DNA from: Roseibacillus ishigakijimensis
Lineage (GTDB): Bacteria; Verrucomicrobiota; Verrucomicrobiia; Verrucomicrobiales; Akkermansiaceae
Direction: 5' to 3'
Length of the DNA: 57,710 nt
NCBI RefSeq assembly: GCF_016595415.1
Contig: NZ_JAENIO010000026.1
Coordinates: 1-57,710 of the forward strand
Numbering within the stretch: position 1 is the stretch's first letter; each line of letters opens with the position of its first letter. The notes under the pieces are model-generated. The model saw only the letters and a program-made list of their open reading frames with translations. It searched no databases and was not told where the DNA came from. This document shows positions 1 to 57,710 of this stretch, in pieces. The position numbers were made by a program, and so were the translations under genes.

Positions 1-59
1 TGCGCTTCGCTTCGGCTCGAACTGAAGTTCTCATCCTGTAGCGGCCTGCGGCCAAAAGG

Positions 60-78
60 CATTTTCCTGCGGAAAATG
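60..78 (-). terminator. Possible terminator of tRNA-Pro
   Basis: A perfect 8-bp stem (CATTTTCC/GGAAAATG) with a 3-base loop lies at the 3' end of the tRNA on the minus strand and is followed by CCTTTTGG. It overlaps the encoded CCA end by two bases. The U-run is short, so it may instead be a processing hairpin. Confidence 0.4.
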
Positions 79-153
79 GTCGGGGTGACAGGATTCGAAC
101 CTGCGACCTCGTCGTCCCGAACGACGCGCGCTACCAAGCTGCGCTACACCCCG
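77..153 (-). tRNA. tRNA-Pro (anticodon CGG)
   Basis: Read on the minus strand, this 77-base sequence folds as a standard cloverleaf. The acceptor stem is CGGGGTG/CACCCCG, the anticodon stem is CGTCG/CGACG around the loop TTCGGGA, and the T arm carries GGTTCGAATCC. The anticodon at the centre of the loop is CGG, which reads proline CCG codons. The discriminator base is A and the CCA tail is encoded. It lies downstream of the anti-sigma gene on the same strand and could be read from its own promoter in the 70-base gap. Confidence 0.95.
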
Positions 154-224
154 TTTCGCTGTCTGCGAAGGGTTTCCTCTCTTATCCCGGACCGAGAAGC
201 AAGCTCGTTTTTCGTCGGGAGAGC

Positions 225-914
225 CTAACTTTTCTGAGTGAGTCCCTTGAGAAGATTCTTGAGCTCGTTGTAGGCACTGATGGCCCGGCGCGGATGGTTC
301 TCCCGGGCGGTGATGAGGAGGGCCCGGCAGCCATGCTCGGAGACCGCCTTGGCATGAAGGGTATTCGGCTCGTGGCGCAGGTAATCGCCTGGCTGCAGGC
401 GCCGGCCCAGGGTGGTCAGGTCGCCGCTGAGGAGGAGAATTTCTTCCATGCCCTCGTGGGCGTGGGGGAGGAACTCGGCGCCGGGATCCGCCTCCAACAA
501 AATGGTGGTGTGGGCCGCTTCCGGTAGATCGGAGAGGGTTTTGAGGCGGATTTTCTCTCCGGGCAGGCTCTGCCATTCCCCTTCGTCGTGACCGATGAAG
601 TGGTAGCCGCCCTCGGGTGGCTCTTCGTTTTCTTGGGCAGAAGGCTGCGTGGGGGAGGGTATTTCCTGGCCGATGGCGGCAAAGATCTTGTTCTTAAGGT
701 CGGGGGAGGGAGCGACGGGGGGGTAGTGGGAGGCAGTCATTTGGGCGACACTTTCATCAAATCCCCAGGAGGCACGGAAGGCTTGCCCGAGCGGACAAGA
801 TTGGCAGTGCGCCATAGCGGCAGCCTGCTCGCTATCAAGGGCATGCAATCCACTGAGCGCGGCCAGTTCCGTGGCCTGCTCGTGGGCGGGGGAGGGGTCT
901 TGCTTGGGGTTCAT
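225..914 (-). CDS. Cupin-type anti-sigma factor (ChrR/RskA-like)
   Basis: A 229-residue protein that probably holds the adjacent ECF sigma factor inactive in the cytoplasm. The N-terminal part resembles anti-sigma zinc-binding domains: a short helix-rich segment with H36-C37-x2-C40, then a PP-x-P-x-LK-like linker near residues 65-80. The C-terminal half is a ChrR-like cupin with HAHEGMEE and a later NTLH, which supplies the His/Glu metal ligands of the fold. In the known RpoE-ChrR pair the cupin senses oxidative signals; that role here is inferred from family and position only. It starts 6 bp after the sigma gene stop, so the two are co-expressed. The histidine next to the first cysteine departs from the usual H-x3-C-x2-C spacing. 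Confidence 0.85.
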   Translation of the reverse strand: MNPKQDPSPAHEQATELAALSGLHALDSEQAAAMAHCQSCPLGQAFRASWGFDESVAQMTASHYPPVAPSPDLKNKIFAAIGQEIPSPTQPSAQENEEPPEGGYHFIGHDEGEWQSLPGEKIRLKTLSDLPEAAHTTILLEADPGAEFLPHAHEGMEEILLLSGDLTTLGRRLQPGDYLRHEPNTLHAKAVSEHGCRALLITARENHPRRAISAYNELKNLLKGLTQKS

Positions 915-920
915 GGGGGT

Positions 921-1496
921 TCAGGATTCAGTTCGGTAGTCGGAGATGTCGGAGAGGGTGGTCTTGATGCGCTCCATGGCCCGGCGGATACGGGACTTCA
1001 CGGTGCCGAGGGGTTGATTGAGGTATTCGGAAATTTCGTGATGGGTCAAGCTATGGAAAAAGGCCAGCTCCAGGACGGTGCGCATCTCCTCGGGGAGGGT
1101 CTTCAGGCTTTGCCGCACGCGCTCACTGAGCTCGGCCGCGATGAGGGGGCTGTCCGGGGAAGGCTCGCCGGGCTCGCGGAAGGTTTCGCTCTTGGCGGCA
1201 TCGGCCAGCTTGTCGCGGCGTTGCCGGCTGCGGAGGCGATCGATGGCCCGGTTGCGGGTGAGGCTGATGAGCCAGGTGCTGGCTTTGCCGAGTTCGGGCC
1301 GGTACTGGTGGGCGCTCTTCCAGATGGTGACGAAGACATCTTGCAGGGTTTCTTCTGCTTCGGCGCGATTTTTCAGAATGCCGAGGGTGATGCCCAGCAA
1401 GGCACTGGCGAACTCGTCATAGAGTTGCGAAAAGGCATCCGGAGAACCCTCGGCAACTTGGGCCAAAAGGTCTTCGGGGCTGGCGGCGGAGCTCAT
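921..1496 (-). CDS. ECF RNA polymerase sigma factor
   Basis: A 191-residue extracytoplasmic-function sigma factor of about the usual length. Region 2 runs over the first half (AEAEETLQDVFVTIWKSA and a TWLISLTRNRAIDRLR-type helix). Region 4 near the C-terminus has LPEEMRTVLELAFF and the DNA-binding helix around GTVKSRIRRAMERIK. The ATG at 1496 is chosen because the longer open frame would run into the TPR gene and lacks homology, while the sigma-2 domain begins soon after MSSAASPEDLL. The start is preceded by a C-rich tract rather than a Shine-Dalgarno site. It sits between the TPR gene and its anti-sigma factor, so the group may be autoregulated. Confidence 0.92.
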   Translation of the reverse strand: MSSAASPEDLLAQVAEGSPDAFSQLYDEFASALLGITLGILKNRAEAEETLQDVFVTIWKSAHQYRPELGKASTWLISLTRNRAIDRLRSRQRRDKLADAAKSETFREPGEPSPDSPLIAAELSERVRQSLKTLPEEMRTVLELAFFHSLTHHEISEYLNQPLGTVKSRIRRAMERIKTTLSDISDYRTES

Positions 1497-1512
1497 GGGG
1501 AGGGGAAGGGAT

Positions 1513-2754
1513 TTATGATTGGGAAGGCAGCTTGGAAAGGATTTCCCGCGCGCGGGAGGCATGAAGGGGATGGAAGTGGGGATGCAGGGCGAGCGCTTTC
1601 CGTAGAAATTCCGCGGCCTGCCCCGGGTTGTCCAGCGACCATTCGATGACCCCGGCGTGATAGTAAAAGAGAGGTTCACTGGTGCCGAGAGCGCGGGCCC
1701 TGCGGGACCATTCCCGCGCTTCTTCACTCTGTCCATTCTGATGGAGAGACCAGGCCAGGGCATCCGCGGCGTGGATGTTGGGGTATTGTTCGTAAGCTTC
1801 TTTCGCTTGTTTCACAGCTAGTGGGAGGTCGTGACGGTGGTCGGCGAGGAAGAGCGCGAGCTGGCTGCTGGCCTGGTGCGTGTGACCCGCCGGGCCGTGG
1901 CTATGGTGGTGTCCGTCGCCGTGATGGTGGGCTTCCGGCAGGTGAAAGCGAATCACTGTTTCGATTTGCCGGGCCGCAGTCTCCTTTTCGCCCAAGACGG
2001 TGAGGAGATCCGCGATCCCTGCCAGCGCATCGTGGGTGGGCATGACCTCGACCGATCGGCGGTAGAGGCGGAGAGCGGCGGCTGGGTTGTTCTCTCCCGC
2101 CTCCAGGCCAGCGAGGATATTGAGGGCGCGGGGATTGCCGGGAGCGAGGGCGACCGCCGCTTCGGCAGACTGGCGGGCCTTGGGAGAGTGACCGCACTTG
2201 AGCTGGATGAGGGCGAGTTCGGCCCGGCACCAGGCCCCATTCTCGGGGTGGGGACCACCGCTGGTGATGGCTTCCCGCATCATTTCCTGGGCCCGCTCGT
2301 CTTCTCCGTGCAGCCAGAGAAGGTGGGCTGAACGGCTGAGGGTGGAAAGATCGGCCCGGATATCGAGCGCGGCCTGATAGTGGGTGAAGGCCTCCTCATA
2401 GCGGCCGAGCTCGATGGCGCCATCGCCGAGGAGCGCGTGGGCGTCTCCGGCTTGTGAATCCCGGGCCAGGGCCTTTTCCGCCCATTTCCGCCCGGCGGCG
2501 AAGTCGTGATTGGAGTTGGCGACCCAGGCCATCCCCAGGAGGCCTTCCAAGTGGTTCGGGTCCTTGGCCAGGGCCGCGCGATAGGCGGCAGCTGCTTCGG
2601 AAAAGTCGTGACTCAGGATATTGCGGGCCTCCTGCATGAGGGCGTTTCCCCGGGCGCTGAGTTCCAACGCCGTGATGGTTTCGCCGGACAAGTCGGTCAG
2701 GGCTGCGGACAGAATCAGAAGGATTCGGGAAAGGGGCTGGAGTCTGGTCTTCAT
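1513..2754 (-). CDS. Secreted TPR-repeat protein with His-rich loop
   Basis: A 413-residue protein with an N-terminal signal peptide (MKTRLQPLSRILLILSAALT) and many tetratricopeptide repeats along its whole length, for example the repeat around AAAYRAALAKDPNHLEGLLG. TPR arrays act as protein-binding scaffolds, here probably in the periplasm. An insertion at residues 276-293 contains nine histidines in eighteen residues, which looks like a metal-binding loop. The gene lies between the DUF4331 gene and the ECF sigma gene, 16 bp upstream of the latter. Its partner is not identifiable from sequence; the DUF4331 protein is the obvious candidate. Confidence 0.85.
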   Translation of the reverse strand: MKTRLQPLSRILLILSAALTDLSGETITALELSARGNALMQEARNILSHDFSEAAAAYRAALAKDPNHLEGLLGMAWVANSNHDFAAGRKWAEKALARDSQAGDAHALLGDGAIELGRYEEAFTHYQAALDIRADLSTLSRSAHLLWLHGEDERAQEMMREAITSGGPHPENGAWCRAELALIQLKCGHSPKARQSAEAAVALAPGNPRALNILAGLEAGENNPAAALRLYRRSVEVMPTHDALAGIADLLTVLGEKETAARQIETVIRFHLPEAHHHGDGHHHSHGPAGHTHQASSQLALFLADHRHDLPLAVKQAKEAYEQYPNIHAADALAWSLHQNGQSEEAREWSRRARALGTSEPLFYYHAGVIEWSLDNPGQAAEFLRKALALHPHFHPLHASRAREILSKLPSQS

Positions 2755-2799
2755 GTCGATTGGTTGAAGGGAAAAAGGGGTTTTTCCAAGGATAGGAAA

Positions 2800-2851
2800 G
2801 GCCGGAGAGAGCCCTTTTTGTGACGAACAAGGGGGTGGACTCTCTCCGGCC
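2800..2851 (-). terminator. Long hairpin between DUF4331 and TPR genes
   Basis: A perfect 12-bp inverted repeat (GGCCGGAGAGAG/CTCTCTCCGGCC) encloses 28 bases in the 119-bp gap after the DUF4331 stop. On the minus strand it is followed by TTTCCTATCC and then a second AT-rich hairpin. The U-tract is weak, so it may be a partial terminator or an mRNA-stabilising element that gives DUF4331 more transcript than the downstream regulators. Confidence 0.5.
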
Positions 2852-2873
2852 GGTTGGGGATGGGAAAAGGGGA

Positions 2874-4337
2874 CTATTGTGCGGGCGGGGCGGGATTCTG
2901 GCGTTGATCCACCGTGGTGCCGGCATGGGGTGTTCCCAAGTAAGGGAAGACCAGATTGTAGTCCTGATCATTCTCCGCGACGTTGTCGCCCACGATGGTG
3001 ATCTCCTCGTAGCCCGGGCCACTGGCCACAGCCGAGAGGGCGATGTCGACCACGTCCTCGCCAATCCGGCGTCCATTGGGCCAGCCGGAAGTGTCGCCAC
3101 CAATCAAGCTGAGGCGATTGAAGCCTGCTTGACCCGGAAGGGGCACCGGTCCGGTGGTGGTATCCACCCGGATGACGTCGGGGAGGAAAATGGCGGCCAG
3201 ATCGGCCCTCCCGCTCACGACCAATGGGCCGTTGGCAGGATCCTCGCTCTGGAAGGTGACCGCATTGATGAGAAAGGCCAGGTGGGAATTCTCGGCATAG
3301 GTCGCATAGGCGGCATCTCCCGTGGGCTTGGTCAGGTTGTAGTTGTCCTTGTCGCGATTGTGCACCAGCACTTCATTGAAGAGAGGATTGGCCAAGCGAT
3401 TGACTTGAATCCAGGGACCGGACCCGCGGGGTGGCTTGCCAGCCGAACGCAGGGTGTAGCGCTGGCGACTGACCGAAGCATAGACGCCCACTCCGCTGCG
3501 GTCACCGACGAGCGGCTCCTGATAGTCGGAGGGGGTCAGCGAGCCGACCGGGATCTGCAGGGCAAAGGTCAAGACATTGAAGCCCTGGAAGCCGTCGACG
3601 CCATTGCCATCCTGGCCAAGTCCATCCGCCCCATCTCCGTCGTTGTCGAGGATACGGGGGTTGAGGAAGTCGAAGATGCCGGGGGTATCGGCGTAGAAGC
3701 CGTCCTCGCGGGGGCCGGCCCAGGAGACGAGACCTCCGCCGAGGTCGGAGATGCCCGCTGCGGTCAGAGGGTCCAATTCGGCAAGGTTGGTCGCACCGGA
3801 GAGGGGTTCACCATTCGCATCGTTATACGGCGGGGTGGTGCGGGCCCCGATATTGGGGGGAGGAATGGGCAGATCCTCGCCGAGGACGAGGCCGTTCTTT
3901 TTCACGGTATAGGTTTGGGTGAAGTTCTGCCGCGCGTCATCAATGGTCATGATGGGGCCCGCCTCGGTTCCCAAGCCATAAGAGAGGATGGTATCCGGAT
4001 TCTTGACCACACTGACATTGGAGAACTCGAAGTCATAGCGGTCAATCTCCGCCCCGGTGGTGGGGTGGGTGATGTGGATGCTGTATTGGGCATCGTGAGC
4101 AAACCGCTCGTAGATCAGGCCATCTCCCGGCTCGGAGAAGGGGCGCACGCTGACGAGCACGTTCAACACATTCTGGGTCTCATCATTATACCGGGTGCCG
4201 ACGAAGGCGTAGACATCGGTGAGATTGGCCTGAGGATCTTGCTTGATGAGCGGGGCATCGCTGTGACTGGAGGCGAAGCTCGGGCCGCTGCCAAGGGCCA
4301 GGGTCAAGCTGGCAAAGATAGGTTTGGTGATTTTCAT
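2874..4337 (-). CDS. DUF4331 family secreted protein
   Basis: A 487-residue protein with a signal peptide (MKITKPIFASLTLALGSGPS, cleavage probably near FA-SSHSDAP). The mature N-terminus begins with SSHSDAPLIKQDPQANLTDV, the hallmark of DUF4331 proteins, and FVG and GEDV-type segments typical of the family follow. Family function is unknown. Members are exported and are often encoded beside ECF sigma factors and TPR proteins, as here. It follows the PEP-CTERM gene by 30 bp and precedes a hairpin, so it could be co-transcribed with the former. The start lacks an obvious ribosome-binding site. Confidence 0.9.
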   Translation of the reverse strand: MKITKPIFASLTLALGSGPSFASSHSDAPLIKQDPQANLTDVYAFVGTRYNDETQNVLNVLVSVRPFSEPGDGLIYERFAHDAQYSIHITHPTTGAEIDRYDFEFSNVSVVKNPDTILSYGLGTEAGPIMTIDDARQNFTQTYTVKKNGLVLGEDLPIPPPNIGARTTPPYNDANGEPLSGATNLAELDPLTAAGISDLGGGLVSWAGPREDGFYADTPGIFDFLNPRILDNDGDGADGLGQDGNGVDGFQGFNVLTFALQIPVGSLTPSDYQEPLVGDRSGVGVYASVSRQRYTLRSAGKPPRGSGPWIQVNRLANPLFNEVLVHNRDKDNYNLTKPTGDAAYATYAENSHLAFLINAVTFQSEDPANGPLVVSGRADLAAIFLPDVIRVDTTTGPVPLPGQAGFNRLSLIGGDTSGWPNGRRIGEDVVDIALSAVASGPGYEEITIVGDNVAENDQDYNLVFPYLGTPHAGTTVDQRQNPAPPAQ

Positions 4338-4367
4338 AGCTATTGTGGGGTGAGGGGGAAAAGGGGT

Positions 4368-4871
4368 TCAAGCCGGGCGGCGGCGGAGGAGAATGCTGGC
4401 GCCGAAGACCAGTCCGGCGAGCAGGCTGCTGCTGGGCTCCGGCACGGGAGAGATGGTGACGCTCCCGGTGATGTCGTCCGCAAAGGTTGATGCCTGAAAC
4501 ATCGTGAAGGCTGTGTTGGGGGCGGCGTTGCTGAGGAAGCTGAAGCCGGAGTAAGTCTCGCCCGCCATGAAGAGTTCGCTGTCTCCAAAGAAGCCCAGGG
4601 CGGGAGTGGAAGCATCATAGTCGCCATCAAATCCCATGGGAATGGTGAGCGAAGGGCCGAGGATGGAATCATTGGCAGGCACATCCGTGAAGTCGAAGGT
4701 GAAGACGTCCTCCGGGCAGTCATTGGTGATGGTCAGCTCATATAGATAAGAGCCATCGCCCTGGTCGGTGTAGACCAAATTGGCGATGATAGTGGAAGCT
4801 GGCGAGGTGCTCGCCGTGGCCAGCAAGGCCAGCAGGCTGAGGGTGCGCAGTGGGGAGTGGTGTTTGTTCAT
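4368..4871 (-). CDS. PEP-CTERM sorting domain protein
   Basis: A 167-residue exported protein. The start at 4871 gives a good signal peptide (MNKHHSPLRTLSLLALLATA); the longer open frame upstream lacks such a sequence. The C-terminus has the exosortase sorting signal: a PVPEPSSS motif, a hydrophobic helix (LLAGLVFGASILL) and an arginine-rich end (RRRPA). Such proteins are cut and anchored or secreted by an exosortase, whose gene is not in this window. The body (about residues 25-140) has no recognised domain. It is the first gene of the leftward set with DUF4331, TPR and the sigma pair. Confidence 0.85.
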   Translation of the reverse strand: MNKHHSPLRTLSLLALLATASTSPASTIIANLVYTDQGDGSYLYELTITNDCPEDVFTFDFTDVPANDSILGPSLTIPMGFDGDYDASTPALGFFGDSELFMAGETYSGFSFLSNAAPNTAFTMFQASTFADDITGSVTISPVPEPSSSLLAGLVFGASILLRRRPA

Positions 4872-5020
4872 GGCAGTGGCAGGGAGGTTGGGAAGAGCGG
4901 TGGTAATGGTCTTCACGAGGAGCAACGACTGTCCCGAAGATTTGGATGCAGGGGGGTGGCACTTTTTTCTCTTCCGGGTCTGCTCGACAGAAGGCAGCCC
5001 TTTCTTTAGCAAATAGGGCC

Positions 5021-6343
5021 ATGAACGGTTGGGCTTGGGCTGGGAGGTTGCCATGGGTGGCAGGGGGGCTGTGGCTGGCGGGCGTAGAGGTCCTCCAGGC
5101 CAATGGGGTGTGGCGCTGGGGCTACGGCGCGGCGGACTCCGGCACTGCGGGGGCCTTCGGCGGCACGGGAGGAGATTCTCTGGCCACCATGCAGCTCAAT
5201 CCGGCTGCCTTGACCACCTTGGAGCGATCCGAATGGGTCCTCGCGGGCCGGGCTCTGCTGGGAGACGGGCAGTTTCGGCGTCAGGGAGTGACCTCCGGGC
5301 TGGAGAATGCCGGAGGAGCCTTCCCTGAAGCCGCACTCGCCTGGCAGTTCCCCGACCGCCCGCTCTGGCTGGGAGTCTCGCTGGCTCCGGTGGGTGCCCT
5401 CGCGGCAGAGTGGGACTACTCTGATGTGCCCGCCACAGGCAGTGGGGTGAGCTACGGCGCGGTGGGGCACGATAGCGGCTTCCTCGCTCTCAAGGGGAAT
5501 GTCGCCCTAGCGTGGCAAGTGACTCCCGAACTCTCCCTCGGAGCCAGTCTGGGGGCGATCTACAGTCGGGTCGACTTCGATGCCCCCTTTATTTTCCAAA
5601 CCCATCCCGCCCTCGCGGGTGCGAAGGTGGACCTCGACCTCGAGACGGAGGGCTGGGCCCCCACCTGGGAGTTGGGTGCTCTCTATCATCCACACGAAGA
5701 CTGGCAGTTCGCCCTGCGGATCCGGCCCGAGGTGGAGCTGGACAACGAGGGCTCGGCCCGGGCCGACTTCTCGGCGCAGATCCCGGGGCTGGCGGACCCG
5801 CAAGCGGACTACGAGGCGCGGAGTCGCAACACCCTGCCCCTGATGATCGGTTTGGGTTTCTCCTGGCAGGCCCAGGAACGCTTGCGGGTGGGCGGGTGGG
5901 CGGAGTGGTTTGACTGGAGTTCTTCTTTTGACGAGTTTCCGGTCGCTCTTTCCGGGGGGAGCAACGGCGCGGTCAATGGAGCGATTGCCACCGATGCTCC
6001 GCAGGATCGGGTGCCCTTGGAGTGGGACGACCGCCTGGTCCTCGCCCTCGGGGTCGAGTATGAGCTCGACGAGCAGTGGACCCTGCGGGGAGGGTGGCGC
6101 TTTGGCGACTCTCCCGTGCCCCGGAGCCTGGTGACGCCATTGAACGCATCCATCACCGAGCACGCCTTGACCTGGGGCCTGGGCTGGCGGAGCGGGGATT
6201 GGCGCATTGATGCCAGCTATGGAATCGAATTCGGTGAAAAGGCCCGGGTGGGCGAGAGTGGTTACCGGGCCGGGGAGTATTCCAACAGCTCGGTGGATTT
6301 TGTTCTGCACCACTTCGGGCTCAGTGTGGCGCGGGAATTCTAG
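5021..6343 (+). CDS. FadL/OmpP1-like outer membrane transport protein
   Basis: A 440-residue predicted outer-membrane beta-barrel. After an N-terminal export signal ending near LAGVEVLQA, the mature part begins GVWRWGYGAADSGTAGAFGG and contains the DSLATMQLNPAAL element, which matches the AxDA..xNPAgL region of the FadL/TodX family that moves hydrophobic compounds across the outer membrane. The rest alternates aromatic and small residues as in barrel strands and ends in phenylalanine (SVAREF), the usual C-terminal barrel signature. The ATG at 5021 is preferred over the longer frame because it starts the signal peptide. It is divergent from the PEP-CTERM gene. The substrate cannot be told. Confidence 0.82.
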   Translation: MNGWAWAGRLPWVAGGLWLAGVEVLQANGVWRWGYGAADSGTAGAFGGTGGDSLATMQLNPAALTTLERSEWVLAGRALLGDGQFRRQGVTSGLENAGGAFPEAALAWQFPDRPLWLGVSLAPVGALAAEWDYSDVPATGSGVSYGAVGHDSGFLALKGNVALAWQVTPELSLGASLGAIYSRVDFDAPFIFQTHPALAGAKVDLDLETEGWAPTWELGALYHPHEDWQFALRIRPEVELDNEGSARADFSAQIPGLADPQADYEARSRNTLPLMIGLGFSWQAQERLRVGGWAEWFDWSSSFDEFPVALSGGSNGAVNGAIATDAPQDRVPLEWDDRLVLALGVEYELDEQWTLRGGWRFGDSPVPRSLVTPLNASITEHALTWGLGWRSGDWRIDASYGIEFGEKARVGESGYRAGEYSNSSVDFVLHHFGLSVAREF

Positions 6344-6352
6344 CAAAAAAAA

Positions 6353-6372
6353 CGACCTTCCGGAGAAGGTCG
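6353..6372 (-). terminator. Rho-independent terminator of PVC heme protein gene
   Basis: CGACCTTC/GAAGGTCG with a 4-base loop is followed on the minus strand by a run of eight T residues. It sits between the converging FadL-like and PVC heme-binding genes and may also stop plus-strand transcripts, though with a poorer U-tract. Confidence 0.85.
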
Positions 6373-6409
6373 TGGCTGGTTCTTGAGACTCGGTATCCGG
6401 TTTGCCGAA

Positions 6410-8695
6410 TCAGTCTTCGAGCTCCTTGGCGGTGTAGACCCGGCCATTGCGGCTGGCGGTCTCCTGAGCCACTTTTTCCACCGTGGCCGGCAGCACGAGG
6501 GGCGCGGTATTGGACCACTCGGCGCGCAGATAAGTCATGATATCGGCGATGTTCTCATGGCTGATGGTGGGGTTCATGGCCAGACCGGGCATGGCGGCCA
6601 GAGGGGTGTATTTCTTGCCATTGACGGTGATGGGTCCCTGCAAGCCGTGGAGGAGAATCTTGGCCAGGCGCTCGGGGCTGCCTTCCACCCATTCGGATTC
6701 ATCCAAGGGAGGTCCCAGGTTGGGCAGGCCCTGCCCGTCGGTGCCGTGACAACCCACGCAAGCGGCCGCTCCCAGGTAGAGGGCCTTGCCCCGTTGGAAG
6801 GACTCCAGGTGGGAGCCCTTCAGCCGTTGCTCAGGGGGAATGCTCTGGGCGTTTTTGGCAAAAGCGGTCAGGTAACCGTCGACCTTGGTTTTGGTCTCCG
6901 GGAAGGTGGTCACGTTTTGCTTCAGGAGCCCGGTGGTGACCACGTCGGTGGCGAAGGGGCTGCGGGCGGTCTTTTTGAGGGCGGAGGCAACCTCCGGGAA
7001 GTAGCTGGCCGGCAGAGAGCTGAGAAGGCGGAGGGCATAGGGCGTGGCGACCGATTCCTCGTGGGCGAGGGGGGCGGCGGCTTCCGCCAACTGGGCTCGC
7101 TCTGCGACCGGGAGGGTCAAGGCGGCGGCGAGGGCATGGCACTGCAGGGCGGCGTCGTCCTCCTTGGTCAACAAGGGTTGCAGGTCCGCTGCGGTGAGAG
7201 CCTCCAGGCCTTGCAAGGTCCAGAGGATGTGTAGGCGGGCCAGTTCGTTGTCGTGCTTGGCGAGGCCATTGCGCAGGGCCTCGGCGGTGCCCTCCTCGGC
7301 CCGTTCGATGAGCAGGCGTTGGGCGGTATCACGCCACCAGCCATTGGGATGGGCCAGGGCTTTGAGCAGTTCGTCGCGGGAGGCTGTGGCCAGTTTGGGC
7401 TGCGGTCCGCGAGGAGTGGCGGCGTGGCGGATGCGGTAGATGCGGCCCAGCTCGTAGGCCGGGGCTTGCAAGCCCCGGGACTCGTATTGCGCCCGCAGGT
7501 AGGAGGTCAGGTAGGTCTTGTGTTGGATGATGCCGTGGTAAAAGTCGACAATGTAGAGGGTGCCATCGGGCGCGGTGTGGGCATTCACCGGGCGGAAGCG
7601 CTCGTCGGTGGATGCCAGGAATTCCTGGTCTTTGAAGAGATGCTCGCCCTTGAGGGTGAGCCCGTCAGCAGTGACGCGGGTTGCTTTGACCAGATTGACC
7701 GTTGATTCGGTAGTGAAGGCCAGGTCGCGGTGGCTCTCCGGGAAGTTGTCGCCCCGGTAGAAGGCGAGACCGGCTGCTCCGGTGGTGTTGATCAGCTTGT
7801 GCGTCTTTGGGTCCAGGGTGTCGTTATCATAGCCATTGGCGCGGGAGATGTAGCCGCGATTGACCCCGGGGGTGACCCGGATGGGGAAGACCCGATTGGA
7901 GCCCAGGCGGGCGGCGCTGTTGGGCTTGAACTTGGCGGCAGCAAAGGAATCCAAGGTATCCGGCAGGAGGCGATCCCCGAAGAGGATGGTGGAATTGTTG
8001 TTGTGATACAGGCGGCCGAAGCTGTCCATGGTGATGCCCCATTGCCCGCGGAAGGCGGTGTCGTCCCGGGTCAGTTGGCCGTCTTTCCACAGGTAGCGCT
8101 TATCCGATTTGGCATTGTAGAACCAGTTGTTGAGGTGGCGCATCATGCCATTGGGGCGGTGCTCGACGTTGCCGGAGGGGGCGTATTGATCGTCGATTAG
8201 GCGAGGCTCGCCCGTGCGCTCGATGCCCTCGCGGGGGACGAAGTAGAGGCTGGTGTTGTCGGCTACGAGGGCCCCGTCCTTGACCAAGGTCACTGCCCGG
8301 GGCAGGTGGATTCCGTCCCAGAAGATGGTGCGCTTGTCCACCTGGCCGTCGTCGTCGGTATCCTGCAAAACGGCAATGCGTCCTTGGGGCTTGTCCTCAT
8401 CGTTGCCATCGAGGTCGGGCATGTAGCCGCGCATCTCCACCACCCAGATGTTGCCATTGGCATCGAAGGTCAGGGCGACCGGTTTTTCCACCAGGGGCTC
8501 GGCCGCCACGGGTTCGATGACGTAGCCGTCCGCGACGCGGAAGGTTTTGAGAGCTTGTTCGAGGGTGAGGACCGGGGCGGGCGGAATCAATTCCTCAGGC
8601 ACGACCGGATCCATGTTTTCGTGGTCATCGCGGTTGCCCTGCTGCGCCAACAGCGAGAGGGCGAGAAGAAGTGAGAGAGCGGAAGCAACTTTCAT
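6410..8695 (-). CDS. PVC-type heme-binding dehydrogenase-like protein
   Basis: A 761-residue secreted protein of the kind abundant in Planctomycetota and Verrucomicrobiota. After a signal peptide (MKVASALSLLLALSLLAQQG), residues about 30-430 form a glucose/sorbosone-dehydrogenase-like beta-propeller with a DTDDDGQVDKRT segment and VVEMRGYMPD. A helical HEAT-like part follows, and the C-terminus is a cytochrome c domain with one heme site, C646-VGC-H650, and a downstream methionine-rich segment (AAMPGLAMNP) that can supply the axial ligand. The role is probably periplasmic oxidation of sugars or related compounds with electron transfer to the heme. The ATG at 8695 starts the signal peptide. 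The substrate is unknown. Confidence 0.9.
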   Translation of the reverse strand: MKVASALSLLLALSLLAQQGNRDDHENMDPVVPEELIPPAPVLTLEQALKTFRVADGYVIEPVAAEPLVEKPVALTFDANGNIWVVEMRGYMPDLDGNDEDKPQGRIAVLQDTDDDGQVDKRTIFWDGIHLPRAVTLVKDGALVADNTSLYFVPREGIERTGEPRLIDDQYAPSGNVEHRPNGMMRHLNNWFYNAKSDKRYLWKDGQLTRDDTAFRGQWGITMDSFGRLYHNNNSTILFGDRLLPDTLDSFAAAKFKPNSAARLGSNRVFPIRVTPGVNRGYISRANGYDNDTLDPKTHKLINTTGAAGLAFYRGDNFPESHRDLAFTTESTVNLVKATRVTADGLTLKGEHLFKDQEFLASTDERFRPVNAHTAPDGTLYIVDFYHGIIQHKTYLTSYLRAQYESRGLQAPAYELGRIYRIRHAATPRGPQPKLATASRDELLKALAHPNGWWRDTAQRLLIERAEEGTAEALRNGLAKHDNELARLHILWTLQGLEALTAADLQPLLTKEDDAALQCHALAAALTLPVAERAQLAEAAAPLAHEESVATPYALRLLSSLPASYFPEVASALKKTARSPFATDVVTTGLLKQNVTTFPETKTKVDGYLTAFAKNAQSIPPEQRLKGSHLESFQRGKALYLGAAACVGCHGTDGQGLPNLGPPLDESEWVEGSPERLAKILLHGLQGPITVNGKKYTPLAAMPGLAMNPTISHENIADIMTYLRAEWSNTAPLVLPATVEKVAQETASRNGRVYTAKELED

Positions 8696-8836
8696 TTTGG
8701 CAAGCTTACTCGTCCTCGGGCGCGGGTCTATCTTGTTTTTACCCGTCCTGGGGTTTGCTTGTTGCGCGGGCCTGCTGCCCTTTCCCACTGCCCGCTTGGC
8801 GGGCTCCGCTTTTCGGAATAGTCGAAAGGGCCGGGC

Positions 8837-9616
8837 TCAGTGGGCCCGTTGGCGGTGCCAGCGGTGAAAGTTTTGCTCAAGTTGACGGGCCAGCTGTGGC
8901 GTTGGGCAGGATCGGATTTTTGCCAATTCTTGCAGGCTGATGGGCAGATTGGCGGGGTGATTCTGTTCTGCGGGCAGGGGATGGGTGACGAAGTCGGGCG
9001 GCGGGAGCATGGCGGGGGCGTCGCTCTCCAGGAGAAGGCGGTCGGGTGGAATCTCGCGGTAGGTCTCCCGGAGAAGCGCTTTTCTTTCGTGCAAGAAGAA
9101 ACCATTGAAGGAAAAGTAGGCTCCGAGGCTGGCGAATTCCGCCATCATTTCGCGGCTTCCGGAAAAGGCGTGGATGAGGAAAGGGGGAAGGTGGTCCTGT
9201 TTTTGCAAGAGCGCCAGCAAGGGCCCCCAAGCTTGGAGGCAGTGAATGGTGAGAGGTCTGTCCAGCTCCTTGGCCAAGTCGATTTGAATCTGCAGGCAGT
9301 CGACCTGGGTTGGGAGGTCGTGGGGCTTCTTCCAGCGATCGAGGCCGCATTCCCCAAGGGCGGCATGGGGGGTCTTCGCCAGCAAGTCCCGCAGAGTGCT
9401 GGCCCATTGCGGGGAGCGGTGGGGCACCTCCCAGGGATGGAGGCCGAAGGAGGGCCAGAGTTCGTCGGGATGGTGGGCGCAAAGCTCCCGCACCCGGGGC
9501 CAATCTTCCTCGCAGGTGCCATTGACGAGTTGCCTTTCCACCCCGGCTGCACGTGCGGTTGCCAGAATGGTCTCCGGGTCGGCAAATTGCTGCAGGTGGT
9601 TGTGGGCGTCGATCAT
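8837..9616 (-). CDS. TatD-family metal-dependent hydrolase
   Basis: A 259-residue TIM-barrel hydrolase of normal TatD length. The metal-binding residues are visible in order: D3-A-H5-N-H7 at the N-terminus, the glutamate of GECGLDRWKK, the histidines of TIHCLQAW and IHAFSGS, and the aspartate of LLLESDAP. TatD proteins are metal-dependent deoxyribonucleases that also act in DNA quality control; the exact substrate of this paralogue cannot be told. Its start codon overlaps the mnmH stop as ATGA, so translation is coupled. No functional link between the two is established. Confidence 0.9.
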   Translation of the reverse strand: MIDAHNHLQQFADPETILATARAAGVERQLVNGTCEEDWPRVRELCAHHPDELWPSFGLHPWEVPHRSPQWASTLRDLLAKTPHAALGECGLDRWKKPHDLPTQVDCLQIQIDLAKELDRPLTIHCLQAWGPLLALLQKQDHLPPFLIHAFSGSREMMAEFASLGAYFSFNGFFLHERKALLRETYREIPPDRLLLESDAPAMLPPPDFVTHPLPAEQNHPANLPISLQELAKIRSCPTPQLARQLEQNFHRWHRQRAH

Positions 9617-10659
9617 GGGGCGAGCAGTTGCCGGGTGGCCTTTGCAAAGGTGGTGGGGCTATCGTCAGCCAGCGCAAGCACCGCGTCGGGCTTACGATAG
9701 TTGGAGTCCTTTTCCCCCGCCGCGCGGTAGGCGGGGTCGTAGTGGTCGCGGAGGACGGATTCCAGAAAGGCGGGCCAATCTTTGGCAAGGATGTGCTCAT
9801 GCCAGCGATTGACTTGCTCATTCCCCCGCAGCGGCCGGAGCTTGTCGAGCAGGTTCATCAGTTCCTGGGGATTATCCAGGAAGCGGGGGTAGTCTTGCAG
9901 GAGAAGGCGTGCGCGGTGGGGCAAGGGAAGGCGGACCTCGGTGACCGGGGCCTCCGCGAGCCGTTGCCACAGCGGGGCGGGGAGGTGGCATTGGCCGATG
10001 CGGTTGGACTCGGCCTCGACGAAGATGGGGGAATGAGCCCTCATCGTGGCCAAGGCTTGGTGAAGACGGTTTTCAAAAAGTTTTTGGGAAGGTTGCGGGC
10101 CGAGGTTTCCCAGCAGGGAGCCGCGGTGATTGGCCAGCTGTTCCAAATCGAGCACTTGGGCTCCTGCCCGGGAGAGGTGGTGGAGGAGGCGGGTCTTGCC
10201 GGTGCCGGTCAGGCCCGCGAGGACGTGAAAGTGAAGTCCTCCCCTCGTCAGGCGCTCGTCGCTATCCGCGAGGACAAACTTGCGGTAGGCCTTGTAGCCG
10301 CCTTCCAGCAGGCGGGCCCGCCAGCCTACCGAGCGCAGGATGTGGGCCAGCGAATGGGAGCGCAACCCGCCGCGCCAACAATAGAGCAGGGGCTGGGCGT
10401 GGCGGTCCCACTGCCCTTCCAAAGTGAGCAAATGGTCGGCCGCATTCAGGGAAATGTAGCGGGCCCCCATGATGCGCGCTGCGAAGGGATCCTGCTTGTA
10501 GAGGGTCCCGACCTCGACCCGCTGGGCGGTGGTGAGCACGGGCAGATTGATGGCTCCGGGCAAGTGGTCCTCCGCAAACTCCGGGGGCGTGCGCACATCC
10601 ACGATACTGGAGAATTCCTCCAGAGGGTGGTGCGGAGTGACGGTTTCGATGTCCTGCAT
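9613..10659 (-). CDS. mnmH: tRNA 2-selenouridine synthase
   Basis: A 348-residue protein that replaces sulfur of 2-thiouridine at the wobble base of Lys, Glu and Gln tRNAs with selenium taken from selenophosphate, via a geranylated intermediate. The rhodanese domain (about residues 1-125) keeps the catalytic cysteine C94 in LLYCWRGGLR. A P-loop (GLTGTGKT, residues 149-156) marks the second domain. The start at 10659 (MQDIETVTPH) fits the family's N-terminus; a longer frame adds 24 residues without support. It implies selenophosphate production by SelD elsewhere in the genome. It is translationally coupled to the TatD-family gene. Confidence 0.93.
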   Translation of the reverse strand: MQDIETVTPHHPLEEFSSIVDVRTPPEFAEDHLPGAINLPVLTTAQRVEVGTLYKQDPFAARIMGARYISLNAADHLLTLEGQWDRHAQPLLYCWRGGLRSHSLAHILRSVGWRARLLEGGYKAYRKFVLADSDERLTRGGLHFHVLAGLTGTGKTRLLHHLSRAGAQVLDLEQLANHRGSLLGNLGPQPSQKLFENRLHQALATMRAHSPIFVEAESNRIGQCHLPAPLWQRLAEAPVTEVRLPLPHRARLLLQDYPRFLDNPQELMNLLDKLRPLRGNEQVNRWHEHILAKDWPAFLESVLRDHYDPAYRAAGEKDSNYRKPDAVLALADDSPTTFAKATRQLLAP

Positions 10660-10726
10660 GAGTGAGCGGGAAAAGGACCATGCCACGAATTCCAACTCCC
10701 GCCAATCGCGTGCCGCGAAATTTAAA

Positions 10727-10764
10727 GGCACCCGGCGGATCCTGGGTAGAATCCGTCGGGTGCC
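10727..10764 (-). terminator. Terminator of the LysM gene
   Basis: A 14-bp stem (GGCACCCGGCGGAT/ATCCGTCGGGTGCC, one G-T pair) with a 10-base loop is followed on the minus strand by TTTAAATTT. It lies just after the LysM gene and before mnmH on the same strand, so mnmH needs its own promoter. Confidence 0.8.
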
Positions 10765-10811
10765 ATCTCTGCCTTGCCGTGAGAGAAAGGATCGAACGAG
10801 AGAAGACCAGC

Positions 10812-11663
10812 TCAGTTTTGCTCGGCAGGGGCGGGGGAGTCGTCGCCCGGGACGTAGATGGCGGAGCCTTTGGCCAGCATGGTGGTGGGCTTGAGCGAAA
10901 GAGCATTCAGTTCGTTCAATTCCTTGGTGCTGGTGTGGTGTGCGCTGGCCAAGGCTCCGTAAGAGATTTCTTTGTCAATTTTCACCGTTTTGATGTTGGC
11001 GGGGGGAGCTTGGTCGGCTCCTTCGGCCACGAGCTCGCGGGTCGTTGGCTTTCCGGGAGTGGGCGCGGGTGCGCTCTCTGCCACCGCTGTTGGTTGGGTG
11101 GGGGCCGCTGCGGCGGGCGGTGGCGTGGGAGCCGGGTCTTGCCGGGGGGTGGGGGTCGGCCGGGGCGGGCTGGCCACTGGTGGTTTGGGCTGCTGGCTGG
11201 CGCTGGCGACCTCCGGCTGGGGCGCGGGGGTGGGCTTGGGCGCGGGCTTTTCCTCCTCTTGGGGCGCGGAGCCACTGGTGCGGAGCTTTTGCCCGATGGC
11301 CAGCTTGGCGGGGTCCAGCCCGGGATTGAGCCGGGTCAGCTGGGCCACCGACATGCCGTGCCGGCGGGCGATGGAGTAGAGCGTTTCGCCAGACTTGACG
11401 GTGTGGCTGCCGGTGCTTTGCACCCGGGTGGGCTGGCTGGGCGTGCTGCTGCCGCCGCCTGGCAGAGTGAGGGTCTGCCCGACCCGGAGTTTAGTCGGGT
11501 CGGTGATGCCGTTGGTGGCCATCAATTTCTTGGCCGTGGTCCCGGTCTTCCGCGCGATGGAAGAAAGGGTGTCTCCTGATTTGACCTCGTAGGTCGCCCC
11601 CTGCAGGCTGATGGCCATGAGGGGGAGGAGGGAAAGCTTGAGCAGGCGGGGCAAGGCATTCAT
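10812..11663 (-). CDS. LysM peptidoglycan-binding protein
   Basis: A 283-residue exported protein. After a signal peptide (about 1-22) there are two clear LysM domains, at about 24-68 (YEVKSGDTLSSIARKTG) and 86-130 (HTVKSGETLYSIARRHG). A Pro/Ala/Lys-rich linker of about 85 residues follows, then a third, degenerate LysM-like unit near the C-terminus (SYGALASAHHTSTKELNELN). LysM binds N-acetylglucosamine-containing glycans, so the protein probably sits on peptidoglycan. No catalytic domain is present; it could be an adaptor or cell-wall scaffold. The start at 11663 is the one that begins the signal peptide. Confidence 0.88.
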   Translation of the reverse strand: MNALPRLLKLSLLPLMAISLQGATYEVKSGDTLSSIARKTGTTAKKLMATNGITDPTKLRVGQTLTLPGGGSSTPSQPTRVQSTGSHTVKSGETLYSIARRHGMSVAQLTRLNPGLDPAKLAIGQKLRTSGSAPQEEEKPAPKPTPAPQPEVASASQQPKPPVASPPRPTPTPRQDPAPTPPPAAAAPTQPTAVAESAPAPTPGKPTTRELVAEGADQAPPANIKTVKIDKEISYGALASAHHTSTKELNELNALSLKPTTMLAKGSAIYVPGDDSPAPAEQN

Positions 11664-11740
11664 AACGCGACAGCTTATGACACTCCGCGCTCTTACGGTC
11701 AATTAAGTTTTTAACATTTCCGTAATTTTTCTAAAAACTT

Positions 11741-12445
11741 TTACGGCTCCTCGAATTGCTCCAGCCGCCAGGGGGGCACTTCCTGGAAGGAATCCACCGA
11801 GGTGCGGCCATTGCGGGGATTCTGGTAGGCGATGGCCAGATTGCGAAGGTTGGGCAGCACCTGCCAGGTGGTCGAGCTGACCGGTCGCCACTTGCCCTTC
11901 TCCGACCCGGGGACGAAGATGCGCACGGTTGTTTGGTTGAACTCGTTGGTGTCGGTGGCGATGGGGAGGCGCTCCATTTTGCCGGGGGCGACTGTCTTGT
12001 CATGTTCGCCCAAGGTGATGCGGGTGGGCTCGGGCGCAAGGTTGATGAGGATGGTCTCGCCCAGGGGGAAGTTGTCCTCCCCTTCATCGAGAACCAGCAC
12101 GTTGTAGGGTTGATCAGGCTTACCCGAAGGGATGAAGATCGCCTGCAGGCGGGTGCCTTTGGGGGGAAGTTTTCCTTCTCCGACGGTCTTGAAGCCGCTT
12201 CCGCCTGCTGCGGGGAGGGCGAAGGTCAAGCGATCGCCGCTCACCATGGTTTGAATGGGGTCGGAATAAATGCCGGTGTAGAGAGGAACCGCCACGGGCT
12301 CGGGATTTTCCTTGGAGCCAGTCAGCAACATCACTTCCTTGACGCTGCCCACGCGTTTGAAGCAGAGGGTGCGGAGGGAGACTTCGCGGAGGTCTTGCGC
12401 TCCGAGGAGGCTGGCGAGGGCGAGTAAGAGGGTCAGAATTCTCAT
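11741..12445 (-). CDS. Secreted protein of unknown function
   Basis: A 234-residue protein not assigned to a family. It has a signal peptide (MRILTLLLALASLLGA) and then a mostly beta-rich, single-domain sequence without cysteines in a pattern or catalytic motifs; it ends in a Trp/Glu-rich tail. It begins 33 bp after the stop of the Verru_Chthon cassette protein A gene on the same strand and is likely co-transcribed. That suggests a role with the surface structure to which that protein belongs, but this is inference from position only. Confidence 0.75.
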   Translation of the reverse strand: MRILTLLLALASLLGAQDLREVSLRTLCFKRVGSVKEVMLLTGSKENPEPVAVPLYTGIYSDPIQTMVSGDRLTFALPAAGGSGFKTVGEGKLPPKGTRLQAIFIPSGKPDQPYNVLVLDEGEDNFPLGETILINLAPEPTRITLGEHDKTVAPGKMERLPIATDTNEFNQTTVRIFVPGSEKGKWRPVSSTTWQVLPNLRNLAIAYQNPRNGRTSVDSFQEVPPWRLEQFEEP

Positions 12446-12478
12446 GAATGATTGTGGGTCGGGAATGAGGAGTTGGGA

Positions 12479-15400
12479 TTAAACTTCTTCCTGGGAAAGC
12501 CAGCGGAAGGAGCGGACGACGAAGCGGCGGCCAAAGCGCTCGTTGACTTCGTGTTCGAGGGCGTGCTCGTCGCTGCGGGCGGTCTCGGCGGGTTTGGCAC
12601 CCAGATGGCTTTCGGGCGCGAGGTAGTCGGGCAGGCGCTGCACCACGGCCTCACAAGTGGCGGAAGCCAGGATTTGCCCGGCCTTGTTCTTGGCATCTCC
12701 GTAGGCGCGGATGACGAAGGTGTCTCCCCGCACGGTGAGGGAGTTAGCCAGGCGGTCCAGGAGGTCGCCTTGGGTGAGGTAGACTGCGGCGGCGGACTCG
12801 ACATCACCGAGGGCGGCCTCGGGGTTGGCGTATTCGTAATCCTGCGCTTCGGTCAGGGAAACTTCGCGCTCGGCAAAGATGCCGTCGTTGAGGCCTGCTT
12901 GTTCAATGGCCTGCTGGAGAGCTCCCTGGCGGCTCAGAGGCGAACTGCCATTGTCCAGGCGCCGGTTGACGAATTCGGAGAGGGAGGTGAAAGGGCCGCG
13001 CTCGCGGACCACCTCGACGATGGCTTCGGCGAGGCGCTCCAGTTCATCGGGATCTAGGTGGCGGAAGCCGGTCCACCGCTCCTGGGAGCCCAGAAAGCCG
13101 GCCTTGGGATCCACCGGGCCGCTGGGGCCGTCGAGCAGGCGGGGGAAGGGGGCAAAGGCTTCGAAGAGCTCTTCCTCCATGTTGGTGGGGTCGATGACGG
13201 GCACCTCGCTTTCCCCCCCGGAGGCAAGGACGGCCTTCCACGCCTGCACCGAGGTGGAGTTCACGTTGAAGGGTGCTTTGATCATCTGGAAGGCCGCGCT
13301 GGTGGTCCAGCCTTCCGGGGCCCGGTAGAGCTCCACTGCCGAGTCCTCGCTCTGGCCCACGGGCAGATGCTGCTGGCTGCGGGAATTGAAAGGCACTTTC
13401 TCGCCACTCAGGAAATCGCTGAATTCCTTCTCATCACGCAATCCCGAGAGGAAAAAGTTGTCGTAGAAGGTGTTGTTGGCCAACCAGGAGTGGTCCAGGG
13501 TGTTGTAGTCGAAGTCGCTGCCCCGATCAATGGCCCGATTGGCTGGGATCAAAGGGTGGGCGAAGGACTCGCCGATGGTCTTGGCCGTCATGGGAAAGTG
13601 CCCTGAGGAGGCCAGATTGGCATTGCGGAACTGGGTCAAGTTGGTCGGCGGAGTGCGGGGAATCTCGATCGAGGGGTAGTTGGGGAAGCCGAGATCACTG
13701 GTCCAGCCCGAGAAGAAGAAGGTGCGTGGATCGTCCTTGGACCAGACGTTGATGGTGGCGGGATTGTTGGAGGAACCCGGGCTGCCGATGACGGGGAGGA
13801 AGGAGACCTCCATGGGCATCTTGGCCGGATGGTTCTTGGTGATGTCCATATCCAACACATTGTGGGCAAAGTTGGTATCGCGTCCGGGACGGGTGGCGTA
13901 AAGGGAGTCGTGGGCCGTGCGGGTCGCCATGGTGAAGACCGCGAACTGCTTGGGCGCGGTCCAGCTTTCGATGGGAGTGGTGTGCAAGTTGGGCTGGCTC
14001 AACTCATTGTAACGCCAGTCCTTTTCCCGCAGATAAGGGAAGCTGAATTTGCCAATGACGGGATGCTCTCCTTCCTCGAAGGCTTCGATAAGGCGCTGCT
14101 CCGTTCCATAGGTGTAGCGATAGGCCCCAATGGGCTCTGCCCGGCGCGAGTTGCCAATCTTGGCGGCGATATCGATGGTGAAGCTTTCATGGGGGCGGCC
14201 CCGGCTGTCGAGGGGCACTTTGGGCCGGATTTCCACATTGATGCTGTCGGTGGTGCGCACGCCGAAGACCCCGGTTTTGGCATCGGAGGTGCGACCCGAG
14301 GTGTCGGGATTGAGCCAATCGACCACGAATCCCGAGTTGCCGCTGTTGTAGCCGGGGCGGGTCACGATGGAGTTTGTTAAGTTGCTGCTGCCGGCCGCGT
14401 AGTAGTTGGTGATGCTGGACCAAGTGGTCCCCGGGCGGTGGTTGAGGCCAAAGACCCGGGCTTCTCCCGGCGCCAGGGTGATGGCGCCTCCTTGCGAGGC
14501 GTTGGCACTGGCCGCCAGGGTGCACTCGAAGGTGTCCTCAAAGTTCGCCGTGTGCTCGGTATCAATGTGCATCTTGGAAAGAAGGGCCGGTTCATTGACC
14601 TGCGGCTGGCCGTTGCGGAACATGCGGAAGGCCAAAGGGAGATCCTTGAAGGAAAGAGTCAGCTCATTAACTGTGATCGGCTTGGTGTAAGGATTGTGCA
14701 GAGTGACGACTGGGGTGTAGATCATGTAGACCATTTGGGTGCGGCGGGCGTCGTTGTGGGATTCTGGTATGGTTTTAAGCCAGTTGCCATGGGCTTCATG
14801 ACCGACGAGGGAGAAGACGACATTGACCCGGGAGACGACGGGGAGGAGCAGGTTGCCCTCTGGGGCGACCGGAGCCGGGGTTTGCTCGCGGGTGCGGCGG
14901 TCGATTTCGAAGGGGTTGTAGTCGTCGGGCACGCTGGCGAGCAGCTCGCTGTGGGAGGAGCCGTGTTCTTTATAGAGACGATAGTATTCCCGCAAGGTGC
15001 TCATGTAGGGTTCGGCCGGAGCCAGTGCTTGCTCGTCCTGAGAGTAGGCAAACTTCCCTTCCAGTGGATCAGTTTCGCTTTCGAAGGCCACGGTCAGGTC
15101 TTTTTTGAGTCCGCCTTCCACTGGATTGGAGAGAACGCCCAGGGACCAAGGGGTCAAATCGTTGAAGTGCTCGGCAAAACTCTCGCTATTTCCTGACAAG
15201 AGCGCGCCCTGGCCGAAACTGGCCAGTTTGGCGGCCTCTGCCACCGAGGGGGCGTGCGCAATGGCTTCGAGGGTCTCCGGGCTCTGGCGGGCTGGGTTGC
15301 GCAAGCGATCGCGACCGACTTCGCTCTCGCTGGTGTTGTTGACTGCGAGTTGCTCTTCTTCCGGCAGATCGAAGCGCGCTTTTACGCTCTCGTCCACGGT

Positions 15401-15961
15401 GGTCCAAGCCACTCCACCCCGTCCTTGATTGAGCGAAATCACGCGAGCGGTTACCTGATCGGAACTCTCGCCTGTGGGGAGCTGAAAGAGAGGGGTGCTC
15501 TGATTACTGCGATCCAAGACTTCTTCAGGGTTGGGCTCGCGACCGAAGGAGTCCGAGTTAAGCCAGGTGATGAACTCTCCATCTGCTGTGGCCGAACTCT
15601 GGGGCGAGCGCTTGCTGCCATCCAGGTCTTGCCCACCATTGGGATCGAGGGCCAGCGATTCCCAGACGCCGGTCACTACTTGGGATTCTCCCGCGTTCAG
15701 CAAGTTGGCGGGAGCCGTGATTCGTTGGTCCGGTCCGGCGGCCTCTTGCAGCTGTCCCAGCGCCAATTGCAAAGCCAGCCGGGCATTGGCCTGGGCCTCC
15801 AGGCGGGCTTGTTCGGAGTTGCTCGACCGCAAAACGGTGGAAGACAGACTGAGAATGCCGACCGCAATGAGCGAGAGTAGCACCATCATCGTCACGGTGA
15901 CGATGAGAGAAAAGCCGGGATCGTTCTGGTGGGCGGTCCGGGGGAAGGTGGAGGTCTTCAT
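12479..15961 (-). CDS. Verru_Chthon cassette protein A
   Basis: A 1160-residue protein of the family defined in Verrucomicrobiota as cassette protein A. The N-terminus resembles type IV pilin or pseudopilin signals: a short basic leader, G16 followed by FSLIVTVTMMVLLSLIAVG. There is no glutamate at mature position 5. A helical stretch with many Gln and Ala (SEQARLEAQANARLALQLAL) follows, as in large minor pilins of the PilX/GspK kind. The long body contains WS, RP and NP-rich segments and ends in a compact domain with ANRAIDRGSDFDYN further upstream. It probably forms part of a pilus- or secretin-like surface assembly. The usual B, C and D cassette partners are not next to it. Confidence 0.88.
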   Translation of the reverse strand: MKTSTFPRTAHQNDPGFSLIVTVTMMVLLSLIAVGILSLSSTVLRSSNSEQARLEAQANARLALQLALGQLQEAAGPDQRITAPANLLNAGESQVVTGVWESLALDPNGGQDLDGSKRSPQSSATADGEFITWLNSDSFGREPNPEEVLDRSNQSTPLFQLPTGESSDQVTARVISLNQGRGGVAWTTVDESVKARFDLPEEEQLAVNNTSESEVGRDRLRNPARQSPETLEAIAHAPSVAEAAKLASFGQGALLSGNSESFAEHFNDLTPWSLGVLSNPVEGGLKKDLTVAFESETDPLEGKFAYSQDEQALAPAEPYMSTLREYYRLYKEHGSSHSELLASVPDDYNPFEIDRRTREQTPAPVAPEGNLLLPVVSRVNVVFSLVGHEAHGNWLKTIPESHNDARRTQMVYMIYTPVVTLHNPYTKPITVNELTLSFKDLPLAFRMFRNGQPQVNEPALLSKMHIDTEHTANFEDTFECTLAASANASQGGAITLAPGEARVFGLNHRPGTTWSSITNYYAAGSSNLTNSIVTRPGYNSGNSGFVVDWLNPDTSGRTSDAKTGVFGVRTTDSINVEIRPKVPLDSRGRPHESFTIDIAAKIGNSRRAEPIGAYRYTYGTEQRLIEAFEEGEHPVIGKFSFPYLREKDWRYNELSQPNLHTTPIESWTAPKQFAVFTMATRTAHDSLYATRPGRDTNFAHNVLDMDITKNHPAKMPMEVSFLPVIGSPGSSNNPATINVWSKDDPRTFFFSGWTSDLGFPNYPSIEIPRTPPTNLTQFRNANLASSGHFPMTAKTIGESFAHPLIPANRAIDRGSDFDYNTLDHSWLANNTFYDNFFLSGLRDEKEFSDFLSGEKVPFNSRSQQHLPVGQSEDSAVELYRAPEGWTTSAAFQMIKAPFNVNSTSVQAWKAVLASGGESEVPVIDPTNMEEELFEAFAPFPRLLDGPSGPVDPKAGFLGSQERWTGFRHLDPDELERLAEAIVEVVRERGPFTSLSEFVNRRLDNGSSPLSRQGALQQAIEQAGLNDGIFAEREVSLTEAQDYEYANPEAALGDVESAAAVYLTQGDLLDRLANSLTVRGDTFVIRAYGDAKNKAGQILASATCEAVVQRLPDYLAPESHLGAKPAETARSDEHALEHEVNERFGRRFVVRSFRWLSQEEV

Positions 15962-16230
15962 GGCTCGATAAATGGCGAGTGGTTTGAGTTGTCAGGATTG
16001 GGTAATCCGGTCTTCGTTTGTTAAAATTGCCCTAAAGCTGCGATTTGTAAATACAAAAAATGCACAGTGTTCAGGCTAGATGTGCCAACTATTTTGAGCA
16101 ATCAACGTGCCTACCTCTTTTGTTTATCCGACTAAAATGTTAATTTATTCTCCAATAATCGATTCTGATGGTTGAAGGGTAGGGGATTTTTGCTGCCAAG
16201 GCTGGTGGGAATTGTTAGTTTTCAGGAAGA
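15962..16230. promoter_or_regulatory. AT-rich divergent promoter region
   Basis: This 269-bp gap between the divergent Verru_Chthon and AAA ATPase genes is far richer in A+T than its surroundings. It holds a perfect inverted repeat TTTGTA/TACAAA at 16044-16057 and several AT-rich hexamers that could be promoter elements for both directions. On the plus side AGGAAG lies a few bases before the ATPase start. I see no open frame or RNA gene in it. Confidence 0.5.
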
Positions 16231-17901
16231 ATGAATGAAATTCCCGCCTGGGCTCAGGAGGTCATCAATGGCTACGAGAGCGGAATTGCCGGTTGTTTTG
16301 TGCTTCATGGTAATGTCGGAGACCGGGTTCTCCTGCCGTCCGGGAGCCCGTCCGATGGCCATGGGGGTGGCGAGCACCTGGGACCTCTGCGCGACTTTCT
16401 CAAAGAGGTGCTGCTTCCCCGCTTCGAGATCATACTCATTTATAGTTTGGGAGAGGGATTGCAGGTCCTGCGCGGGAGTGAGCAGTTCGAGAAATGGGCA
16501 GGCTCGCGCGACGTCCCCTCCCAGCCCTTGGCGACCTTGCGCGCTGTGGGTGAGTTCTTGCGTTTTCAACGAAACAGCCGCCTCTTGACCGGTCGCAGTC
16601 CCCGGGTGGCCTTCGTGGTGCAAGAAGCCCAGCTGGTCGTCCCTCTCGTTTCCCAGTCCACCAGCTACGAAATCAATGCCCTCGCCAGCTTGCTCCGGGG
16701 TTGGGCGGCGGGAGGTCGGCTGCAGGAAAACGGGCAAGCGGTCTTCCTCGTGGCCGATCGGATCGCCAATCTCCATCCCGTGCTGGTGCATGAACCCGCC
16801 ATTTTTTCCGTGGAGTTGCCGCTCCCTTCGACGTCGATGATGGCCCGGGCCTTGGCTTCCTTGCAGGAGGGGGCGCCCCAGGCCCTCCGGCACTACGAGG
16901 ATCGCTTGCGGGCACTCGCGGAGGCGTTGCGAGGGGCCTCGCTCTCCTCTGTCGAGGCCCTCGTGCGTCGACGGCAATTTGAGCAAAAACCTCTGCTCGA
17001 AGAGGACGTGGGACGGCTCAAACGCGAGTTGGTGGAGCATGATTGCGAGGGACTCATCGAGTTTGTGGAGCCGGACCGCGATCTCTCGCAAGTCATCGGC
17101 CTGGAGGGTGTCAAGGACTGGCTTCGTGATGATTTGGCCCTTTGGCATCGGGGTGAACGCGCGGCCATGCCGATGGGCTACCTCTTTTGCGGCCCCGTGG
17201 GCACGGGCAAGACCTATCTCGCGGAGTGCCTCGCTGGAGAAGCGGGCGTGCCCATGGTTGTCATGCGCAACTTTCGCGACAAATGGGTCGGGAGCACGGA
17301 AGCCAATCTTGAAAAAATCTTTGCCCTCCTCCATGCCCTCGGCCGCTGTCTGGTGTTTGTGGACGAGGCCGACCAGGCTCTGGGCCAGCGGCAGTCGGGC
17401 AGCGGCGATGGCGGTGTGTCCAGCCGGGTCTACTCCATGATGGCTGCCGAGATGTCCGACACCCGTAACCGGGGTAAGATCGTCTGGGTCCTTGCCTCCA
17501 GCCGACCCGATCTCATCGAGGTCGACCTCAAGCGTCCCGGTCGCGTCGATATCAAGATTCCTCTTTTTCCCACCACCCGCGCCCGGGAGGGCTTCACCCT
17601 CTTGCGCGCGCTCTGCGGGGCGCGGGGACTTCCCATTCCCGAGGAGGCCTTTGCCGAATTCGAAGCGCTGGTCCCTCATCTCCTCACGCCGGGGGCTGCG
17701 GAGGCCATCGCGGTGAAGGTGTTTCGGGCCGTGAAAGCCAAAAATGCCGATCCACTGGACGCCTTGCGCGGAGCGTTGACCGGCTATCTGCCCCCGGTCG
17801 ATCCCAAAATTTTGCGTCAGCAGATGAAAATTGCGGCCGAGGAAGCCAGTGAGCCGTCTTTCCTTCCCAATGAGGTTAGATCCTTGCTGGGCCTTGATTA
17901 G
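16231..17901 (+). CDS. AAA-family ATPase of unknown role
   Basis: A 556-residue protein with one AAA ATPase module in its second half. Walker A is GPVGTGKT at residues 321-328, Walker B is LVFVDEA with D378-E379, and the stretch LASSRPDLIEVDLKRPGRVD supplies sensor 1 and the arginine-finger region of classical AAA proteins. The first 290 residues form an uncharacterised domain that starts with an odd HGNVGD segment. Classical AAA modules of this type remodel or unfold proteins as rings. The start is supported by AGGAAG just upstream. The divergent neighbour is the Verru_Chthon protein; a functional link is not shown. Confidence 0.85.
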   Translation: MNEIPAWAQEVINGYESGIAGCFVLHGNVGDRVLLPSGSPSDGHGGGEHLGPLRDFLKEVLLPRFEIILIYSLGEGLQVLRGSEQFEKWAGSRDVPSQPLATLRAVGEFLRFQRNSRLLTGRSPRVAFVVQEAQLVVPLVSQSTSYEINALASLLRGWAAGGRLQENGQAVFLVADRIANLHPVLVHEPAIFSVELPLPSTSMMARALASLQEGAPQALRHYEDRLRALAEALRGASLSSVEALVRRRQFEQKPLLEEDVGRLKRELVEHDCEGLIEFVEPDRDLSQVIGLEGVKDWLRDDLALWHRGERAAMPMGYLFCGPVGTGKTYLAECLAGEAGVPMVVMRNFRDKWVGSTEANLEKIFALLHALGRCLVFVDEADQALGQRQSGSGDGGVSSRVYSMMAAEMSDTRNRGKIVWVLASSRPDLIEVDLKRPGRVDIKIPLFPTTRAREGFTLLRALCGARGLPIPEEAFAEFEALVPHLLTPGAAEAIAVKVFRAVKAKNADPLDALRGALTGYLPPVDPKILRQQMKIAAEEASEPSFLPNEVRSLLGLD

Positions 17902-18057
17902 CGGGCCGAATGGGGGGCTTAAAATTTGTGACTTTTTCTGAAAGATTTAGAAATCCGTGTTAAAAAAGGATTTACACCGTGATTTTTTCCCCCATTTTGG
18001 CGTCCGGTTCGATTGCTTAGCGAAAGTTAAGTAATTGTTCCACGAACAAAATCACTT

Positions 18058-18741
18058 ATGAGAATCCTCCCAATCGCGTCTGCCCTTGTCGGTCTCTCTC
18101 TCGCCCTCCTCACCAGTTGCACCTCGACTTCGGTTGCCGCAACTGCGGAAAAGGCTCCCCGGAAAGCGGCCTCCAAGACCTGGACCGAGAATGTGGGTGG
18201 CAATTTGCCTGCCGAGGCCAATGTCGCCCTGCTCGAAGAAGTGGCCCACCTCCCCAAAGACAAACACGGTTTCCCCAGCTACCCTGACGACCAGACCCAC
18301 CGCGTGGTGCGGGCAACGGCCTACTCCCACATGCAGAATGAGCCCGGTGCTCCCGGTCGCATGAATGCGGAGGGCGGCATCCTCAAGTATGGCGAAGTCC
18401 GCAGCGCGGCCGCCGATTGGTCCAAATATCCCGTTGGCACCAAATTCAAAATCAAGGGTATGCCCTATCTCTACGTGGTGGACGACTACGGTTCCGCCCT
18501 GACCGGCACCAATACTGTGGACATCTTCCACCCCACTCTCGCGGGCATGAAAAAGTGGGGTCTCCGCACGATTGAAATTGATGTCATCCAGTGGGGCTCC
18601 TGGGAGCGCACCCTCGCTCTCCTCAAGGGCCGTCGTGGTTACTGGCACTGCGCCGACATGTATGCTGCTGCCGAGCGCAAGGTGAAGAGTGGCGCTGCGG
18701 TGGCTGGCTTCAGCAATCCCGGCGACGATACTCAGGGTTGA
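18058..18741 (+). CDS. 3D-domain lipoprotein
   Basis: A 227-residue probable lipoprotein. The lipobox is near residues 17-20 (LLTSC) after a hydrophobic leader. The central and C-terminal part contains a 3D domain (double-psi barrel): VVRATAYSH, then VVDDYGSALTG and VDIFHP, where the three conserved aspartates of this fold lie. 3D domains occur in lytic transglycosylases and resuscitation-type proteins acting on peptidoglycan. The protein is short and has no extra binding domain. A 156-bp AT-rich leader with a GTTC/GAAC palindrome precedes it. Confidence 0.85.
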   Translation: MRILPIASALVGLSLALLTSCTSTSVAATAEKAPRKAASKTWTENVGGNLPAEANVALLEEVAHLPKDKHGFPSYPDDQTHRVVRATAYSHMQNEPGAPGRMNAEGGILKYGEVRSAAADWSKYPVGTKFKIKGMPYLYVVDDYGSALTGTNTVDIFHPTLAGMKKWGLRTIEIDVIQWGSWERTLALLKGRRGYWHCADMYAAAERKVKSGAAVAGFSNPGDDTQG

Positions 18742-18771
18742 TTTTTCCCCGGCATCCGCTGACCTAGCCCG

Positions 18772-19422
18772 ATGCGCAAACAAGAACGGGCCGATTTTAT
18801 TCTCAGGCGTCTCGAGGAGTTGTATCCCGAGACGCCTGTTCCTTTGGATCACAAGGACCCCTTCACCTTGCTGGTGGCGGTTCTGCTCTCCGCCCAGTGC
18901 ACCGATGCCCGGGTCAATCTCGTGACCCCGGGACTTTTCGCGCTGGCGGATGAACCGGCAACCATGGCGGAGCTGGAGGTTCCGGTCATCCAAGAGGCGA
19001 TCCAATCCTGTGGTCTGGCTCCTCGGAAGGCGAAGGCGATTCGCGAGCTTTCCCGGCTGCTGATGGAAAAATTCGCAGGGGAAGTCCCGCGCACCATCGC
19101 CGAGCTGGAAACCTTGCCGGGGGTGGGTCATAAAACGGCCTCGGTCGTGGTGGCGCAGGCCTTTGGCGAGCCGGCCTTTCCCGTCGATACCCACATCCAT
19201 CGTCTGGCGCAGCGTTGGAAGCTGACATCCGGACAAAATGTGGTGCAGACTGAGCGGGATTTGAAAGCGCTTTTCCCCCGGGAAAGTTGGAACAAGCTTC
19301 ATCTCCAAATCATCTTTTACGGTCGCGACGCCTGCACCGCCCGGGGCTGCGACGGAAGGGTGTGCGAGATTTGCCGCACTCTTTTTCCCAATCGCAAATC
19401 CCCGGTGGTGACGAGGAAGTGA
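18772..19422 (+). CDS. nth: Endonuclease III (DNA glycosylase/AP lyase)
   Basis: A 216-residue base-excision repair enzyme that removes oxidised pyrimidines and cuts at the abasic site. The helix-hairpin-helix is LPGVGHKTASVV, and the catalytic lysine and aspartate are in GVGHKTA and VDTHIHRLAQRW. The C-terminal iron-sulfur ligands are arranged C-x4-C-x4-C-x2-C (DACTARGCDGRVCEIC) rather than the E. coli C-x6-C-x2-C-x5-C, and the protein ends soon after. It starts 30 bp after the 3D lipoprotein gene. No Shine-Dalgarno is visible. Confidence 0.95.
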   Translation: MRKQERADFILRRLEELYPETPVPLDHKDPFTLLVAVLLSAQCTDARVNLVTPGLFALADEPATMAELEVPVIQEAIQSCGLAPRKAKAIRELSRLLMEKFAGEVPRTIAELETLPGVGHKTASVVVAQAFGEPAFPVDTHIHRLAQRWKLTSGQNVVQTERDLKALFPRESWNKLHLQIIFYGRDACTARGCDGRVCEICRTLFPNRKSPVVTRK

Positions 19423-19427
19423 GGAAC

Positions 19428-20246
19428 TCATGACTGGGCAGAGACCTCGTCGAGCGCCTCCTCGGCTTGGTCGGCTCCCCGGTCAACGGCCTCCTTGGCG
19501 CGCTCCTGCAGGCCCTCGCGATCGAGGCGGTGGGCCCGGATCTCATCGCGCACACTGGTCACTGCGGAGCGACAGGCTTGCGACGCCCGTTGCCGGACTG
19601 CGGTCGCGGTTTTGCCGTAGAGTTTTTCTTCTTTCTCAGACTTGGGCAAAATGAGACCCAGTGCAAAGCCGGAGAGCGCCGCCCCCGCACAGAGGACGAG
19701 GGGATGGTCTTGGGTTGAGGATTGGGCCTGCCGGACGACTTCCTGGCTGGCCTGCTTGACCTCTTCCTTTTGTTCGCTGGTTGCCTGGCTGACCTTTTCC
19801 AAGGTGCGCTCGGTGGCCATGCGGGCGGGAGCGACCTTCTCGGCGGTGCGGTTGCGCACCTCGCGGGCGGACTCCCGCCCCCGCCTCCCCCAGTGGTGGA
19901 GACGTTCATTCGCTTCCCGGCCCATTTCGCGGTAACGGTCGGAGGGGGGAAGGAAGGCGCTGCCAACCGCAGCCACGCCGAGAGCCAGGGGCACCGGATT
20001 TTCCCGCACAAAGCGTCCGGCCTTGTGCCCGGCTTCCTTCAGTCCTTCGGTGGCTTGGCTGGTTTCCAAGTGGTCGAGTTTTTCGCTCATCCAGTCGTAG
20101 AGACTGCTCAAGAGTTCGTTGGGTTCGGCTTTTTCTGCCAGCTTCTGCCAAGTTGAGTCCATGCGCTGACGGGTGCTTTCGATATCATTTTCGATAGCTT
20201 CGGCATGGGCGTTTTGATCTTCGATGGGGTCGTTGGGATTATTCAT
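19428..20246 (-). CDS. DUF3618-type membrane-associated protein
   Basis: A 272-residue protein. The N-terminal 40 residues (ENDIESTRQRMDSTWQKLAE) match the DUF3618 pattern. Two hydrophobic segments follow (PVPLALGVAAVGSAFLPP and PLVLCAGAALSGFALGLILP), separated by long charged helices that probably form coiled coils. Function is unknown; such proteins accompany YqjD/YqjE-like proteins. The ATG at 20246 is preferred because it overlaps the stop of the upstream holin-like gene as ATGA and because the longer frame is low-complexity shadow sequence. Third gene of the leftward operon. Confidence 0.82.
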   Translation of the reverse strand: MNNPNDPIEDQNAHAEAIENDIESTRQRMDSTWQKLAEKAEPNELLSSLYDWMSEKLDHLETSQATEGLKEAGHKAGRFVRENPVPLALGVAAVGSAFLPPSDRYREMGREANERLHHWGRRGRESAREVRNRTAEKVAPARMATERTLEKVSQATSEQKEEVKQASQEVVRQAQSSTQDHPLVLCAGAALSGFALGLILPKSEKEEKLYGKTATAVRQRASQACRSAVTSVRDEIRAHRLDREGLQERAKEAVDRGADQAEEALDEVSAQS

Positions 20247-20713
20247 GAGAGTTTTGATTCTGCCCAAGATTGGGTTGCGGAGAGCTGACGGGCGGACTTC
20301 TTGGGCATGAGAGTGCCGCTGGTCAGCTTGTTGCGAGCGCGGAGAGAGATGCCGATTCCACTGGCCAAGACCAGGGAGCCGAAAAAGAGGAAGCCAAGGA
20401 ACTGCGCGATCACCGGACCCACTCCGACCAGCAGGAAGAGCTGGGCGACTCCGTAGGAAAGTCCCGCCATGGCGAGCACCATCCCCACACAGAGGAGAAA
20501 GAGACCGGCGAAGAGCCAAATCAGGTGGCGGGCGGCCTCGTGCACCTTCGTGCTGATCTCTGCCTTGGCGAGGGCAACTTCCTGCCGGAAAAGGTGGGAA
20601 GCGTCCGCAGTGAGTTCGCTCAAGAGGTGGGCGACGGGCGAGGAGGAGGCCCCCCGGCCTGCCGCCGCCTCCCTTGCGCGGGGCTTTTCAGCCAGCCTGT
20701 TCGTGGTCACCAT
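20243..20713 (-). CDS. YqjE-like phage-holin-superfamily membrane protein
   Basis: A 156-residue protein of the DUF1469/holin 3-6 superfamily. An amphipathic helix (SHLFRQEVALAKAEISTKV) precedes two transmembrane helices at about residues 62-85 and 95-125. Despite the family name it is not a sign of a prophage: homologues such as YqjE sit in chromosomal operons with DUF883 proteins, as here, and are linked with stationary-phase membrane and ribosome association. It is between the DUF883-like gene (11 bp upstream) and the DUF3618 gene (4-bp overlap). Confidence 0.85.
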   Translation of the reverse strand: MVTTNRLAEKPRAREAAAGRGASSSPVAHLLSELTADASHLFRQEVALAKAEISTKVHEAARHLIWLFAGLFLLCVGMVLAMAGLSYGVAQLFLLVGVGPVIAQFLGFLFFGSLVLASGIGISLRARNKLTSGTLMPKKSARQLSATQSWAESKLS

Positions 20714-20724
20714 TGTTTCGGGGG

Positions 20725-21258
20725 TTAGGCGGCTTGCTCAGAGTTGCTTTGGCCGACTCGGAGGAGGCGTCCGGTCACGAAGCCCGCAGCTAGCAGGCCG
20801 CCGATAACGGCCACGGGATGCTCGCGCACCACTTGCCGCATGTCGGCGAGGACTTCTTGCGAGTCCTTGCTCTCGAGATAGCCTGCCACCCGGTCCAGTC
20901 CCCCGGAGAGATGGCTGGTGCCTTTTTTCAGACTCTCCGGTTGCTGTTCATTGAGGCGGCCATCCGCTCCGTCGACCGCTCGTTGCAGATTGCGGACTTG
21001 GGCCGAAGCCTTGCTGAGATAGCCGTCGGCGTGACTTTTCAAGCGATGCCCAGTCTTCTCGGCGAGCTCTTTGCCTCGCTCCTTGGCTGTCTCCTTGGCT
21101 TGGGCAAAGACAGGGCTGCCGCTTTCATCCTCGTCCTCATGGGGCTGGGGGATGTGCTTGGGTTGAAAGTCGGAGGTGTCGTGCGGGAGGGGAGTTCCCG
21201 CTTCGATTTCCGATTCCCGATGAGTTTCCTGCGTGTTTGGAAGGTCTTGAGTTTTCAT
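20725..21258 (-). CDS. YqjD/ElaB-like DUF883 protein
   Basis: A 177-residue protein. The first 60 residues are acidic and disordered, the middle is a charged helix (AKERGKELAEKTGHRLKSH), and the C-terminus has a glycine-containing transmembrane helix (HPVAVIGGLLAAGFVTGRLL) as in DUF883/YqjD. E. coli YqjD is an inner-membrane protein that binds ribosomes in stationary phase; that role here is only by analogy. It is the first gene of the leftward three-gene operon and faces a 182-bp divergent intergenic region. Confidence 0.8.
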   Translation of the reverse strand: MKTQDLPNTQETHRESEIEAGTPLPHDTSDFQPKHIPQPHEDEDESGSPVFAQAKETAKERGKELAEKTGHRLKSHADGYLSKASAQVRNLQRAVDGADGRLNEQQPESLKKGTSHLSGGLDRVAGYLESKDSQEVLADMRQVVREHPVAVIGGLLAAGFVTGRLLRVGQSNSEQAA

Positions 21259-21406
21259 AGCGATTTTGATTAGGCAGATCGGATGCCATGATAATCAGTT
21301 CGCTTTTTATCAATGGGTTGAGCGGTCCTTGCCCGGCTCTACATGCGGGTCTTTTTTTGCAAAGTGATCGATAGCGAGAGTTCTTGGTGCACTTTGCAAC
21401 GGGCGC

Positions 21407-21434
21407 TTGCCAGTTTTTCCGGAAGCGCTAGACT
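21407..21434 (+). promoter_or_regulatory. Sigma-70-like promoter placing TSS at a start codon
   Basis: TTGCCA and TAGACT are separated by 16 bases. The -10 element ends 6 bases before the ATG of the small lipoprotein gene, so transcription would begin at or very near the start codon and give a leaderless message. Five of six and four of six bases match the consensus. Confidence 0.45.
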
Positions 21435-21440
21435 GCCGTC

Positions 21441-21620
21441 ATGAAACTCAAGTATGCCCTCTGGCTGGCATTGCCCGCCCTCTTCCTCGGTTTGGCCAGC
21501 TGTGCGACAGAAAAGGAGCGTCAGGTCGTTTTGCCCGAGTCCGAGGAGAGTGATTTGCCTTGGAACAGCATGCGCGAGGGCGAAGGTCTGGGCCAGTTTG
21601 GTGCCTTCCAGAATCGCTAG
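21441..21620 (+). CDS. Small lipoprotein (59 residues)
   Basis: A short gene encoding MKLKYALWLALPALFLGLAS followed by the lipid-modified cysteine 21 (lipobox GLASC). The mature 39-residue part is acidic in the middle and ends with DLPWNSMREGEGLGQFGAF. The DLPWN and GEG-x-GxxGxF pattern gives it a defined, probably conserved tail. Function is unknown; small outer-membrane lipoproteins often support envelope assembly. A promoter-like sequence directly precedes it. It converges on the cardiolipin synthase gene, whose stop lies 6 bp away. Confidence 0.8.
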   Translation: MKLKYALWLALPALFLGLASCATEKERQVVLPESEESDLPWNSMREGEGLGQFGAFQNR

Positions 21621-21626
21621 CGTTGG

Positions 21627-23093
21627 CTACTGGATGGGGGCCAGCAAGCGGGCTAGCTTGGCAGCCAACTTGAAGTGAATCGGCTTGTCGAGGAATTCGT
21701 CGCGATGCACTTCCCGGGAGCAATCGAAGTCCTCGGTGAACATTCCGGCCACTTCGTATACATGCTCTTGGGCGGTGAGAATAGCCGTGATCTCGAAGTT
21801 GAGACGCAGCGAGCGGTTGTCGAGATTCCCGGTTCCGACCCCGGCGACTTGGTTGTCGATGAGGAAGGCCTTCTGGTGCATGAAGCCGTCGGAATAGCGG
21901 AAAAGCCGGATGCCATAGGGCAGGGTCTGCCGGTAGTAGGTGAAGGAAGAGAGCCAGACCAGCAAGTGGTCGGGCTTCTCCGGTAGCAGGATGCGCACGT
22001 CCACGCCTCGCAGGGCGGCTGTCTGGAGAGCGGTGAGCACGCCGTCGTCGGGCACGAAGTAGGGGGAGGCAATCCAGAGTTTCTCCCGCGCGGTATTGGC
22101 CGCCTCTGCGATGAGCAATTGGAAGGAAGGCCGCTCGTCGCTGGGCCCGGTGGGCACGATGGCGATGGAGGCATCCTCTTCCTCATGGACGCACTTCCAG
22201 TCCAGAGCCGGGATGCGGTGGGTGGCCCAATACCAATCCTCCAGAAAGACCAGCTGCACGGCCTGCACGGCGGGACCCCGCAGACGCAGATGGGTGTCCC
22301 GCCAATTGCCGAAGTGCTCATTGCGCCCGAGATACTCGTCACCGACATTGACCCCGCCGATGAAGGCGTCCCGGCCATCGATGACGATAATCTTGCGGTG
22401 ATTGCGAAAGTTCAGCTGTAGGCGCGACCACCATTTGCGGGTGCGGCCGAAAGGCACGCACTCCACCCCTGCCGCAGTCAGCTCGTCGAGATAGCTATTG
22501 GGCAGGCAGTGGGAGCCGAGTTCGTCGAAGAGGAAGTGGACGCGCACTCCGGCCTTGGCCCGGTCGAGGAGGGCTTCCTTGAAGCGCTGTCCCACCCGGT
22601 CGCTTTTAATGATGTAAAAGTGGATGAGGAGATACTCCCGGGCAGTCGCAATGGCCTCGAAGATATGGGCGAAGATCTCTTCGCCATCGATGAGCAGGTC
22701 GGCATCGTTCCCCCGGGTGATGGGCATGCCGCCGAGCCGCACCGCCGTCTTGAGAAAAGGTCGGTCCGGCTCCTGGCGATGGGGCTTGATGGAGGTTTCA
22801 AGGGCATCGACCTGGGAATTCAGCAACTGGTCGTCGCTTTTCCGCGCTTGCACATAGCCTCTCAGCATATTGCGGCCAAAGACCCAGTAGAAAGGAATGG
22901 CGACCCAGGGGAAGGTCACCAGAGAAATCATCCAGGCAATGGTCGCGCTCGGGGTGCGCACCCGGAAGAGGGCGTGCAAGACATGGGCGGCCCCAATGAA
23001 ATGCAGCAGCACGAGCCCGAGAATGAGGAGAGGTTGCGGAATATCCACAATCCAGAGATTCAGGCCTTTTCCCGAAATGACAAGCCCCTTCAC
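21627..23093 (-). CDS. cls: Cardiolipin synthase
   Basis: A 488-residue phospholipase-D-superfamily enzyme that joins two phosphatidylglycerol molecules into cardiolipin at the inner membrane. Two N-terminal transmembrane helices (about 18-40 and 52-72) are followed by two HKD motifs, H232-x-K234-x4-D239 and H406-x-K408-x4-D413, with the downstream GGVNVGDEY and GTGNLDNRS segments. The start codon is GTG at 23093; a TAA lies two codons upstream in the same frame, so no longer form is possible. Size and order match the ClsA type. Confidence 0.95.
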   Translation of the reverse strand: MKGLVISGKGLNLWIVDIPQPLLILGLVLLHFIGAAHVLHALFRVRTPSATIAWMISLVTFPWVAIPFYWVFGRNMLRGYVQARKSDDQLLNSQVDALETSIKPHRQEPDRPFLKTAVRLGGMPITRGNDADLLIDGEEIFAHIFEAIATAREYLLIHFYIIKSDRVGQRFKEALLDRAKAGVRVHFLFDELGSHCLPNSYLDELTAAGVECVPFGRTRKWWSRLQLNFRNHRKIIVIDGRDAFIGGVNVGDEYLGRNEHFGNWRDTHLRLRGPAVQAVQLVFLEDWYWATHRIPALDWKCVHEEEDASIAIVPTGPSDERPSFQLLIAEAANTAREKLWIASPYFVPDDGVLTALQTAALRGVDVRILLPEKPDHLLVWLSSFTYYRQTLPYGIRLFRYSDGFMHQKAFLIDNQVAGVGTGNLDNRSLRLNFEITAILTAQEHVYEVAGMFTEDFDCSREVHRDEFLDKPIHFKLAAKLARLLAPIQ

Positions 23094-23237
23094 TTGTTAG
23101 GTCTCTCTGGAACTGCGAATTGTCGGCTGCGAAGAATCGGGGACGTGGCAGCCCTGCTATTCCTTGTCTGTTCCTATTCCCATCTGGTAGAGAGTGATTT
23201 ACGGGGGAGGTTGCAGATTCCCTGACTGGAAAGAGAG

Positions 23238-23507
23238 TCAGTCCTTCTTGGCATCGGACTTGCTCTCTTTCTTCGGCGCGCTGGCCGCCTTTTCTTTCTT
23301 GGCTCCCTCGGTGTAAGATTTGGAGCGATAATCGGTTTCGTAGAAACCTCCTCCCTTGAAAATGATGCCTCCGCCGGTGCCCAAGAGGCGCTTCACCGCA
23401 CCGTCGCACTCGTCCAGAGGGCAGTCGGTGAGTTTGTCGTCACTCATCTTTTGGAAGACCTCAAAAGTATGGCCACAGGTCTGGCAGCGGTAGTCATAGT
23501 TGGGCAT
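23238..23507 (-). CDS. FmdB-family zinc-ribbon protein
   Basis: An 89-residue protein starting MPNYDYRCQTCGHTFEVFQ, typical of FmdB-type regulatory zinc ribbons. The first knuckle is C8-x2-C11; the second is C29-x4-C34, slightly wider than usual. After a glycine-rich segment (GTGGGIIFKGGGFYETDY) it ends in a Lys/Ala/Ser tail of about 25 residues that could bind nucleic acid. The role is uncertain; relatives are thought to regulate transcription. The ATG at 23507 is fixed by the family N-terminus. Confidence 0.9.
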   Translation of the reverse strand: MPNYDYRCQTCGHTFEVFQKMSDDKLTDCPLDECDGAVKRLLGTGGGIIFKGGGFYETDYRSKSYTEGAKKEKAASAPKKESKSDAKKD

Positions 23508-23628
23508 AATGATTTTTTGATTGTCGTGGAGGGGAATTAGCACGATTTTCCCCGCGCGCAAGCGTCTCTTGAGTGGTCGTTTGCAATCAGCCCGTTCGGG
23601 TTTATGATCATCCCCAATCCTATCATCC

Positions 23629-24252
23629 ATGAGCTTTAAGCGAATCTTCCCCCTGGCTGGCCTTTTGGCCGCGCTTGTTTCCGTATCCTGCACCCCGGTA
23701 TCGGGCCCCACGGTGGGCTCGGCGGGAGCTTCTACTGGCTACTTGGCCGGTATCCGGACCACTACCCCCTATGATGGCTCGGCCAATCCCAACGAGTCTT
23801 CTTCCTTCTGGGATGGCGATGGAGTCCCCGGCTCGCCCAAGATCCGCATCAATCTGGCGGAGCAACGGGCCTATTATTACAAAGGCAATCAATTGGTCGG
23901 AGTATCGCCGGTCTCCACTGGCATCGAAGGCCGGGTCACCCCCAAGGGTTCCTTCAAGGTGACTCAAAAGAGCCGCCATCACGAATCCTCGCTTTACGGG
24001 GTCATCCGCAATGTGGCCACTGGCGAAATCGTCAATGACGATGCCGACACCCGCAAGGATCGGCCCGGCCCGGGCGAGGTCTTCGAGCGTGCTCCCATGC
24101 CTTACTTCATGCGCTTCAATGGCGGCGTGGGCATGCACACTGGCTTCCTTCCCGGCTATGCCGCCTCCCATGGCTGCGTGCGCATGCCGGACAAGATGGC
24201 CAAGGTGTTCTTCGAGAATACCCCCATCGGCACCCCGGTCATCGTGGAATAA
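23629..24252 (+). CDS. L,D-transpeptidase lipoprotein (YkuD domain)
   Basis: A 207-residue probable lipoprotein (lipobox VSVSC, Cys21). The YkuD domain covers about residues 70-207: it begins KIRINLAEQRAYYYKG and contains the active site H170 and S180-H-G-C183-V-R, with C183 as the nucleophile. Such enzymes form 3-3 cross-links in peptidoglycan or attach lipoproteins to it. No LysM or other wall-binding domain is fused. A strong terminator follows. Confidence 0.95.
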   Translation: MSFKRIFPLAGLLAALVSVSCTPVSGPTVGSAGASTGYLAGIRTTTPYDGSANPNESSSFWDGDGVPGSPKIRINLAEQRAYYYKGNQLVGVSPVSTGIEGRVTPKGSFKVTQKSRHHESSLYGVIRNVATGEIVNDDADTRKDRPGPGEVFERAPMPYFMRFNGGVGMHTGFLPGYAASHGCVRMPDKMAKVFFENTPIGTPVIVE

Positions 24253-24281
24253 GGTTGTCGCCTCTATTTTGATCTCAAAAG

Positions 24282-24313
24282 AAAGCGCGGGTGGCTCACC
24301 TCCGCGCTTTTTT
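24282..24313 (+). terminator. Terminator of the L,D-transpeptidase gene
   Basis: AAAGCGCGG/CCGCGCTTT with a short GC-rich loop is followed by a T-run. It lies 30 bp after the stop codon. Confidence 0.9.
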
Positions 24314-24426
24314 CATGCCGGGGGGCAAGGTTTTGCTTCCCGGTGTCCCGGTCCGCCTTCCGGTGATGGTCGCAAGAAGAGGGGGCTGCCGCCAGTAGGG
24401 GGTAGGTCGGACTTTTTTTTCACATC

Positions 24427-25815
24427 ATGCAATCACCATCACGGAGGACTTTCCTCAAAATGTCGGGGTTGGCCGGGGCTTCTACCCTCGGGTTTCCAGC
24501 CATTGTGCGCGGGCAAAATTTGAACTCGAAAATCCGCGTCGCCTGCATCGGGGTCGGGGGAAAGGGCCGCAGTGACACCGAGAATGCCGCCCGCTGTGGG
24601 GGCGAAATCGTCGCCCTCTGCGATGTCGATGGCGGTATGATGGCTCCCATGGCCGCGAAGTTCCCCCAAGCCGCGAAATTTGCCGACTGGCGCCAGCTCT
24701 ACGAACAAATGGGGGAGGGATTCGATGCGGTGACCATCTCGGGCCCCGATCACATGCACGGGCCCGCCGGGATTGCGGCCATGCAGATGAAGAAGCATGT
24801 CTTTTGCCAAAAACCCCTCACCCAGACGGTGTGGGAGTCGCGCATGATGCGTAACCTCGTCAAATCCTCGGGGGTGGCGACCCAGATGGGGAATCAAGGC
24901 AGTGCCGCCGATGGACTGCGCCGCTCGGTGGAACTCATTCAGGCTGGGGTGATTGGCAAACCCACCGAATTGCACGTCTGGACCAACCGGCCGGTTTGGC
25001 CTCAGGGCCTGGCGCGGCCCGGTGGTTCCGACCCTATTCCGGAGAATCTCAATTGGGATTGCTGGCTGGGCCCCGCCCAAGAGCGACCCTTCAAGAAGGA
25101 TCTCTATCACGCCTTCAAGTGGCGGGGATGGACGGACTTTGGCACCGGGGCTCTGGGTGATATGGCCTGCCACACCGTCAATATGCCCTTCCGCGCGCTC
25201 AAGCTCGGCTATCCGACCAAGATTGAGTGCGAGATGTCCTCGCGGGTTTATGCTGAGACTTACCCGCTTACTTCGCGGGTGCGCTTCGAGTTTCCGGAAC
25301 GCGAGGGTCTGCCGCCGCTCAAGTTCTGGTGGTATGAAGGCACTCCCGGTGGTTCCATCGATCCCATCCGGCCCTATCCCGAGCTGGTGAACGAAATCGT
25401 GACTTTGCGCGGAGGCCAGATGCCCATCAGCGGAGCGCTCATCGTGGGGGAGAAGGGCAAGCTCTTCTCGCAAGACGACTACGGGCGGGAATTCTACGTG
25501 ATGATGAACGATGAGAAAGGCTACACACAAGGTGACCAACATCCGGCGTGTCAGGGTATCGAGGAGACCATTCCGCGTTCACCGGGTCATGAGGAGGAAT
25601 GGTTCGCGGCCATGCAGGGTGGGCCTGCGGCTTATTCAAATTTTGAGATTGCGGCCTATTTGAACGAGGTGATTTTGCTGGGGTGCATTGCGCAACAAGT
25701 CGGGGAAGGCCATCCCATCGAGTGGGATGGGCCCAACATGCGTTCCCATAACAATGAGACCGCCACCGCTCTCGTCAAACGGGACTACCGGGAGGGCTGG
25801 GCCCCTCAAATCTGA
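24427..25815 (+). CDS. Tat-exported Gfo/Idh/MocA oxidoreductase
   Basis: A 462-residue NAD(P)-dependent oxidoreductase. The Tat signal is SRRTFLKMSGLAGASTLGF, so the enzyme is folded in the cytoplasm with its cofactor and then exported. The Rossmann nucleotide site is VACIGVGGKG at about 38-47, and the EKP-like signature appears as FCQKPL near residue 131. The C-terminal half has the alpha/beta domain of the family (GTGALGDMACH). These exported forms are numerous in Planctomycetota and Verrucomicrobiota and act on sugars; the substrate is unknown. Confidence 0.93.
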   Translation: MQSPSRRTFLKMSGLAGASTLGFPAIVRGQNLNSKIRVACIGVGGKGRSDTENAARCGGEIVALCDVDGGMMAPMAAKFPQAAKFADWRQLYEQMGEGFDAVTISGPDHMHGPAGIAAMQMKKHVFCQKPLTQTVWESRMMRNLVKSSGVATQMGNQGSAADGLRRSVELIQAGVIGKPTELHVWTNRPVWPQGLARPGGSDPIPENLNWDCWLGPAQERPFKKDLYHAFKWRGWTDFGTGALGDMACHTVNMPFRALKLGYPTKIECEMSSRVYAETYPLTSRVRFEFPEREGLPPLKFWWYEGTPGGSIDPIRPYPELVNEIVTLRGGQMPISGALIVGEKGKLFSQDDYGREFYVMMNDEKGYTQGDQHPACQGIEETIPRSPGHEEEWFAAMQGGPAAYSNFEIAAYLNEVILLGCIAQQVGEGHPIEWDGPNMRSHNNETATALVKRDYREGWAPQI

Positions 25816-25834
25816 CAAGCAAGCGCCCTTCTGT

Positions 25835-25854
25835 CCCCGCCCGCGGGGGCGGGG
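25835..25854. terminator. GC-rich hairpin between convergent genes
   Basis: CCCCGCCC/GGGCGGGG with a 4-base loop lies between the oxidoreductase and ppc genes. It has no T-run on either strand, so intrinsic termination is uncertain. Confidence 0.4.
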
Positions 25855-25866
25855 GGAGTTGTTTCC

Positions 25867-28593
25867 TCAACCGGTTTCCTTCAAGCCTGAGGAGATGGCA
25901 TTGATAGTTAGCTGAAGGGCGAGGAAGGTCTGGTTGGCGGTGCCATCCTCATTCTCAGTGGGTGAGCCCGCAGCCCGCCAGTCCTTGAGCAGAGCGATTT
26001 GCTGCCGGTGAAGCTTGCGCAGGGGCTCTTCCCGCAGGGCCAGGGTCTTGTTCATCCGTGGGCGGCGGGTGGCGAAGTCTCCGCCAAGGAAAGTGCCCAC
26101 TTGCTCGCGGGTGCGTTGGAATTCCTCCCGCACGGTCGTCAGGATTCTCTCCCGCAAGGCGTCGTCTTCGCAAAGGGCGGCGTAGCTCTCGATGAGGTCG
26201 AGGTTGGCACTGGCCAGGGAGGTTTCCACATTGGTAAAGACATAGCGGAGAAAGGCGATGTCGCTGAAGGATTCCTGGAGCTTGGCGTAGGTGTCTGGAT
26301 CTTCTTTTTGCAGGGTCTCCAGGCCGCTGCCAACGCCGAACCAGCCGGGGAGGTAGAAGCGGGACTGGGTCCAGGAGAAGACCCAGGGGATGGCCCGCAG
26401 ATCTTTCAAGGAGGGCTTGCCGGTGCGCCGGGACGGACGCGAGCCAAAGGTGCCGACCTCCAAGGCATCGATGGGGGTGGCGGAACGGTGGAAGGTGATG
26501 AAGTCCTCGCTGGTGAGCAGGGCGCGGTAGGCTTGCGAACTGGTTTCGGCCAAGCGGTCGAGGGTGGGGTGGAATGCCTCCGGCACGCCGGTGCGCTGGT
26601 CTTGCATCGCCACCGCTTCGCTCACCCCGGCCATGAGAAGTTCGAGGTGGTAGTGGGCGTTGCCCTCGTGGGAATATTTGCGTGGAAGGACTTCTCCTTG
26701 CTCGGTCAGGCGCACCGGGCCAGTGAGGCAGCCGGGAGGGAGGGCGCGCAGAAACCACTGGGTGGGACCGGCTCCGCGACCGATGGTGCCGCCGCGACCG
26801 TGGAAGAACTGGGGCTCGAGGTAACGCTCGCTGAGCGCTTCCGCCATCTGCTTCTGGGCCCGGTGGATGCCCCATTGGCTGGCAAAGACCCCGGCATCTT
26901 TATTGCTGTCGGAGTATCCCACCATGGCGGGCTGGAGGCTTTCCCCGCCTCCGGACATCAGGTCGCGGTAGCGGCCCAAGATGTCGGCGGCTGCTGCCAG
27001 GTCGTCCCCGGTCTCGAACAAGGGGCTAACGGGGAGGCGCGAGCGCCAGAAGCCGTCCACGTAGTCCGCCAATCCGGCCTCGCGGGCGAAGAGGTGCATC
27101 ACGAGCAGGTCGGAGACTTGCCGGGTCATGGAAATAATGAGCTGACCCAGGGAGTCGGGACCGGCCAACTTCTCTTGTTCGGCGACCACCCGCAGATAGC
27201 CGAGGATGTTCTCGGCCTCTTCGGGGAGCTCGCTGTTGATGGAGAGGAGGGGGCGGCGGTTGGCCAGCTCGGCGAGGAGAAACTCCACCCGCTGTTCCTC
27301 GCTCCAGTCCGGGAAGTTTTCTCCGTCCTCAATGCCCAGGCTTTCGAGGATAGCCGCGAGGGCCTGGTCGTGGCTGCTGGAGTTGTTGCGGATGTCCAGC
27401 TTGGCGAGGTGAAAGCCGAAGACTTCGTTGAGGAGTAGGAGGGGCTCGATCCACTCGCGCGCGGCCAGCTTGGCGCCGGCCTCGCAGAGAGTCCAGCGAG
27501 CCAGTTCGAGGTCTTCCTGGTAGTCCTCACTGGTGGCATAGCCTCCAGAGGTTTGGTTGAGAGAGCGGTCCATTTTTTCCCGCACCAGGTAGAGCCAGCA
27601 GCGCCAGCGCTCGGCTTCATTGCGCTTGGCGATGGCCGTGCCTGCGTCGCCGAGCTCGCGGGTGAGGCGAGCGATGCCCTCTTCCAGCGCGGGAGGGACG
27701 GTGACAAAGGGGATGCTTTCGGTGAGGGCTTCCGCCGACTTGCGGCAGGCCCGGCGATGGAGCCGCAGGGCCTGATAGCGCATTTCCGCAAAGGTGTTGC
27801 GGGTGACTTCTGGGGTGACAAAGGGGTGGCCGTCGCGGTCGCCTCCAATCCAGCTGGCGAAGCTGATGCGGGGATAGGCCCGTGCTTCCCGCAGATTGGC
27901 CAAGGACCAGCCTGCCGCCTCCCAAGCGACTTCCAGAGAGCGGTTGAGCCGGATGACCACCTCGGGGAAGACCTCCCGCAGATAGTAGAGGGCATTGCGG
28001 CGTTCGTCGGCGATGGTGGGACGTTCGACAAAGATTTCGCCCGTTTGCCAGAGACTTTCGAACTCCGCGCTCAGGCTGTCGCGCACGCGCTTTTCGCGCA
28101 GAGGATCGAGGCGGGCATCTTCCCACTCGGCGAGGCGGTTGTAGATGGCGAGGTGCTTTTCGCGCACGAGGGGGCGTTTGGCCTCCGTTGGGTGGGCGGT
28201 CAGCACGGGCTCCACTTCGACTTTGCGAAAGGCCTCAAGGGCCTCTTCTTCGCTGAGGCCCGCTTCCTTCATGCGGGCAATGACGCCGGGCCAGAGTCCG
28301 CGGATGGTTTCGGGGCCAAATTCGGCCCGGCGGATGGCGCGGAACCGCCAGGCCACGCGCTCTTCCACGATGTTGAGGATTTCAAAGGCCAGGGAAGAAA
28401 GCTGGGCCGCTTCGGCCGCGTCTTCGGGATTGTCTTCCAATGGGGAGGTCTCTCCGAGCCAAGGAAGGCGCGAGACGGATTCTTTACTGAGAGGCAGGGC
28501 CCCTGCGAGGGTTGAGGTCACTTCCCGCAGCTCGTCTTCGAGGGCTTGGAATCCGCGGTCAAAGTAGGCTTGGTTCAATCCTTCGTTTGGCAT
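25867..28593 (-). CDS. ppc: Phosphoenolpyruvate carboxylase
   Basis: A 908-residue enzyme that adds bicarbonate to phosphoenolpyruvate to make oxaloacetate, refilling the TCA cycle. The two family signatures are present: PVLTAHPTEAKR with the catalytic histidine, and FHGRGGTIGRGAGP with its glycine-rich loop. The C-terminus ends SSGLKETG, close to the invariant NTG end that closes the active site. Length is slightly above the 880-900 residues usual for bacteria. It is transcribed alone, towards the Gfo/Idh/MocA gene. Confidence 0.97.
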   Translation of the reverse strand: MPNEGLNQAYFDRGFQALEDELREVTSTLAGALPLSKESVSRLPWLGETSPLEDNPEDAAEAAQLSSLAFEILNIVEERVAWRFRAIRRAEFGPETIRGLWPGVIARMKEAGLSEEEALEAFRKVEVEPVLTAHPTEAKRPLVREKHLAIYNRLAEWEDARLDPLREKRVRDSLSAEFESLWQTGEIFVERPTIADERRNALYYLREVFPEVVIRLNRSLEVAWEAAGWSLANLREARAYPRISFASWIGGDRDGHPFVTPEVTRNTFAEMRYQALRLHRRACRKSAEALTESIPFVTVPPALEEGIARLTRELGDAGTAIAKRNEAERWRCWLYLVREKMDRSLNQTSGGYATSEDYQEDLELARWTLCEAGAKLAAREWIEPLLLLNEVFGFHLAKLDIRNNSSSHDQALAAILESLGIEDGENFPDWSEEQRVEFLLAELANRRPLLSINSELPEEAENILGYLRVVAEQEKLAGPDSLGQLIISMTRQVSDLLVMHLFAREAGLADYVDGFWRSRLPVSPLFETGDDLAAAADILGRYRDLMSGGGESLQPAMVGYSDSNKDAGVFASQWGIHRAQKQMAEALSERYLEPQFFHGRGGTIGRGAGPTQWFLRALPPGCLTGPVRLTEQGEVLPRKYSHEGNAHYHLELLMAGVSEAVAMQDQRTGVPEAFHPTLDRLAETSSQAYRALLTSEDFITFHRSATPIDALEVGTFGSRPSRRTGKPSLKDLRAIPWVFSWTQSRFYLPGWFGVGSGLETLQKEDPDTYAKLQESFSDIAFLRYVFTNVETSLASANLDLIESYAALCEDDALRERILTTVREEFQRTREQVGTFLGGDFATRRPRMNKTLALREEPLRKLHRQQIALLKDWRAAGSPTENEDGTANQTFLALQLTINAISSGLKETG

Positions 28594-28733
28594 GGCTCTA
28601 GTTCAGCGGAAAGCAGCTTTCGTGCAAGGTTTTGCTTTCCGGAACCGCGCCTTTTGAGGGAAGTGGGAGAAAAAAGGGGGCCTATCGGTTCTTGCGGAGC
28701 CCGACCCCCAACGGAGTGCGGGCCGGAGAGGGC

Positions 28734-28765
28734 AAAAAAAATCGGGCTCTCAGGGAGAAAGCCCG
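28734..28765 (-). terminator. Terminator of the PfkB kinase gene
   Basis: CGGGCT/AGCCCG with an 11-base loop is followed on the minus strand by ATTTTTTTTG. It lies just after the stop of the kinase gene. Confidence 0.85.
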
Positions 28766-28786
28766 CTTGTTGAGGGGAGAAAGCTC

Positions 28787-29722
28787 TTACCAGCAGCTCA
28801 TCTCGCGGAAGAGCTGGAGACGGCGATTGAGTTCGGCTTCATCCAGTTTTTCCAGGCGGCGGGTGGAGAAGTCTTCGCAGGTGTAGCTGGCGAGGACGGT
28901 GCCGCGCACCACGCCGTCGCGCAGTTCGCTGAAGGAGAATTCGGTCTTGCCGAGGGAGGCGAGGTAGCCGGCCAGACCGCCGAGGAAGGAATCTCCGGCG
29001 CCGGTGGGATCGGCCACTTCTTCCAAGGGGAAGGCATTGCAGCGGAAGATGCCGTGGTTGTCCTCGGGAGGACCGAAGAGCACGGCTCCGAATTCGCCCA
29101 ACTTGATGATGACGTAGCGGGGGCCTTTCTCGCGCAGGATCTTGCCGGCCTTGATGAGATTGCTGGTTTGGGCGAACTCGCGGGCTTCGCTCTCGTTGAT
29201 GACGAGGAGGTCGGCTTTTTTGAGGACCTCGTGGAGGGCGTCATTTGCGATTTCGATCCACAGGTCCATGGTGTCGATGAGGACAAATTTGTCGGCTGCG
29301 GTGCAGGCCTCGATCATTTGCATCTGATTGACGGGAGACATGTTGGCCGCGACCACAATGGGGCTCTCGGCGGCCTTGCCGGGCACTTTGACCGACCAGT
29401 TTTCCAAGACGTTGAGGGCAACGGTGTGGGTTTTGCGGTCGTTCATGCTATTGAAATACTCTCCCGTCCAGGTGAAGGAGGCGCCCTCGGAGTGTTCCAG
29501 AGAGCCTTGTTCAATGCCTTTGCCCGCGAGCATTTCCAGGTGCTCGGAGGGGAAGTCTTTTCCCACGATACCCACCAAGTGAACGGGTTTGGCGAAAAAG
29601 GAGGCTGCCAGCGAGGCGAAAGAGGCAGAGCCGCCGAGGAGGTCCTGGTGTTCGGCCTCTGGAGTTTTGACATTGTCGATGGCTACGGTGCCACCCACCA
29701 CGATGGGAAGAGTTTCGCTCAT
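28787..29722 (-). CDS. PfkB-family sugar or nucleoside kinase
   Basis: A 311-residue ribokinase-superfamily enzyme that phosphorylates a sugar or nucleoside with ATP. The N-terminal glycine motif is LLGGSASFASLAAS, and the C-terminal signature EVADPTGAGDSFLGGLAGYL carries the catalytic aspartate and the anion hole. The substrate cannot be assigned from sequence; the closest visible features are those of the group with short PfkB domains annotated as adenosine- or fructose-type kinases. It is divergent from glmS across 140 bp. Confidence 0.92.
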   Translation of the reverse strand: MSETLPIVVGGTVAIDNVKTPEAEHQDLLGGSASFASLAASFFAKPVHLVGIVGKDFPSEHLEMLAGKGIEQGSLEHSEGASFTWTGEYFNSMNDRKTHTVALNVLENWSVKVPGKAAESPIVVAANMSPVNQMQMIEACTAADKFVLIDTMDLWIEIANDALHEVLKKADLLVINESEAREFAQTSNLIKAGKILREKGPRYVIIKLGEFGAVLFGPPEDNHGIFRCNAFPLEEVADPTGAGDSFLGGLAGYLASLGKTEFSFSELRDGVVRGTVLASYTCEDFSTRRLEKLDEAELNRRLQLFREMSCW

Positions 29723-29862
29723 GGCGGGAAGCCTTGAAGCAAAGGCTTGGAGAACGAAATCAAAAAAAAGGAAAATTGTCCTCAGGCTGGTGAGTTTTGC
29801 CAGTGGATAATTGACGCTTGGTCCCTTGGGGCGAGCTGTTAAAAGCGCTCGCCAAGGATATT

Positions 29863-31719
29863 ATGTGTGGAATCGTCGGATACAGCGGAACTCAGCCTGC
29901 CGCGCCCATTTTGCTCAACGGCCTCAAGCGTCTCGAATACCGGGGATATGACTCGGCAGGCTTGGCCTTGGTCTCTCCGGAAGGAATCCGGGTCGAGAAG
30001 TCACAGGGGAAAGTAGCCAACCTTGTCGAGTTGCTGGGCGACTATGCCAAGGAGCCTTCCTTGGGAGAGGCGACCTCGGGAATCGCCCACACCCGCTGGG
30101 CGACCCACGGGCCGCCCACGACCGTGAATGCCCATCCCCACGCCGCCCGGCCTGCTGGCGAAGAGGGGAATCGCGTGGCCCTCGTTCACAATGGCATCAT
30201 CGAGAATTACAAGGCGCTCAAGGCTCGCCTGGAGGCCGCAGGGCGGACTTTTCTTTCAGAAACCGACACCGAGGTGCTCGCACACTTGGTCGATTCCTAC
30301 TACGAGGGCAATCTGGTGGAAGCGGTCACCAGGGCACTCAAGGAGGTCGAAGGCACCTTCGGGGTGGCCAGCGTGGCGGTGGATGAGCCCGGGGTGATGG
30401 TGGTGGCCCGGCGGGGAAGCCCCATTGTGATTGGCTTGGGCGAGGATGAAACCCTGGTGGCCAGCGATGCCGCTGCCATCCTGCGCTACACCCGCCAGGT
30501 GATCTACCTCGACGACAATGATGTCGCCCGCATCGAGGGGCCCAAAGTGGAGATTCGGAGTCTCGATGCCCTGCCGGTCACCCGGGAAGCGACTCAAATC
30601 GATTGGTCGGATGATGCGGCGGAGAAAGGGGGCTATGCCCATTACATGCTCAAGGAGATCTTCGAGCAGCCGGAATCCATTTGGAATACCATTCGCGGGC
30701 GCATGGATGCTGATCGGGGCAATGCCGTGCTTTCCGGGCTCAATCTCAATCCCCGTGATCTGGCGGATTTGCAGCGGGTTCTTCTCGTCGGTTGTGGCAC
30801 GAGCCTGAATGCGGGTCTGGTGGGGGAGTATGCCATTGAAGAGTTCGCCGGGCTCTTGGCCGAGGTCGAGCAAGCGGCCGAATTCCGCTACCGCAATCCC
30901 ATCGTCGGGGCCAAGGATTTGGTGTTGGCCATTTCTCAAAGCGGAGAAACCGCCGATACCCTGGCAGCGGTGCGCGAAGCGGTGGACAAGGGGGCGTTGG
31001 TTGCAGGCCTGGTCAATGTGGTGGGCTCGACCATCGCTCGCGAAACGGGGCGGGGCATCTATCTCCACGCCGGGCCGGAGATTTCCGTGGCGTCCACCAA
31101 GGCTTTCACCTCCCAGGTCAGTTGCCTCCTCATGATCGCCCTCAAGTTCGCCCGGGCCGCCCGCATGTCGCGCGAACGCGGGGTGCAATTCGTGCGTGAG
31201 ATTGAGGCTATTCCCGAACAGGTCCGTCAGGTGCTGGCCCTCAATGACGAGATTGCCGAGATTGCCGCCAACTACACCTCTGCGGAGAACGCCTTTTTCA
31301 TCGGCCGGGGCTTCATGTATCCGGTGGCGCTTGAGGGAGCTCTCAAGTTGAAGGAAGTCAGCTACATCCATGCGGAGGCCTTTCATGCTGCCGAGCTCAA
31401 GCATGGCTCCATTGCCCTCCTGACGGAGGAGGTCCCGGTGGTCGCGCTGGCTCCGGTGGGTCCGGGCAAAGACAAGACTCTTTCCAACGTCGCGGAGTGC
31501 CGGGCCCGGGGCTCGAAGGTGTTGCTGGTGGCTACCGAAGGGGATGAGGAGGTCGATGATTACGGCGATCACATCATCCGCATTCCCGCCGCTCCGCTGC
31601 ACACTGCGGTCATTCCTGCCGCCGTGGCTCTCCAGCTTTTTGCCTACCACGTGGCCCGCTTGCGGGATTGTGCCATTGATCAGCCCCGCAACCTCGCCAA
31701 GAGCGTGACCGTGGAGTAG
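29863..31719 (+). CDS. glmS: Glutamine-fructose-6-phosphate aminotransferase
   Basis: A 618-residue enzyme that makes glucosamine-6-phosphate from fructose-6-phosphate and glutamine, the first step to UDP-GlcNAc for peptidoglycan and LPS. The N-terminal glutaminase domain begins MCGIVGYSG with the catalytic Cys2 exposed after methionine removal; RYDSAG-like and HTRWATHG segments follow. Two SIS sugar-isomerase domains follow (GCGTSLNAGLVGEY and ENAFFIGRGF), and the C-terminus is QPRNLAKSVTVE. The start is supported by AAGGA six bases upstream and the strict family N-terminus. The DprE1-like gene begins 10 bp later, so glmS leads this operon. Confidence 0.97.
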   Translation: MCGIVGYSGTQPAAPILLNGLKRLEYRGYDSAGLALVSPEGIRVEKSQGKVANLVELLGDYAKEPSLGEATSGIAHTRWATHGPPTTVNAHPHAARPAGEEGNRVALVHNGIIENYKALKARLEAAGRTFLSETDTEVLAHLVDSYYEGNLVEAVTRALKEVEGTFGVASVAVDEPGVMVVARRGSPIVIGLGEDETLVASDAAAILRYTRQVIYLDDNDVARIEGPKVEIRSLDALPVTREATQIDWSDDAAEKGGYAHYMLKEIFEQPESIWNTIRGRMDADRGNAVLSGLNLNPRDLADLQRVLLVGCGTSLNAGLVGEYAIEEFAGLLAEVEQAAEFRYRNPIVGAKDLVLAISQSGETADTLAAVREAVDKGALVAGLVNVVGSTIARETGRGIYLHAGPEISVASTKAFTSQVSCLLMIALKFARAARMSRERGVQFVREIEAIPEQVRQVLALNDEIAEIAANYTSAENAFFIGRGFMYPVALEGALKLKEVSYIHAEAFHAAELKHGSIALLTEEVPVVALAPVGPGKDKTLSNVAECRARGSKVLLVATEGDEEVDDYGDHIIRIPAAPLHTAVIPAAVALQLFAYHVARLRDCAIDQPRNLAKSVTVE

Positions 31720-31729
31720 CCTGCCGACG

Positions 31730-32998
31730 ATGAAAGGAATGGAATCCTGGGGGCGCTATCCCAAGCTGGCTACGGAGAAGGCCTATTGCTGGTGGTTGCA
31801 GGACGTGAGCTTGCAAGAAAACCAGCTGCCGGTTGGCTTGGGGCGTAGCTATGGAGACTCGGGACTGCCCCGGGAAGGGGGAACTGCTCTCGTGATGGAG
31901 CCTTGCCAGCGCTTGGTTAGCTTTGACGAGGCGACCGGAGTCCTGCGGGCCGAGGCCGGGATTTCCTTGGGGAGTCTGCTGCAATGGGCGGTGCCCCGGG
32001 GTTGGTTTTTGCCTGTGGTGCCGGGCACCCGCCACGTCACCTTGGGCGGGGCCGTTGCCAATGATATTCATGGGAAGAATCATCATCGCGACGGCACCTT
32101 TGGCTGTTGGGTGGAGAGCTTTTCTCTCTCTCGCCGCGAGGGCGGCTGGCAAGAAGTGGCTCCCGGGGAAGATTTATTTGAGGCCACCATCGGGGGGCTG
32201 GGCCTCACCGGCGTGATGGGGGAAATCTCCCTGCGCCTGCAAAAAATTCCGGCAGGGGGAGTCATCGAGCAGGAAACGTCTCGCTTCAGCGACTTGATCG
32301 AAGCCTGCGATCAGCTCGAAAAGCTGGATGAGGAATCTCCCATGACGGTGGCTTGGCTGGACCTGGGGAGCCGCGACCGGGTTTCGGGAGTGGCGATGGG
32401 GGGGCGCTTTGTGGAAAGTGAGAAAGAGGCCCGGCTGCGTTCTCCCAAGCTTTCGGTGCCCGTGACAGCACCTGAGTTTTTGCTGAATCCCCTCAGTATC
32501 TCAGCCTTCAATCGCACTTACGACTGGACTCGTCGCAATGGGACCACCCGGGTGGGCTATCCTTCCTATTTTTTCCCCCTCGATGGGGTGGGCCATTGGA
32601 ACCGCCTCTACGGCAAGCGTGGCTTTCTGCAATACCAATTTGTGGTCAAGGAGCGAGAGGCTCTCATTGCGGTGGTGGACGCGGTCTTGCAGTCCCGCCA
32701 ACGTCCTTTCCTGAGTGTTTTGAAGAAGTTCGGCGATCGGCAGTCGCCGGGTTGGCTATCATTCCCGCAGCAGGGCTGGACCCTGGCGATGGACTTTCCC
32801 ATGCGGGGAGAGGAGACCCTGCAGCTGCTGGCGAGGATGGACGAGATCGTGCGGGTGGCGGGGGGACGGCTCTATGCGGCCAAGGATGCCCGCATGGAGG
32901 GGGACTTTTTCCGCGAGAGTTATCCGGACTGGCAGCGGCTTGAAAAATGGCGGGATCCGGCCATCATGTCCGCGTTTTGGCAAAGAGTCAGCTCATGA
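31730..32998 (+). CDS. dprE1: DprE1-like FAD-dependent oxidase
   Basis: A 422-residue flavoprotein resembling decaprenylphosphoryl-ribose 2'-oxidase, which with DprE2 epimerises lipid-linked ribose to arabinose. Visible features: WGRYPK at the N-terminus, the FAD loop GLGRSYGDSG at residues 36-45, GGAVANDIHGKNHH at 106-119, then SFPQQGWTLAMDFP and the catalytic-type lysine K385 in AAKDAR. At the site equivalent to the drug-reactive cysteine of mycobacterial DprE1 there is alanine (TLAMDFP). It is about 40 residues shorter than the mycobacterial enzyme. It is 10 bp from glmS and overlaps the next gene by 4 bp. The real substrate may be another polyprenyl sugar. Confidence 0.85.
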   Translation: MKGMESWGRYPKLATEKAYCWWLQDVSLQENQLPVGLGRSYGDSGLPREGGTALVMEPCQRLVSFDEATGVLRAEAGISLGSLLQWAVPRGWFLPVVPGTRHVTLGGAVANDIHGKNHHRDGTFGCWVESFSLSRREGGWQEVAPGEDLFEATIGGLGLTGVMGEISLRLQKIPAGGVIEQETSRFSDLIEACDQLEKLDEESPMTVAWLDLGSRDRVSGVAMGGRFVESEKEARLRSPKLSVPVTAPEFLLNPLSISAFNRTYDWTRRNGTTRVGYPSYFFPLDGVGHWNRLYGKRGFLQYQFVVKEREALIAVVDAVLQSRQRPFLSVLKKFGDRQSPGWLSFPQQGWTLAMDFPMRGEETLQLLARMDEIVRVAGGRLYAAKDARMEGDFFRESYPDWQRLEKWRDPAIMSAFWQRVSS

Positions 32999-33723
32999 AT
33001 ACCACCGTTATTATCGGCGCCAGCTCGGCATTGGGCGAGGCTTTGGTCCGCTTGTTGGCGGAGCAAGGTGAAGCTCTCTTTCTCACGGGGCGCGACGAGG
33101 CCAAACTGGCCAAGATTGCGGAGGACGCCCGCCTCCGTGGCGCGGCGCGGGTGCGCACCCGGGTGCTGGATCTTCAGAGCTGGGATGGCTCGGTGGATTT
33201 TTTGCGGGAGGTCGGCCAGCTTGCGGCCGTGGTTTTGACCCCGGGGATTCTGAGCGATGAAGAAGGGGATTTTGCCACTTGGCAGAGGGAGGTGTTGGTC
33301 AATTTCACCGCAGTCGCCTACCTCGCACGGGAGTCTTGCTCGCTTCTTGGGGAGCAGCGCAAGGGCGGCTGCCTGCAGGTGGTCGGGTCCGTGGCCGGAG
33401 ACCGGGGCCGCCAGTCCAACGGATTCTATGGCGCGCAAAAAGCCGCGCTGGCCACCTATCTGGAAGCTCTCGCTCATCGCGCCGCTTTGGAACATGCCGA
33501 GGTGCGGGTCCAGTTGATCAAGCCCGGGATGGTGCGCAGCGCGATGACGGCCCACTTGCCCGACTCTCCCCTCTTTTCGCCACCAGAAGCGGTGGCCGCA
33601 GTGATGGCCAAGGCCCTGCGTAAGCGGAAACGGGGAGTGTTCTACGCGCCTTCCTGGTGGCGGGCGGTGATGACGATCATTCGACTCGTGCCCGGAGTGA
33701 TTTTTAAGAAAACCAAACTGTGA
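32995..33723 (+). CDS. dprE2: DprE2-like short-chain reductase
   Basis: A 242-residue short-chain dehydrogenase. The nucleotide site is IIGASSALGEAL at the N-terminus, and the catalytic pair is Y-x3-K in FYGAQKAAL with a serine shortly before (VVGSVAGD). The C-terminus is hydrophobic and basic (WWRAVMTIIRLVPGVIFKK), as in membrane-associated members that act on lipid-linked sugars. Position after the DprE1-like gene, with an ATGA overlap, suggests it reduces the keto intermediate to complete a 2-epimerisation. On its own the sequence only proves the SDR family. Confidence 0.82.
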   Translation: MNTTVIIGASSALGEALVRLLAEQGEALFLTGRDEAKLAKIAEDARLRGAARVRTRVLDLQSWDGSVDFLREVGQLAAVVLTPGILSDEEGDFATWQREVLVNFTAVAYLARESCSLLGEQRKGGCLQVVGSVAGDRGRQSNGFYGAQKAALATYLEALAHRAALEHAEVRVQLIKPGMVRSAMTAHLPDSPLFSPPEAVAAVMAKALRKRKRGVFYAPSWWRAVMTIIRLVPGVIFKKTKL

Positions 33724-35309
33724 TGCGGTTTTCTCCTGTTCTGGGCTGGGTCTTGGCTTACCTCGTTCTGGCCTTTCTTTTTCTCAGTCCGGAGGTGGGT
33801 AACCACAGTGAGGCGGAGGACGCTTTTACTTATGCGCGGGAGGTGGAAGTGGAGGGCTATCGCGAGATTCTCCATCCCCATCACCGGCTCTATCACCCCT
33901 TGATAAAGGCCGTTTACGAGCTCTCCGGAGCGGAGCGTTCTTACCCGGTGTTGGTGGCGGTCAGTCAGGGGGCGGCCCTCTTGGCCTTGTTTTTTTTCTC
34001 CCTCCTCTTGCGAGAATTGGGAGTGAAGGGCGAGGGGAGGCGCTTTGTCTTTGTGGCGGGCTTGGCCTTTAGTTACGGCTTCTGGCGTTACACCCACGAG
34101 GTGGAGGCCTACACCGTGGGCAGTGCGGTGGCGATGATGATCTTGTGGCTGTTCTTCCGTTGCCGGGGGGCTTGGCGGGGAGTGGTGATGGCGGTGGGCC
34201 TGGTCCTCGCCCTCAATGTCCACCGGGCCCTCGGGCCGCCTTTGCTGCTGGCGGGGGGAACTTTGCTTGTGGGTCAGAAGGAGTGGCGGAGTCTGGCGCT
34301 CTTTGTGATCTCGGCGGGGGGGCTCTATCTCGCGGCCGAGTGGACGGCCGGGCAAGTGGGGGAGCCCTCGAGGCAAGGCCCGGAATTTTCTGGTTTTTTC
34401 TATGAAGAACAAACCGTGGAGCGGAGCCAGGACCGGGCGGGGACCAAGTTGAGCCCTGCCTCTTTGCCCAAGGCTGCTATCGGGCTGGGCTCCAGTGTGG
34501 TGGCCACCAACCTGCTGATGGGAGTCGATCCGGTTTTCGAGTTTTTGCAGAAGCGACTCTTTCCCTATCGCTTTTTGCAGGAGGAGCGCCTCCTGGCGCA
34601 GGGGCAGCCGATCTGGTTTCAGGCTCTCTGGGCTCTATTGCTGGTGGCCACTTTGGCGGGAATCGCTTTCTTCCTCTGGCAGGTGGTCCGGGATTGGCAG
34701 CAGTGGCGGACTTGGGCTCCGGCGTCCTGGGCCCTCCTGGTCGCGACGGGAGGCTACGCGGGAATGATTGTGATTTTTGAACCCGGGAATCCGGAGATGT
34801 GGCTGTTGGGGGTGCCTTTCTTTTGGCTGGTTGCGGCTCTGTTGATGCGCGCGGTTTCTACTCGCAGTCTCGCGGTTTGGACTGTTGTTTTTGCAGGCGG
34901 CAACTTTTTGGGCGGAATGGCGCTCCTGGCCGAGGAGGAGAAGGATTATCACTTCGTGACGTCTCGTTTCATTCGGGCCGAGGGGCGCCCCCAGGACTGG
35001 TATCTTCTTGGCTATCGGGGAGCCGTGCAGGCTCGCTTCGTGCGCTATCGGGTGGGAGCCTTGCAGGTGGTCCCTCTCCCGCGCGAAAGTGAGAAGTTTG
35101 CCTCATTTTACCACGAGTTGACCGGAGAATTATCCCGGGGGCGCCGGGTTTTCGTTCACACCACGGTGTTGGAGCGGCCGGCTTCCTTCGGGGTTTCCCT
35201 GGCGGATTTCGGGCTTTCCTACCGGCCAGGGCCCACGCCCGGGGGAGGAGGAGAAATTGTTCTCGCTGCTCCCGGGGATGAACCTCACTCGGTGAACTCG
35301 GCCCGGTAG
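33723..35309 (+). CDS. Polytopic GT-C-type glycosyltransferase (putative)
   Basis: A 528-residue integral membrane protein with about ten hydrophobic helices spread along its length. The first loop after helix one has acidic residues (NHSEAEDAFTYAREVE), followed by HPHHRLYHPLIKAVYEL. This is the arrangement of GT-C enzymes, which transfer sugars from polyprenyl-phosphate donors outside the membrane and carry the catalytic acid in that loop. ATG at 33723 overlaps the previous stop as TGATG; a GTG one codon earlier is also possible. Placement after the DprE1/DprE2-like pair suggests it uses their lipid-linked sugar. Its last 25 bp overlap the convergent FG-GAP gene. Confidence 0.7.
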   Translation: MRFSPVLGWVLAYLVLAFLFLSPEVGNHSEAEDAFTYAREVEVEGYREILHPHHRLYHPLIKAVYELSGAERSYPVLVAVSQGAALLALFFFSLLLRELGVKGEGRRFVFVAGLAFSYGFWRYTHEVEAYTVGSAVAMMILWLFFRCRGAWRGVVMAVGLVLALNVHRALGPPLLLAGGTLLVGQKEWRSLALFVISAGGLYLAAEWTAGQVGEPSRQGPEFSGFFYEEQTVERSQDRAGTKLSPASLPKAAIGLGSSVVATNLLMGVDPVFEFLQKRLFPYRFLQEERLLAQGQPIWFQALWALLLVATLAGIAFFLWQVVRDWQQWRTWAPASWALLVATGGYAGMIVIFEPGNPEMWLLGVPFFWLVAALLMRAVSTRSLAVWTVVFAGGNFLGGMALLAEEEKDYHFVTSRFIRAEGRPQDWYLLGYRGAVQARFVRYRVGALQVVPLPRESEKFASFYHELTGELSRGRRVFVHTTVLERPASFGVSLADFGLSYRPGPTPGGGGEIVLAAPGDEPHSVNSAR

Positions 35310-38300
35310 AAACTCTTTCCACTGGGAAGGGTGACTTCGATTTCGACCTCTCCGGAGGGGGTGGTGGATACCTCTCCTGCGGACACGGGGAGGGGGCTGA
35401 AGGTGGTGAGATCGGGGCTCTCCCACAGGGCAAGGCGCAGGGTGGCGCGGTTGCTGGCCGGGTCGACGGTCACGAGGCTGAAGTCACCGGCCAGCCCTCC
35501 CAGATCTTCTGCGGACACCAGACCCCGGGAGCGATCTAACTCCTGCAAATCGGCCACCAGGCTCGGCTGGGCCTCTTCCCAGTCGAAGCCGAGGCTGCGG
35601 GCGAGGTATTCCGGCCAGTCGGCCAGGCCATCGCCATCGGCATCGGCGGTGGGGGAATAGGCCAGACCGGTGAGGGTCACTGCGGTGGTGGGGTGGGCGG
35701 AGTCATTGGAGCTGATGATGAGGGTCACTTCGCGGGGACCGCTCGTTTCTCCCACCGGCGACATATGCAGCTGGAAGGAGAGGGATTGGCCGCTGGCAAG
35801 GTCCGGGCTGGCCGCCAGACTGGGGGCGGTGAGGGCGAATTGACTCGTCTGCGGGCCTCCCAGGGTGATGGTGTAAAGGTCGAGGGCTTCCGTGCCGGTA
35901 TTGGTGATGTGGAAGGTGAGGTCGCGGATCTCGCCCATCGGGGTGCCGGGCAGGAGAGGATAGCTCGCGCCCGGGCTGAGGCCCAGCCCGCTCGCATCTT
36001 GTAAGGACAGCTGGCGAAGCCCATCGGTTAGAACCTCGAAAAAATAGACTGCACCCGCCCAGTATTCGGGCTCGAATTCAGAGGCCTCTCCCAGCAAGAC
36101 GCGGTTGCCCGCGTGGGCCATTTGGAGAGAAAAGTTTAAAGACTGGATCGTTCCGCTGAAGAGGGTGCCCTCGTTTTGCCAGTTGTCATTGGGATTGAGC
36201 AGGTGGAGTCGGGAGGTCTGGTCGCTATTGAAGGAGCCGATCAGGGCCGATTGATGGGACAGGGAGACGGCAGAGCCAAAGAAGGCACGATTCTCCCGGG
36301 GGGCGGCCACGATTTTCCGTTCTTCGGTCCAGCTCTCGCCGTCATGGCGGAAGAGATAGGCCGCTCCTTCCGAGAGGCTGGAGCTCGTGGGGTCGCTCTC
36401 TTCACGAGGTGCTCCCACGAGGAGTTGGTTGCCTTGAAGGGAGAGGGCCGCACCGAATCCATCGAATCGAGTGCCATCGCTGGCGGTGAGGACAGTTTGC
36501 TGGGTCCAAGTTCCGCTCGCGCGGGAAAAAATGAGGACCCCTCCTTTGTTTTCCGAGCCTCCTTGAGGTGACCCGATGGCGGCGATTTCGCCTTCCAGCG
36601 CAATGCTGTCCGCATAGGTGAAGTCCTCATAGCTGGCGCTCGCGGCATCGGGCTGCAAGGTGGCTTCCAGATGCCATTGCTGCCCTTGACGGGCAAAGAC
36701 CAAAGCGCGATTGTCCGAGGTGGTGGTGAGGAAGCGATTCCCCGAGAGAGCGAGCTGTCTCCCGAAATTCGCCCCTCCTTCCCATTCTTGTGCGGACAGA
36801 CTCTCCGCTGCCTGCCATTGACCGTCTTCGCGGAGAAAGGGAATGATGCTCGGTTCAAACAGATTTCTACTCGTTAGCACCGCGGTCCCGTTCTCCAAAG
36901 CGACCGAGAAGCCGAAGAAAATCGGCTCCGCAGCTGCAGGCAGCCGCAACGTTCCGGATTCTACCCAGCTTCCGTCTGTGGCTTGGTGGAACAGATAGCC
37001 TATTCCGCGCGCAAAGTTGTCGCCTGGCGCGCCGATGAGGGCGTCTTGGCCGGAGAGTGCCACCGAGAGGCCGAGTTGAGTCGGGTAATTGAACACTGCG
37101 GAAACGTTGGGTGTGTTCAGAAACCCGTCGGGGAAAGAAAACTGGATGACTAGGCCTTGTCCTTCCCCCTCCAAGGGTGCTCCCGAAAGCAGATGGTCGG
37201 GCTCAAGAAGGACGGATCTTCCTAGTCCAGATTCTGGGCGGATTTCGAGTCCGAGGGGAATGGGGAGAGACCAGGCACCAGCTGTGCGTTGGGAGAACCA
37301 GACTGTCCCGTAGCGGTCACCGATGGCCAGGCGATCGCCCAACAGGCTCAAGGATTCGCCAAACTGAAGGTCAACTTCTTCGGGGAGATCGGGTGCGAGC
37401 TTGCTGGTCTGATTCCAGCTGGCACCGCTTTTGTTGTAGAGGTAGACCGCTCCGTCGGGCGTAGGGCTGTCGTTGCTTCGGTTGGGCGCCCCCACCGCAA
37501 TGGTGGTGCCGGAGAGGGCGACCGAAAAGCCGAAGCGGGCGCTGGGCTCCGGATCGGAGGGGACGAGTTTGGCTTGTTGGTTCCAGGAGGAGCCGCTGCG
37601 GGTGAAGACGTAGGCCGAGCCATTGGCAGAAGAGTCATCCCCTACCACGAGGGTGGAGCTCTCCAAGGCGAGGGAGGTTCCGAAATCACCCGAAGTGCTA
37701 TCGCTCGGGACGATTCGCTGGCTCATGGTCCAAGTCGTGCCACTGCGGGTGAAGTGGTAGACCCCCGCGACTGCTTCGCCAGGAGCTCCCACAAAGGCCG
37801 AGTTGCCACTGAGAGCGACTGCGTTTCCAAAGAATCCGTCGATTTCGGAGTTGGGGGAGGTGAGGACGGCCTGGCGCTGCCAATTCTCTCCATTGCGGAC
37901 GAAGACATAGGCGCGCCCGGTGGCATCAGGCCGGATGGCGCTATCTTCGTAAGCACCTACCAGAATGGTGTCGCCGGAAATGGCCACGGAATGTCCGAAA
38001 GCGCTGAAGGGGACCAAATCGTCAGAGCTCAGTTCGGCCTGCCATTCCCAGTAGCCGGCCTCATCGCGGACGAAGACGAAGGCTGCACCGCGGTTGTCAT
38101 TTCGCCACTCGGCTCCCACGACCAGAGTGTCATTCGAGAGGGCCAGCGCGTTGCCAAAGCGCTCATTCGCGGCGGTGCGTGTAGTTTGGCCGGTCACCGT
38201 TCCCCGGGAATTGGTGATGAGGGGGTCGACGGTGACGGGGTAACTGGCTCCGGCGTCGTGGAAGGCCAGGTGGATGTGGCCCGCGCTGGTGGCCGTCATG

Positions 38301-39055
38301 CGGGCAGGGAGCTCCCGGCCACGGGAATCGAAGACGAGCAATTTGGAGTAGGTGAAGGCGGGAGTGGACTTGTTTTGCAGCAGAAGCTGGTTCCCGTCTC
38401 CCTCGCTGGCGTGCAGGCCCTCGAGCGCGATTTCGAGAGTGACCTCGTCCCCGGCGCTTTGCGGACGGTGGGATAAAGTGAAGCCTTGTTCCAGGCCTTC
38501 GGGACGGTTGCGGTACCACTCCACCAAGCCGTCGGGGTGGTGGAACTCCACTTGTTCCTGGTCTCCTTCCCTCAGGATGGGATCCGGTCGGCTGCCCAGG
38601 TGTTTACCCGCCAGTTTTTGCAGGCGCAGGGAGCCTTGGCGAGTCGCGCCGGGCCGCAGAGGATGGGCGAGGTCGAGAGCCACTTCTCCGGGGCCAAAGC
38701 GGGCCCCCAGCTGGTTGCCGGGGTTCCAGGTCTCGTAGCGAAAGCCTTCCGCTTCGTCAGGGACTTCACGGATGCGCAGGCGGGCTTTCTGCAAGACTTC
38801 ATTGAGCGACTGATCGGCCAGCAGCGCGGAGTCCGGGCTGCTGGGAGAGCTCGGGGCGAACAGGTCGGTTGGTGCTGCCTCCGGGGTGGCTTGGGGTGAC
38901 TTTTGAGATCGGAGCAGAGGGGGAACCTCTTCGGAGTGTGTCAGGTCAGCTTCCGCGGGCTTAGGAGCAGGAGGCTGGAAGGGGCGGCTCGGGATGCTGA
39001 GGAAGAGTGCCACGCCCAAGGTGGCAATGAGCAGGAAGAGGCGGGGGGTTTTCAT
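35285..39055 (-). CDS. FG-GAP double beta-propeller surface protein
   Basis: A 1256-residue exported protein. An N-terminal hydrophobic anchor or signal (about 5-22) leads to a Pro/Ala-rich region and a conserved beta domain. About fourteen FG-GAP repeats follow, each near FGxSVALSGxxxxVGAP and a YVFxRxG strand, enough for two seven-bladed propellers. After these comes an immunoglobulin-like ASH/choice-of-anchor domain (DLTFHITNTGTEALDLYT), a DADGDGLADWPEYLAR segment typical of verrucomicrobial secreted proteins, and a short C-terminal beta domain. Integrin-like propellers of this kind bind other proteins or glycans. No sorting signal is visible. Confidence 0.85.
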   Translation of the reverse strand: MKTPRLFLLIATLGVALFLSIPSRPFQPPAPKPAEADLTHSEEVPPLLRSQKSPQATPEAAPTDLFAPSSPSSPDSALLADQSLNEVLQKARLRIREVPDEAEGFRYETWNPGNQLGARFGPGEVALDLAHPLRPGATRQGSLRLQKLAGKHLGSRPDPILREGDQEQVEFHHPDGLVEWYRNRPEGLEQGFTLSHRPQSAGDEVTLEIALEGLHASEGDGNQLLLQNKSTPAFTYSKLLVFDSRGRELPARMTATSAGHIHLAFHDAGASYPVTVDPLITNSRGTVTGQTTRTAANERFGNALALSNDTLVVGAEWRNDNRGAAFVFVRDEAGYWEWQAELSSDDLVPFSAFGHSVAISGDTILVGAYEDSAIRPDATGRAYVFVRNGENWQRQAVLTSPNSEIDGFFGNAVALSGNSAFVGAPGEAVAGVYHFTRSGTTWTMSQRIVPSDSTSGDFGTSLALESSTLVVGDDSSANGSAYVFTRSGSSWNQQAKLVPSDPEPSARFGFSVALSGTTIAVGAPNRSNDSPTPDGAVYLYNKSGASWNQTSKLAPDLPEEVDLQFGESLSLLGDRLAIGDRYGTVWFSQRTAGAWSLPIPLGLEIRPESGLGRSVLLEPDHLLSGAPLEGEGQGLVIQFSFPDGFLNTPNVSAVFNYPTQLGLSVALSGQDALIGAPGDNFARGIGYLFHQATDGSWVESGTLRLPAAAEPIFFGFSVALENGTAVLTSRNLFEPSIIPFLREDGQWQAAESLSAQEWEGGANFGRQLALSGNRFLTTTSDNRALVFARQGQQWHLEATLQPDAASASYEDFTYADSIALEGEIAAIGSPQGGSENKGGVLIFSRASGTWTQQTVLTASDGTRFDGFGAALSLQGNQLLVGAPREESDPTSSSLSEGAAYLFRHDGESWTEERKIVAAPRENRAFFGSAVSLSHQSALIGSFNSDQTSRLHLLNPNDNWQNEGTLFSGTIQSLNFSLQMAHAGNRVLLGEASEFEPEYWAGAVYFFEVLTDGLRQLSLQDASGLGLSPGASYPLLPGTPMGEIRDLTFHITNTGTEALDLYTITLGGPQTSQFALTAPSLAASPDLASGQSLSFQLHMSPVGETSGPREVTLIISSNDSAHPTTAVTLTGLAYSPTADADGDGLADWPEYLARSLGFDWEEAQPSLVADLQELDRSRGLVSAEDLGGLAGDFSLVTVDPASNRATLRLALWESPDLTTFSPLPVSAGEVSTTPSGEVEIEVTLPSGKSFYRAEFTE

Positions 39056-39114
39056 GAGGTTCTCCTTTTGGAATCACCTTCCCGTTTAGCAGAATTTACC
39101 AGATTTGAGAATCA

Positions 39115-39139
39115 CTTTCGAAGAGTCAGGCTTCGAAAG
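39115..39139. repeat. Perfect inverted repeat upstream of FG-GAP gene
   Basis: CTTTCGAAG and CTTCGAAAG flank 7 bases, 60 bp before the FG-GAP start on the minus strand. No T-run follows on that strand. It may be an operator or an RNA hairpin in the leader. The surrounding 184-bp gap also contains an AT-rich palindrome close to the transglutaminase stop and nothing else recognisable. Confidence 0.45.
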
Positions 39140-39239
39140 GTCTTTCTCTCAGTGGAAAAAGGAGGGTCGGGTGATCAAGGGGGAAACCGCATAAAGGGGG
39201 CCTCTGTTTTCAAATAAAGGCAGAATTTTTATTAAATTC

Positions 39240-40127
39240 TCACGCCGCGCTGGGTTCGACGGCGGTTTCTCCTTCGGGAATGACGGTGACGCCGATGGAG
39301 AGCTTTTGGCGGCCGCCTCCGAAGACAGTGCCGCGCACCGGGGAGATATCGAGGTAGTCGCGTCCCCGGGCAATGGGGATGTGGTTGGTGGTGGGGATGA
39401 CGTTGTTGGTGGCATCAAACTCTGTCCAGCCCAGCTGGGGCACGTAGACCGAGACCCAGGCGTGGGAGGCGTCGGCCCCGATGAGGCGGGGTTTGCCGGG
39501 AGGGGGATTGGTGCGCAGGTAGCCGGAGACGTAGCAGGCGCTCAGTCCGAGGGAACGCAGGCAGGAGATCTGGAGGTGGGCGAAGTCCTGGCAGACTCCT
39601 GCTTTCTTCTCCAGGACGTCATGCACGGGGGTGGAGACGGTGGTGGCGCTGTTGTCGAACTGGAAATCATCGTAGATGCGGCGGGTGAGGTCGCGGGCGG
39701 CCGTCAGGATGGGCGTGCCGGGCTGGAAGGAAGGGAGGGCATAGTCGAGGAGGGCGGGGGAAGTGCGCGAGATGCCGGAGGAGAAGGTGAATTCCGCCGC
39801 AGAGAGATCCTGCGGGAGGGTGGAGTGGGCGAGGGTGTCGCGCACTTTTTCCCAAGGGGGCGAGAGGTCGAGCTGGGGAGTGGGGACGCTTTCCGGCAGG
39901 GAGATGGTGCTGTGGGCATCGATGGTCAGCTCCTGATGCGGGGTGGTGATGGAGAAGTAGGTGGTCGCGTTGCCAAAGTAATCGAGATAGTTGTTAAGGG
40001 TATCCGGGGTGGGCGAGATGAGCAGGCGGGTCTGCCCGAGGTGGGAGCGCAGGCGGGCGAGGTGGTGCGAGTAGGAGACCTTGGCTTCGTAGCGGTAGGT
40101 GGTGCGGTGATGGATGGTGTAGGTCAT
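39240..40127 (-). CDS. Transglutaminase-like protein
   Basis: A 295-residue protein with the bacterial transglutaminase N-terminal region (TYTIHHRTTYRYEAKVSYSH) and a transglutaminase-like core. The catalytic triad is visible: C179 in AGVCQDFAHL, H222 in ASHAWVSVYV and D238 in TEFDATNN. Members of this group are thought to act as cysteine peptidases or amide-bond transferases on unknown peptides and are encoded with circularly permuted ATP-grasp and alpha-E proteins, as in this cluster. It lies 39 bp after the fused ATP-grasp-alpha-E gene on the same strand. The start is preceded by a C-rich tract. Confidence 0.92.
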   Translation of the reverse strand: MTYTIHHRTTYRYEAKVSYSHHLARLRSHLGQTRLLISPTPDTLNNYLDYFGNATTYFSITTPHQELTIDAHSTISLPESVPTPQLDLSPPWEKVRDTLAHSTLPQDLSAAEFTFSSGISRTSPALLDYALPSFQPGTPILTAARDLTRRIYDDFQFDNSATTVSTPVHDVLEKKAGVCQDFAHLQISCLRSLGLSACYVSGYLRTNPPPGKPRLIGADASHAWVSVYVPQLGWTEFDATNNVIPTTNHIPIARGRDYLDISPVRGTVFGGGRQKLSIGVTVIPEGETAVEPSAA

Positions 40128-40166
40128 GGCGGAGGGGGGAAAAAGGTGGGAAGGCTAGCCGGGGCT

Positions 40167-42731
40167 TCAGGTGTTTTGGGGCTCGGCGTGGGTGAAGAAT
40201 TGCCAGCCGAGTTGCTCGGTGAAGCGGGGCAGCTTGCGGCGGACGGTCTGGAGGAACTCGGTGAGGGTGGCCAGCTGTTCGGCCTCGTCCTCGTCGTTGC
40301 GGGCATCGAGGAGCTCGGTCTCCAGAAAGTGCAGCGCGCGCAGGACGTAGCGATGCAGCTGGGAGGGCAGGTTGTCGGCCGGATCGGTCATCAGGTGGCG
40401 CAGATCGCGGTCGATCTCGTGGAGTTGGAAGATGAGGGAGCGGGGGTTGGTGGGGTCGTGGAGAATGACATCCAGTACGGGCAGAATCTGGGGCGCGCCC
40501 TGATAGCGGAAGCGATAGGTGAGGGTGACGTCGTTGATGGAAAGGAGGGTTTCCAATACGCTGGCGGTGCGCTCCTCGGGCGGGAGGGCGAGGATTTCGT
40601 TGACGAGGTTGAGGAGGGCTCCCGCGCGTTCGATTTTGCGGCCCAGATTGAGGAAAATCCATCCCATGTTGCGGGTGAGGTTCTCGCGGCAGGTGCCATT
40701 GAAGGCGGAGTGATAGGCGAGCGCCTTTTGCAAGATGGGTCGCAGGCTGCGGAGGTTCTCGGCGGAGGCGTTTTTGCCCAGTTCGTGGAGTTGCTGGATG
40801 ATGACCCAGGTTTCCCCGGAGAGGCGGTCGCTGGAGAGGGAGGCCAGATTGCGCAGGCGAATGAGGTTCTGCGGGATGGAGTCGAGTTCCCGGTTGTTGT
40901 CGGTGGAGAAGTAGGCTGCCAGAAGGAGTTCGCGGATGCTGGTGCGGGGGTCGGGGCTGGTGAGCGGATCGACCTTGCTCGAGAGATAGCCCAGCTTGGC
41001 GAGGGACTTCAACAGGGGGCGGAGGGCTCGCAGGGTGGTCTCGTCGTGCTCGACGGAGAGGCGGTTGGCGATTTCCAGAATGAGGCGGGTGACGAATTCG
41101 GCCCGTTCGGAATAGCGGCCGATCCAGTAGAGGTTGTCAGCTGCGCGCGAGGAGAGGGTGCCCGAGGCCCGGCGGATGGGTTCGCGGTCGGGCAGGTTGG
41201 TGCGCACCTGATTGGTCTCGGGATTGTCGGAGAGAATCCACAGGTCCTTGGAGCCCGAGTCGTGGGAGGGGGAGAGCCCGGGCAAACCCGTGCTGGCATG
41301 GGCACAGCGGACGAGACCTCCCGGCATGATTTGGAAGTCGTTGCCATCGTGGAAGAGGAAGAGCCGCAGCGCCATGGGGCGGGGCTCGAGTTCTTTGCCA
41401 TTCCAAGCGGGGGAGGTGGAAAAGTCCATTTCCCGTTGCAGGGAGAAGGAGGAGGGATCGCGCTCGATGCGTTCCAAGAGGCCGGCCCGCTTCTCCGGGG
41501 TGAGGTTCTTGGTGGGGATCGGGGGCAGTCGCAGGCCGAAGGAATTTTTGACGAAGCCGAGGCCTTGGTCGAGGAATTGGGGGAGGGCTTCTTGGAAGGT
41601 CTCCCTTTGGCCTCCCCAGATGGTTTCGATGGAGGGGAGGAGGAGGTCCTGTCCCAGCAATTTTTTGGCAATGGCGGGCAGGTAGGGAAGAAAGGCAGGG
41701 GACTCGGCGATCCCGGTGCCAGGCGGGTTGAGCACGGTCACGGTGCCGGCCCGAACGGCCTGCATCAGCCCGGCGACGCCCTTGTTGGAGGCGGCAGGAT
41801 TCTCCAGGGGATCGATGAGGGTCTCGTGGACGCGGCGATAGATGACGTGGATGCGTTTGAGCCGGGAAACGGTTTTGAGGAACACGCGGTCGTCGCGGAC
41901 GGTGAGCTCTTCGCCCACCGCGAGGGGGATACCCAGGTAGCGTGCGAGATAGGCGTCTTCAAAATAGGTGGGGTCGGAGGGGCCGGGGGAGAGAAGGACC
42001 ACTCCAGGCTCGTCGACGGCATGGGGGACCCGGGCGAAGAGGGTGGTTTGCAGGTTTTGAAAATATCCCGCCAAGCGCACGAGGTGGAGGCGGTTGCTTG
42101 TCTCCGGAAAGACATTGCTCAAGATGATGCGGTTCTCCAGGGCAAAGCCGGTGCCATTGGGAGCCTCGGTCCGATCGGCCAGCACCGTCCAAGTGCCATC
42201 TGAGCACCGGGCGAGGTCGACGGCGTAGAAGTTCAGCAGGCTTTGGTCGGGCTCGGGGAGGGGCAGGGAGCGGTTGAACCCCGGTTGGGCAAAGAGGAGG
42301 GAGGGCGGCAGAAGGCCCTCCGCGATGAGGCTGCGGGAGCCATAGCAATCCTTGAGAATGGCATCCCAGAGGCGGGCCCGCTGAATGGCTGCGGTGACCA
42401 GTGGCTCCCATTCCTTCTCATTGAAAATCATCGGGATGGGGTCCAGATTCCACGGGCGGGGGGAGGTGGCCGATTTGTCGAGATTGTGGGAGAGACCGTT
42501 GTCGCGCAGCATTTCGTCCCCCCGTTTCCAGGCATTGGCCAGGCCGTTGCTGCCCATTTCGTTGAGGCGGGCTCCAAAGGCTTGCACCGAGGGGCGGAGC
42601 TGACCGTCCCTCCCGACGAATTCATCCAAGCGATCCGGCAGGGGACGGTAAGCGGAGAGAAGAGTTTCCCCGGGCCCCTGGGTTGAGCTTTGTGACTGAC
42701 TTTGTTGGGATTGCGTTTGGTTCTGGGTCAT
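40167..42731 (-). CDS. Circularly permuted ATP-grasp / alpha-E fusion
   Basis: An 854-residue fusion. After a Gln/Ser-rich disordered tail (1-20), residues about 25-505 are a circularly permuted ATP-grasp ligase, recognisable from DGTWTVLADRTEAPNG, YRRVHETLIDPL and NPPGTGIAESPAFL. Residues about 527-840 are an alpha-E domain, starting LSSRAADNLYWIGRYSERAE. ATP-grasp enzymes of this kind are predicted to form amide bonds; the alpha-E domain is an all-helical partner of unknown role. In the plus-strand set of the same cluster the two domains are separate genes. The ATG at 42731 gives the shortest form with the full domain; the longer frame overlaps the glutaminase gene and is unsupported. Confidence 0.92.
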   Translation of the reverse strand: MTQNQTQSQQSQSQSSTQGPGETLLSAYRPLPDRLDEFVGRDGQLRPSVQAFGARLNEMGSNGLANAWKRGDEMLRDNGLSHNLDKSATSPRPWNLDPIPMIFNEKEWEPLVTAAIQRARLWDAILKDCYGSRSLIAEGLLPPSLLFAQPGFNRSLPLPEPDQSLLNFYAVDLARCSDGTWTVLADRTEAPNGTGFALENRIILSNVFPETSNRLHLVRLAGYFQNLQTTLFARVPHAVDEPGVVLLSPGPSDPTYFEDAYLARYLGIPLAVGEELTVRDDRVFLKTVSRLKRIHVIYRRVHETLIDPLENPAASNKGVAGLMQAVRAGTVTVLNPPGTGIAESPAFLPYLPAIAKKLLGQDLLLPSIETIWGGQRETFQEALPQFLDQGLGFVKNSFGLRLPPIPTKNLTPEKRAGLLERIERDPSSFSLQREMDFSTSPAWNGKELEPRPMALRLFLFHDGNDFQIMPGGLVRCAHASTGLPGLSPSHDSGSKDLWILSDNPETNQVRTNLPDREPIRRASGTLSSRAADNLYWIGRYSERAEFVTRLILEIANRLSVEHDETTLRALRPLLKSLAKLGYLSSKVDPLTSPDPRTSIRELLLAAYFSTDNNRELDSIPQNLIRLRNLASLSSDRLSGETWVIIQQLHELGKNASAENLRSLRPILQKALAYHSAFNGTCRENLTRNMGWIFLNLGRKIERAGALLNLVNEILALPPEERTASVLETLLSINDVTLTYRFRYQGAPQILPVLDVILHDPTNPRSLIFQLHEIDRDLRHLMTDPADNLPSQLHRYVLRALHFLETELLDARNDEDEAEQLATLTEFLQTVRRKLPRFTEQLGWQFFTHAEPQNT

Positions 42732-42882
42732 GGCACAGGCCGCGGGCGGCGATTGGGGGAGGGATGTAGGGAAAGAGTAGACAAGAAGTCTCTCCGGGTC
42801 GAGGAGAGGATTGTGCGTGAAGGCGGTTTCCTTGCTTTCAGGCCAAGAAAGACCCGATTTTCGGCCAGGGCGGGGAGTCTGG

Positions 42883-43812
42883 CTAGAAAATGGAGCCCGT
42901 GGCGTCGGAAAGGAGCTCAAGGGCGCGGAAGCCACGGTGGGAATTGCCCCGCGTGTTGAGGGGCGGGCTCCAGACGGCGACCGAGAAGTGGCCGGGATGG
43001 ACGGCTACAATGCCGCCTCCCACCCCGCTTTTGGCAGGGAGGCCCACCCGGAAGGCGAATTCCCCAGCTTCGTCGTAGAGCCCGCAGGTCATCATGGTGG
43101 CATTGATGCGCTTGGCCCGGCGAGGGGTCAGAATGGGGGTGCCATCGACCAGAGACTGGCCTCCATTGGCGAGCACGCCGCAGGCCCGGGCAAGGTCGCG
43201 GCAGCTCATCGCCAGGGAGCAGGCCTGGAAGTAGAAGGCGAGGACGTCTTCTACCTCGTGGCGGAGGTGACCGTAGCCCTTGATGAGATGAGCGATCGCA
43301 CGGTTGTGGTGGCCGGTCCGCTGTTCTGACCAAGCTACTTCCTCATCGTAGTGCAAGGCTGGATTTCCGCTGATTTCCCGCACAAAGGCCAAAAAGTCGT
43401 CGGCAGGCTGCGCCAGTAAATCGAGCAGAACATCACAAACCACGATCGCTCCGGCATTGATGAAGGGGTTGCGGGGATAGCCTTTTTCATACTCCAACTG
43501 CACGAGCGAGTTGAAGGGATCGCCCGAGGGCTCGACGCCGACCCGTTCGCGGAGGCGGCGCCCCAGGGGCTGGATGGCCCGCATGAGGAGAAAGACCTTG
43601 GAGATGCTCTGGATGGAAAAGGGCTCGTCTCCCTCGCCGCTCTGGCATTCCCCTCCATCCAGGGTATGGAGAGCCATTCCGAAGTGGTCGGGTGCTACTT
43701 TGGCCAGCTCCGGGATGTAGTCCGCCACCCGGCCCCCGTGCTCCAGCCCAGCCGTTTCCCGCACGATGGAGTCCAGGAGCGGCTGATAGTCGATGGAAGG
43801 AGGGGAAGACAT
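42883..43812 (-). CDS. glsA: Glutaminase
   Basis: A 309-residue serine-dependent glutaminase that hydrolyses glutamine to glutamate and ammonia. The beta-lactamase-like S-x2-K site is SIQSISKVFLL, with the substrate-binding NPFINAGAIVVCD, TGHHNRAIAHL and SGVGGGIVAV segments in order. Length is the usual 300-310. It starts 11 bp after the transglutaminase-DUF2126 gene and is followed after 151 bp by the ATP-grasp fusion, so it is embedded in the amidoligase cluster on the same strand. That suggests it supplies glutamate or ammonia to the pathway; it may equally be a housekeeping gene caught between them. Confidence 0.95.
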   Translation of the reverse strand: MSSPPSIDYQPLLDSIVRETAGLEHGGRVADYIPELAKVAPDHFGMALHTLDGGECQSGEGDEPFSIQSISKVFLLMRAIQPLGRRLRERVGVEPSGDPFNSLVQLEYEKGYPRNPFINAGAIVVCDVLLDLLAQPADDFLAFVREISGNPALHYDEEVAWSEQRTGHHNRAIAHLIKGYGHLRHEVEDVLAFYFQACSLAMSCRDLARACGVLANGGQSLVDGTPILTPRRAKRINATMMTCGLYDEAGEFAFRVGLPAKSGVGGGIVAVHPGHFSVAVWSPPLNTRGNSHRGFRALELLSDATGSIF

Positions 43813-43823
43813 GGGGGCGCCGG

Positions 43824-46800
43824 TTAGAAGTAGCGCTGGAGGTCCAGGGTGAGGGGGAAGTCAGGATTGATGTCGGGCTGGGGCGGATCGATGGTGCCGG
43901 GGGTTTTGCCCATTTCAAAAAAGCGCGAACGGCGTCGGCTCTCTGCCACAAAGGCATTGAGCGGGAAGTCGTCGTAAGCCCGTCCCCCGGGGTGAACGAC
44001 GTGGTATTGGCAGGCCGCCAGGGAGCGCTGGTTCCAAGTGTCGACGAGGTCGAAGGTGAGGGGGGAATTGATGGGCTTGGTGGGGTGGAGGGCGGAGAAG
44101 GGTTTCCAAGCCCGGAAGCGCACTCCGGCCACGTATTCGCCCGCCCGTCCGGTGGGGTGCAGGGGCACCGGGATGCCATTGGCAGTCAGGAGATGGCGCT
44201 TCTCGGTGAGGTTGCTGAGCTTGACCTGCACGCGTTCCACCGAGGAGTCGACATAGCGGGCGGTGCCAAAGGAGGCGGTCTCCTCGCCCAGCACGTTCCA
44301 AGGCTCGATGGCGGTGCGCACCTCGAGGTGGATGTTGCGATGGTCGAGCTCGCCAATGAAGGGCATGCGGAATTCGAGGTGGGGCTTGAACCAGGCCGGG
44401 TCGAAGGCGAGGCCGTGTCCTTGCAGGTCCTCCACCACGTCGTTGAGGTCGTCTTCCAGGAAGTGGGGGAGCATCCAGCGGTCGTGGAGCCGGGTGTTCC
44501 AGCGCTCCAGCTTGGCGGTGTAGGGCTGGTCCCAGAAGCGCGAGAGAAGCCCGCGCACGAGGAGTTGCTGGGCCAGCGACATATCCGGGTGGGGGGGCAT
44601 CTCGAAGCCGCGCATCTCCACCAAGCCCAATCGCCCGGTGGGGGAATCCGGGGAGAAGAGCTTGTCGATGCAGAGCTCGGCGCGGTGGGTGTTGCCGGTC
44701 ATGTCGACCAGATGGTTGCGCAAGACCCGGTCGACCAGCCATTGGCTGTTGGTCAGCACGGTGTTGGTCTCGGGCAGGGCTCCGAAGGCGGTCTCCAGCT
44801 CGTAGAGTTGCTCGGGGCGGGCCTCATCCAGGCGGGGGGCCTGGGAGGTGGGGCCGACAAACATGCCCGAGAAGAGGTAGGAGAGGGAGGGATGGTTGTT
44901 GAAGTAAGTGATCAGCGAGCGCAGGAGGTCGGGTCGGCGCAGGAAGGGGGAGTCGAGAGGTTTCTCGCCCCCGATGACGATGTGATTGCCCCCGCCGGTG
45001 CCGGAGTGGCGCCCGTCCTGGAGATATTTTTCGGTGCCCAGTCCGCAGAAACGGGCCTCTTCGTAGAGGATCTTGGTCTTGTCCACGATCTCCTGCCAGC
45101 TTTGCGAGGGATGGATATTGACCTCGATGACGCCGGGGTCGGGGGTGACCGAGAAGGAATTGAGCCGGGGGTCGGAGGGGGGCTTGTAGCCTTCCAGTCG
45201 CACCGGAGTGCCCAGCTCTTTGGCGGTTTCCTCCACCGCAGCCACCAGCTCCAGATAAGAGCCGGCATCGGTGAGCGGGGGGAAGAAGATATTCAGGCGG
45301 CCTTCGCGGGGTTCGACGACCAGGCCGGTGCGCAGTTGTCCTTTGGCCGATTGGTTCATCTCCGGGGGAGTGAGGACGGCATTGCGCTGGCGTTCCTGCA
45401 GCTCGCGGATGAGCTCGTCGCGGCGACGTTTGCGCTCCTCTGCTTCTCCGGCGAGCCTTTCCTCGCGCTCTTCGGGACTCTCCCGCTCGTCAAAGGGATT
45501 TTGCATGAGGGGGCTGCCCGCGCCACGGAGGGCGGGGGGAACGAGGCGTTCTTCGGGAAAGGGTGAGCGCGGGATGGCGGGGTCGTAGGGCTCCAGGTAG
45601 GGTTGGTCGGTGATTTTCGCCCAGGGGAGTCCGTCGATGGGGAGGCGGTAGCCCATGGGGTGATTGCCGGGGGAGAGGAACATTTCCTCTGTGCCAAGGA
45701 ACCAGGGGCCAGTGAGCCATTCCTCGGGGTAGAGGCCCCGGGCAATGGGCAGGAGGTGGCCGACCTCCGAGCCCAGCCCTTTGTCGAAGACTTCCGCAAT
45801 TTTCCGCCGGGCCAGTTCATCCTTCAAGCGCGGGTCCTTGACCGTCACGTTCATGGGCAAGCGGCGCTCTTTCCACAGATAATAGTAGAGATCCTCGAAG
45901 CCGGGGCGGATGTAGTCGGTAGGAAGGCCGAGATTTTTGGCCAGGAGATGGGTGAAGGCCTCCGAATCCTTGATGGTGTGGCCGTAGTTTTCTTCCTGGC
46001 GGGCAAAGAGGCCGGGATCGGTCCAGATGGCCTGGCCATCGCGCCGCCAGTAGGAGGAGTAGGCCCAGCGCGGAAGTTGTTCCCCGGGATACCACTTGCC
46101 CTGTCCGTGGAAAAGGAAGCCCCCGGGCGAGAATTTTTTGTAAAGGCGGCGCAGCAATTGGTCGGCATAGCGCTCCTTGGTCTCGCCCAATGCCTCGGTA
46201 TTCCACTCCGCGGCCTCCATCTCGGTGGCCGAGACAAAAGTGGGCTCGCCCCCCATGGTCAAGCGGATGTCCTGCCGCTCAATCTGTTTGTCGAGCTCGT
46301 GCCCGAGGGCCTCGATGGCGGCCGACTGCTCCTCGGTGTAGGGCAGGGTGGTGCGCGGGGTTTCCTTGATGCGCTTGATTTCCATCGCGAAGTCGAAGGC
46401 GCACTCCACCTCCTCGGTGGTCACGATGGAGCCGGAAAGAGGGGCGGCATTGATGTAATCGGCCGAGCCGCAGAGGGGAATTTGCCCTTCGCCCGCGAGG
46501 AGGCCCGAGGTCGGGTCGAGCCCGACCCAGCCCGCTCCCGGGAGGTAGATTTCCGTCCAGGCATGGAGGTCGGTGAAGTCCTCCTCCGGTCCGCTCGGGC
46601 CATCGTCGATGGGCTTTTGGTCCGCCGTGAGCTGGATGATGTAGCCGGAACAAAAGCGGGCCGCAACGCCGAGATGGCGCATGACGTGGACCAGCAGCCA
46701 AGCCGAATCCCGGCAGGAGCCCTTCCTTTTTTGCAAGGTCTCTTCTGGAGTCTGCACCCCTGGTTCCAGGCGGATGCCGTAGTCCACCGCCTGGTTCACG

Positions 46801-47255
46801 GCTTGGTTCACCGCGATCATGAAGTCGTTGGTCAGCATCCCTTTTTCGATGGGGAGCTGGCTCATGAATTTATCGAAGAGGGGAGAGCTCTTGCCGGTGG
46901 CGAGGTAGGGCTTGAGGTCCTCCTTGAGTTCGCGGGGATAGCCGATGGGGTAGCTCTCCGCGCAGTCCTCGAGGAAAAAGTCGAAGGGATTGATGGGCGA
47001 GAGGTCGGCGACGAGGTCCACTTCCAGCTTTAGCTCGGTCACGGGCTCGGGAAAAACGAGCCGGGCCAGGTAGTTGCCCTGCGGGTCTTGCTGCCAATTG
47101 ATGAAGTGCTTCTCCGGGGTCACCTTCAGCGAATAGGCCGGAATCGGGGTGCGGGAATGGGCGGCGGGACGGAGTCGAACCACTTGTGGCCCGAGGGTGA
47201 CTGGCTTCTTGTATTTGTAGGAAGTGACGTGATGAAGCGAGCAGTGGATTGACAT
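43824..47255 (-). CDS. Transglutaminase-DUF2126 large protein
   Basis: A 1143-residue protein. The N-terminal part is a bacterial transglutaminase unit with triad C181 (RKGSCRDSAWLL), H231 (TDLHAWTEIYLP) and D247 (VGLDPTSG). The remaining 800 residues are DUF2126, with MGGEPTFVS, GQGKWYPGEQLPRW, GGGNHIVIGGE and RNHLVDMTGNTHRAELCIDK as recognisable blocks. DUF2126 has carboxylate-amine-ligase-like features (His and Glu clusters near GGGNHIV) and always accompanies transglutaminases and ATP-grasp proteins. Role: probably the main ligase or modifying enzyme of the peptide pathway. It is the first gene of the minus-strand set, divergent from the plus-strand set across 110 bp. Confidence 0.93.
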   Translation of the reverse strand: MSIHCSLHHVTSYKYKKPVTLGPQVVRLRPAAHSRTPIPAYSLKVTPEKHFINWQQDPQGNYLARLVFPEPVTELKLEVDLVADLSPINPFDFFLEDCAESYPIGYPRELKEDLKPYLATGKSSPLFDKFMSQLPIEKGMLTNDFMIAVNQAVNQAVDYGIRLEPGVQTPEETLQKRKGSCRDSAWLLVHVMRHLGVAARFCSGYIIQLTADQKPIDDGPSGPEEDFTDLHAWTEIYLPGAGWVGLDPTSGLLAGEGQIPLCGSADYINAAPLSGSIVTTEEVECAFDFAMEIKRIKETPRTTLPYTEEQSAAIEALGHELDKQIERQDIRLTMGGEPTFVSATEMEAAEWNTEALGETKERYADQLLRRLYKKFSPGGFLFHGQGKWYPGEQLPRWAYSSYWRRDGQAIWTDPGLFARQEENYGHTIKDSEAFTHLLAKNLGLPTDYIRPGFEDLYYYLWKERRLPMNVTVKDPRLKDELARRKIAEVFDKGLGSEVGHLLPIARGLYPEEWLTGPWFLGTEEMFLSPGNHPMGYRLPIDGLPWAKITDQPYLEPYDPAIPRSPFPEERLVPPALRGAGSPLMQNPFDERESPEEREERLAGEAEERKRRRDELIRELQERQRNAVLTPPEMNQSAKGQLRTGLVVEPREGRLNIFFPPLTDAGSYLELVAAVEETAKELGTPVRLEGYKPPSDPRLNSFSVTPDPGVIEVNIHPSQSWQEIVDKTKILYEEARFCGLGTEKYLQDGRHSGTGGGNHIVIGGEKPLDSPFLRRPDLLRSLITYFNNHPSLSYLFSGMFVGPTSQAPRLDEARPEQLYELETAFGALPETNTVLTNSQWLVDRVLRNHLVDMTGNTHRAELCIDKLFSPDSPTGRLGLVEMRGFEMPPHPDMSLAQQLLVRGLLSRFWDQPYTAKLERWNTRLHDRWMLPHFLEDDLNDVVEDLQGHGLAFDPAWFKPHLEFRMPFIGELDHRNIHLEVRTAIEPWNVLGEETASFGTARYVDSSVERVQVKLSNLTEKRHLLTANGIPVPLHPTGRAGEYVAGVRFRAWKPFSALHPTKPINSPLTFDLVDTWNQRSLAACQYHVVHPGGRAYDDFPLNAFVAESRRRSRFFEMGKTPGTIDPPQPDINPDFPLTLDLQRYF

Positions 47256-47365
47256 GGCCTGATTTATGCTAAGAATGGTTTGCAGTAGGTCGAAAGCAAT
47301 ATTGGAGCCAAACTTTGGAAGAAAAGCGAGGCTTGCGGCCGAAAAGTAAAAGAACTCAGAGAAAA

Positions 47366-48796
47366 ATGCTATTCAAAGATTATCAGCCACAGGCTGCCTA
47401 CGACGAGGCCTTCACCGCCGAGGGTGTCCCCCGGGCCTGTTATGAGCAAATCCTCGCGCGCTTGCAGAACCTGTCGGCCGAAGAGTTCAAATCCATCCAG
47501 AGCACCCTCAGCCTCGCCTTTCTCCGCCAAGGGGTCACCTTCACCGTTTATGGGGACGAAGAGGGCACGGAACGCATTTTCCCCTTCGACCCCATTCCCC
47601 GCGTCATCCCGGCTGAAGAGTGGAAAGTGTTGGAGCGCGGTCTCGTGCAACGCATTGAAGCTCTGAACTGTTTTCTCAAAGACGTCTACTTCGACCAGAA
47701 GATCATCAAGGACAAGGTAGTCCCCGAGGAAGTGGTGGTCTCGGCCAAGCACTACCGCCCCGAATTCCGCGAGGTCAAGGTGCCCAACGATACCTACGTC
47801 CACATCTGCGGAACGGACCTCATTCGCGATGTCGATGGCTCCTACCTCGTGCTGGAGGACAACTGCCGCTCTCCTTCCGGGGTCAGTTATCTGCTCGAAA
47901 ACCGGGCAGCGATGAAAAAGGTGTATCCTTCTCTCTTCTCGCAAACCGGGGTGCGCGCGGTCGATGCTTATCCCGACTGGCTGCTCGAGACCATGGAATG
48001 CCTGGTGACCTCCGCCGAACGGGACCCCGTCTGTGTCCTGCTGACGCCGGGAGTGTTCAATAGCGCTTACTTCGAGCATTCCTTCTTGGCCAGTCGCATG
48101 GGGATTGAAATCGTTGAAGGTCAGGATTTGGTGGTGATTGACGATCACGTTTTCATGAAGACGACCCGTGGTCTCAAACGGGTGGATGTGATCTATCGTC
48201 GCATCGATGATGACTTCCTCGATCCCGAAGTCTTCCGCAAGGATTCCCTTCTCGGGGTGAAAGGGCTGATGCGGGCCTATCGGGCTGGAAACGTCGCACT
48301 GGCAAATGCGGTAGGCACCGGGGTAGCTGATGATAAGGTGACTTATAAATACGTTCCAGATATGATTAAATACTATCTGGATGAAGAGCCCATTCTCCCC
48401 AATGTGGAGACTTACCTAGCGAACGAGCCCAAGGAGTTGAACCACATCCTGGAGAACCTCGATCAGTTCGTGGTGAAGGCCGCCAACGAGTCCGGGGGTT
48501 ACGGGATGCTCGTTGGTCCTAAGTCGACTAAGAAGGAAATTGCCGAATTTGCGGAAGCCATCAAGGCCGACCCGCGCAACTACATCGCCCAGCCCATGAT
48601 CTCGCTTTCCACCCACCCCACCTTCTGTGACGGGGAGATTGGTCCCCGCCACATTGATCTGCGACCCTATATCTTGCGGGGAGAAGAAACGCGCGTGATT
48701 CCCGGTGGCTTGACGCGAGTGGCCCTGAAAGAGGGGTCCATTGTGGTCAACTCCTCACAAGGGGGAGGAAGTAAGGATACTTGGGTTCTTTACTGA
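47366..48796 (+). CDS. Circularly permuted ATP-grasp protein
   Basis: A 476-residue stand-alone ATP-grasp ligase of the circularly permuted type 2 family. Typical blocks are [15 protein letters not shown] at the N-terminus, [35 protein letters not shown] and a C-terminal [11 protein letters not shown] end. The ATG at 47366 gives the family N-terminus; a longer frame adds 17 basic residues without support. It is predicted to make an amide bond using ATP. It is followed at 63 bp by the alpha-E gene. It is more similar in layout to the classic two-gene form than to the fused paralogue on the other strand. Confidence 0.93.
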
Positions 48797-48859
48797 AAGA
48801 AATGTCTGAATTTCTAGCAAATCATTCTGTTAATTTATAACGAGAAACGTTTTTGTAAT

Positions 48860-49879
48860 ATGCTATCGAGAGTTGCGGAGTCCCTCACGTGGATGGGACG
48901 TTATCTGGAGCGGGCGGAAGGCCTCGCCCGTCTGGTCGAGGTATCCGAGCAATTGGCGCTGGATGTCCGGCATGGAGAACTGAGCCATGCGGAGGCCTTC
49001 TTCCTCCCCATCGTGAGAACCTACCGCTTGGAAGAATTTTTACCTGAGGCGGATTTGAACGCCGATCAGCTCATTGACTTCCTTCTGGTGGGGAAGGACA
49101 ATCCGGGTTCGGTGCTCGCCAGCTTGACCATGGCCCGGCAAAACGCGCGTATGGTGCGGGACCAGCTGGGCACGGAGTTCTGGGAGGTCCTCAATGATGT
49201 CTACCTCTGGTGTCGCGAGAAGTCCGTGCGGCGCAAAAAGGTCAATCCCGTGGAGATGGGCATGCGGGTGCGCCAAGCCTGTCTCCACTTCCGGGGACTG
49301 GCCGACGAAGTTCTTGAGCGCAGCGAAGCCTGGTGCTTCCTCAAGCTCGGCATGAAGCTGGAGCGGGCGGACCAAACCTCGCGAGTGCTCGATCTGCGCA
49401 CGTTCATGCCCTCCGGAGGCGGGGATGTCTCGAAAGCCTTCGAGCCCTACGTCTGGCTCGCCATCATGCGCGGTTGCGGGGCCCAGGACCAGCGGGGCTT
49501 CGGCAGCACCGAGCCCGATTGGCCAAGGGCGGTGCGCACCCTGGTGCTCAGTAATGTCTTTCCCCGCTCCATCCGGCATTGCGTTGGGCGAATCAGCGAG
49601 GTTCTCCACGAATTGTCAGGAACACGTCTCGGGCTTCATAGTAACGAGGCCGAACGGGCCTGTGGGCGACTCCTCGCGGAACTCGATCTTCTCGCCTACA
49701 GCGGGGTGATTAAGGGAGACTTGCACGACTTCCTCGATGGGGTGCAGCGGGGCTTGAACCGCATTGGTCAGGGAATCTACGAGGCCTATTCCTATCAGGA
49801 TCCGGAGACAGTGGACGAGGAAGCGGAGGAGGACGAAGAAGAGCCCTTGGTCTTTTCGCAAAAGCAGAGCCAGGGGTGA
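48860..49879 (+). CDS. Alpha-E domain protein
   Basis: A 339-residue all-helical protein of the alpha-E (DUF403) family. The N-terminus MLSRVAESLTWMGRYLERAE matches the family start, and the C-terminal region keeps VGRISEVLHELSGTRL. The last 25 residues are a highly acidic tail. The molecular role is unknown; the family is encoded almost always beside a circularly permuted ATP-grasp and may act as its partner. Here it follows such a gene, and the fusion at the other side of the cluster supports a physical contact. Confidence 0.92.
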   Translation: MLSRVAESLTWMGRYLERAEGLARLVEVSEQLALDVRHGELSHAEAFFLPIVRTYRLEEFLPEADLNADQLIDFLLVGKDNPGSVLASLTMARQNARMVRDQLGTEFWEVLNDVYLWCREKSVRRKKVNPVEMGMRVRQACLHFRGLADEVLERSEAWCFLKLGMKLERADQTSRVLDLRTFMPSGGGDVSKAFEPYVWLAIMRGCGAQDQRGFGSTEPDWPRAVRTLVLSNVFPRSIRHCVGRISEVLHELSGTRLGLHSNEAERACGRLLAELDLLAYSGVIKGDLHDFLDGVQRGLNRIGQGIYEAYSYQDPETVDEEAEEDEEEPLVFSQKQSQG

Positions 49880-49927
49880 GCTCTTTGCTCTAACCGCTGG
49901 AGGAGGGGAGTGGAGGAGGCTCCTCGC

Positions 49928-50593
49928 TTACCGGCGGGGTTTTTCCAAAAGTCCCAAACGGTGGGCTTTGTGAATGGCGGCGGGCGAATTTGGCACGTTG
50001 AGCTTTTCAAAGATGTGAGCGATGTGATTGGCGACCGTTTTGGGGCTGATGTCGAGGCGACAGGCAATTTCTTTGCGCAAAAAGCCTTCGCTGATCAAAA
50101 CGAGGATCTCGTGCTCTCTTTCCGAGAGGGGAGTTGATTGCTCGGAGGTGGTGCTCTGGGGGCGAAAGGCCTCGAGGAGAAAGCGCGCCATATGAGGGTC
50201 GACCGAGGCTCCTCCTTCCATCACGGTGTGGATGCCTTGGCGGAGGTCTTGGAAGGAGAGGGACTTAAGAAGGTAGCCGGAAGCTCCCAATCGAACGGCA
50301 GTGAGAACGTCATCTGCGCGTTCCGATTGAGTGAGGACGAGGATTCGGGCCTCGGGGGCGAGAGCCGCGAGCAGGGGAAGAGCTTCCAGCCCGGCCATCC
50401 CGGGGAGGCTCAGATCGAGCAGAATCAGGTCGGGAACGAGTGAGCCGGAATCGTTCTGTAGACTACGGATGGCCTGTTCGGCAGTGCCAAAAACGCCTGC
50501 GAAAGTGATGCCCGGGTCATCTTGGAAGGCAAATTGGATGACGTGGCGGTAGTCGTGGCTGTCTTCGATCAAGAGAGTTCGAATCGGGGTCAT
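49928..50593 (-). CDS. LuxR/NarL-type response regulator
   Basis: A 221-residue two-component regulator. The receiver domain (1-120) has the acidic pocket D11 and the phosphorylated D60 (LILLDLSLPG), with the conserved lysine in SGYLLKSLS. The LuxR-type helix-turn-helix is at about 155-215 (LSEREHEILVLISEG and SPKTVANHIAHIFEKL). Its start overlaps the kinase stop by one base (TAATG), so the two are co-translated. Target genes are unknown; the PEP-CTERM and repeat-protein genes beyond the sensor are candidates by position only. Confidence 0.95.
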   Translation of the reverse strand: MTPIRTLLIEDSHDYRHVIQFAFQDDPGITFAGVFGTAEQAIRSLQNDSGSLVPDLILLDLSLPGMAGLEALPLLAALAPEARILVLTQSERADDVLTAVRLGASGYLLKSLSFQDLRQGIHTVMEGGASVDPHMARFLLEAFRPQSTTSEQSTPLSEREHEILVLISEGFLRKEIACRLDISPKTVANHIAHIFEKLNVPNSPAAIHKAHRLGLLEKPRR

Positions 50594-51279
50594 TATCCTT
50601 CTATTCTTATTAAATTAAAAAGATTGGCGCGATGAATCTTCACCTCCAGGGCGATGAGGGTGCCGCCCGAGGGCGAAGTCTGCATGCGGACTCTCGAGCC
50701 CAAATAGCGAGCCCGCCGGGCCAGTGAGGGTGGCACTGGAGCCGCCTCGCCAGCGTGTAACCCCCGGCCATCGTCGCTGATAGCTAGCCGGACCTCCCGC
50801 GGGGTGGCCGAGAGGGAAATGTGCACGAAGGAGGCATCGGCGTGGCGGTTGATGTTGATGAGACTTTCCTTGAAGAAGAGAAAAAAATGGGTGCGCGAGC
50901 GGGCACTGAGACGCTGGAGATAGTCCTCCCCCTCAACGGTAAAGCTGGACTCGAGATTGGCGATCATGCGGCCGGCCGTTCTGCGCAGGTCGGCCAAAAG
51001 ATTCTCGTGGGCTTTTCGGGCAGTGTGCTGGTGGCAGAAGTCTCGCGTGGCTTCACTGGCGCGCTGGGTCATGCGAGCGATTTCATCCAGTGCTTGATTC
51101 AGCTTTTCGGGAGAATGGGCGACTTCGCGGGTGTGGGAGCTCAGGATTCCGATGGCGTGGAGGCTGGCTCCCAAATGATCGTGGAGATCGGCGGCAAAGC
51201 GCTCGCGCAAACGGGTGGCCGTGCGCTGGCGGAGGTGGCGACCGACTAAGATGGTGACTGCGACGAGACAAGCTAGCAT
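50593..51279 (-). CDS. Sensor histidine kinase, cytoplasmic part
   Basis: A 228-residue kinase of the NarX/DesK type. A single transmembrane helix (MLACLVAVTILVGRHL) leads into the dimerisation helix with the phosphorylated H33 (AADLHDHLGASL), and the ATPase domain has ISDDGRGL. This open frame has no ribosome-binding site before its ATG. It is in the same frame as the upstream discoidin-like protein, separated from it by one TAA and 14 sense codons (reading RQQSTLRGLRYLSI). It is therefore probably the C-terminal part of a single sensor interrupted by a stop codon, or a separately initiated fragment of it. Confidence 0.8.
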   Translation of the reverse strand: MLACLVAVTILVGRHLRQRTATRLRERFAADLHDHLGASLHAIGILSSHTREVAHSPEKLNQALDEIARMTQRASEATRDFCHQHTARKAHENLLADLRRTAGRMIANLESSFTVEGEDYLQRLSARSRTHFFLFFKESLININRHADASFVHISLSATPREVRLAISDDGRGLHAGEAAPVPPSLARRARYLGSRVRMQTSPSGGTLIALEVKIHRANLFNLIRIEG

Positions 51280-51321
51280 GATACTTAGATAGCGGAGCCC
51301 TCGAAGCGTGCTTTGCTGCCT

Positions 51322-52620
51322 TTAGTAAAGGGGAGCCAAGCGGGCATTGAGGCGGGCGAGCTCGGTTTCGCCCTCGTGCCGCCGGGCGAGCTGGTTCATC
51401 CAAGTGCGAATGGAGAGGGTGTGACCATGGATGTTGTGGCCATCGGTGAGCTTGGACCAGCCGGCTTGTAGGAGCTGCTCTGAGAAGTCACCTACCGGGC
51501 CCTTACCGAGAGCGACATTCACGTCCTCTGCAATGACTTCGATTTCCGCAAAGCCGATTTTGTCGGTTTCGGGGAAATCGGGAGATTGGGGAGGAGAGGC
51601 GGCGGGTGGAGGCCCCGAGATTCGCAGGTAGCGGCAGCTGGTGGGCGGGAAATTCCACATCAGGATGGGGGCGAATTCGGTCAGGCCACGGAATTCGTGG
51701 CTCAGGAGCGTGAAGGCATCCGAGAAGTCGGGCTGGCGGGCCCCCTCAATCAGGAGGAGACGGGGGATGCCACGGTTGACGTTGAATTCCGGAGGGGCAC
51801 TCTTGCTCTGATAGGCGGCGTGGAGGTGCAGCGAGGACACGGGATATTCCTCACCCAGATCAAGGGTGAGGAAGTTCCTTTCCGAGAGATATTGGTAGTA
51901 ATCACTTTTCTCTCCTCCCAAGGCGGCGTCCATGAGGTAAGGAGTGCTGCCGTCCACAATGCGATCCGGCTTCCAGATACCACTGTTTAGCGGCACGGCG
52001 GTGGCGGAGCTGACTTTCTGGTGGAGGGCGACATTTCTTTCCCCTTCAAAAACCATGACTTCGGAAAGTTGGAAGATATACTTTTGGTCGCGCTGTCTTC
52101 GCGAAAGCCGAAGGGGCTCAATGCGCAACCAGGTGGCGCGGACTCCGGGCAGGGGGACGATGAGAGGAGCGACCCGGGGAAGATAGCTCCCGGGTTCGGT
52201 GAATTCCGCAAGCACTTGGCCTTGGTCAAGGTTGCCCCCTCCCGCCACCAACCGGAAAGCAGGGGGAAAGCCGTCGGCAAGGTAACCCGCTTCATCATCG
52301 TGACGCCAAAGGGTGGGAACGAGAACGATTTCGTCCATGGTGACTTCTTCAGAGAAGTCGATGCGCAGCCATTCGCCCTGGGGATCGGGGCTGTCCTGAG
52401 GGAAAGATCGGTAGCCGGAGGTGCCCACTGCGCCCGTGCGTAGGGTGAAGTGTGCGAGCTGAGCCAGTTCCGCCCGCAGGGCCGCCCGTTTTTCCTCCAA
52501 CTCCGGGATCTCGTCTTCGTTCAGGATCGCTTTTTCTCCTCCGCGCAACCCGGCCCGGGCCTCCCCGGAGCTGACCAAGAGAAGGGAACCGAGAGAAAAG
52601 AGAGCAAAGAAGCGGTGCAT
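51322..52620 (-). CDS. Discoidin-like sensor domain protein (N-terminal part of sensor kinase?)
   Basis: A 432-residue exported protein. A signal peptide (MHRFFALFSLGSLLLVSSGE) is followed by two F5/8 type C (discoidin)-like beta-sandwiches, one at about 60-200 (EWLRIDFSEEVTMDEIVLVP) and one at about 205-370 (FLTLDLGEEYPVSSLHLHAA). The C-terminus is a charged helix (ARRHEGETELARLNARLAPLY) that looks like the juxtamembrane coiled coil of a sensor but stops at TAA without a membrane segment. The kinase continues in the same frame 42 bases later. Discoidin domains bind carbohydrates, so the sensor may detect polysaccharides. It may now be a pseudogene half or a separate secreted protein. Confidence 0.75.
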   Translation of the reverse strand: MHRFFALFSLGSLLLVSSGEARAGLRGGEKAILNEDEIPELEEKRAALRAELAQLAHFTLRTGAVGTSGYRSFPQDSPDPQGEWLRIDFSEEVTMDEIVLVPTLWRHDDEAGYLADGFPPAFRLVAGGGNLDQGQVLAEFTEPGSYLPRVAPLIVPLPGVRATWLRIEPLRLSRRQRDQKYIFQLSEVMVFEGERNVALHQKVSSATAVPLNSGIWKPDRIVDGSTPYLMDAALGGEKSDYYQYLSERNFLTLDLGEEYPVSSLHLHAAYQSKSAPPEFNVNRGIPRLLLIEGARQPDFSDAFTLLSHEFRGLTEFAPILMWNFPPTSCRYLRISGPPPAASPPQSPDFPETDKIGFAEIEVIAEDVNVALGKGPVGDFSEQLLQAGWSKLTDGHNIHGHTLSIRTWMNQLARRHEGETELARLNARLAPLY

Positions 52621-52748
52621 GCAGAGAGTGGTTTAGGACCAGGGGAAGGGAGATTATCGTAAATTGTGATCAAGTGCCATGGGACAAAAGCCCCATAGAC
52701 AGCGAGGATGCTTCTTTCTATTCTTGCGAGACTGGTGTTCGGTCATTT

Positions 52749-52777
52749 TTGTCTGAATGACAGAAAGTTAAAATAAT
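52749..52777 (+). promoter_or_regulatory. Candidate promoter of the PEP-CTERM gene
   Basis: TTGTCT and AATAAT are 17 bases apart, with the start codon 17 bases downstream. The fit is moderate and rests on sequence alone. Confidence 0.4.
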
Positions 52778-52793
52778 CACCCTCTTGAAAACC

Positions 52794-53555
52794 ATGAAGT
52801 ATCCCAAGGCCTTTCTCTGTTGTCTCTCGCCCGTCATCATCCTCTCTGCTTCGGCTTCAGCTGCTATCATTAGCATCAATTTTGATACCGGAAATGTCAC
52901 CTCCTCCACCCTCGGAGGGGCTCCGGGGGTGCGCGTGAACAATTGGAATGTCTGGGCCGCAAATACTGATTTGGAAGAAGGCGGCCCTGTTGTTGATGAG
53001 GCGGGAACGCCAGTCCCCGGGTTGACCGCCACGGTAGGGGTGGGGGGGCGCTCCCAGCGGGGGAATCCCAGTGGCCTCTCCAATGATAGCCTCATTTTTA
53101 CAAGTGTGATCGATGTTCAGTCCAGCACGACGGTTTCCGTTTCCGGGGTCCCCTATGCCCAATACGATGTCTACGCCTATATGCACGACGATGGCTCAGA
53201 CCGGGCGGGAAGTTTCACCATTGGGGGGACCACCTACTACGTGCGCGGCACTGGTTCTGGCAATCCGGCTCCCGATGGCACTGGCTATGTGCTCTCTACT
53301 GATACCGACGTGGATTTGAGCAACCCTAATACCGTGACGGTGGATGAGAGTATCGCGCAAGGACATTACGTGGTCTTTCGGGGGGTGTCTGGAGCGAGCT
53401 TTGACCTCCTTGCCGGGGCTGTCGATACCAGTAACGGAGCCAATCGGAACAAGTTCTCCGGTTTTCAAATTGTCCAAGTGCCCGAGCCCTCCAGCCTTGC
53501 TCTGTTCTTGTTAAGCGGAGGCGGATTTCTTCTCCAGCGGCGGCGTCAGGGCTAG
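52794..53555 (+). CDS. PEP-CTERM sorting domain protein
   Basis: A 253-residue exported protein starting MKYPKAFLCCLSPVIILSAS. A TTG nine bases earlier could add three residues. The body is a beta-rich domain (about residues 28-225) of unknown role with aspartate- and glycine-rich loops. The C-terminal sorting signal is VPEPSSLALFLL, a glycine-rich hydrophobic stretch and QRRRQG. It would be processed by an exosortase encoded elsewhere. It is divergent from the sensor gene and lies ahead of the large repeat protein. Confidence 0.85.
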   Translation: MKYPKAFLCCLSPVIILSASASAAIISINFDTGNVTSSTLGGAPGVRVNNWNVWAANTDLEEGGPVVDEAGTPVPGLTATVGVGGRSQRGNPSGLSNDSLIFTSVIDVQSSTTVSVSGVPYAQYDVYAYMHDDGSDRAGSFTIGGTTYYVRGTGSGNPAPDGTGYVLSTDTDVDLSNPNTVTVDESIAQGHYVVFRGVSGASFDLLAGAVDTSNGANRNKFSGFQIVQVPEPSSLALFLLSGGGFLLQRRRQG

Positions 53556-53692
53556 TCGGCCCTTATTAAGCCCGAATGGAGTAGCCAGCGCCTTTGATTT
53601 CTTCGTTCGCTGTTCTGCGCATCAGTGAGTGGAAGAAAGAGATGTCCTGGTGGAAGTTCTCTTTCTGGCAAATCTCTTTATTTCGGAAAATC

Positions 53693-56600
53693 ATGAAATT
53701 GAAAAAACCATATCTTTTATTTTCTAGTTTGCAGATGGCTGGGTTTCTCGGCTTTCTGTCTCCTTCTCTCTCGGCACAAACGGTTTGGACGGGAGAAGGA
53801 AGTGACGCCAATTGGAGCACGGCTGAAAACTGGAGCCTTCCTCTACTCGTGGGAGATGATCTTGTTTTTGAAGGTGACTTACTGACAACCAACAACAACG
53901 ATCATTTGGCCTCGGTTGGGTCCATCACTTTTGCTGACGGGGCAGAAGCATTCGTCTTACAGGGCGATGGGCTGACAGTCGGGGGCCATTTCCTCAATGA
54001 CAGTGCTGAAGTCCAGACTATCGATCTGGACGTGAGCTTCGGCACTGGCAGTCATCAGTTTCGCGACTCTGATACGGGCGCGAGTGATTCTGATTTAGAA
54101 ACCTTTGTCTTCAATGGAGCGCTTGACTATGGGACGGGCCGGGCCTTTCCCAATGAACAGAATGTGGAAATCATTCTCAATGGACCTGGAACAGGGGTTG
54201 GCTCGGTAGCCGGCGCCTGGCAGGCGACCGGGCCTTCTACTTTTCGCACGAACAACACGACCTATCTGGAAGTCAACGAAGGCACGGCTTTGGGCACGGG
54301 CTACCTTCAGCTGAATGGGGCCACCTATTTGAGCTCGAGCACGGGAGTGACAGTTGCCAACTGTTTTGTCATTGGCACTGGTTCGCTGCATTTTGAGAAT
54401 GAGCACGTGACCTTCGCCAATGGAGCCGTGACGCACAATACGGCGGGGGAGACCGAGGCCGCCATTGTGGCCGCAGGGGGCAATCGCAGCATTGTCGTCC
54501 ATCATGCCGCAACGACTACGGTAGCGGGCGATATCTATCTCTCAGATGCCGATTCTACCCGCACGCTCACCTTGAACTTCCAGAATAGCGGCACCGTGGA
54601 AGTAACGGGGAATATCCACGATAACCTGGCCAACCCTGGCGGGGGCGGACTTCCCTCCAATCTCAATCTGGTTGGAGAAGGAGGCACTTTGATTCTGAGT
54701 GGAAGCGCCAACACCTTCAGCGGAAGTCTCTCGCTCCAAGGTAGTTGTCAATTGGTGGTGAATAGCAACAACCAATTGAGCGATAGTGCCACGGTCAGCA
54801 TTGAGGCGGCTGGAGGGGCTCTCCTGAACTTGAACCATTCCGGAACGGAAGTGGTGACCGAGCTGCTCATCGATGGAGTCTCACAGGGCACAGGCACCTT
54901 CGGTGCGATCGGCTCGGGCGCTGCACAAGAGGTGGCGGGCCTCGCAGGTTCGGGTTTGCTGGAGGTCTTGCCCACCGCGCCGGATGGGGCGTGGAATGGC
55001 GGTGGCAGCGATAACAACTGGACCACTGCGGAGAACTGGGTTGGAGAGGTGGTGCCCGTTCCCGGCGAGAGTGAAGTGCTGACCTTTGCTGGCAGCACCC
55101 GCCCCACCGCGAACAATGACTTCCCGGTCGAGACGGTTTTTGGCCAGTTGTCTTACTTCACAGATGCGACCTCCTTTACTCTGACGGGTCATTCCCTCGT
55201 TCTGGGCAATGCCCATATCCTCGAAAATGGCAGTAGTCGTGACCAAGTCATTGACTTGCCCCTCTCCTTCATGGGGAGCGCCGACAAAACGCTCAACACC
55301 GGAGGGCAGCGCATTTCCTTTGAGCAGCCGATTGCGTTCGGAGAGCACCGCCTTTTTCCCAACCAAATGGGAGGCACGCTGTCCTTCCAAGCTCCCGGAA
55401 CAGGCCCGGGCCGCTTGCTCGGCATTTTCGGTCTCAATAGTAGCACTGAATCCGGAGTGCACACCGTCATGCGGGTCAATGCGGCCAATACCGTTCTCGA
55501 GCTGGGGCATTCGCAGGCTCTGGGTGAGGGCGGGGTGCAGATCAATTCTCCGACCCAATTGCTGGCCACGGAAGCTTTGACGGGAGAAAATGCGGTGGGC
55601 AACACTTTCATTGTGGGAAATAGCAATCTCGAGATTTCCGGCTCACAAGATTTGGAACTTAGTGGCACCACACAGAATTTTCAGGGTCAGCTGGGTGATA
55701 CTGGGGTGAGTGCGGGGGCGATCATTTCTGCCGGGAGTTCAGGGCAGAACCGCATCCTTAGCATCTCCAACACTGGAAAAACGGAGATTTCAGGTGCGGT
55801 TTACCTAAACGATACTACTGCCGCCAACCGCGTTCTCTCCATTCCGGTTCTCAGCAGTGCGGGAGAAACCCTGTTGAGCGGGCCCATCGTGGGTCATGTC
55901 ACCGGGGGGGCGGGCAATCCTGCCCAGCCTTCCGGCCATCTCAGCTATCAAGGGGATGGCGTGGCCGCAGGGGCTACGGGTGGAGTGATCACCGTCTCCG
56001 GAAACAATACCTATAATGGGGATACCAGTATTATCGCTGGGGCGTATGTGAAGCTTGCTCATGAGCAGGCACTCGGCGCGGTCGAAGTTGTCGCCGAGAT
56101 CACGACTGAGGCGGACTGGACCGCTGGAAGCAATGAGGTGCGAGCCGATGAAGTTGCCGGAGTCGAGATTGGCAATGGGGTGAGCGGCCCGGGGATTCCA
56201 CCAGGGGCAACGGTAACGGCAATCGGGGAGCTAACTACCGAGGGCTACTATGAAGTCACCATCTCGGAGACCCTCACAGCCAACGCTTCCTATCCTACCG
56301 AGGTGACCTTTTCGACGAGCGGGGAGGCCCAGCCGGCGGGGACCACCATCGGGGTCGACTTTAATAATTCGGGCACTCTGGACCTGAATGGTTTCACCAT
56401 CGCGGAGCCCATCCTTGCCTTGGCGGGGACTGGTTCCGGGGGAGGAGGAGCTCTGGTGAATACCGGCAGCGGTCCGGCTTCCTTGACGGCGGGCATTGCT
56501 GGAGTGAGCGAGAGCTCTATCGGCGGTACCGGAGCCATTTCCACTCCGTGGTTGGCTAGCGACAGCTCTGCCTTGGTGACCAAGATCGGGGCGGGCACTT

Positions 56601-57376
56601 TCACCACCGATGGAGCTGAGGCGAACCGCGGTATTTCCTGGCAAATTCTGGAAGGAGAAGTGGTTCTCGCCAACTCGGCAGGCGCGGGTGCGGAGGGAGA
56701 AGTGATCATCGATGGTGCCACCGCCCGGCTCACTCTTGCGGGGAGCAATGGCGATCTGATCAGCGATGGTTCTTCGGTAACGATTGCCAACGGCGGCGTG
56801 CTGGCCCTGCAAGCCTCCGAAATTGAAACTGTAGCGACACTGGTGCTCGCTGGCGTGGCTCAGGAACCTGGCACCTATGGAGCCAGTGGCTCAGAGGCGG
56901 AGATCATCGACGACCTTCACTTCAGTGGTAGTGGAGTGTTGCAAGTCACCTCCGCTGGTGGTGGTTACGCAGCCTGGGCCAGTGGCTTTCCGGCTTTGGT
57001 AGACCCTTCTCCCGGGCTCGATCCCGATGGCGATGGCCTGCCGAGCGCGGTGGAGTGGGTCCTGGGCGGAGATCCTACCGATGCGACCGATGCCGCCTGG
57101 GCTCCCCAAGGCGAGCTGGCCATGGATGGCTTCCAATTCGCTTTCCGCCGTAGTGATGAAGCGGATCAGGCCGCGGATACGACCATCGCGGTGGCCTACA
57201 GCCCCTCCCTACAGCCCGACAGCTGGGTCGTGGCCGAGGATGGTAGCGAAGGGGTCACCGTGGTCACGGAAGAGGACTTTCATGGCCCGGGAGTGGACCG
57301 TGTCCTAGTGACGCTCCCGCCAACCCTGGCTACCGGAAACAAGCTCTTCGTCCGTCTCGAGGTGGGGATTGATTGA
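53693..57376 (+). CDS. Autotransporter-associated beta-strand repeat protein
   Basis: A 1227-residue exported protein. The start at 53693 begins the signal peptide (MKLKKPYLLFSSLQMAGFLG). Two similar units open with VWTGEGSDANWSTAENW and AWNGGGSDNNWTTAENW, each followed by a right-handed beta-helix-like array with repeated GNNTYNGDTSI and GSANTFSGSLSL segments (autotransporter-associated beta-strand repeats). Near the C-terminus is DPDGDGLPSAVEWVLGG, then a small beta domain. No autotransporter barrel and no PEP-CTERM signal are present, so export and attachment are by another route. It is probably a surface adhesin or sheath protein. Confidence 0.88.
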   Translation: MKLKKPYLLFSSLQMAGFLGFLSPSLSAQTVWTGEGSDANWSTAENWSLPLLVGDDLVFEGDLLTTNNNDHLASVGSITFADGAEAFVLQGDGLTVGGHFLNDSAEVQTIDLDVSFGTGSHQFRDSDTGASDSDLETFVFNGALDYGTGRAFPNEQNVEIILNGPGTGVGSVAGAWQATGPSTFRTNNTTYLEVNEGTALGTGYLQLNGATYLSSSTGVTVANCFVIGTGSLHFENEHVTFANGAVTHNTAGETEAAIVAAGGNRSIVVHHAATTTVAGDIYLSDADSTRTLTLNFQNSGTVEVTGNIHDNLANPGGGGLPSNLNLVGEGGTLILSGSANTFSGSLSLQGSCQLVVNSNNQLSDSATVSIEAAGGALLNLNHSGTEVVTELLIDGVSQGTGTFGAIGSGAAQEVAGLAGSGLLEVLPTAPDGAWNGGGSDNNWTTAENWVGEVVPVPGESEVLTFAGSTRPTANNDFPVETVFGQLSYFTDATSFTLTGHSLVLGNAHILENGSSRDQVIDLPLSFMGSADKTLNTGGQRISFEQPIAFGEHRLFPNQMGGTLSFQAPGTGPGRLLGIFGLNSSTESGVHTVMRVNAANTVLELGHSQALGEGGVQINSPTQLLATEALTGENAVGNTFIVGNSNLEISGSQDLELSGTTQNFQGQLGDTGVSAGAIISAGSSGQNRILSISNTGKTEISGAVYLNDTTAANRVLSIPVLSSAGETLLSGPIVGHVTGGAGNPAQPSGHLSYQGDGVAAGATGGVITVSGNNTYNGDTSIIAGAYVKLAHEQALGAVEVVAEITTEADWTAGSNEVRADEVAGVEIGNGVSGPGIPPGATVTAIGELTTEGYYEVTISETLTANASYPTEVTFSTSGEAQPAGTTIGVDFNNSGTLDLNGFTIAEPILALAGTGSGGGGALVNTGSGPASLTAGIAGVSESSIGGTGAISTPWLASDSSALVTKIGAGTFTTDGAEANRGISWQILEGEVVLANSAGAGAEGEVIIDGATARLTLAGSNGDLISDGSSVTIANGGVLALQASEIETVATLVLAGVAQEPGTYGASGSEAEIIDDLHFSGSGVLQVTSAGGGYAAWASGFPALVDPSPGLDPDGDGLPSAVEWVLGGDPTDATDAAWAPQGELAMDGFQFAFRRSDEADQAADTTIAVAYSPSLQPDSWVVAEDGSEGVTVVTEEDFHGPGVDRVLVTLPPTLATGNKLFVRLEVGID

Positions 57377-57402
57377 GAATTGTGGCGGCACGTAGCAAAA
57401 AG

Positions 57403-57438
57403 AAAGGTCCGGGCAGTTCTCTGCCGGACCTTTTTTTT
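57403..57438 (+). terminator. Terminator of the beta-strand repeat gene
   Basis: AAAGGTCCGGGCAG and CTGCCGGACCTTT form a stem with one bulged base and a TTCT loop, followed by eight T residues. Confidence 0.92.
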
Positions 57439-57499
57439 GGAGCCGCCCCATGCAATGCCCAGTCGCCCTACGGAGAGAAGGGACCTCCTTTCTGTGCCA

Positions 57500-57563
57500 A
57501 GCTCAGACGAAGCCGCATGTCCGGTGGTGTGGGGGGACGGTTAGAACCCGTCACTTACCCGAT
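57500..57563 (+). mobile_element. Possible group II intron 3' remnant
   Basis: The stretch AAGCCGCATGTCCGGTGG, a GTGTGGGGGG linker, a GACGGT/ACCCGTC stem-loop and the end CACTTACCCGAT resemble domains V and VI and the 3' boundary of bacterial group II introns. The middle of domain V seems lost and no reverse transcriptase gene lies upstream, so it would be a dead fragment. From here to the end of the window (about 150 bp, AT-rich) I see no gene. Confidence 0.35.
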
Positions 57564-57710
57564 TCGACCAATTAGGGTGCCGATATAACTCGTAGTAGCG
57601 GAAAGACTCCTAGCGTAAATCACACTACACGACAAAAATCGAGCACGTAACGCACTGAAAATAAGGAAAAAATACGCAAAAAAGGCTTGCAATGTCGGTG
57701 GCCGCCCAAA

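Follow-up and report, generated by a model that had tools for sequence, protein, structure and literature searches.

The lipid-linked D-arabinose pathway is famous from tuberculosis bacteria and is widespread elsewhere. The mycobacterial DPA pathway involves Rv3806c, Rv3807c, DprE1, DprE2 and arabinosyltransferases, and relatives of Rv3806c, DprE1 and DprE2 are encoded in the genome of Roseibacillus ishigakijimensis, with the differences that the curated cut-offs are missed and that the benzothiazinone-target cysteine of Mtb DprE1 is an alanine. Unlike in mycobacteria, no arabinan is known here to our knowledge. Among Gram-negative bacteria, Pseudomonas TfpW pilin arabinosylation combines a phosphoribosyltransferase with a GT-C enzyme and has Araf as its product; the likeness to our genes is one of description, and the pilin acceptor differs from the one that we propose.

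Homologues of DprE1/E2 occur in the Araf systems of Gram-negative bacteria (PMC11127046). The three-component pentofuranose systems described in the available text of that paper, such as those of Citrobacter youngae O1/O2, comprise a UbiA-type polyprenyl phosphoribose synthase and a GT-C-like transferase, with DprE1/E2 homologues for Araf; each has a counterpart here, putative in the case of the transferase. Unlike those systems, the present gene set is divided between two sites, its UbiA protein carries no fused HAD phosphatase, no flippase gene lies next to it, and the locus belongs to the exosortase/exopolysaccharide type. Since the general pathway has already been published (PMC11127046), the cassette described here is a variant of it; the available portion of that text mentions neither exosortase nor Verrucomicrobia. 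We consider it probable that the cassette belongs to a split polyprenyl-phosphate-D-arabinofuranose pathway serving the exosortase-locus glycan or PEP-CTERM proteins.

The cassette behind glmS

The analysed window, a stretch of 57,710 nucleotides, comes from a draft genome assembly of 192 contigs. Its relevant features are:

29860..31719, + strand: glmS (TIGR01135), the new neighbour, a housekeeping gene outside the pathway
31730..32998, + strand: DprE1-like FAD oxidase of lipid-linked ribose, as predicted from NF053785, PF01565 and the Mtb DprE1 match
32995..33723, + strand: DprE2-like short-chain reductase (SDR), from PF00106, the Mtb DprE2 match and the GASSALG and YGAQK motifs
33720..35309, + strand: polytopic protein, putative GT-C arabinofuranosyltransferase, from topology, position and motifs

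The open reading frame coordinates bear out the initial annotation of three genes overlapping by 1–4 bases behind glmS. All three are intact, with 422 amino acids for the oxidase, 242 for the SDR (counted from the ATG of ATGA) and 529 for the polytopic protein when read from GTG; an alternative ATG at 33723 would leave a 1-base overlap with the SDR. The oxidase starts after a gap of 10 nt from the end of glmS, which scores 742.8 bits against a cut-off of 418 and is kept in three relatives (G001, G002 and G003; 84–89% identity) with other genes downstream.

The closest solved relatives of the oxidase in a PDB search are Mtb DprE1 structures (E = 8e-60 across residues 34–403), and the FAD-binding domain PF01565 was found. 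Judged by its sequence, we call it a relative of DprE1 and not the mycobacterial equivalog because its 303.6 bits (E = 2.9e-90) against the DprE1 model NF053785 fall under the curated cut-off of 500. Residues H114, K116, K332 and K385 match H132, K134, K367 and K418 of Mtb DprE1, residues with functional roles there, and are present in 109 of 109 relatives. The conservation of H114 and K116 counts little, because both sat in the pattern used to fetch 80 named loci, while K332 and K385 lay outside it. Together with the structural match and PF01565, the invariance of these two lysines supports the DprE1-like identity originally suggested. Among plasmid records, the 69 with a DprE1 relative all show <60% identity and offered no lead.

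A DprE2-like identity, also proposed at the outset, is supported for the SDR by a PDB search in which Mtb DprE2 ranked first (E = 1.2e-19, with the runner-up at 5.7e-12), by its PF00106 fold match and by the YxxxK motif (YGAQK), alongside GASSALG. Its best NCBIfam model is the generic PRK07102 (197.5 bits, cut-off 267) and not the DprE2 model NF053786 (117.1 bits, cut-off 250), with both cut-offs missed. This ranking would suit a pair of enzymes that epimerise or oxidise another lipid-linked sugar, a different pentofuranose or polyprenyl sugar, with a product other than arabinose, and Xylf systems are known as well, but those covered by the available text rely on a single epimerase that is unrelated (PMC11127046). 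We regard this as improbable, as the oxidase and SDR have their nearest solved relatives in the mycobacterial 2-epimerase, one in each of its two subunits, and the Araf systems described there use DprE1/E2 homologues (PMC11127046).

The polytopic protein matched no Pfam, NCBIfam or PDB entry. It has eight hydropathy segments, and its EAEDA..YA and H..HRLYHP motifs are invariant among the homologues of this genome (G000) and two same-genus genomes with the cassette (G001 and G002). From topology, position and these motifs, it is a putative GT-C glycosyltransferase. The best sub-threshold lead, the TMEM260-like family PF11028, appeared in one of the three homologues at E = 1.1. A single-sequence fold had a pLDDT of 43.8, was unusable and was dropped from fold searches.

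A candidate phosphoribosyltransferase partner

The initial annotation held that the missing phosphoribosyltransferase would be encoded elsewhere, and that the lack of a polyprenyl-phosphoribose synthase in the genome, together with a lack of arabinose in the envelope, would refute its reading. The genomic half of that check does not refute it: our genome search found a candidate, an Rv3806c-type UbiA on another contig, and phosphoribosyltransferase models match this gene only. It lies in an exosortase/exopolysaccharide locus (L007, G000:C181:90180-110179) and resembles the solved Rv3806c (E = 7e-15), with 139.2 bits against NF008977 (cut-off 234) and 136.7 bits against NF008978 (cut-off 207), both below cut-off. 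Residues N62, D63 and D70 of the N-D-x-x-D-x-x-x-D Mg2+/PRPP motif are kept, as are R187 and E190 of the R..E pair. At the third motif residue, an asparagine replaces the Mg2+ ligand Asp77 of Rv3806c, as it does in alignments of 8 of 8 members of the clade, which was taken from a quick tree. The protein has no HAD domain, and a HAD phosphatase query that lacked a positive control returned nothing in four genomes. The only GtrA-family (flippase-type) gene in the genome is at an unrelated place.

Co-occurrence across genomes is consistent with a partnership of UbiA and DprE1. In a phylum sample of 387 genomes, UbiA is present in 27 of 27 genomes with DprE1 versus 119 of the 360 others, counts that are uncorrected for kinship. 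Among named loci of many phyla, UbiA is directly upstream of DprE1 in 55 of the 74 with flanking sequence, and a DprE2 relative is directly downstream in 63 of 79.

Locus order among same-genus relatives

Gene counts and orders in this comparison are based on tblastn. G001 has the order exosortase-EpsI-UbiA-DprE1-DprE2-GTC-ligase-PTR-prs, where the ligase is an O-antigen-ligase gene, and G002 has DprE1-DprE2-GTC-ligase-PTR-prs following a contig end. In R. ishigakijimensis the exosortase locus reads exosortase-EpsI-UbiA-ligase-PTR-prs, with the cassette instead behind glmS. The DprE1 proteins of the three genomes form one clade (support 100) with that of R. ishigakijimensis outside the other two (98), and the PTR identities (78 and 77 versus 83%) give the same branching order. 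We infer that the cassette is a displaced part of the exosortase/exopolysaccharide locus: an ancestor within the genus would have had the three genes there, and their relocation to the place after glmS would have occurred in this lineage.

A search of the R. ishigakijimensis stretches L007, L068 and L008 at E 0.01 turned up no remnants of the cassette genes. GC3 is 0.71–0.74 in the cassette, 0.74 in glmS and 0.63–0.69 in the exosortase locus. Although the division of the assembly into so many contigs would allow the position behind glmS to be an assembly artefact, we judge this very unlikely because the junctions are clean on either side, the exosortase stretch is free of remnants and the composition of the cassette is like that of glmS and unlike that of the exosortase locus.

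The same composition would also fit a separate gain of the cassette behind glmS, with the exosortase-locus UbiA serving an older system or the cassette being partnerless and idle. Six genomes (G003, G018, G028, G037, G045 and G052) have this UbiA type without DprE1, and the change at a Mg2+ ligand points the same way. Against these, G001 has the same UbiA type directly before DprE1 in its exosortase locus, the three DprE1 proteins are one clade, a second phosphoribosyltransferase-type gene was not found in the genome, and the reading frames are intact; we therefore hold a separate gain to be unlikely.

All six relatives with UbiA and without DprE1 encode a different polytopic protein, located behind UbiA in some and before it in others, which is absent from the three cassette genomes. 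PDB profile searches with both polytopic groups gave apparent chance matches only. A profile-profile comparison of the two returned a probability of 0.1 percent, which does not establish non-homology because the profiles comprise just 3 and 5 sequences. When the GT-C-group profile was searched against 2797 open reading frames of 137 loci (L069–L205), only R. ishigakijimensis itself and G001 matched. It is possible that the cassette and the second polytopic protein represent a ribose/arabinose exchange.

A probable split arabinofuranose pathway

In the displaced-cassette reading, the exosortase/exopolysaccharide locus would supply the first half of the polyprenyl-phosphate-D-arabinofuranose pathway and the cassette the second. 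After removal of the 5-phosphate by a putative phosphatase, the DprE1-like enzyme would oxidise the lipid-linked ribose at C2 and the DprE2-like enzyme would reduce the keto sugar to lipid-linked arabinofuranose, activities predicted from homology and catalytic residues. A putative flippase would turn the product over, and the polytopic protein may then act outside the inner membrane, transferring arabinofuranose to the exosortase-locus glycan or a PEP-CTERM protein. Weighing against this reading are the asparagine of the UbiA clade, the missed curated cut-offs, the empty phosphatase query, the remote position of the sole GtrA gene and the failure of the polytopic protein to match any family.

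More tentatively, the exosortase-locus UbiA clade with asparagine at the Mg2+ ligand may be a distinct lipid-pentose synthase with two exchangeable uses, feeding either one polytopic transferase alone (ribofuranose) or DprE1-DprE2 with an unrelated transferase (arabinofuranose). Swapping the sets would change which pentose decorates exosortase-linked glycans or PEP-CTERM proteins, and in R. ishigakijimensis the arabinose set would act in trans from behind glmS.

A search of the available literature found no paper joining exosortase with arabinofuranose and none joining 'Verrucomicrobi' with DprE1. The proposed pathway would connect surface glycans of the exosortase (PEP-CTERM) kind with the type of arabinose pathway found in tuberculosis bacteria. 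It would also offer a natural comparison of ribose and arabinose at a single locus in related species, and would put to the test the ability of asparagine to replace the Mg2+-binding aspartate in this UbiA family.

The block behind glmS

Three overlapping ORFs, described in the initial annotation as a DprE1-DprE2-GT-C cassette, are present in the window sequence with the coordinates and overlaps that it reported:

31730-32998, plus strand: DprE1-like oxidase (ORF)
32995-33723, plus strand: DprE2-like SDR (ORF, overlap start ATGA)
33720-35309, plus strand: polytopic protein, putative GT-C (ORF, GTGA start; alternative ATG at 33723)
35285-39055, minus strand: FG-GAP-repeat protein, convergent, sharing 25 nt with the 3' end of the polytopic ORF

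Because glmS ends only 10 nt upstream of the oxidase start, co-transcription of the block with glmS is plausible. Farther on, a minus-strand ORF run (window 39240-47255), judged by reading the sequence, looks like a transglutaminase/circularly permuted ATP-grasp/DUF2126-type cluster.

The oxidase scores 303.6 bits against the DprE1 model NF053785, below the cut-off of 500, and its residues 34-403 match Mycobacterium tuberculosis (Mtb) DprE1 chains (E 8e-60). In an alignment of 109 sequences (80 from named loci and 26 from phylum loci, plus L014, G002 and the window), H114, K116, K332 and K385 are invariant; they align with the functional residues H132, K134, K367 and K418 of Mtb DprE1. The 80 named loci were fetched by two patterns, one of which contains H114 and K116, so that only K332 and K385 count as independent evidence. 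Residue 353 is equivalent to Mtb Cys387, the benzothiazinone target, and is Ala in 94 of the 109 sequences, including the window, Thr in 12 and Cys in 3; oxidases with Ala at this position would be expected to escape covalent benzothiazinones.

Mtb DprE2 is the best solved relative of the SDR (E 1.2e-19; next best 5.7e-12), while in NCBIfam the generic PRK07102 (197.5 bits) outscores the DprE2 model (117.1 bits). Profile and PDB searches found no family for the polytopic protein. A plain hydropathy scan gives it 8 segments, and two motifs recur in its two homologues: EAEDA..YA, which follows the first helix, and H..HRLYHP. A TMEM260-like Pfam match (E 1.1) in one of these three members is a lead only.

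A probable UbiA partner on another contig

The phosphoribosyltransferase missing from the block had been expected elsewhere in the genome, and a search with phosphoribosyltransferase models and solved Rv3806c found one UbiA-type candidate there. PF01040 has five matches in this genome (G000), four above cut-off, and only the candidate also matches NF008978 (136.7 bits, cut-off 207); it scores 139.2 bits with NF008977 (cut-off 234) and E 7e-15 against Rv3806c.

L007:9336-10232 (G000:C181:99515-100411): UbiA candidate (PF01040, NF008978, Rv3806c match)

By model matches, locus L007 holds exosortase (PF09721), EpsI-like (PF11984), UbiA, O-antigen ligase (PF04932) and polyprenyl glycosylphosphotransferase (PTR, TIGR03025) genes; prs, rplY, pth and ssb follow. 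We read further genes as putative glycosyltransferase, sulfotransferase-like, acyltransferase-like and Wzx-like, and the prs product as PRPP, the donor; the position of prs may reflect housekeeping gene order alone.

In a quick tree, the UbiAs of exosortase loci group as a deep clade (6 rows, support 100). At the position of Rv3806c Asp77 they carry Asn in 8/8 cases, versus Asp in 59/59 and 30/30 others in two alignments. According to PMC10994848, Asp77 and Asn73 of Rv3806c bind Mg2+, and mutation of Asp77 causes an 82% activity loss. PMC11127046 describes Citrobacter ORF15 D251A as lacking activity in vitro and only weakly active in vivo; from the motif, we take D251 as the equivalent of Asp77. 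Mg2+ binding may be retained with Asn, or the enzyme may use a different donor. A HAD query of four genomes, run with no positive control, found no phosphatase, and the sole flippase candidate is one GtrA gene far from the exosortase locus.

Gene order and probable relocation of the block

Gene orders at the exosortase locus (tblastn) in the present genome and two of its three congeners (G001-G003)
G001: exosortase-EpsI-UbiA-DprE1-DprE2-GTC-ligase-PTR-prs
G002: [contig end]-DprE1-DprE2-GTC-ligase-PTR-prs
G000: exosortase-EpsI-UbiA-ligase-PTR-prs

The G000 exosortase-locus stretches searched contain no block remnants. All four genus members share glmS and a divergent PfkB gene, and the genes behind glmS in G001, G002 and G003 differ from the block. 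The DprE1 tree unites G000, G001 and G002 (SH-aLRT 100) and, inside this clade, pairs G001 with G002 to the exclusion of G000 (98); PTR identities agree with this branching (78 and 77 vs 83%). The oxidases of G031, G039 and G382, which belong to a different genus in the family, fall in another clade. We infer a move from the exosortase locus to behind glmS. A chimeric contig could also place the block there, yet GC3 of the block (0.71-0.74) is like that of glmS (0.74) and unlike that of the G000 exosortase locus (0.63-0.69), and the G001 and G002 copies have the lower values of their own locus (0.44-0.56). A chimera is therefore unlikely, and the move probably did not happen recently.

Among 78 relatives, DprE1 occurs in 6, GT-C in 3 and UbiA model matches in 26. 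Another UbiA type, NE..D, with the motif NEILDAPFD, is common within this order (G028, G030-type loci L030-L044) and accounts for 15/27 other aligned proteins; the ND type occurs in 12 genomes, including 5/6 with DprE1, the exception being G002, whose contig stops at that point. Across 387 phylum genomes (E 1e-30 for DprE1, 1e-25 for UbiA with NF008977), DprE1 is found in 27 and UbiA in 146, and 27/27 DprE1 genomes have UbiA (Fisher 7e-13, uncorrected for kinship, 8 families). Flank is available for 26 phylum loci, and UbiA adjoins DprE1 in only 7 of them; a split arrangement is thus common in this phylum.

In the 80 named loci, UbiA lies directly upstream of DprE1 in 55/74 with flank (59 when the whole locus is counted); a DprE2 relative immediately follows DprE1 in 63/79 (66 for the whole locus). 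Rhizobial loci L083, L088, L095, L098, L100, L122, L129, L135 and L148 have UbiA-DprE1, and nothing related to the window's DprE2 was detected within them. Genus g7 has a GtrA-family gene (NF037976, 136 bits), likely a flippase, between DprE1 and DprE2 (L048 7455-7856, L049 7948-8376). The only candidate for an independent link between exosortase and arabinose genes in these 80 loci is L140 (Pseudomonadales MAG NORP220), where an exosortase relative (30% identity) lies ~3.8 kb upstream of 5233, before HAD-UbiA, DprE1 and DprE2.

Alternative gene sets and the acceptor

The UbiA type of locus L007 occurs without DprE1 in G003 (same genus), G018, G028, G037, G045 (genus g16) and G052 (another family). 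In 6/6, a different polytopic protein of ~600 aa adjoins UbiA, behind it in G003, G028 and G052 and before it in G018, G037 and G045, where the G045 copy is cut by the contig end. Its profile matches all six, five of which built it, leaving G045 as the only independent one; the profile search found it in 0/3 of G000, G001 and G002 and in none of G031, G039 and G049. Comparison of shallow profiles detected no similarity between the two polytopic groups. The set with this second protein would add ribofuranose, and the DprE1 set arabinofuranose.

TIGR02595 (E up to 1) gives 65 PEP-CTERM-like matches in G000, 94 in the only partly scored G001, 26 in G002 and 50 in G003, while 7/14 control genomes also match, 2 above cut-off. 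Two of the G000 matches lie in the window:

4374-4445, minus strand: PEP-CTERM-like sorting signal (TIGR02595)
53478-53549, plus strand: PEP-CTERM-like sorting signal (TIGR02595)

Our literature search found no paper joining exosortase with arabinofuranose or Verrucomicrobia with DprE1. The main text of PMC11127046, which describes Gram-negative Araf systems with DprE1/E2 homologues, has no mention of exosortase or Verrucomicrobia. The general pathway is already published there. In the present genome, gene location points to exosortase substrates or exopolysaccharide as the likely acceptors.
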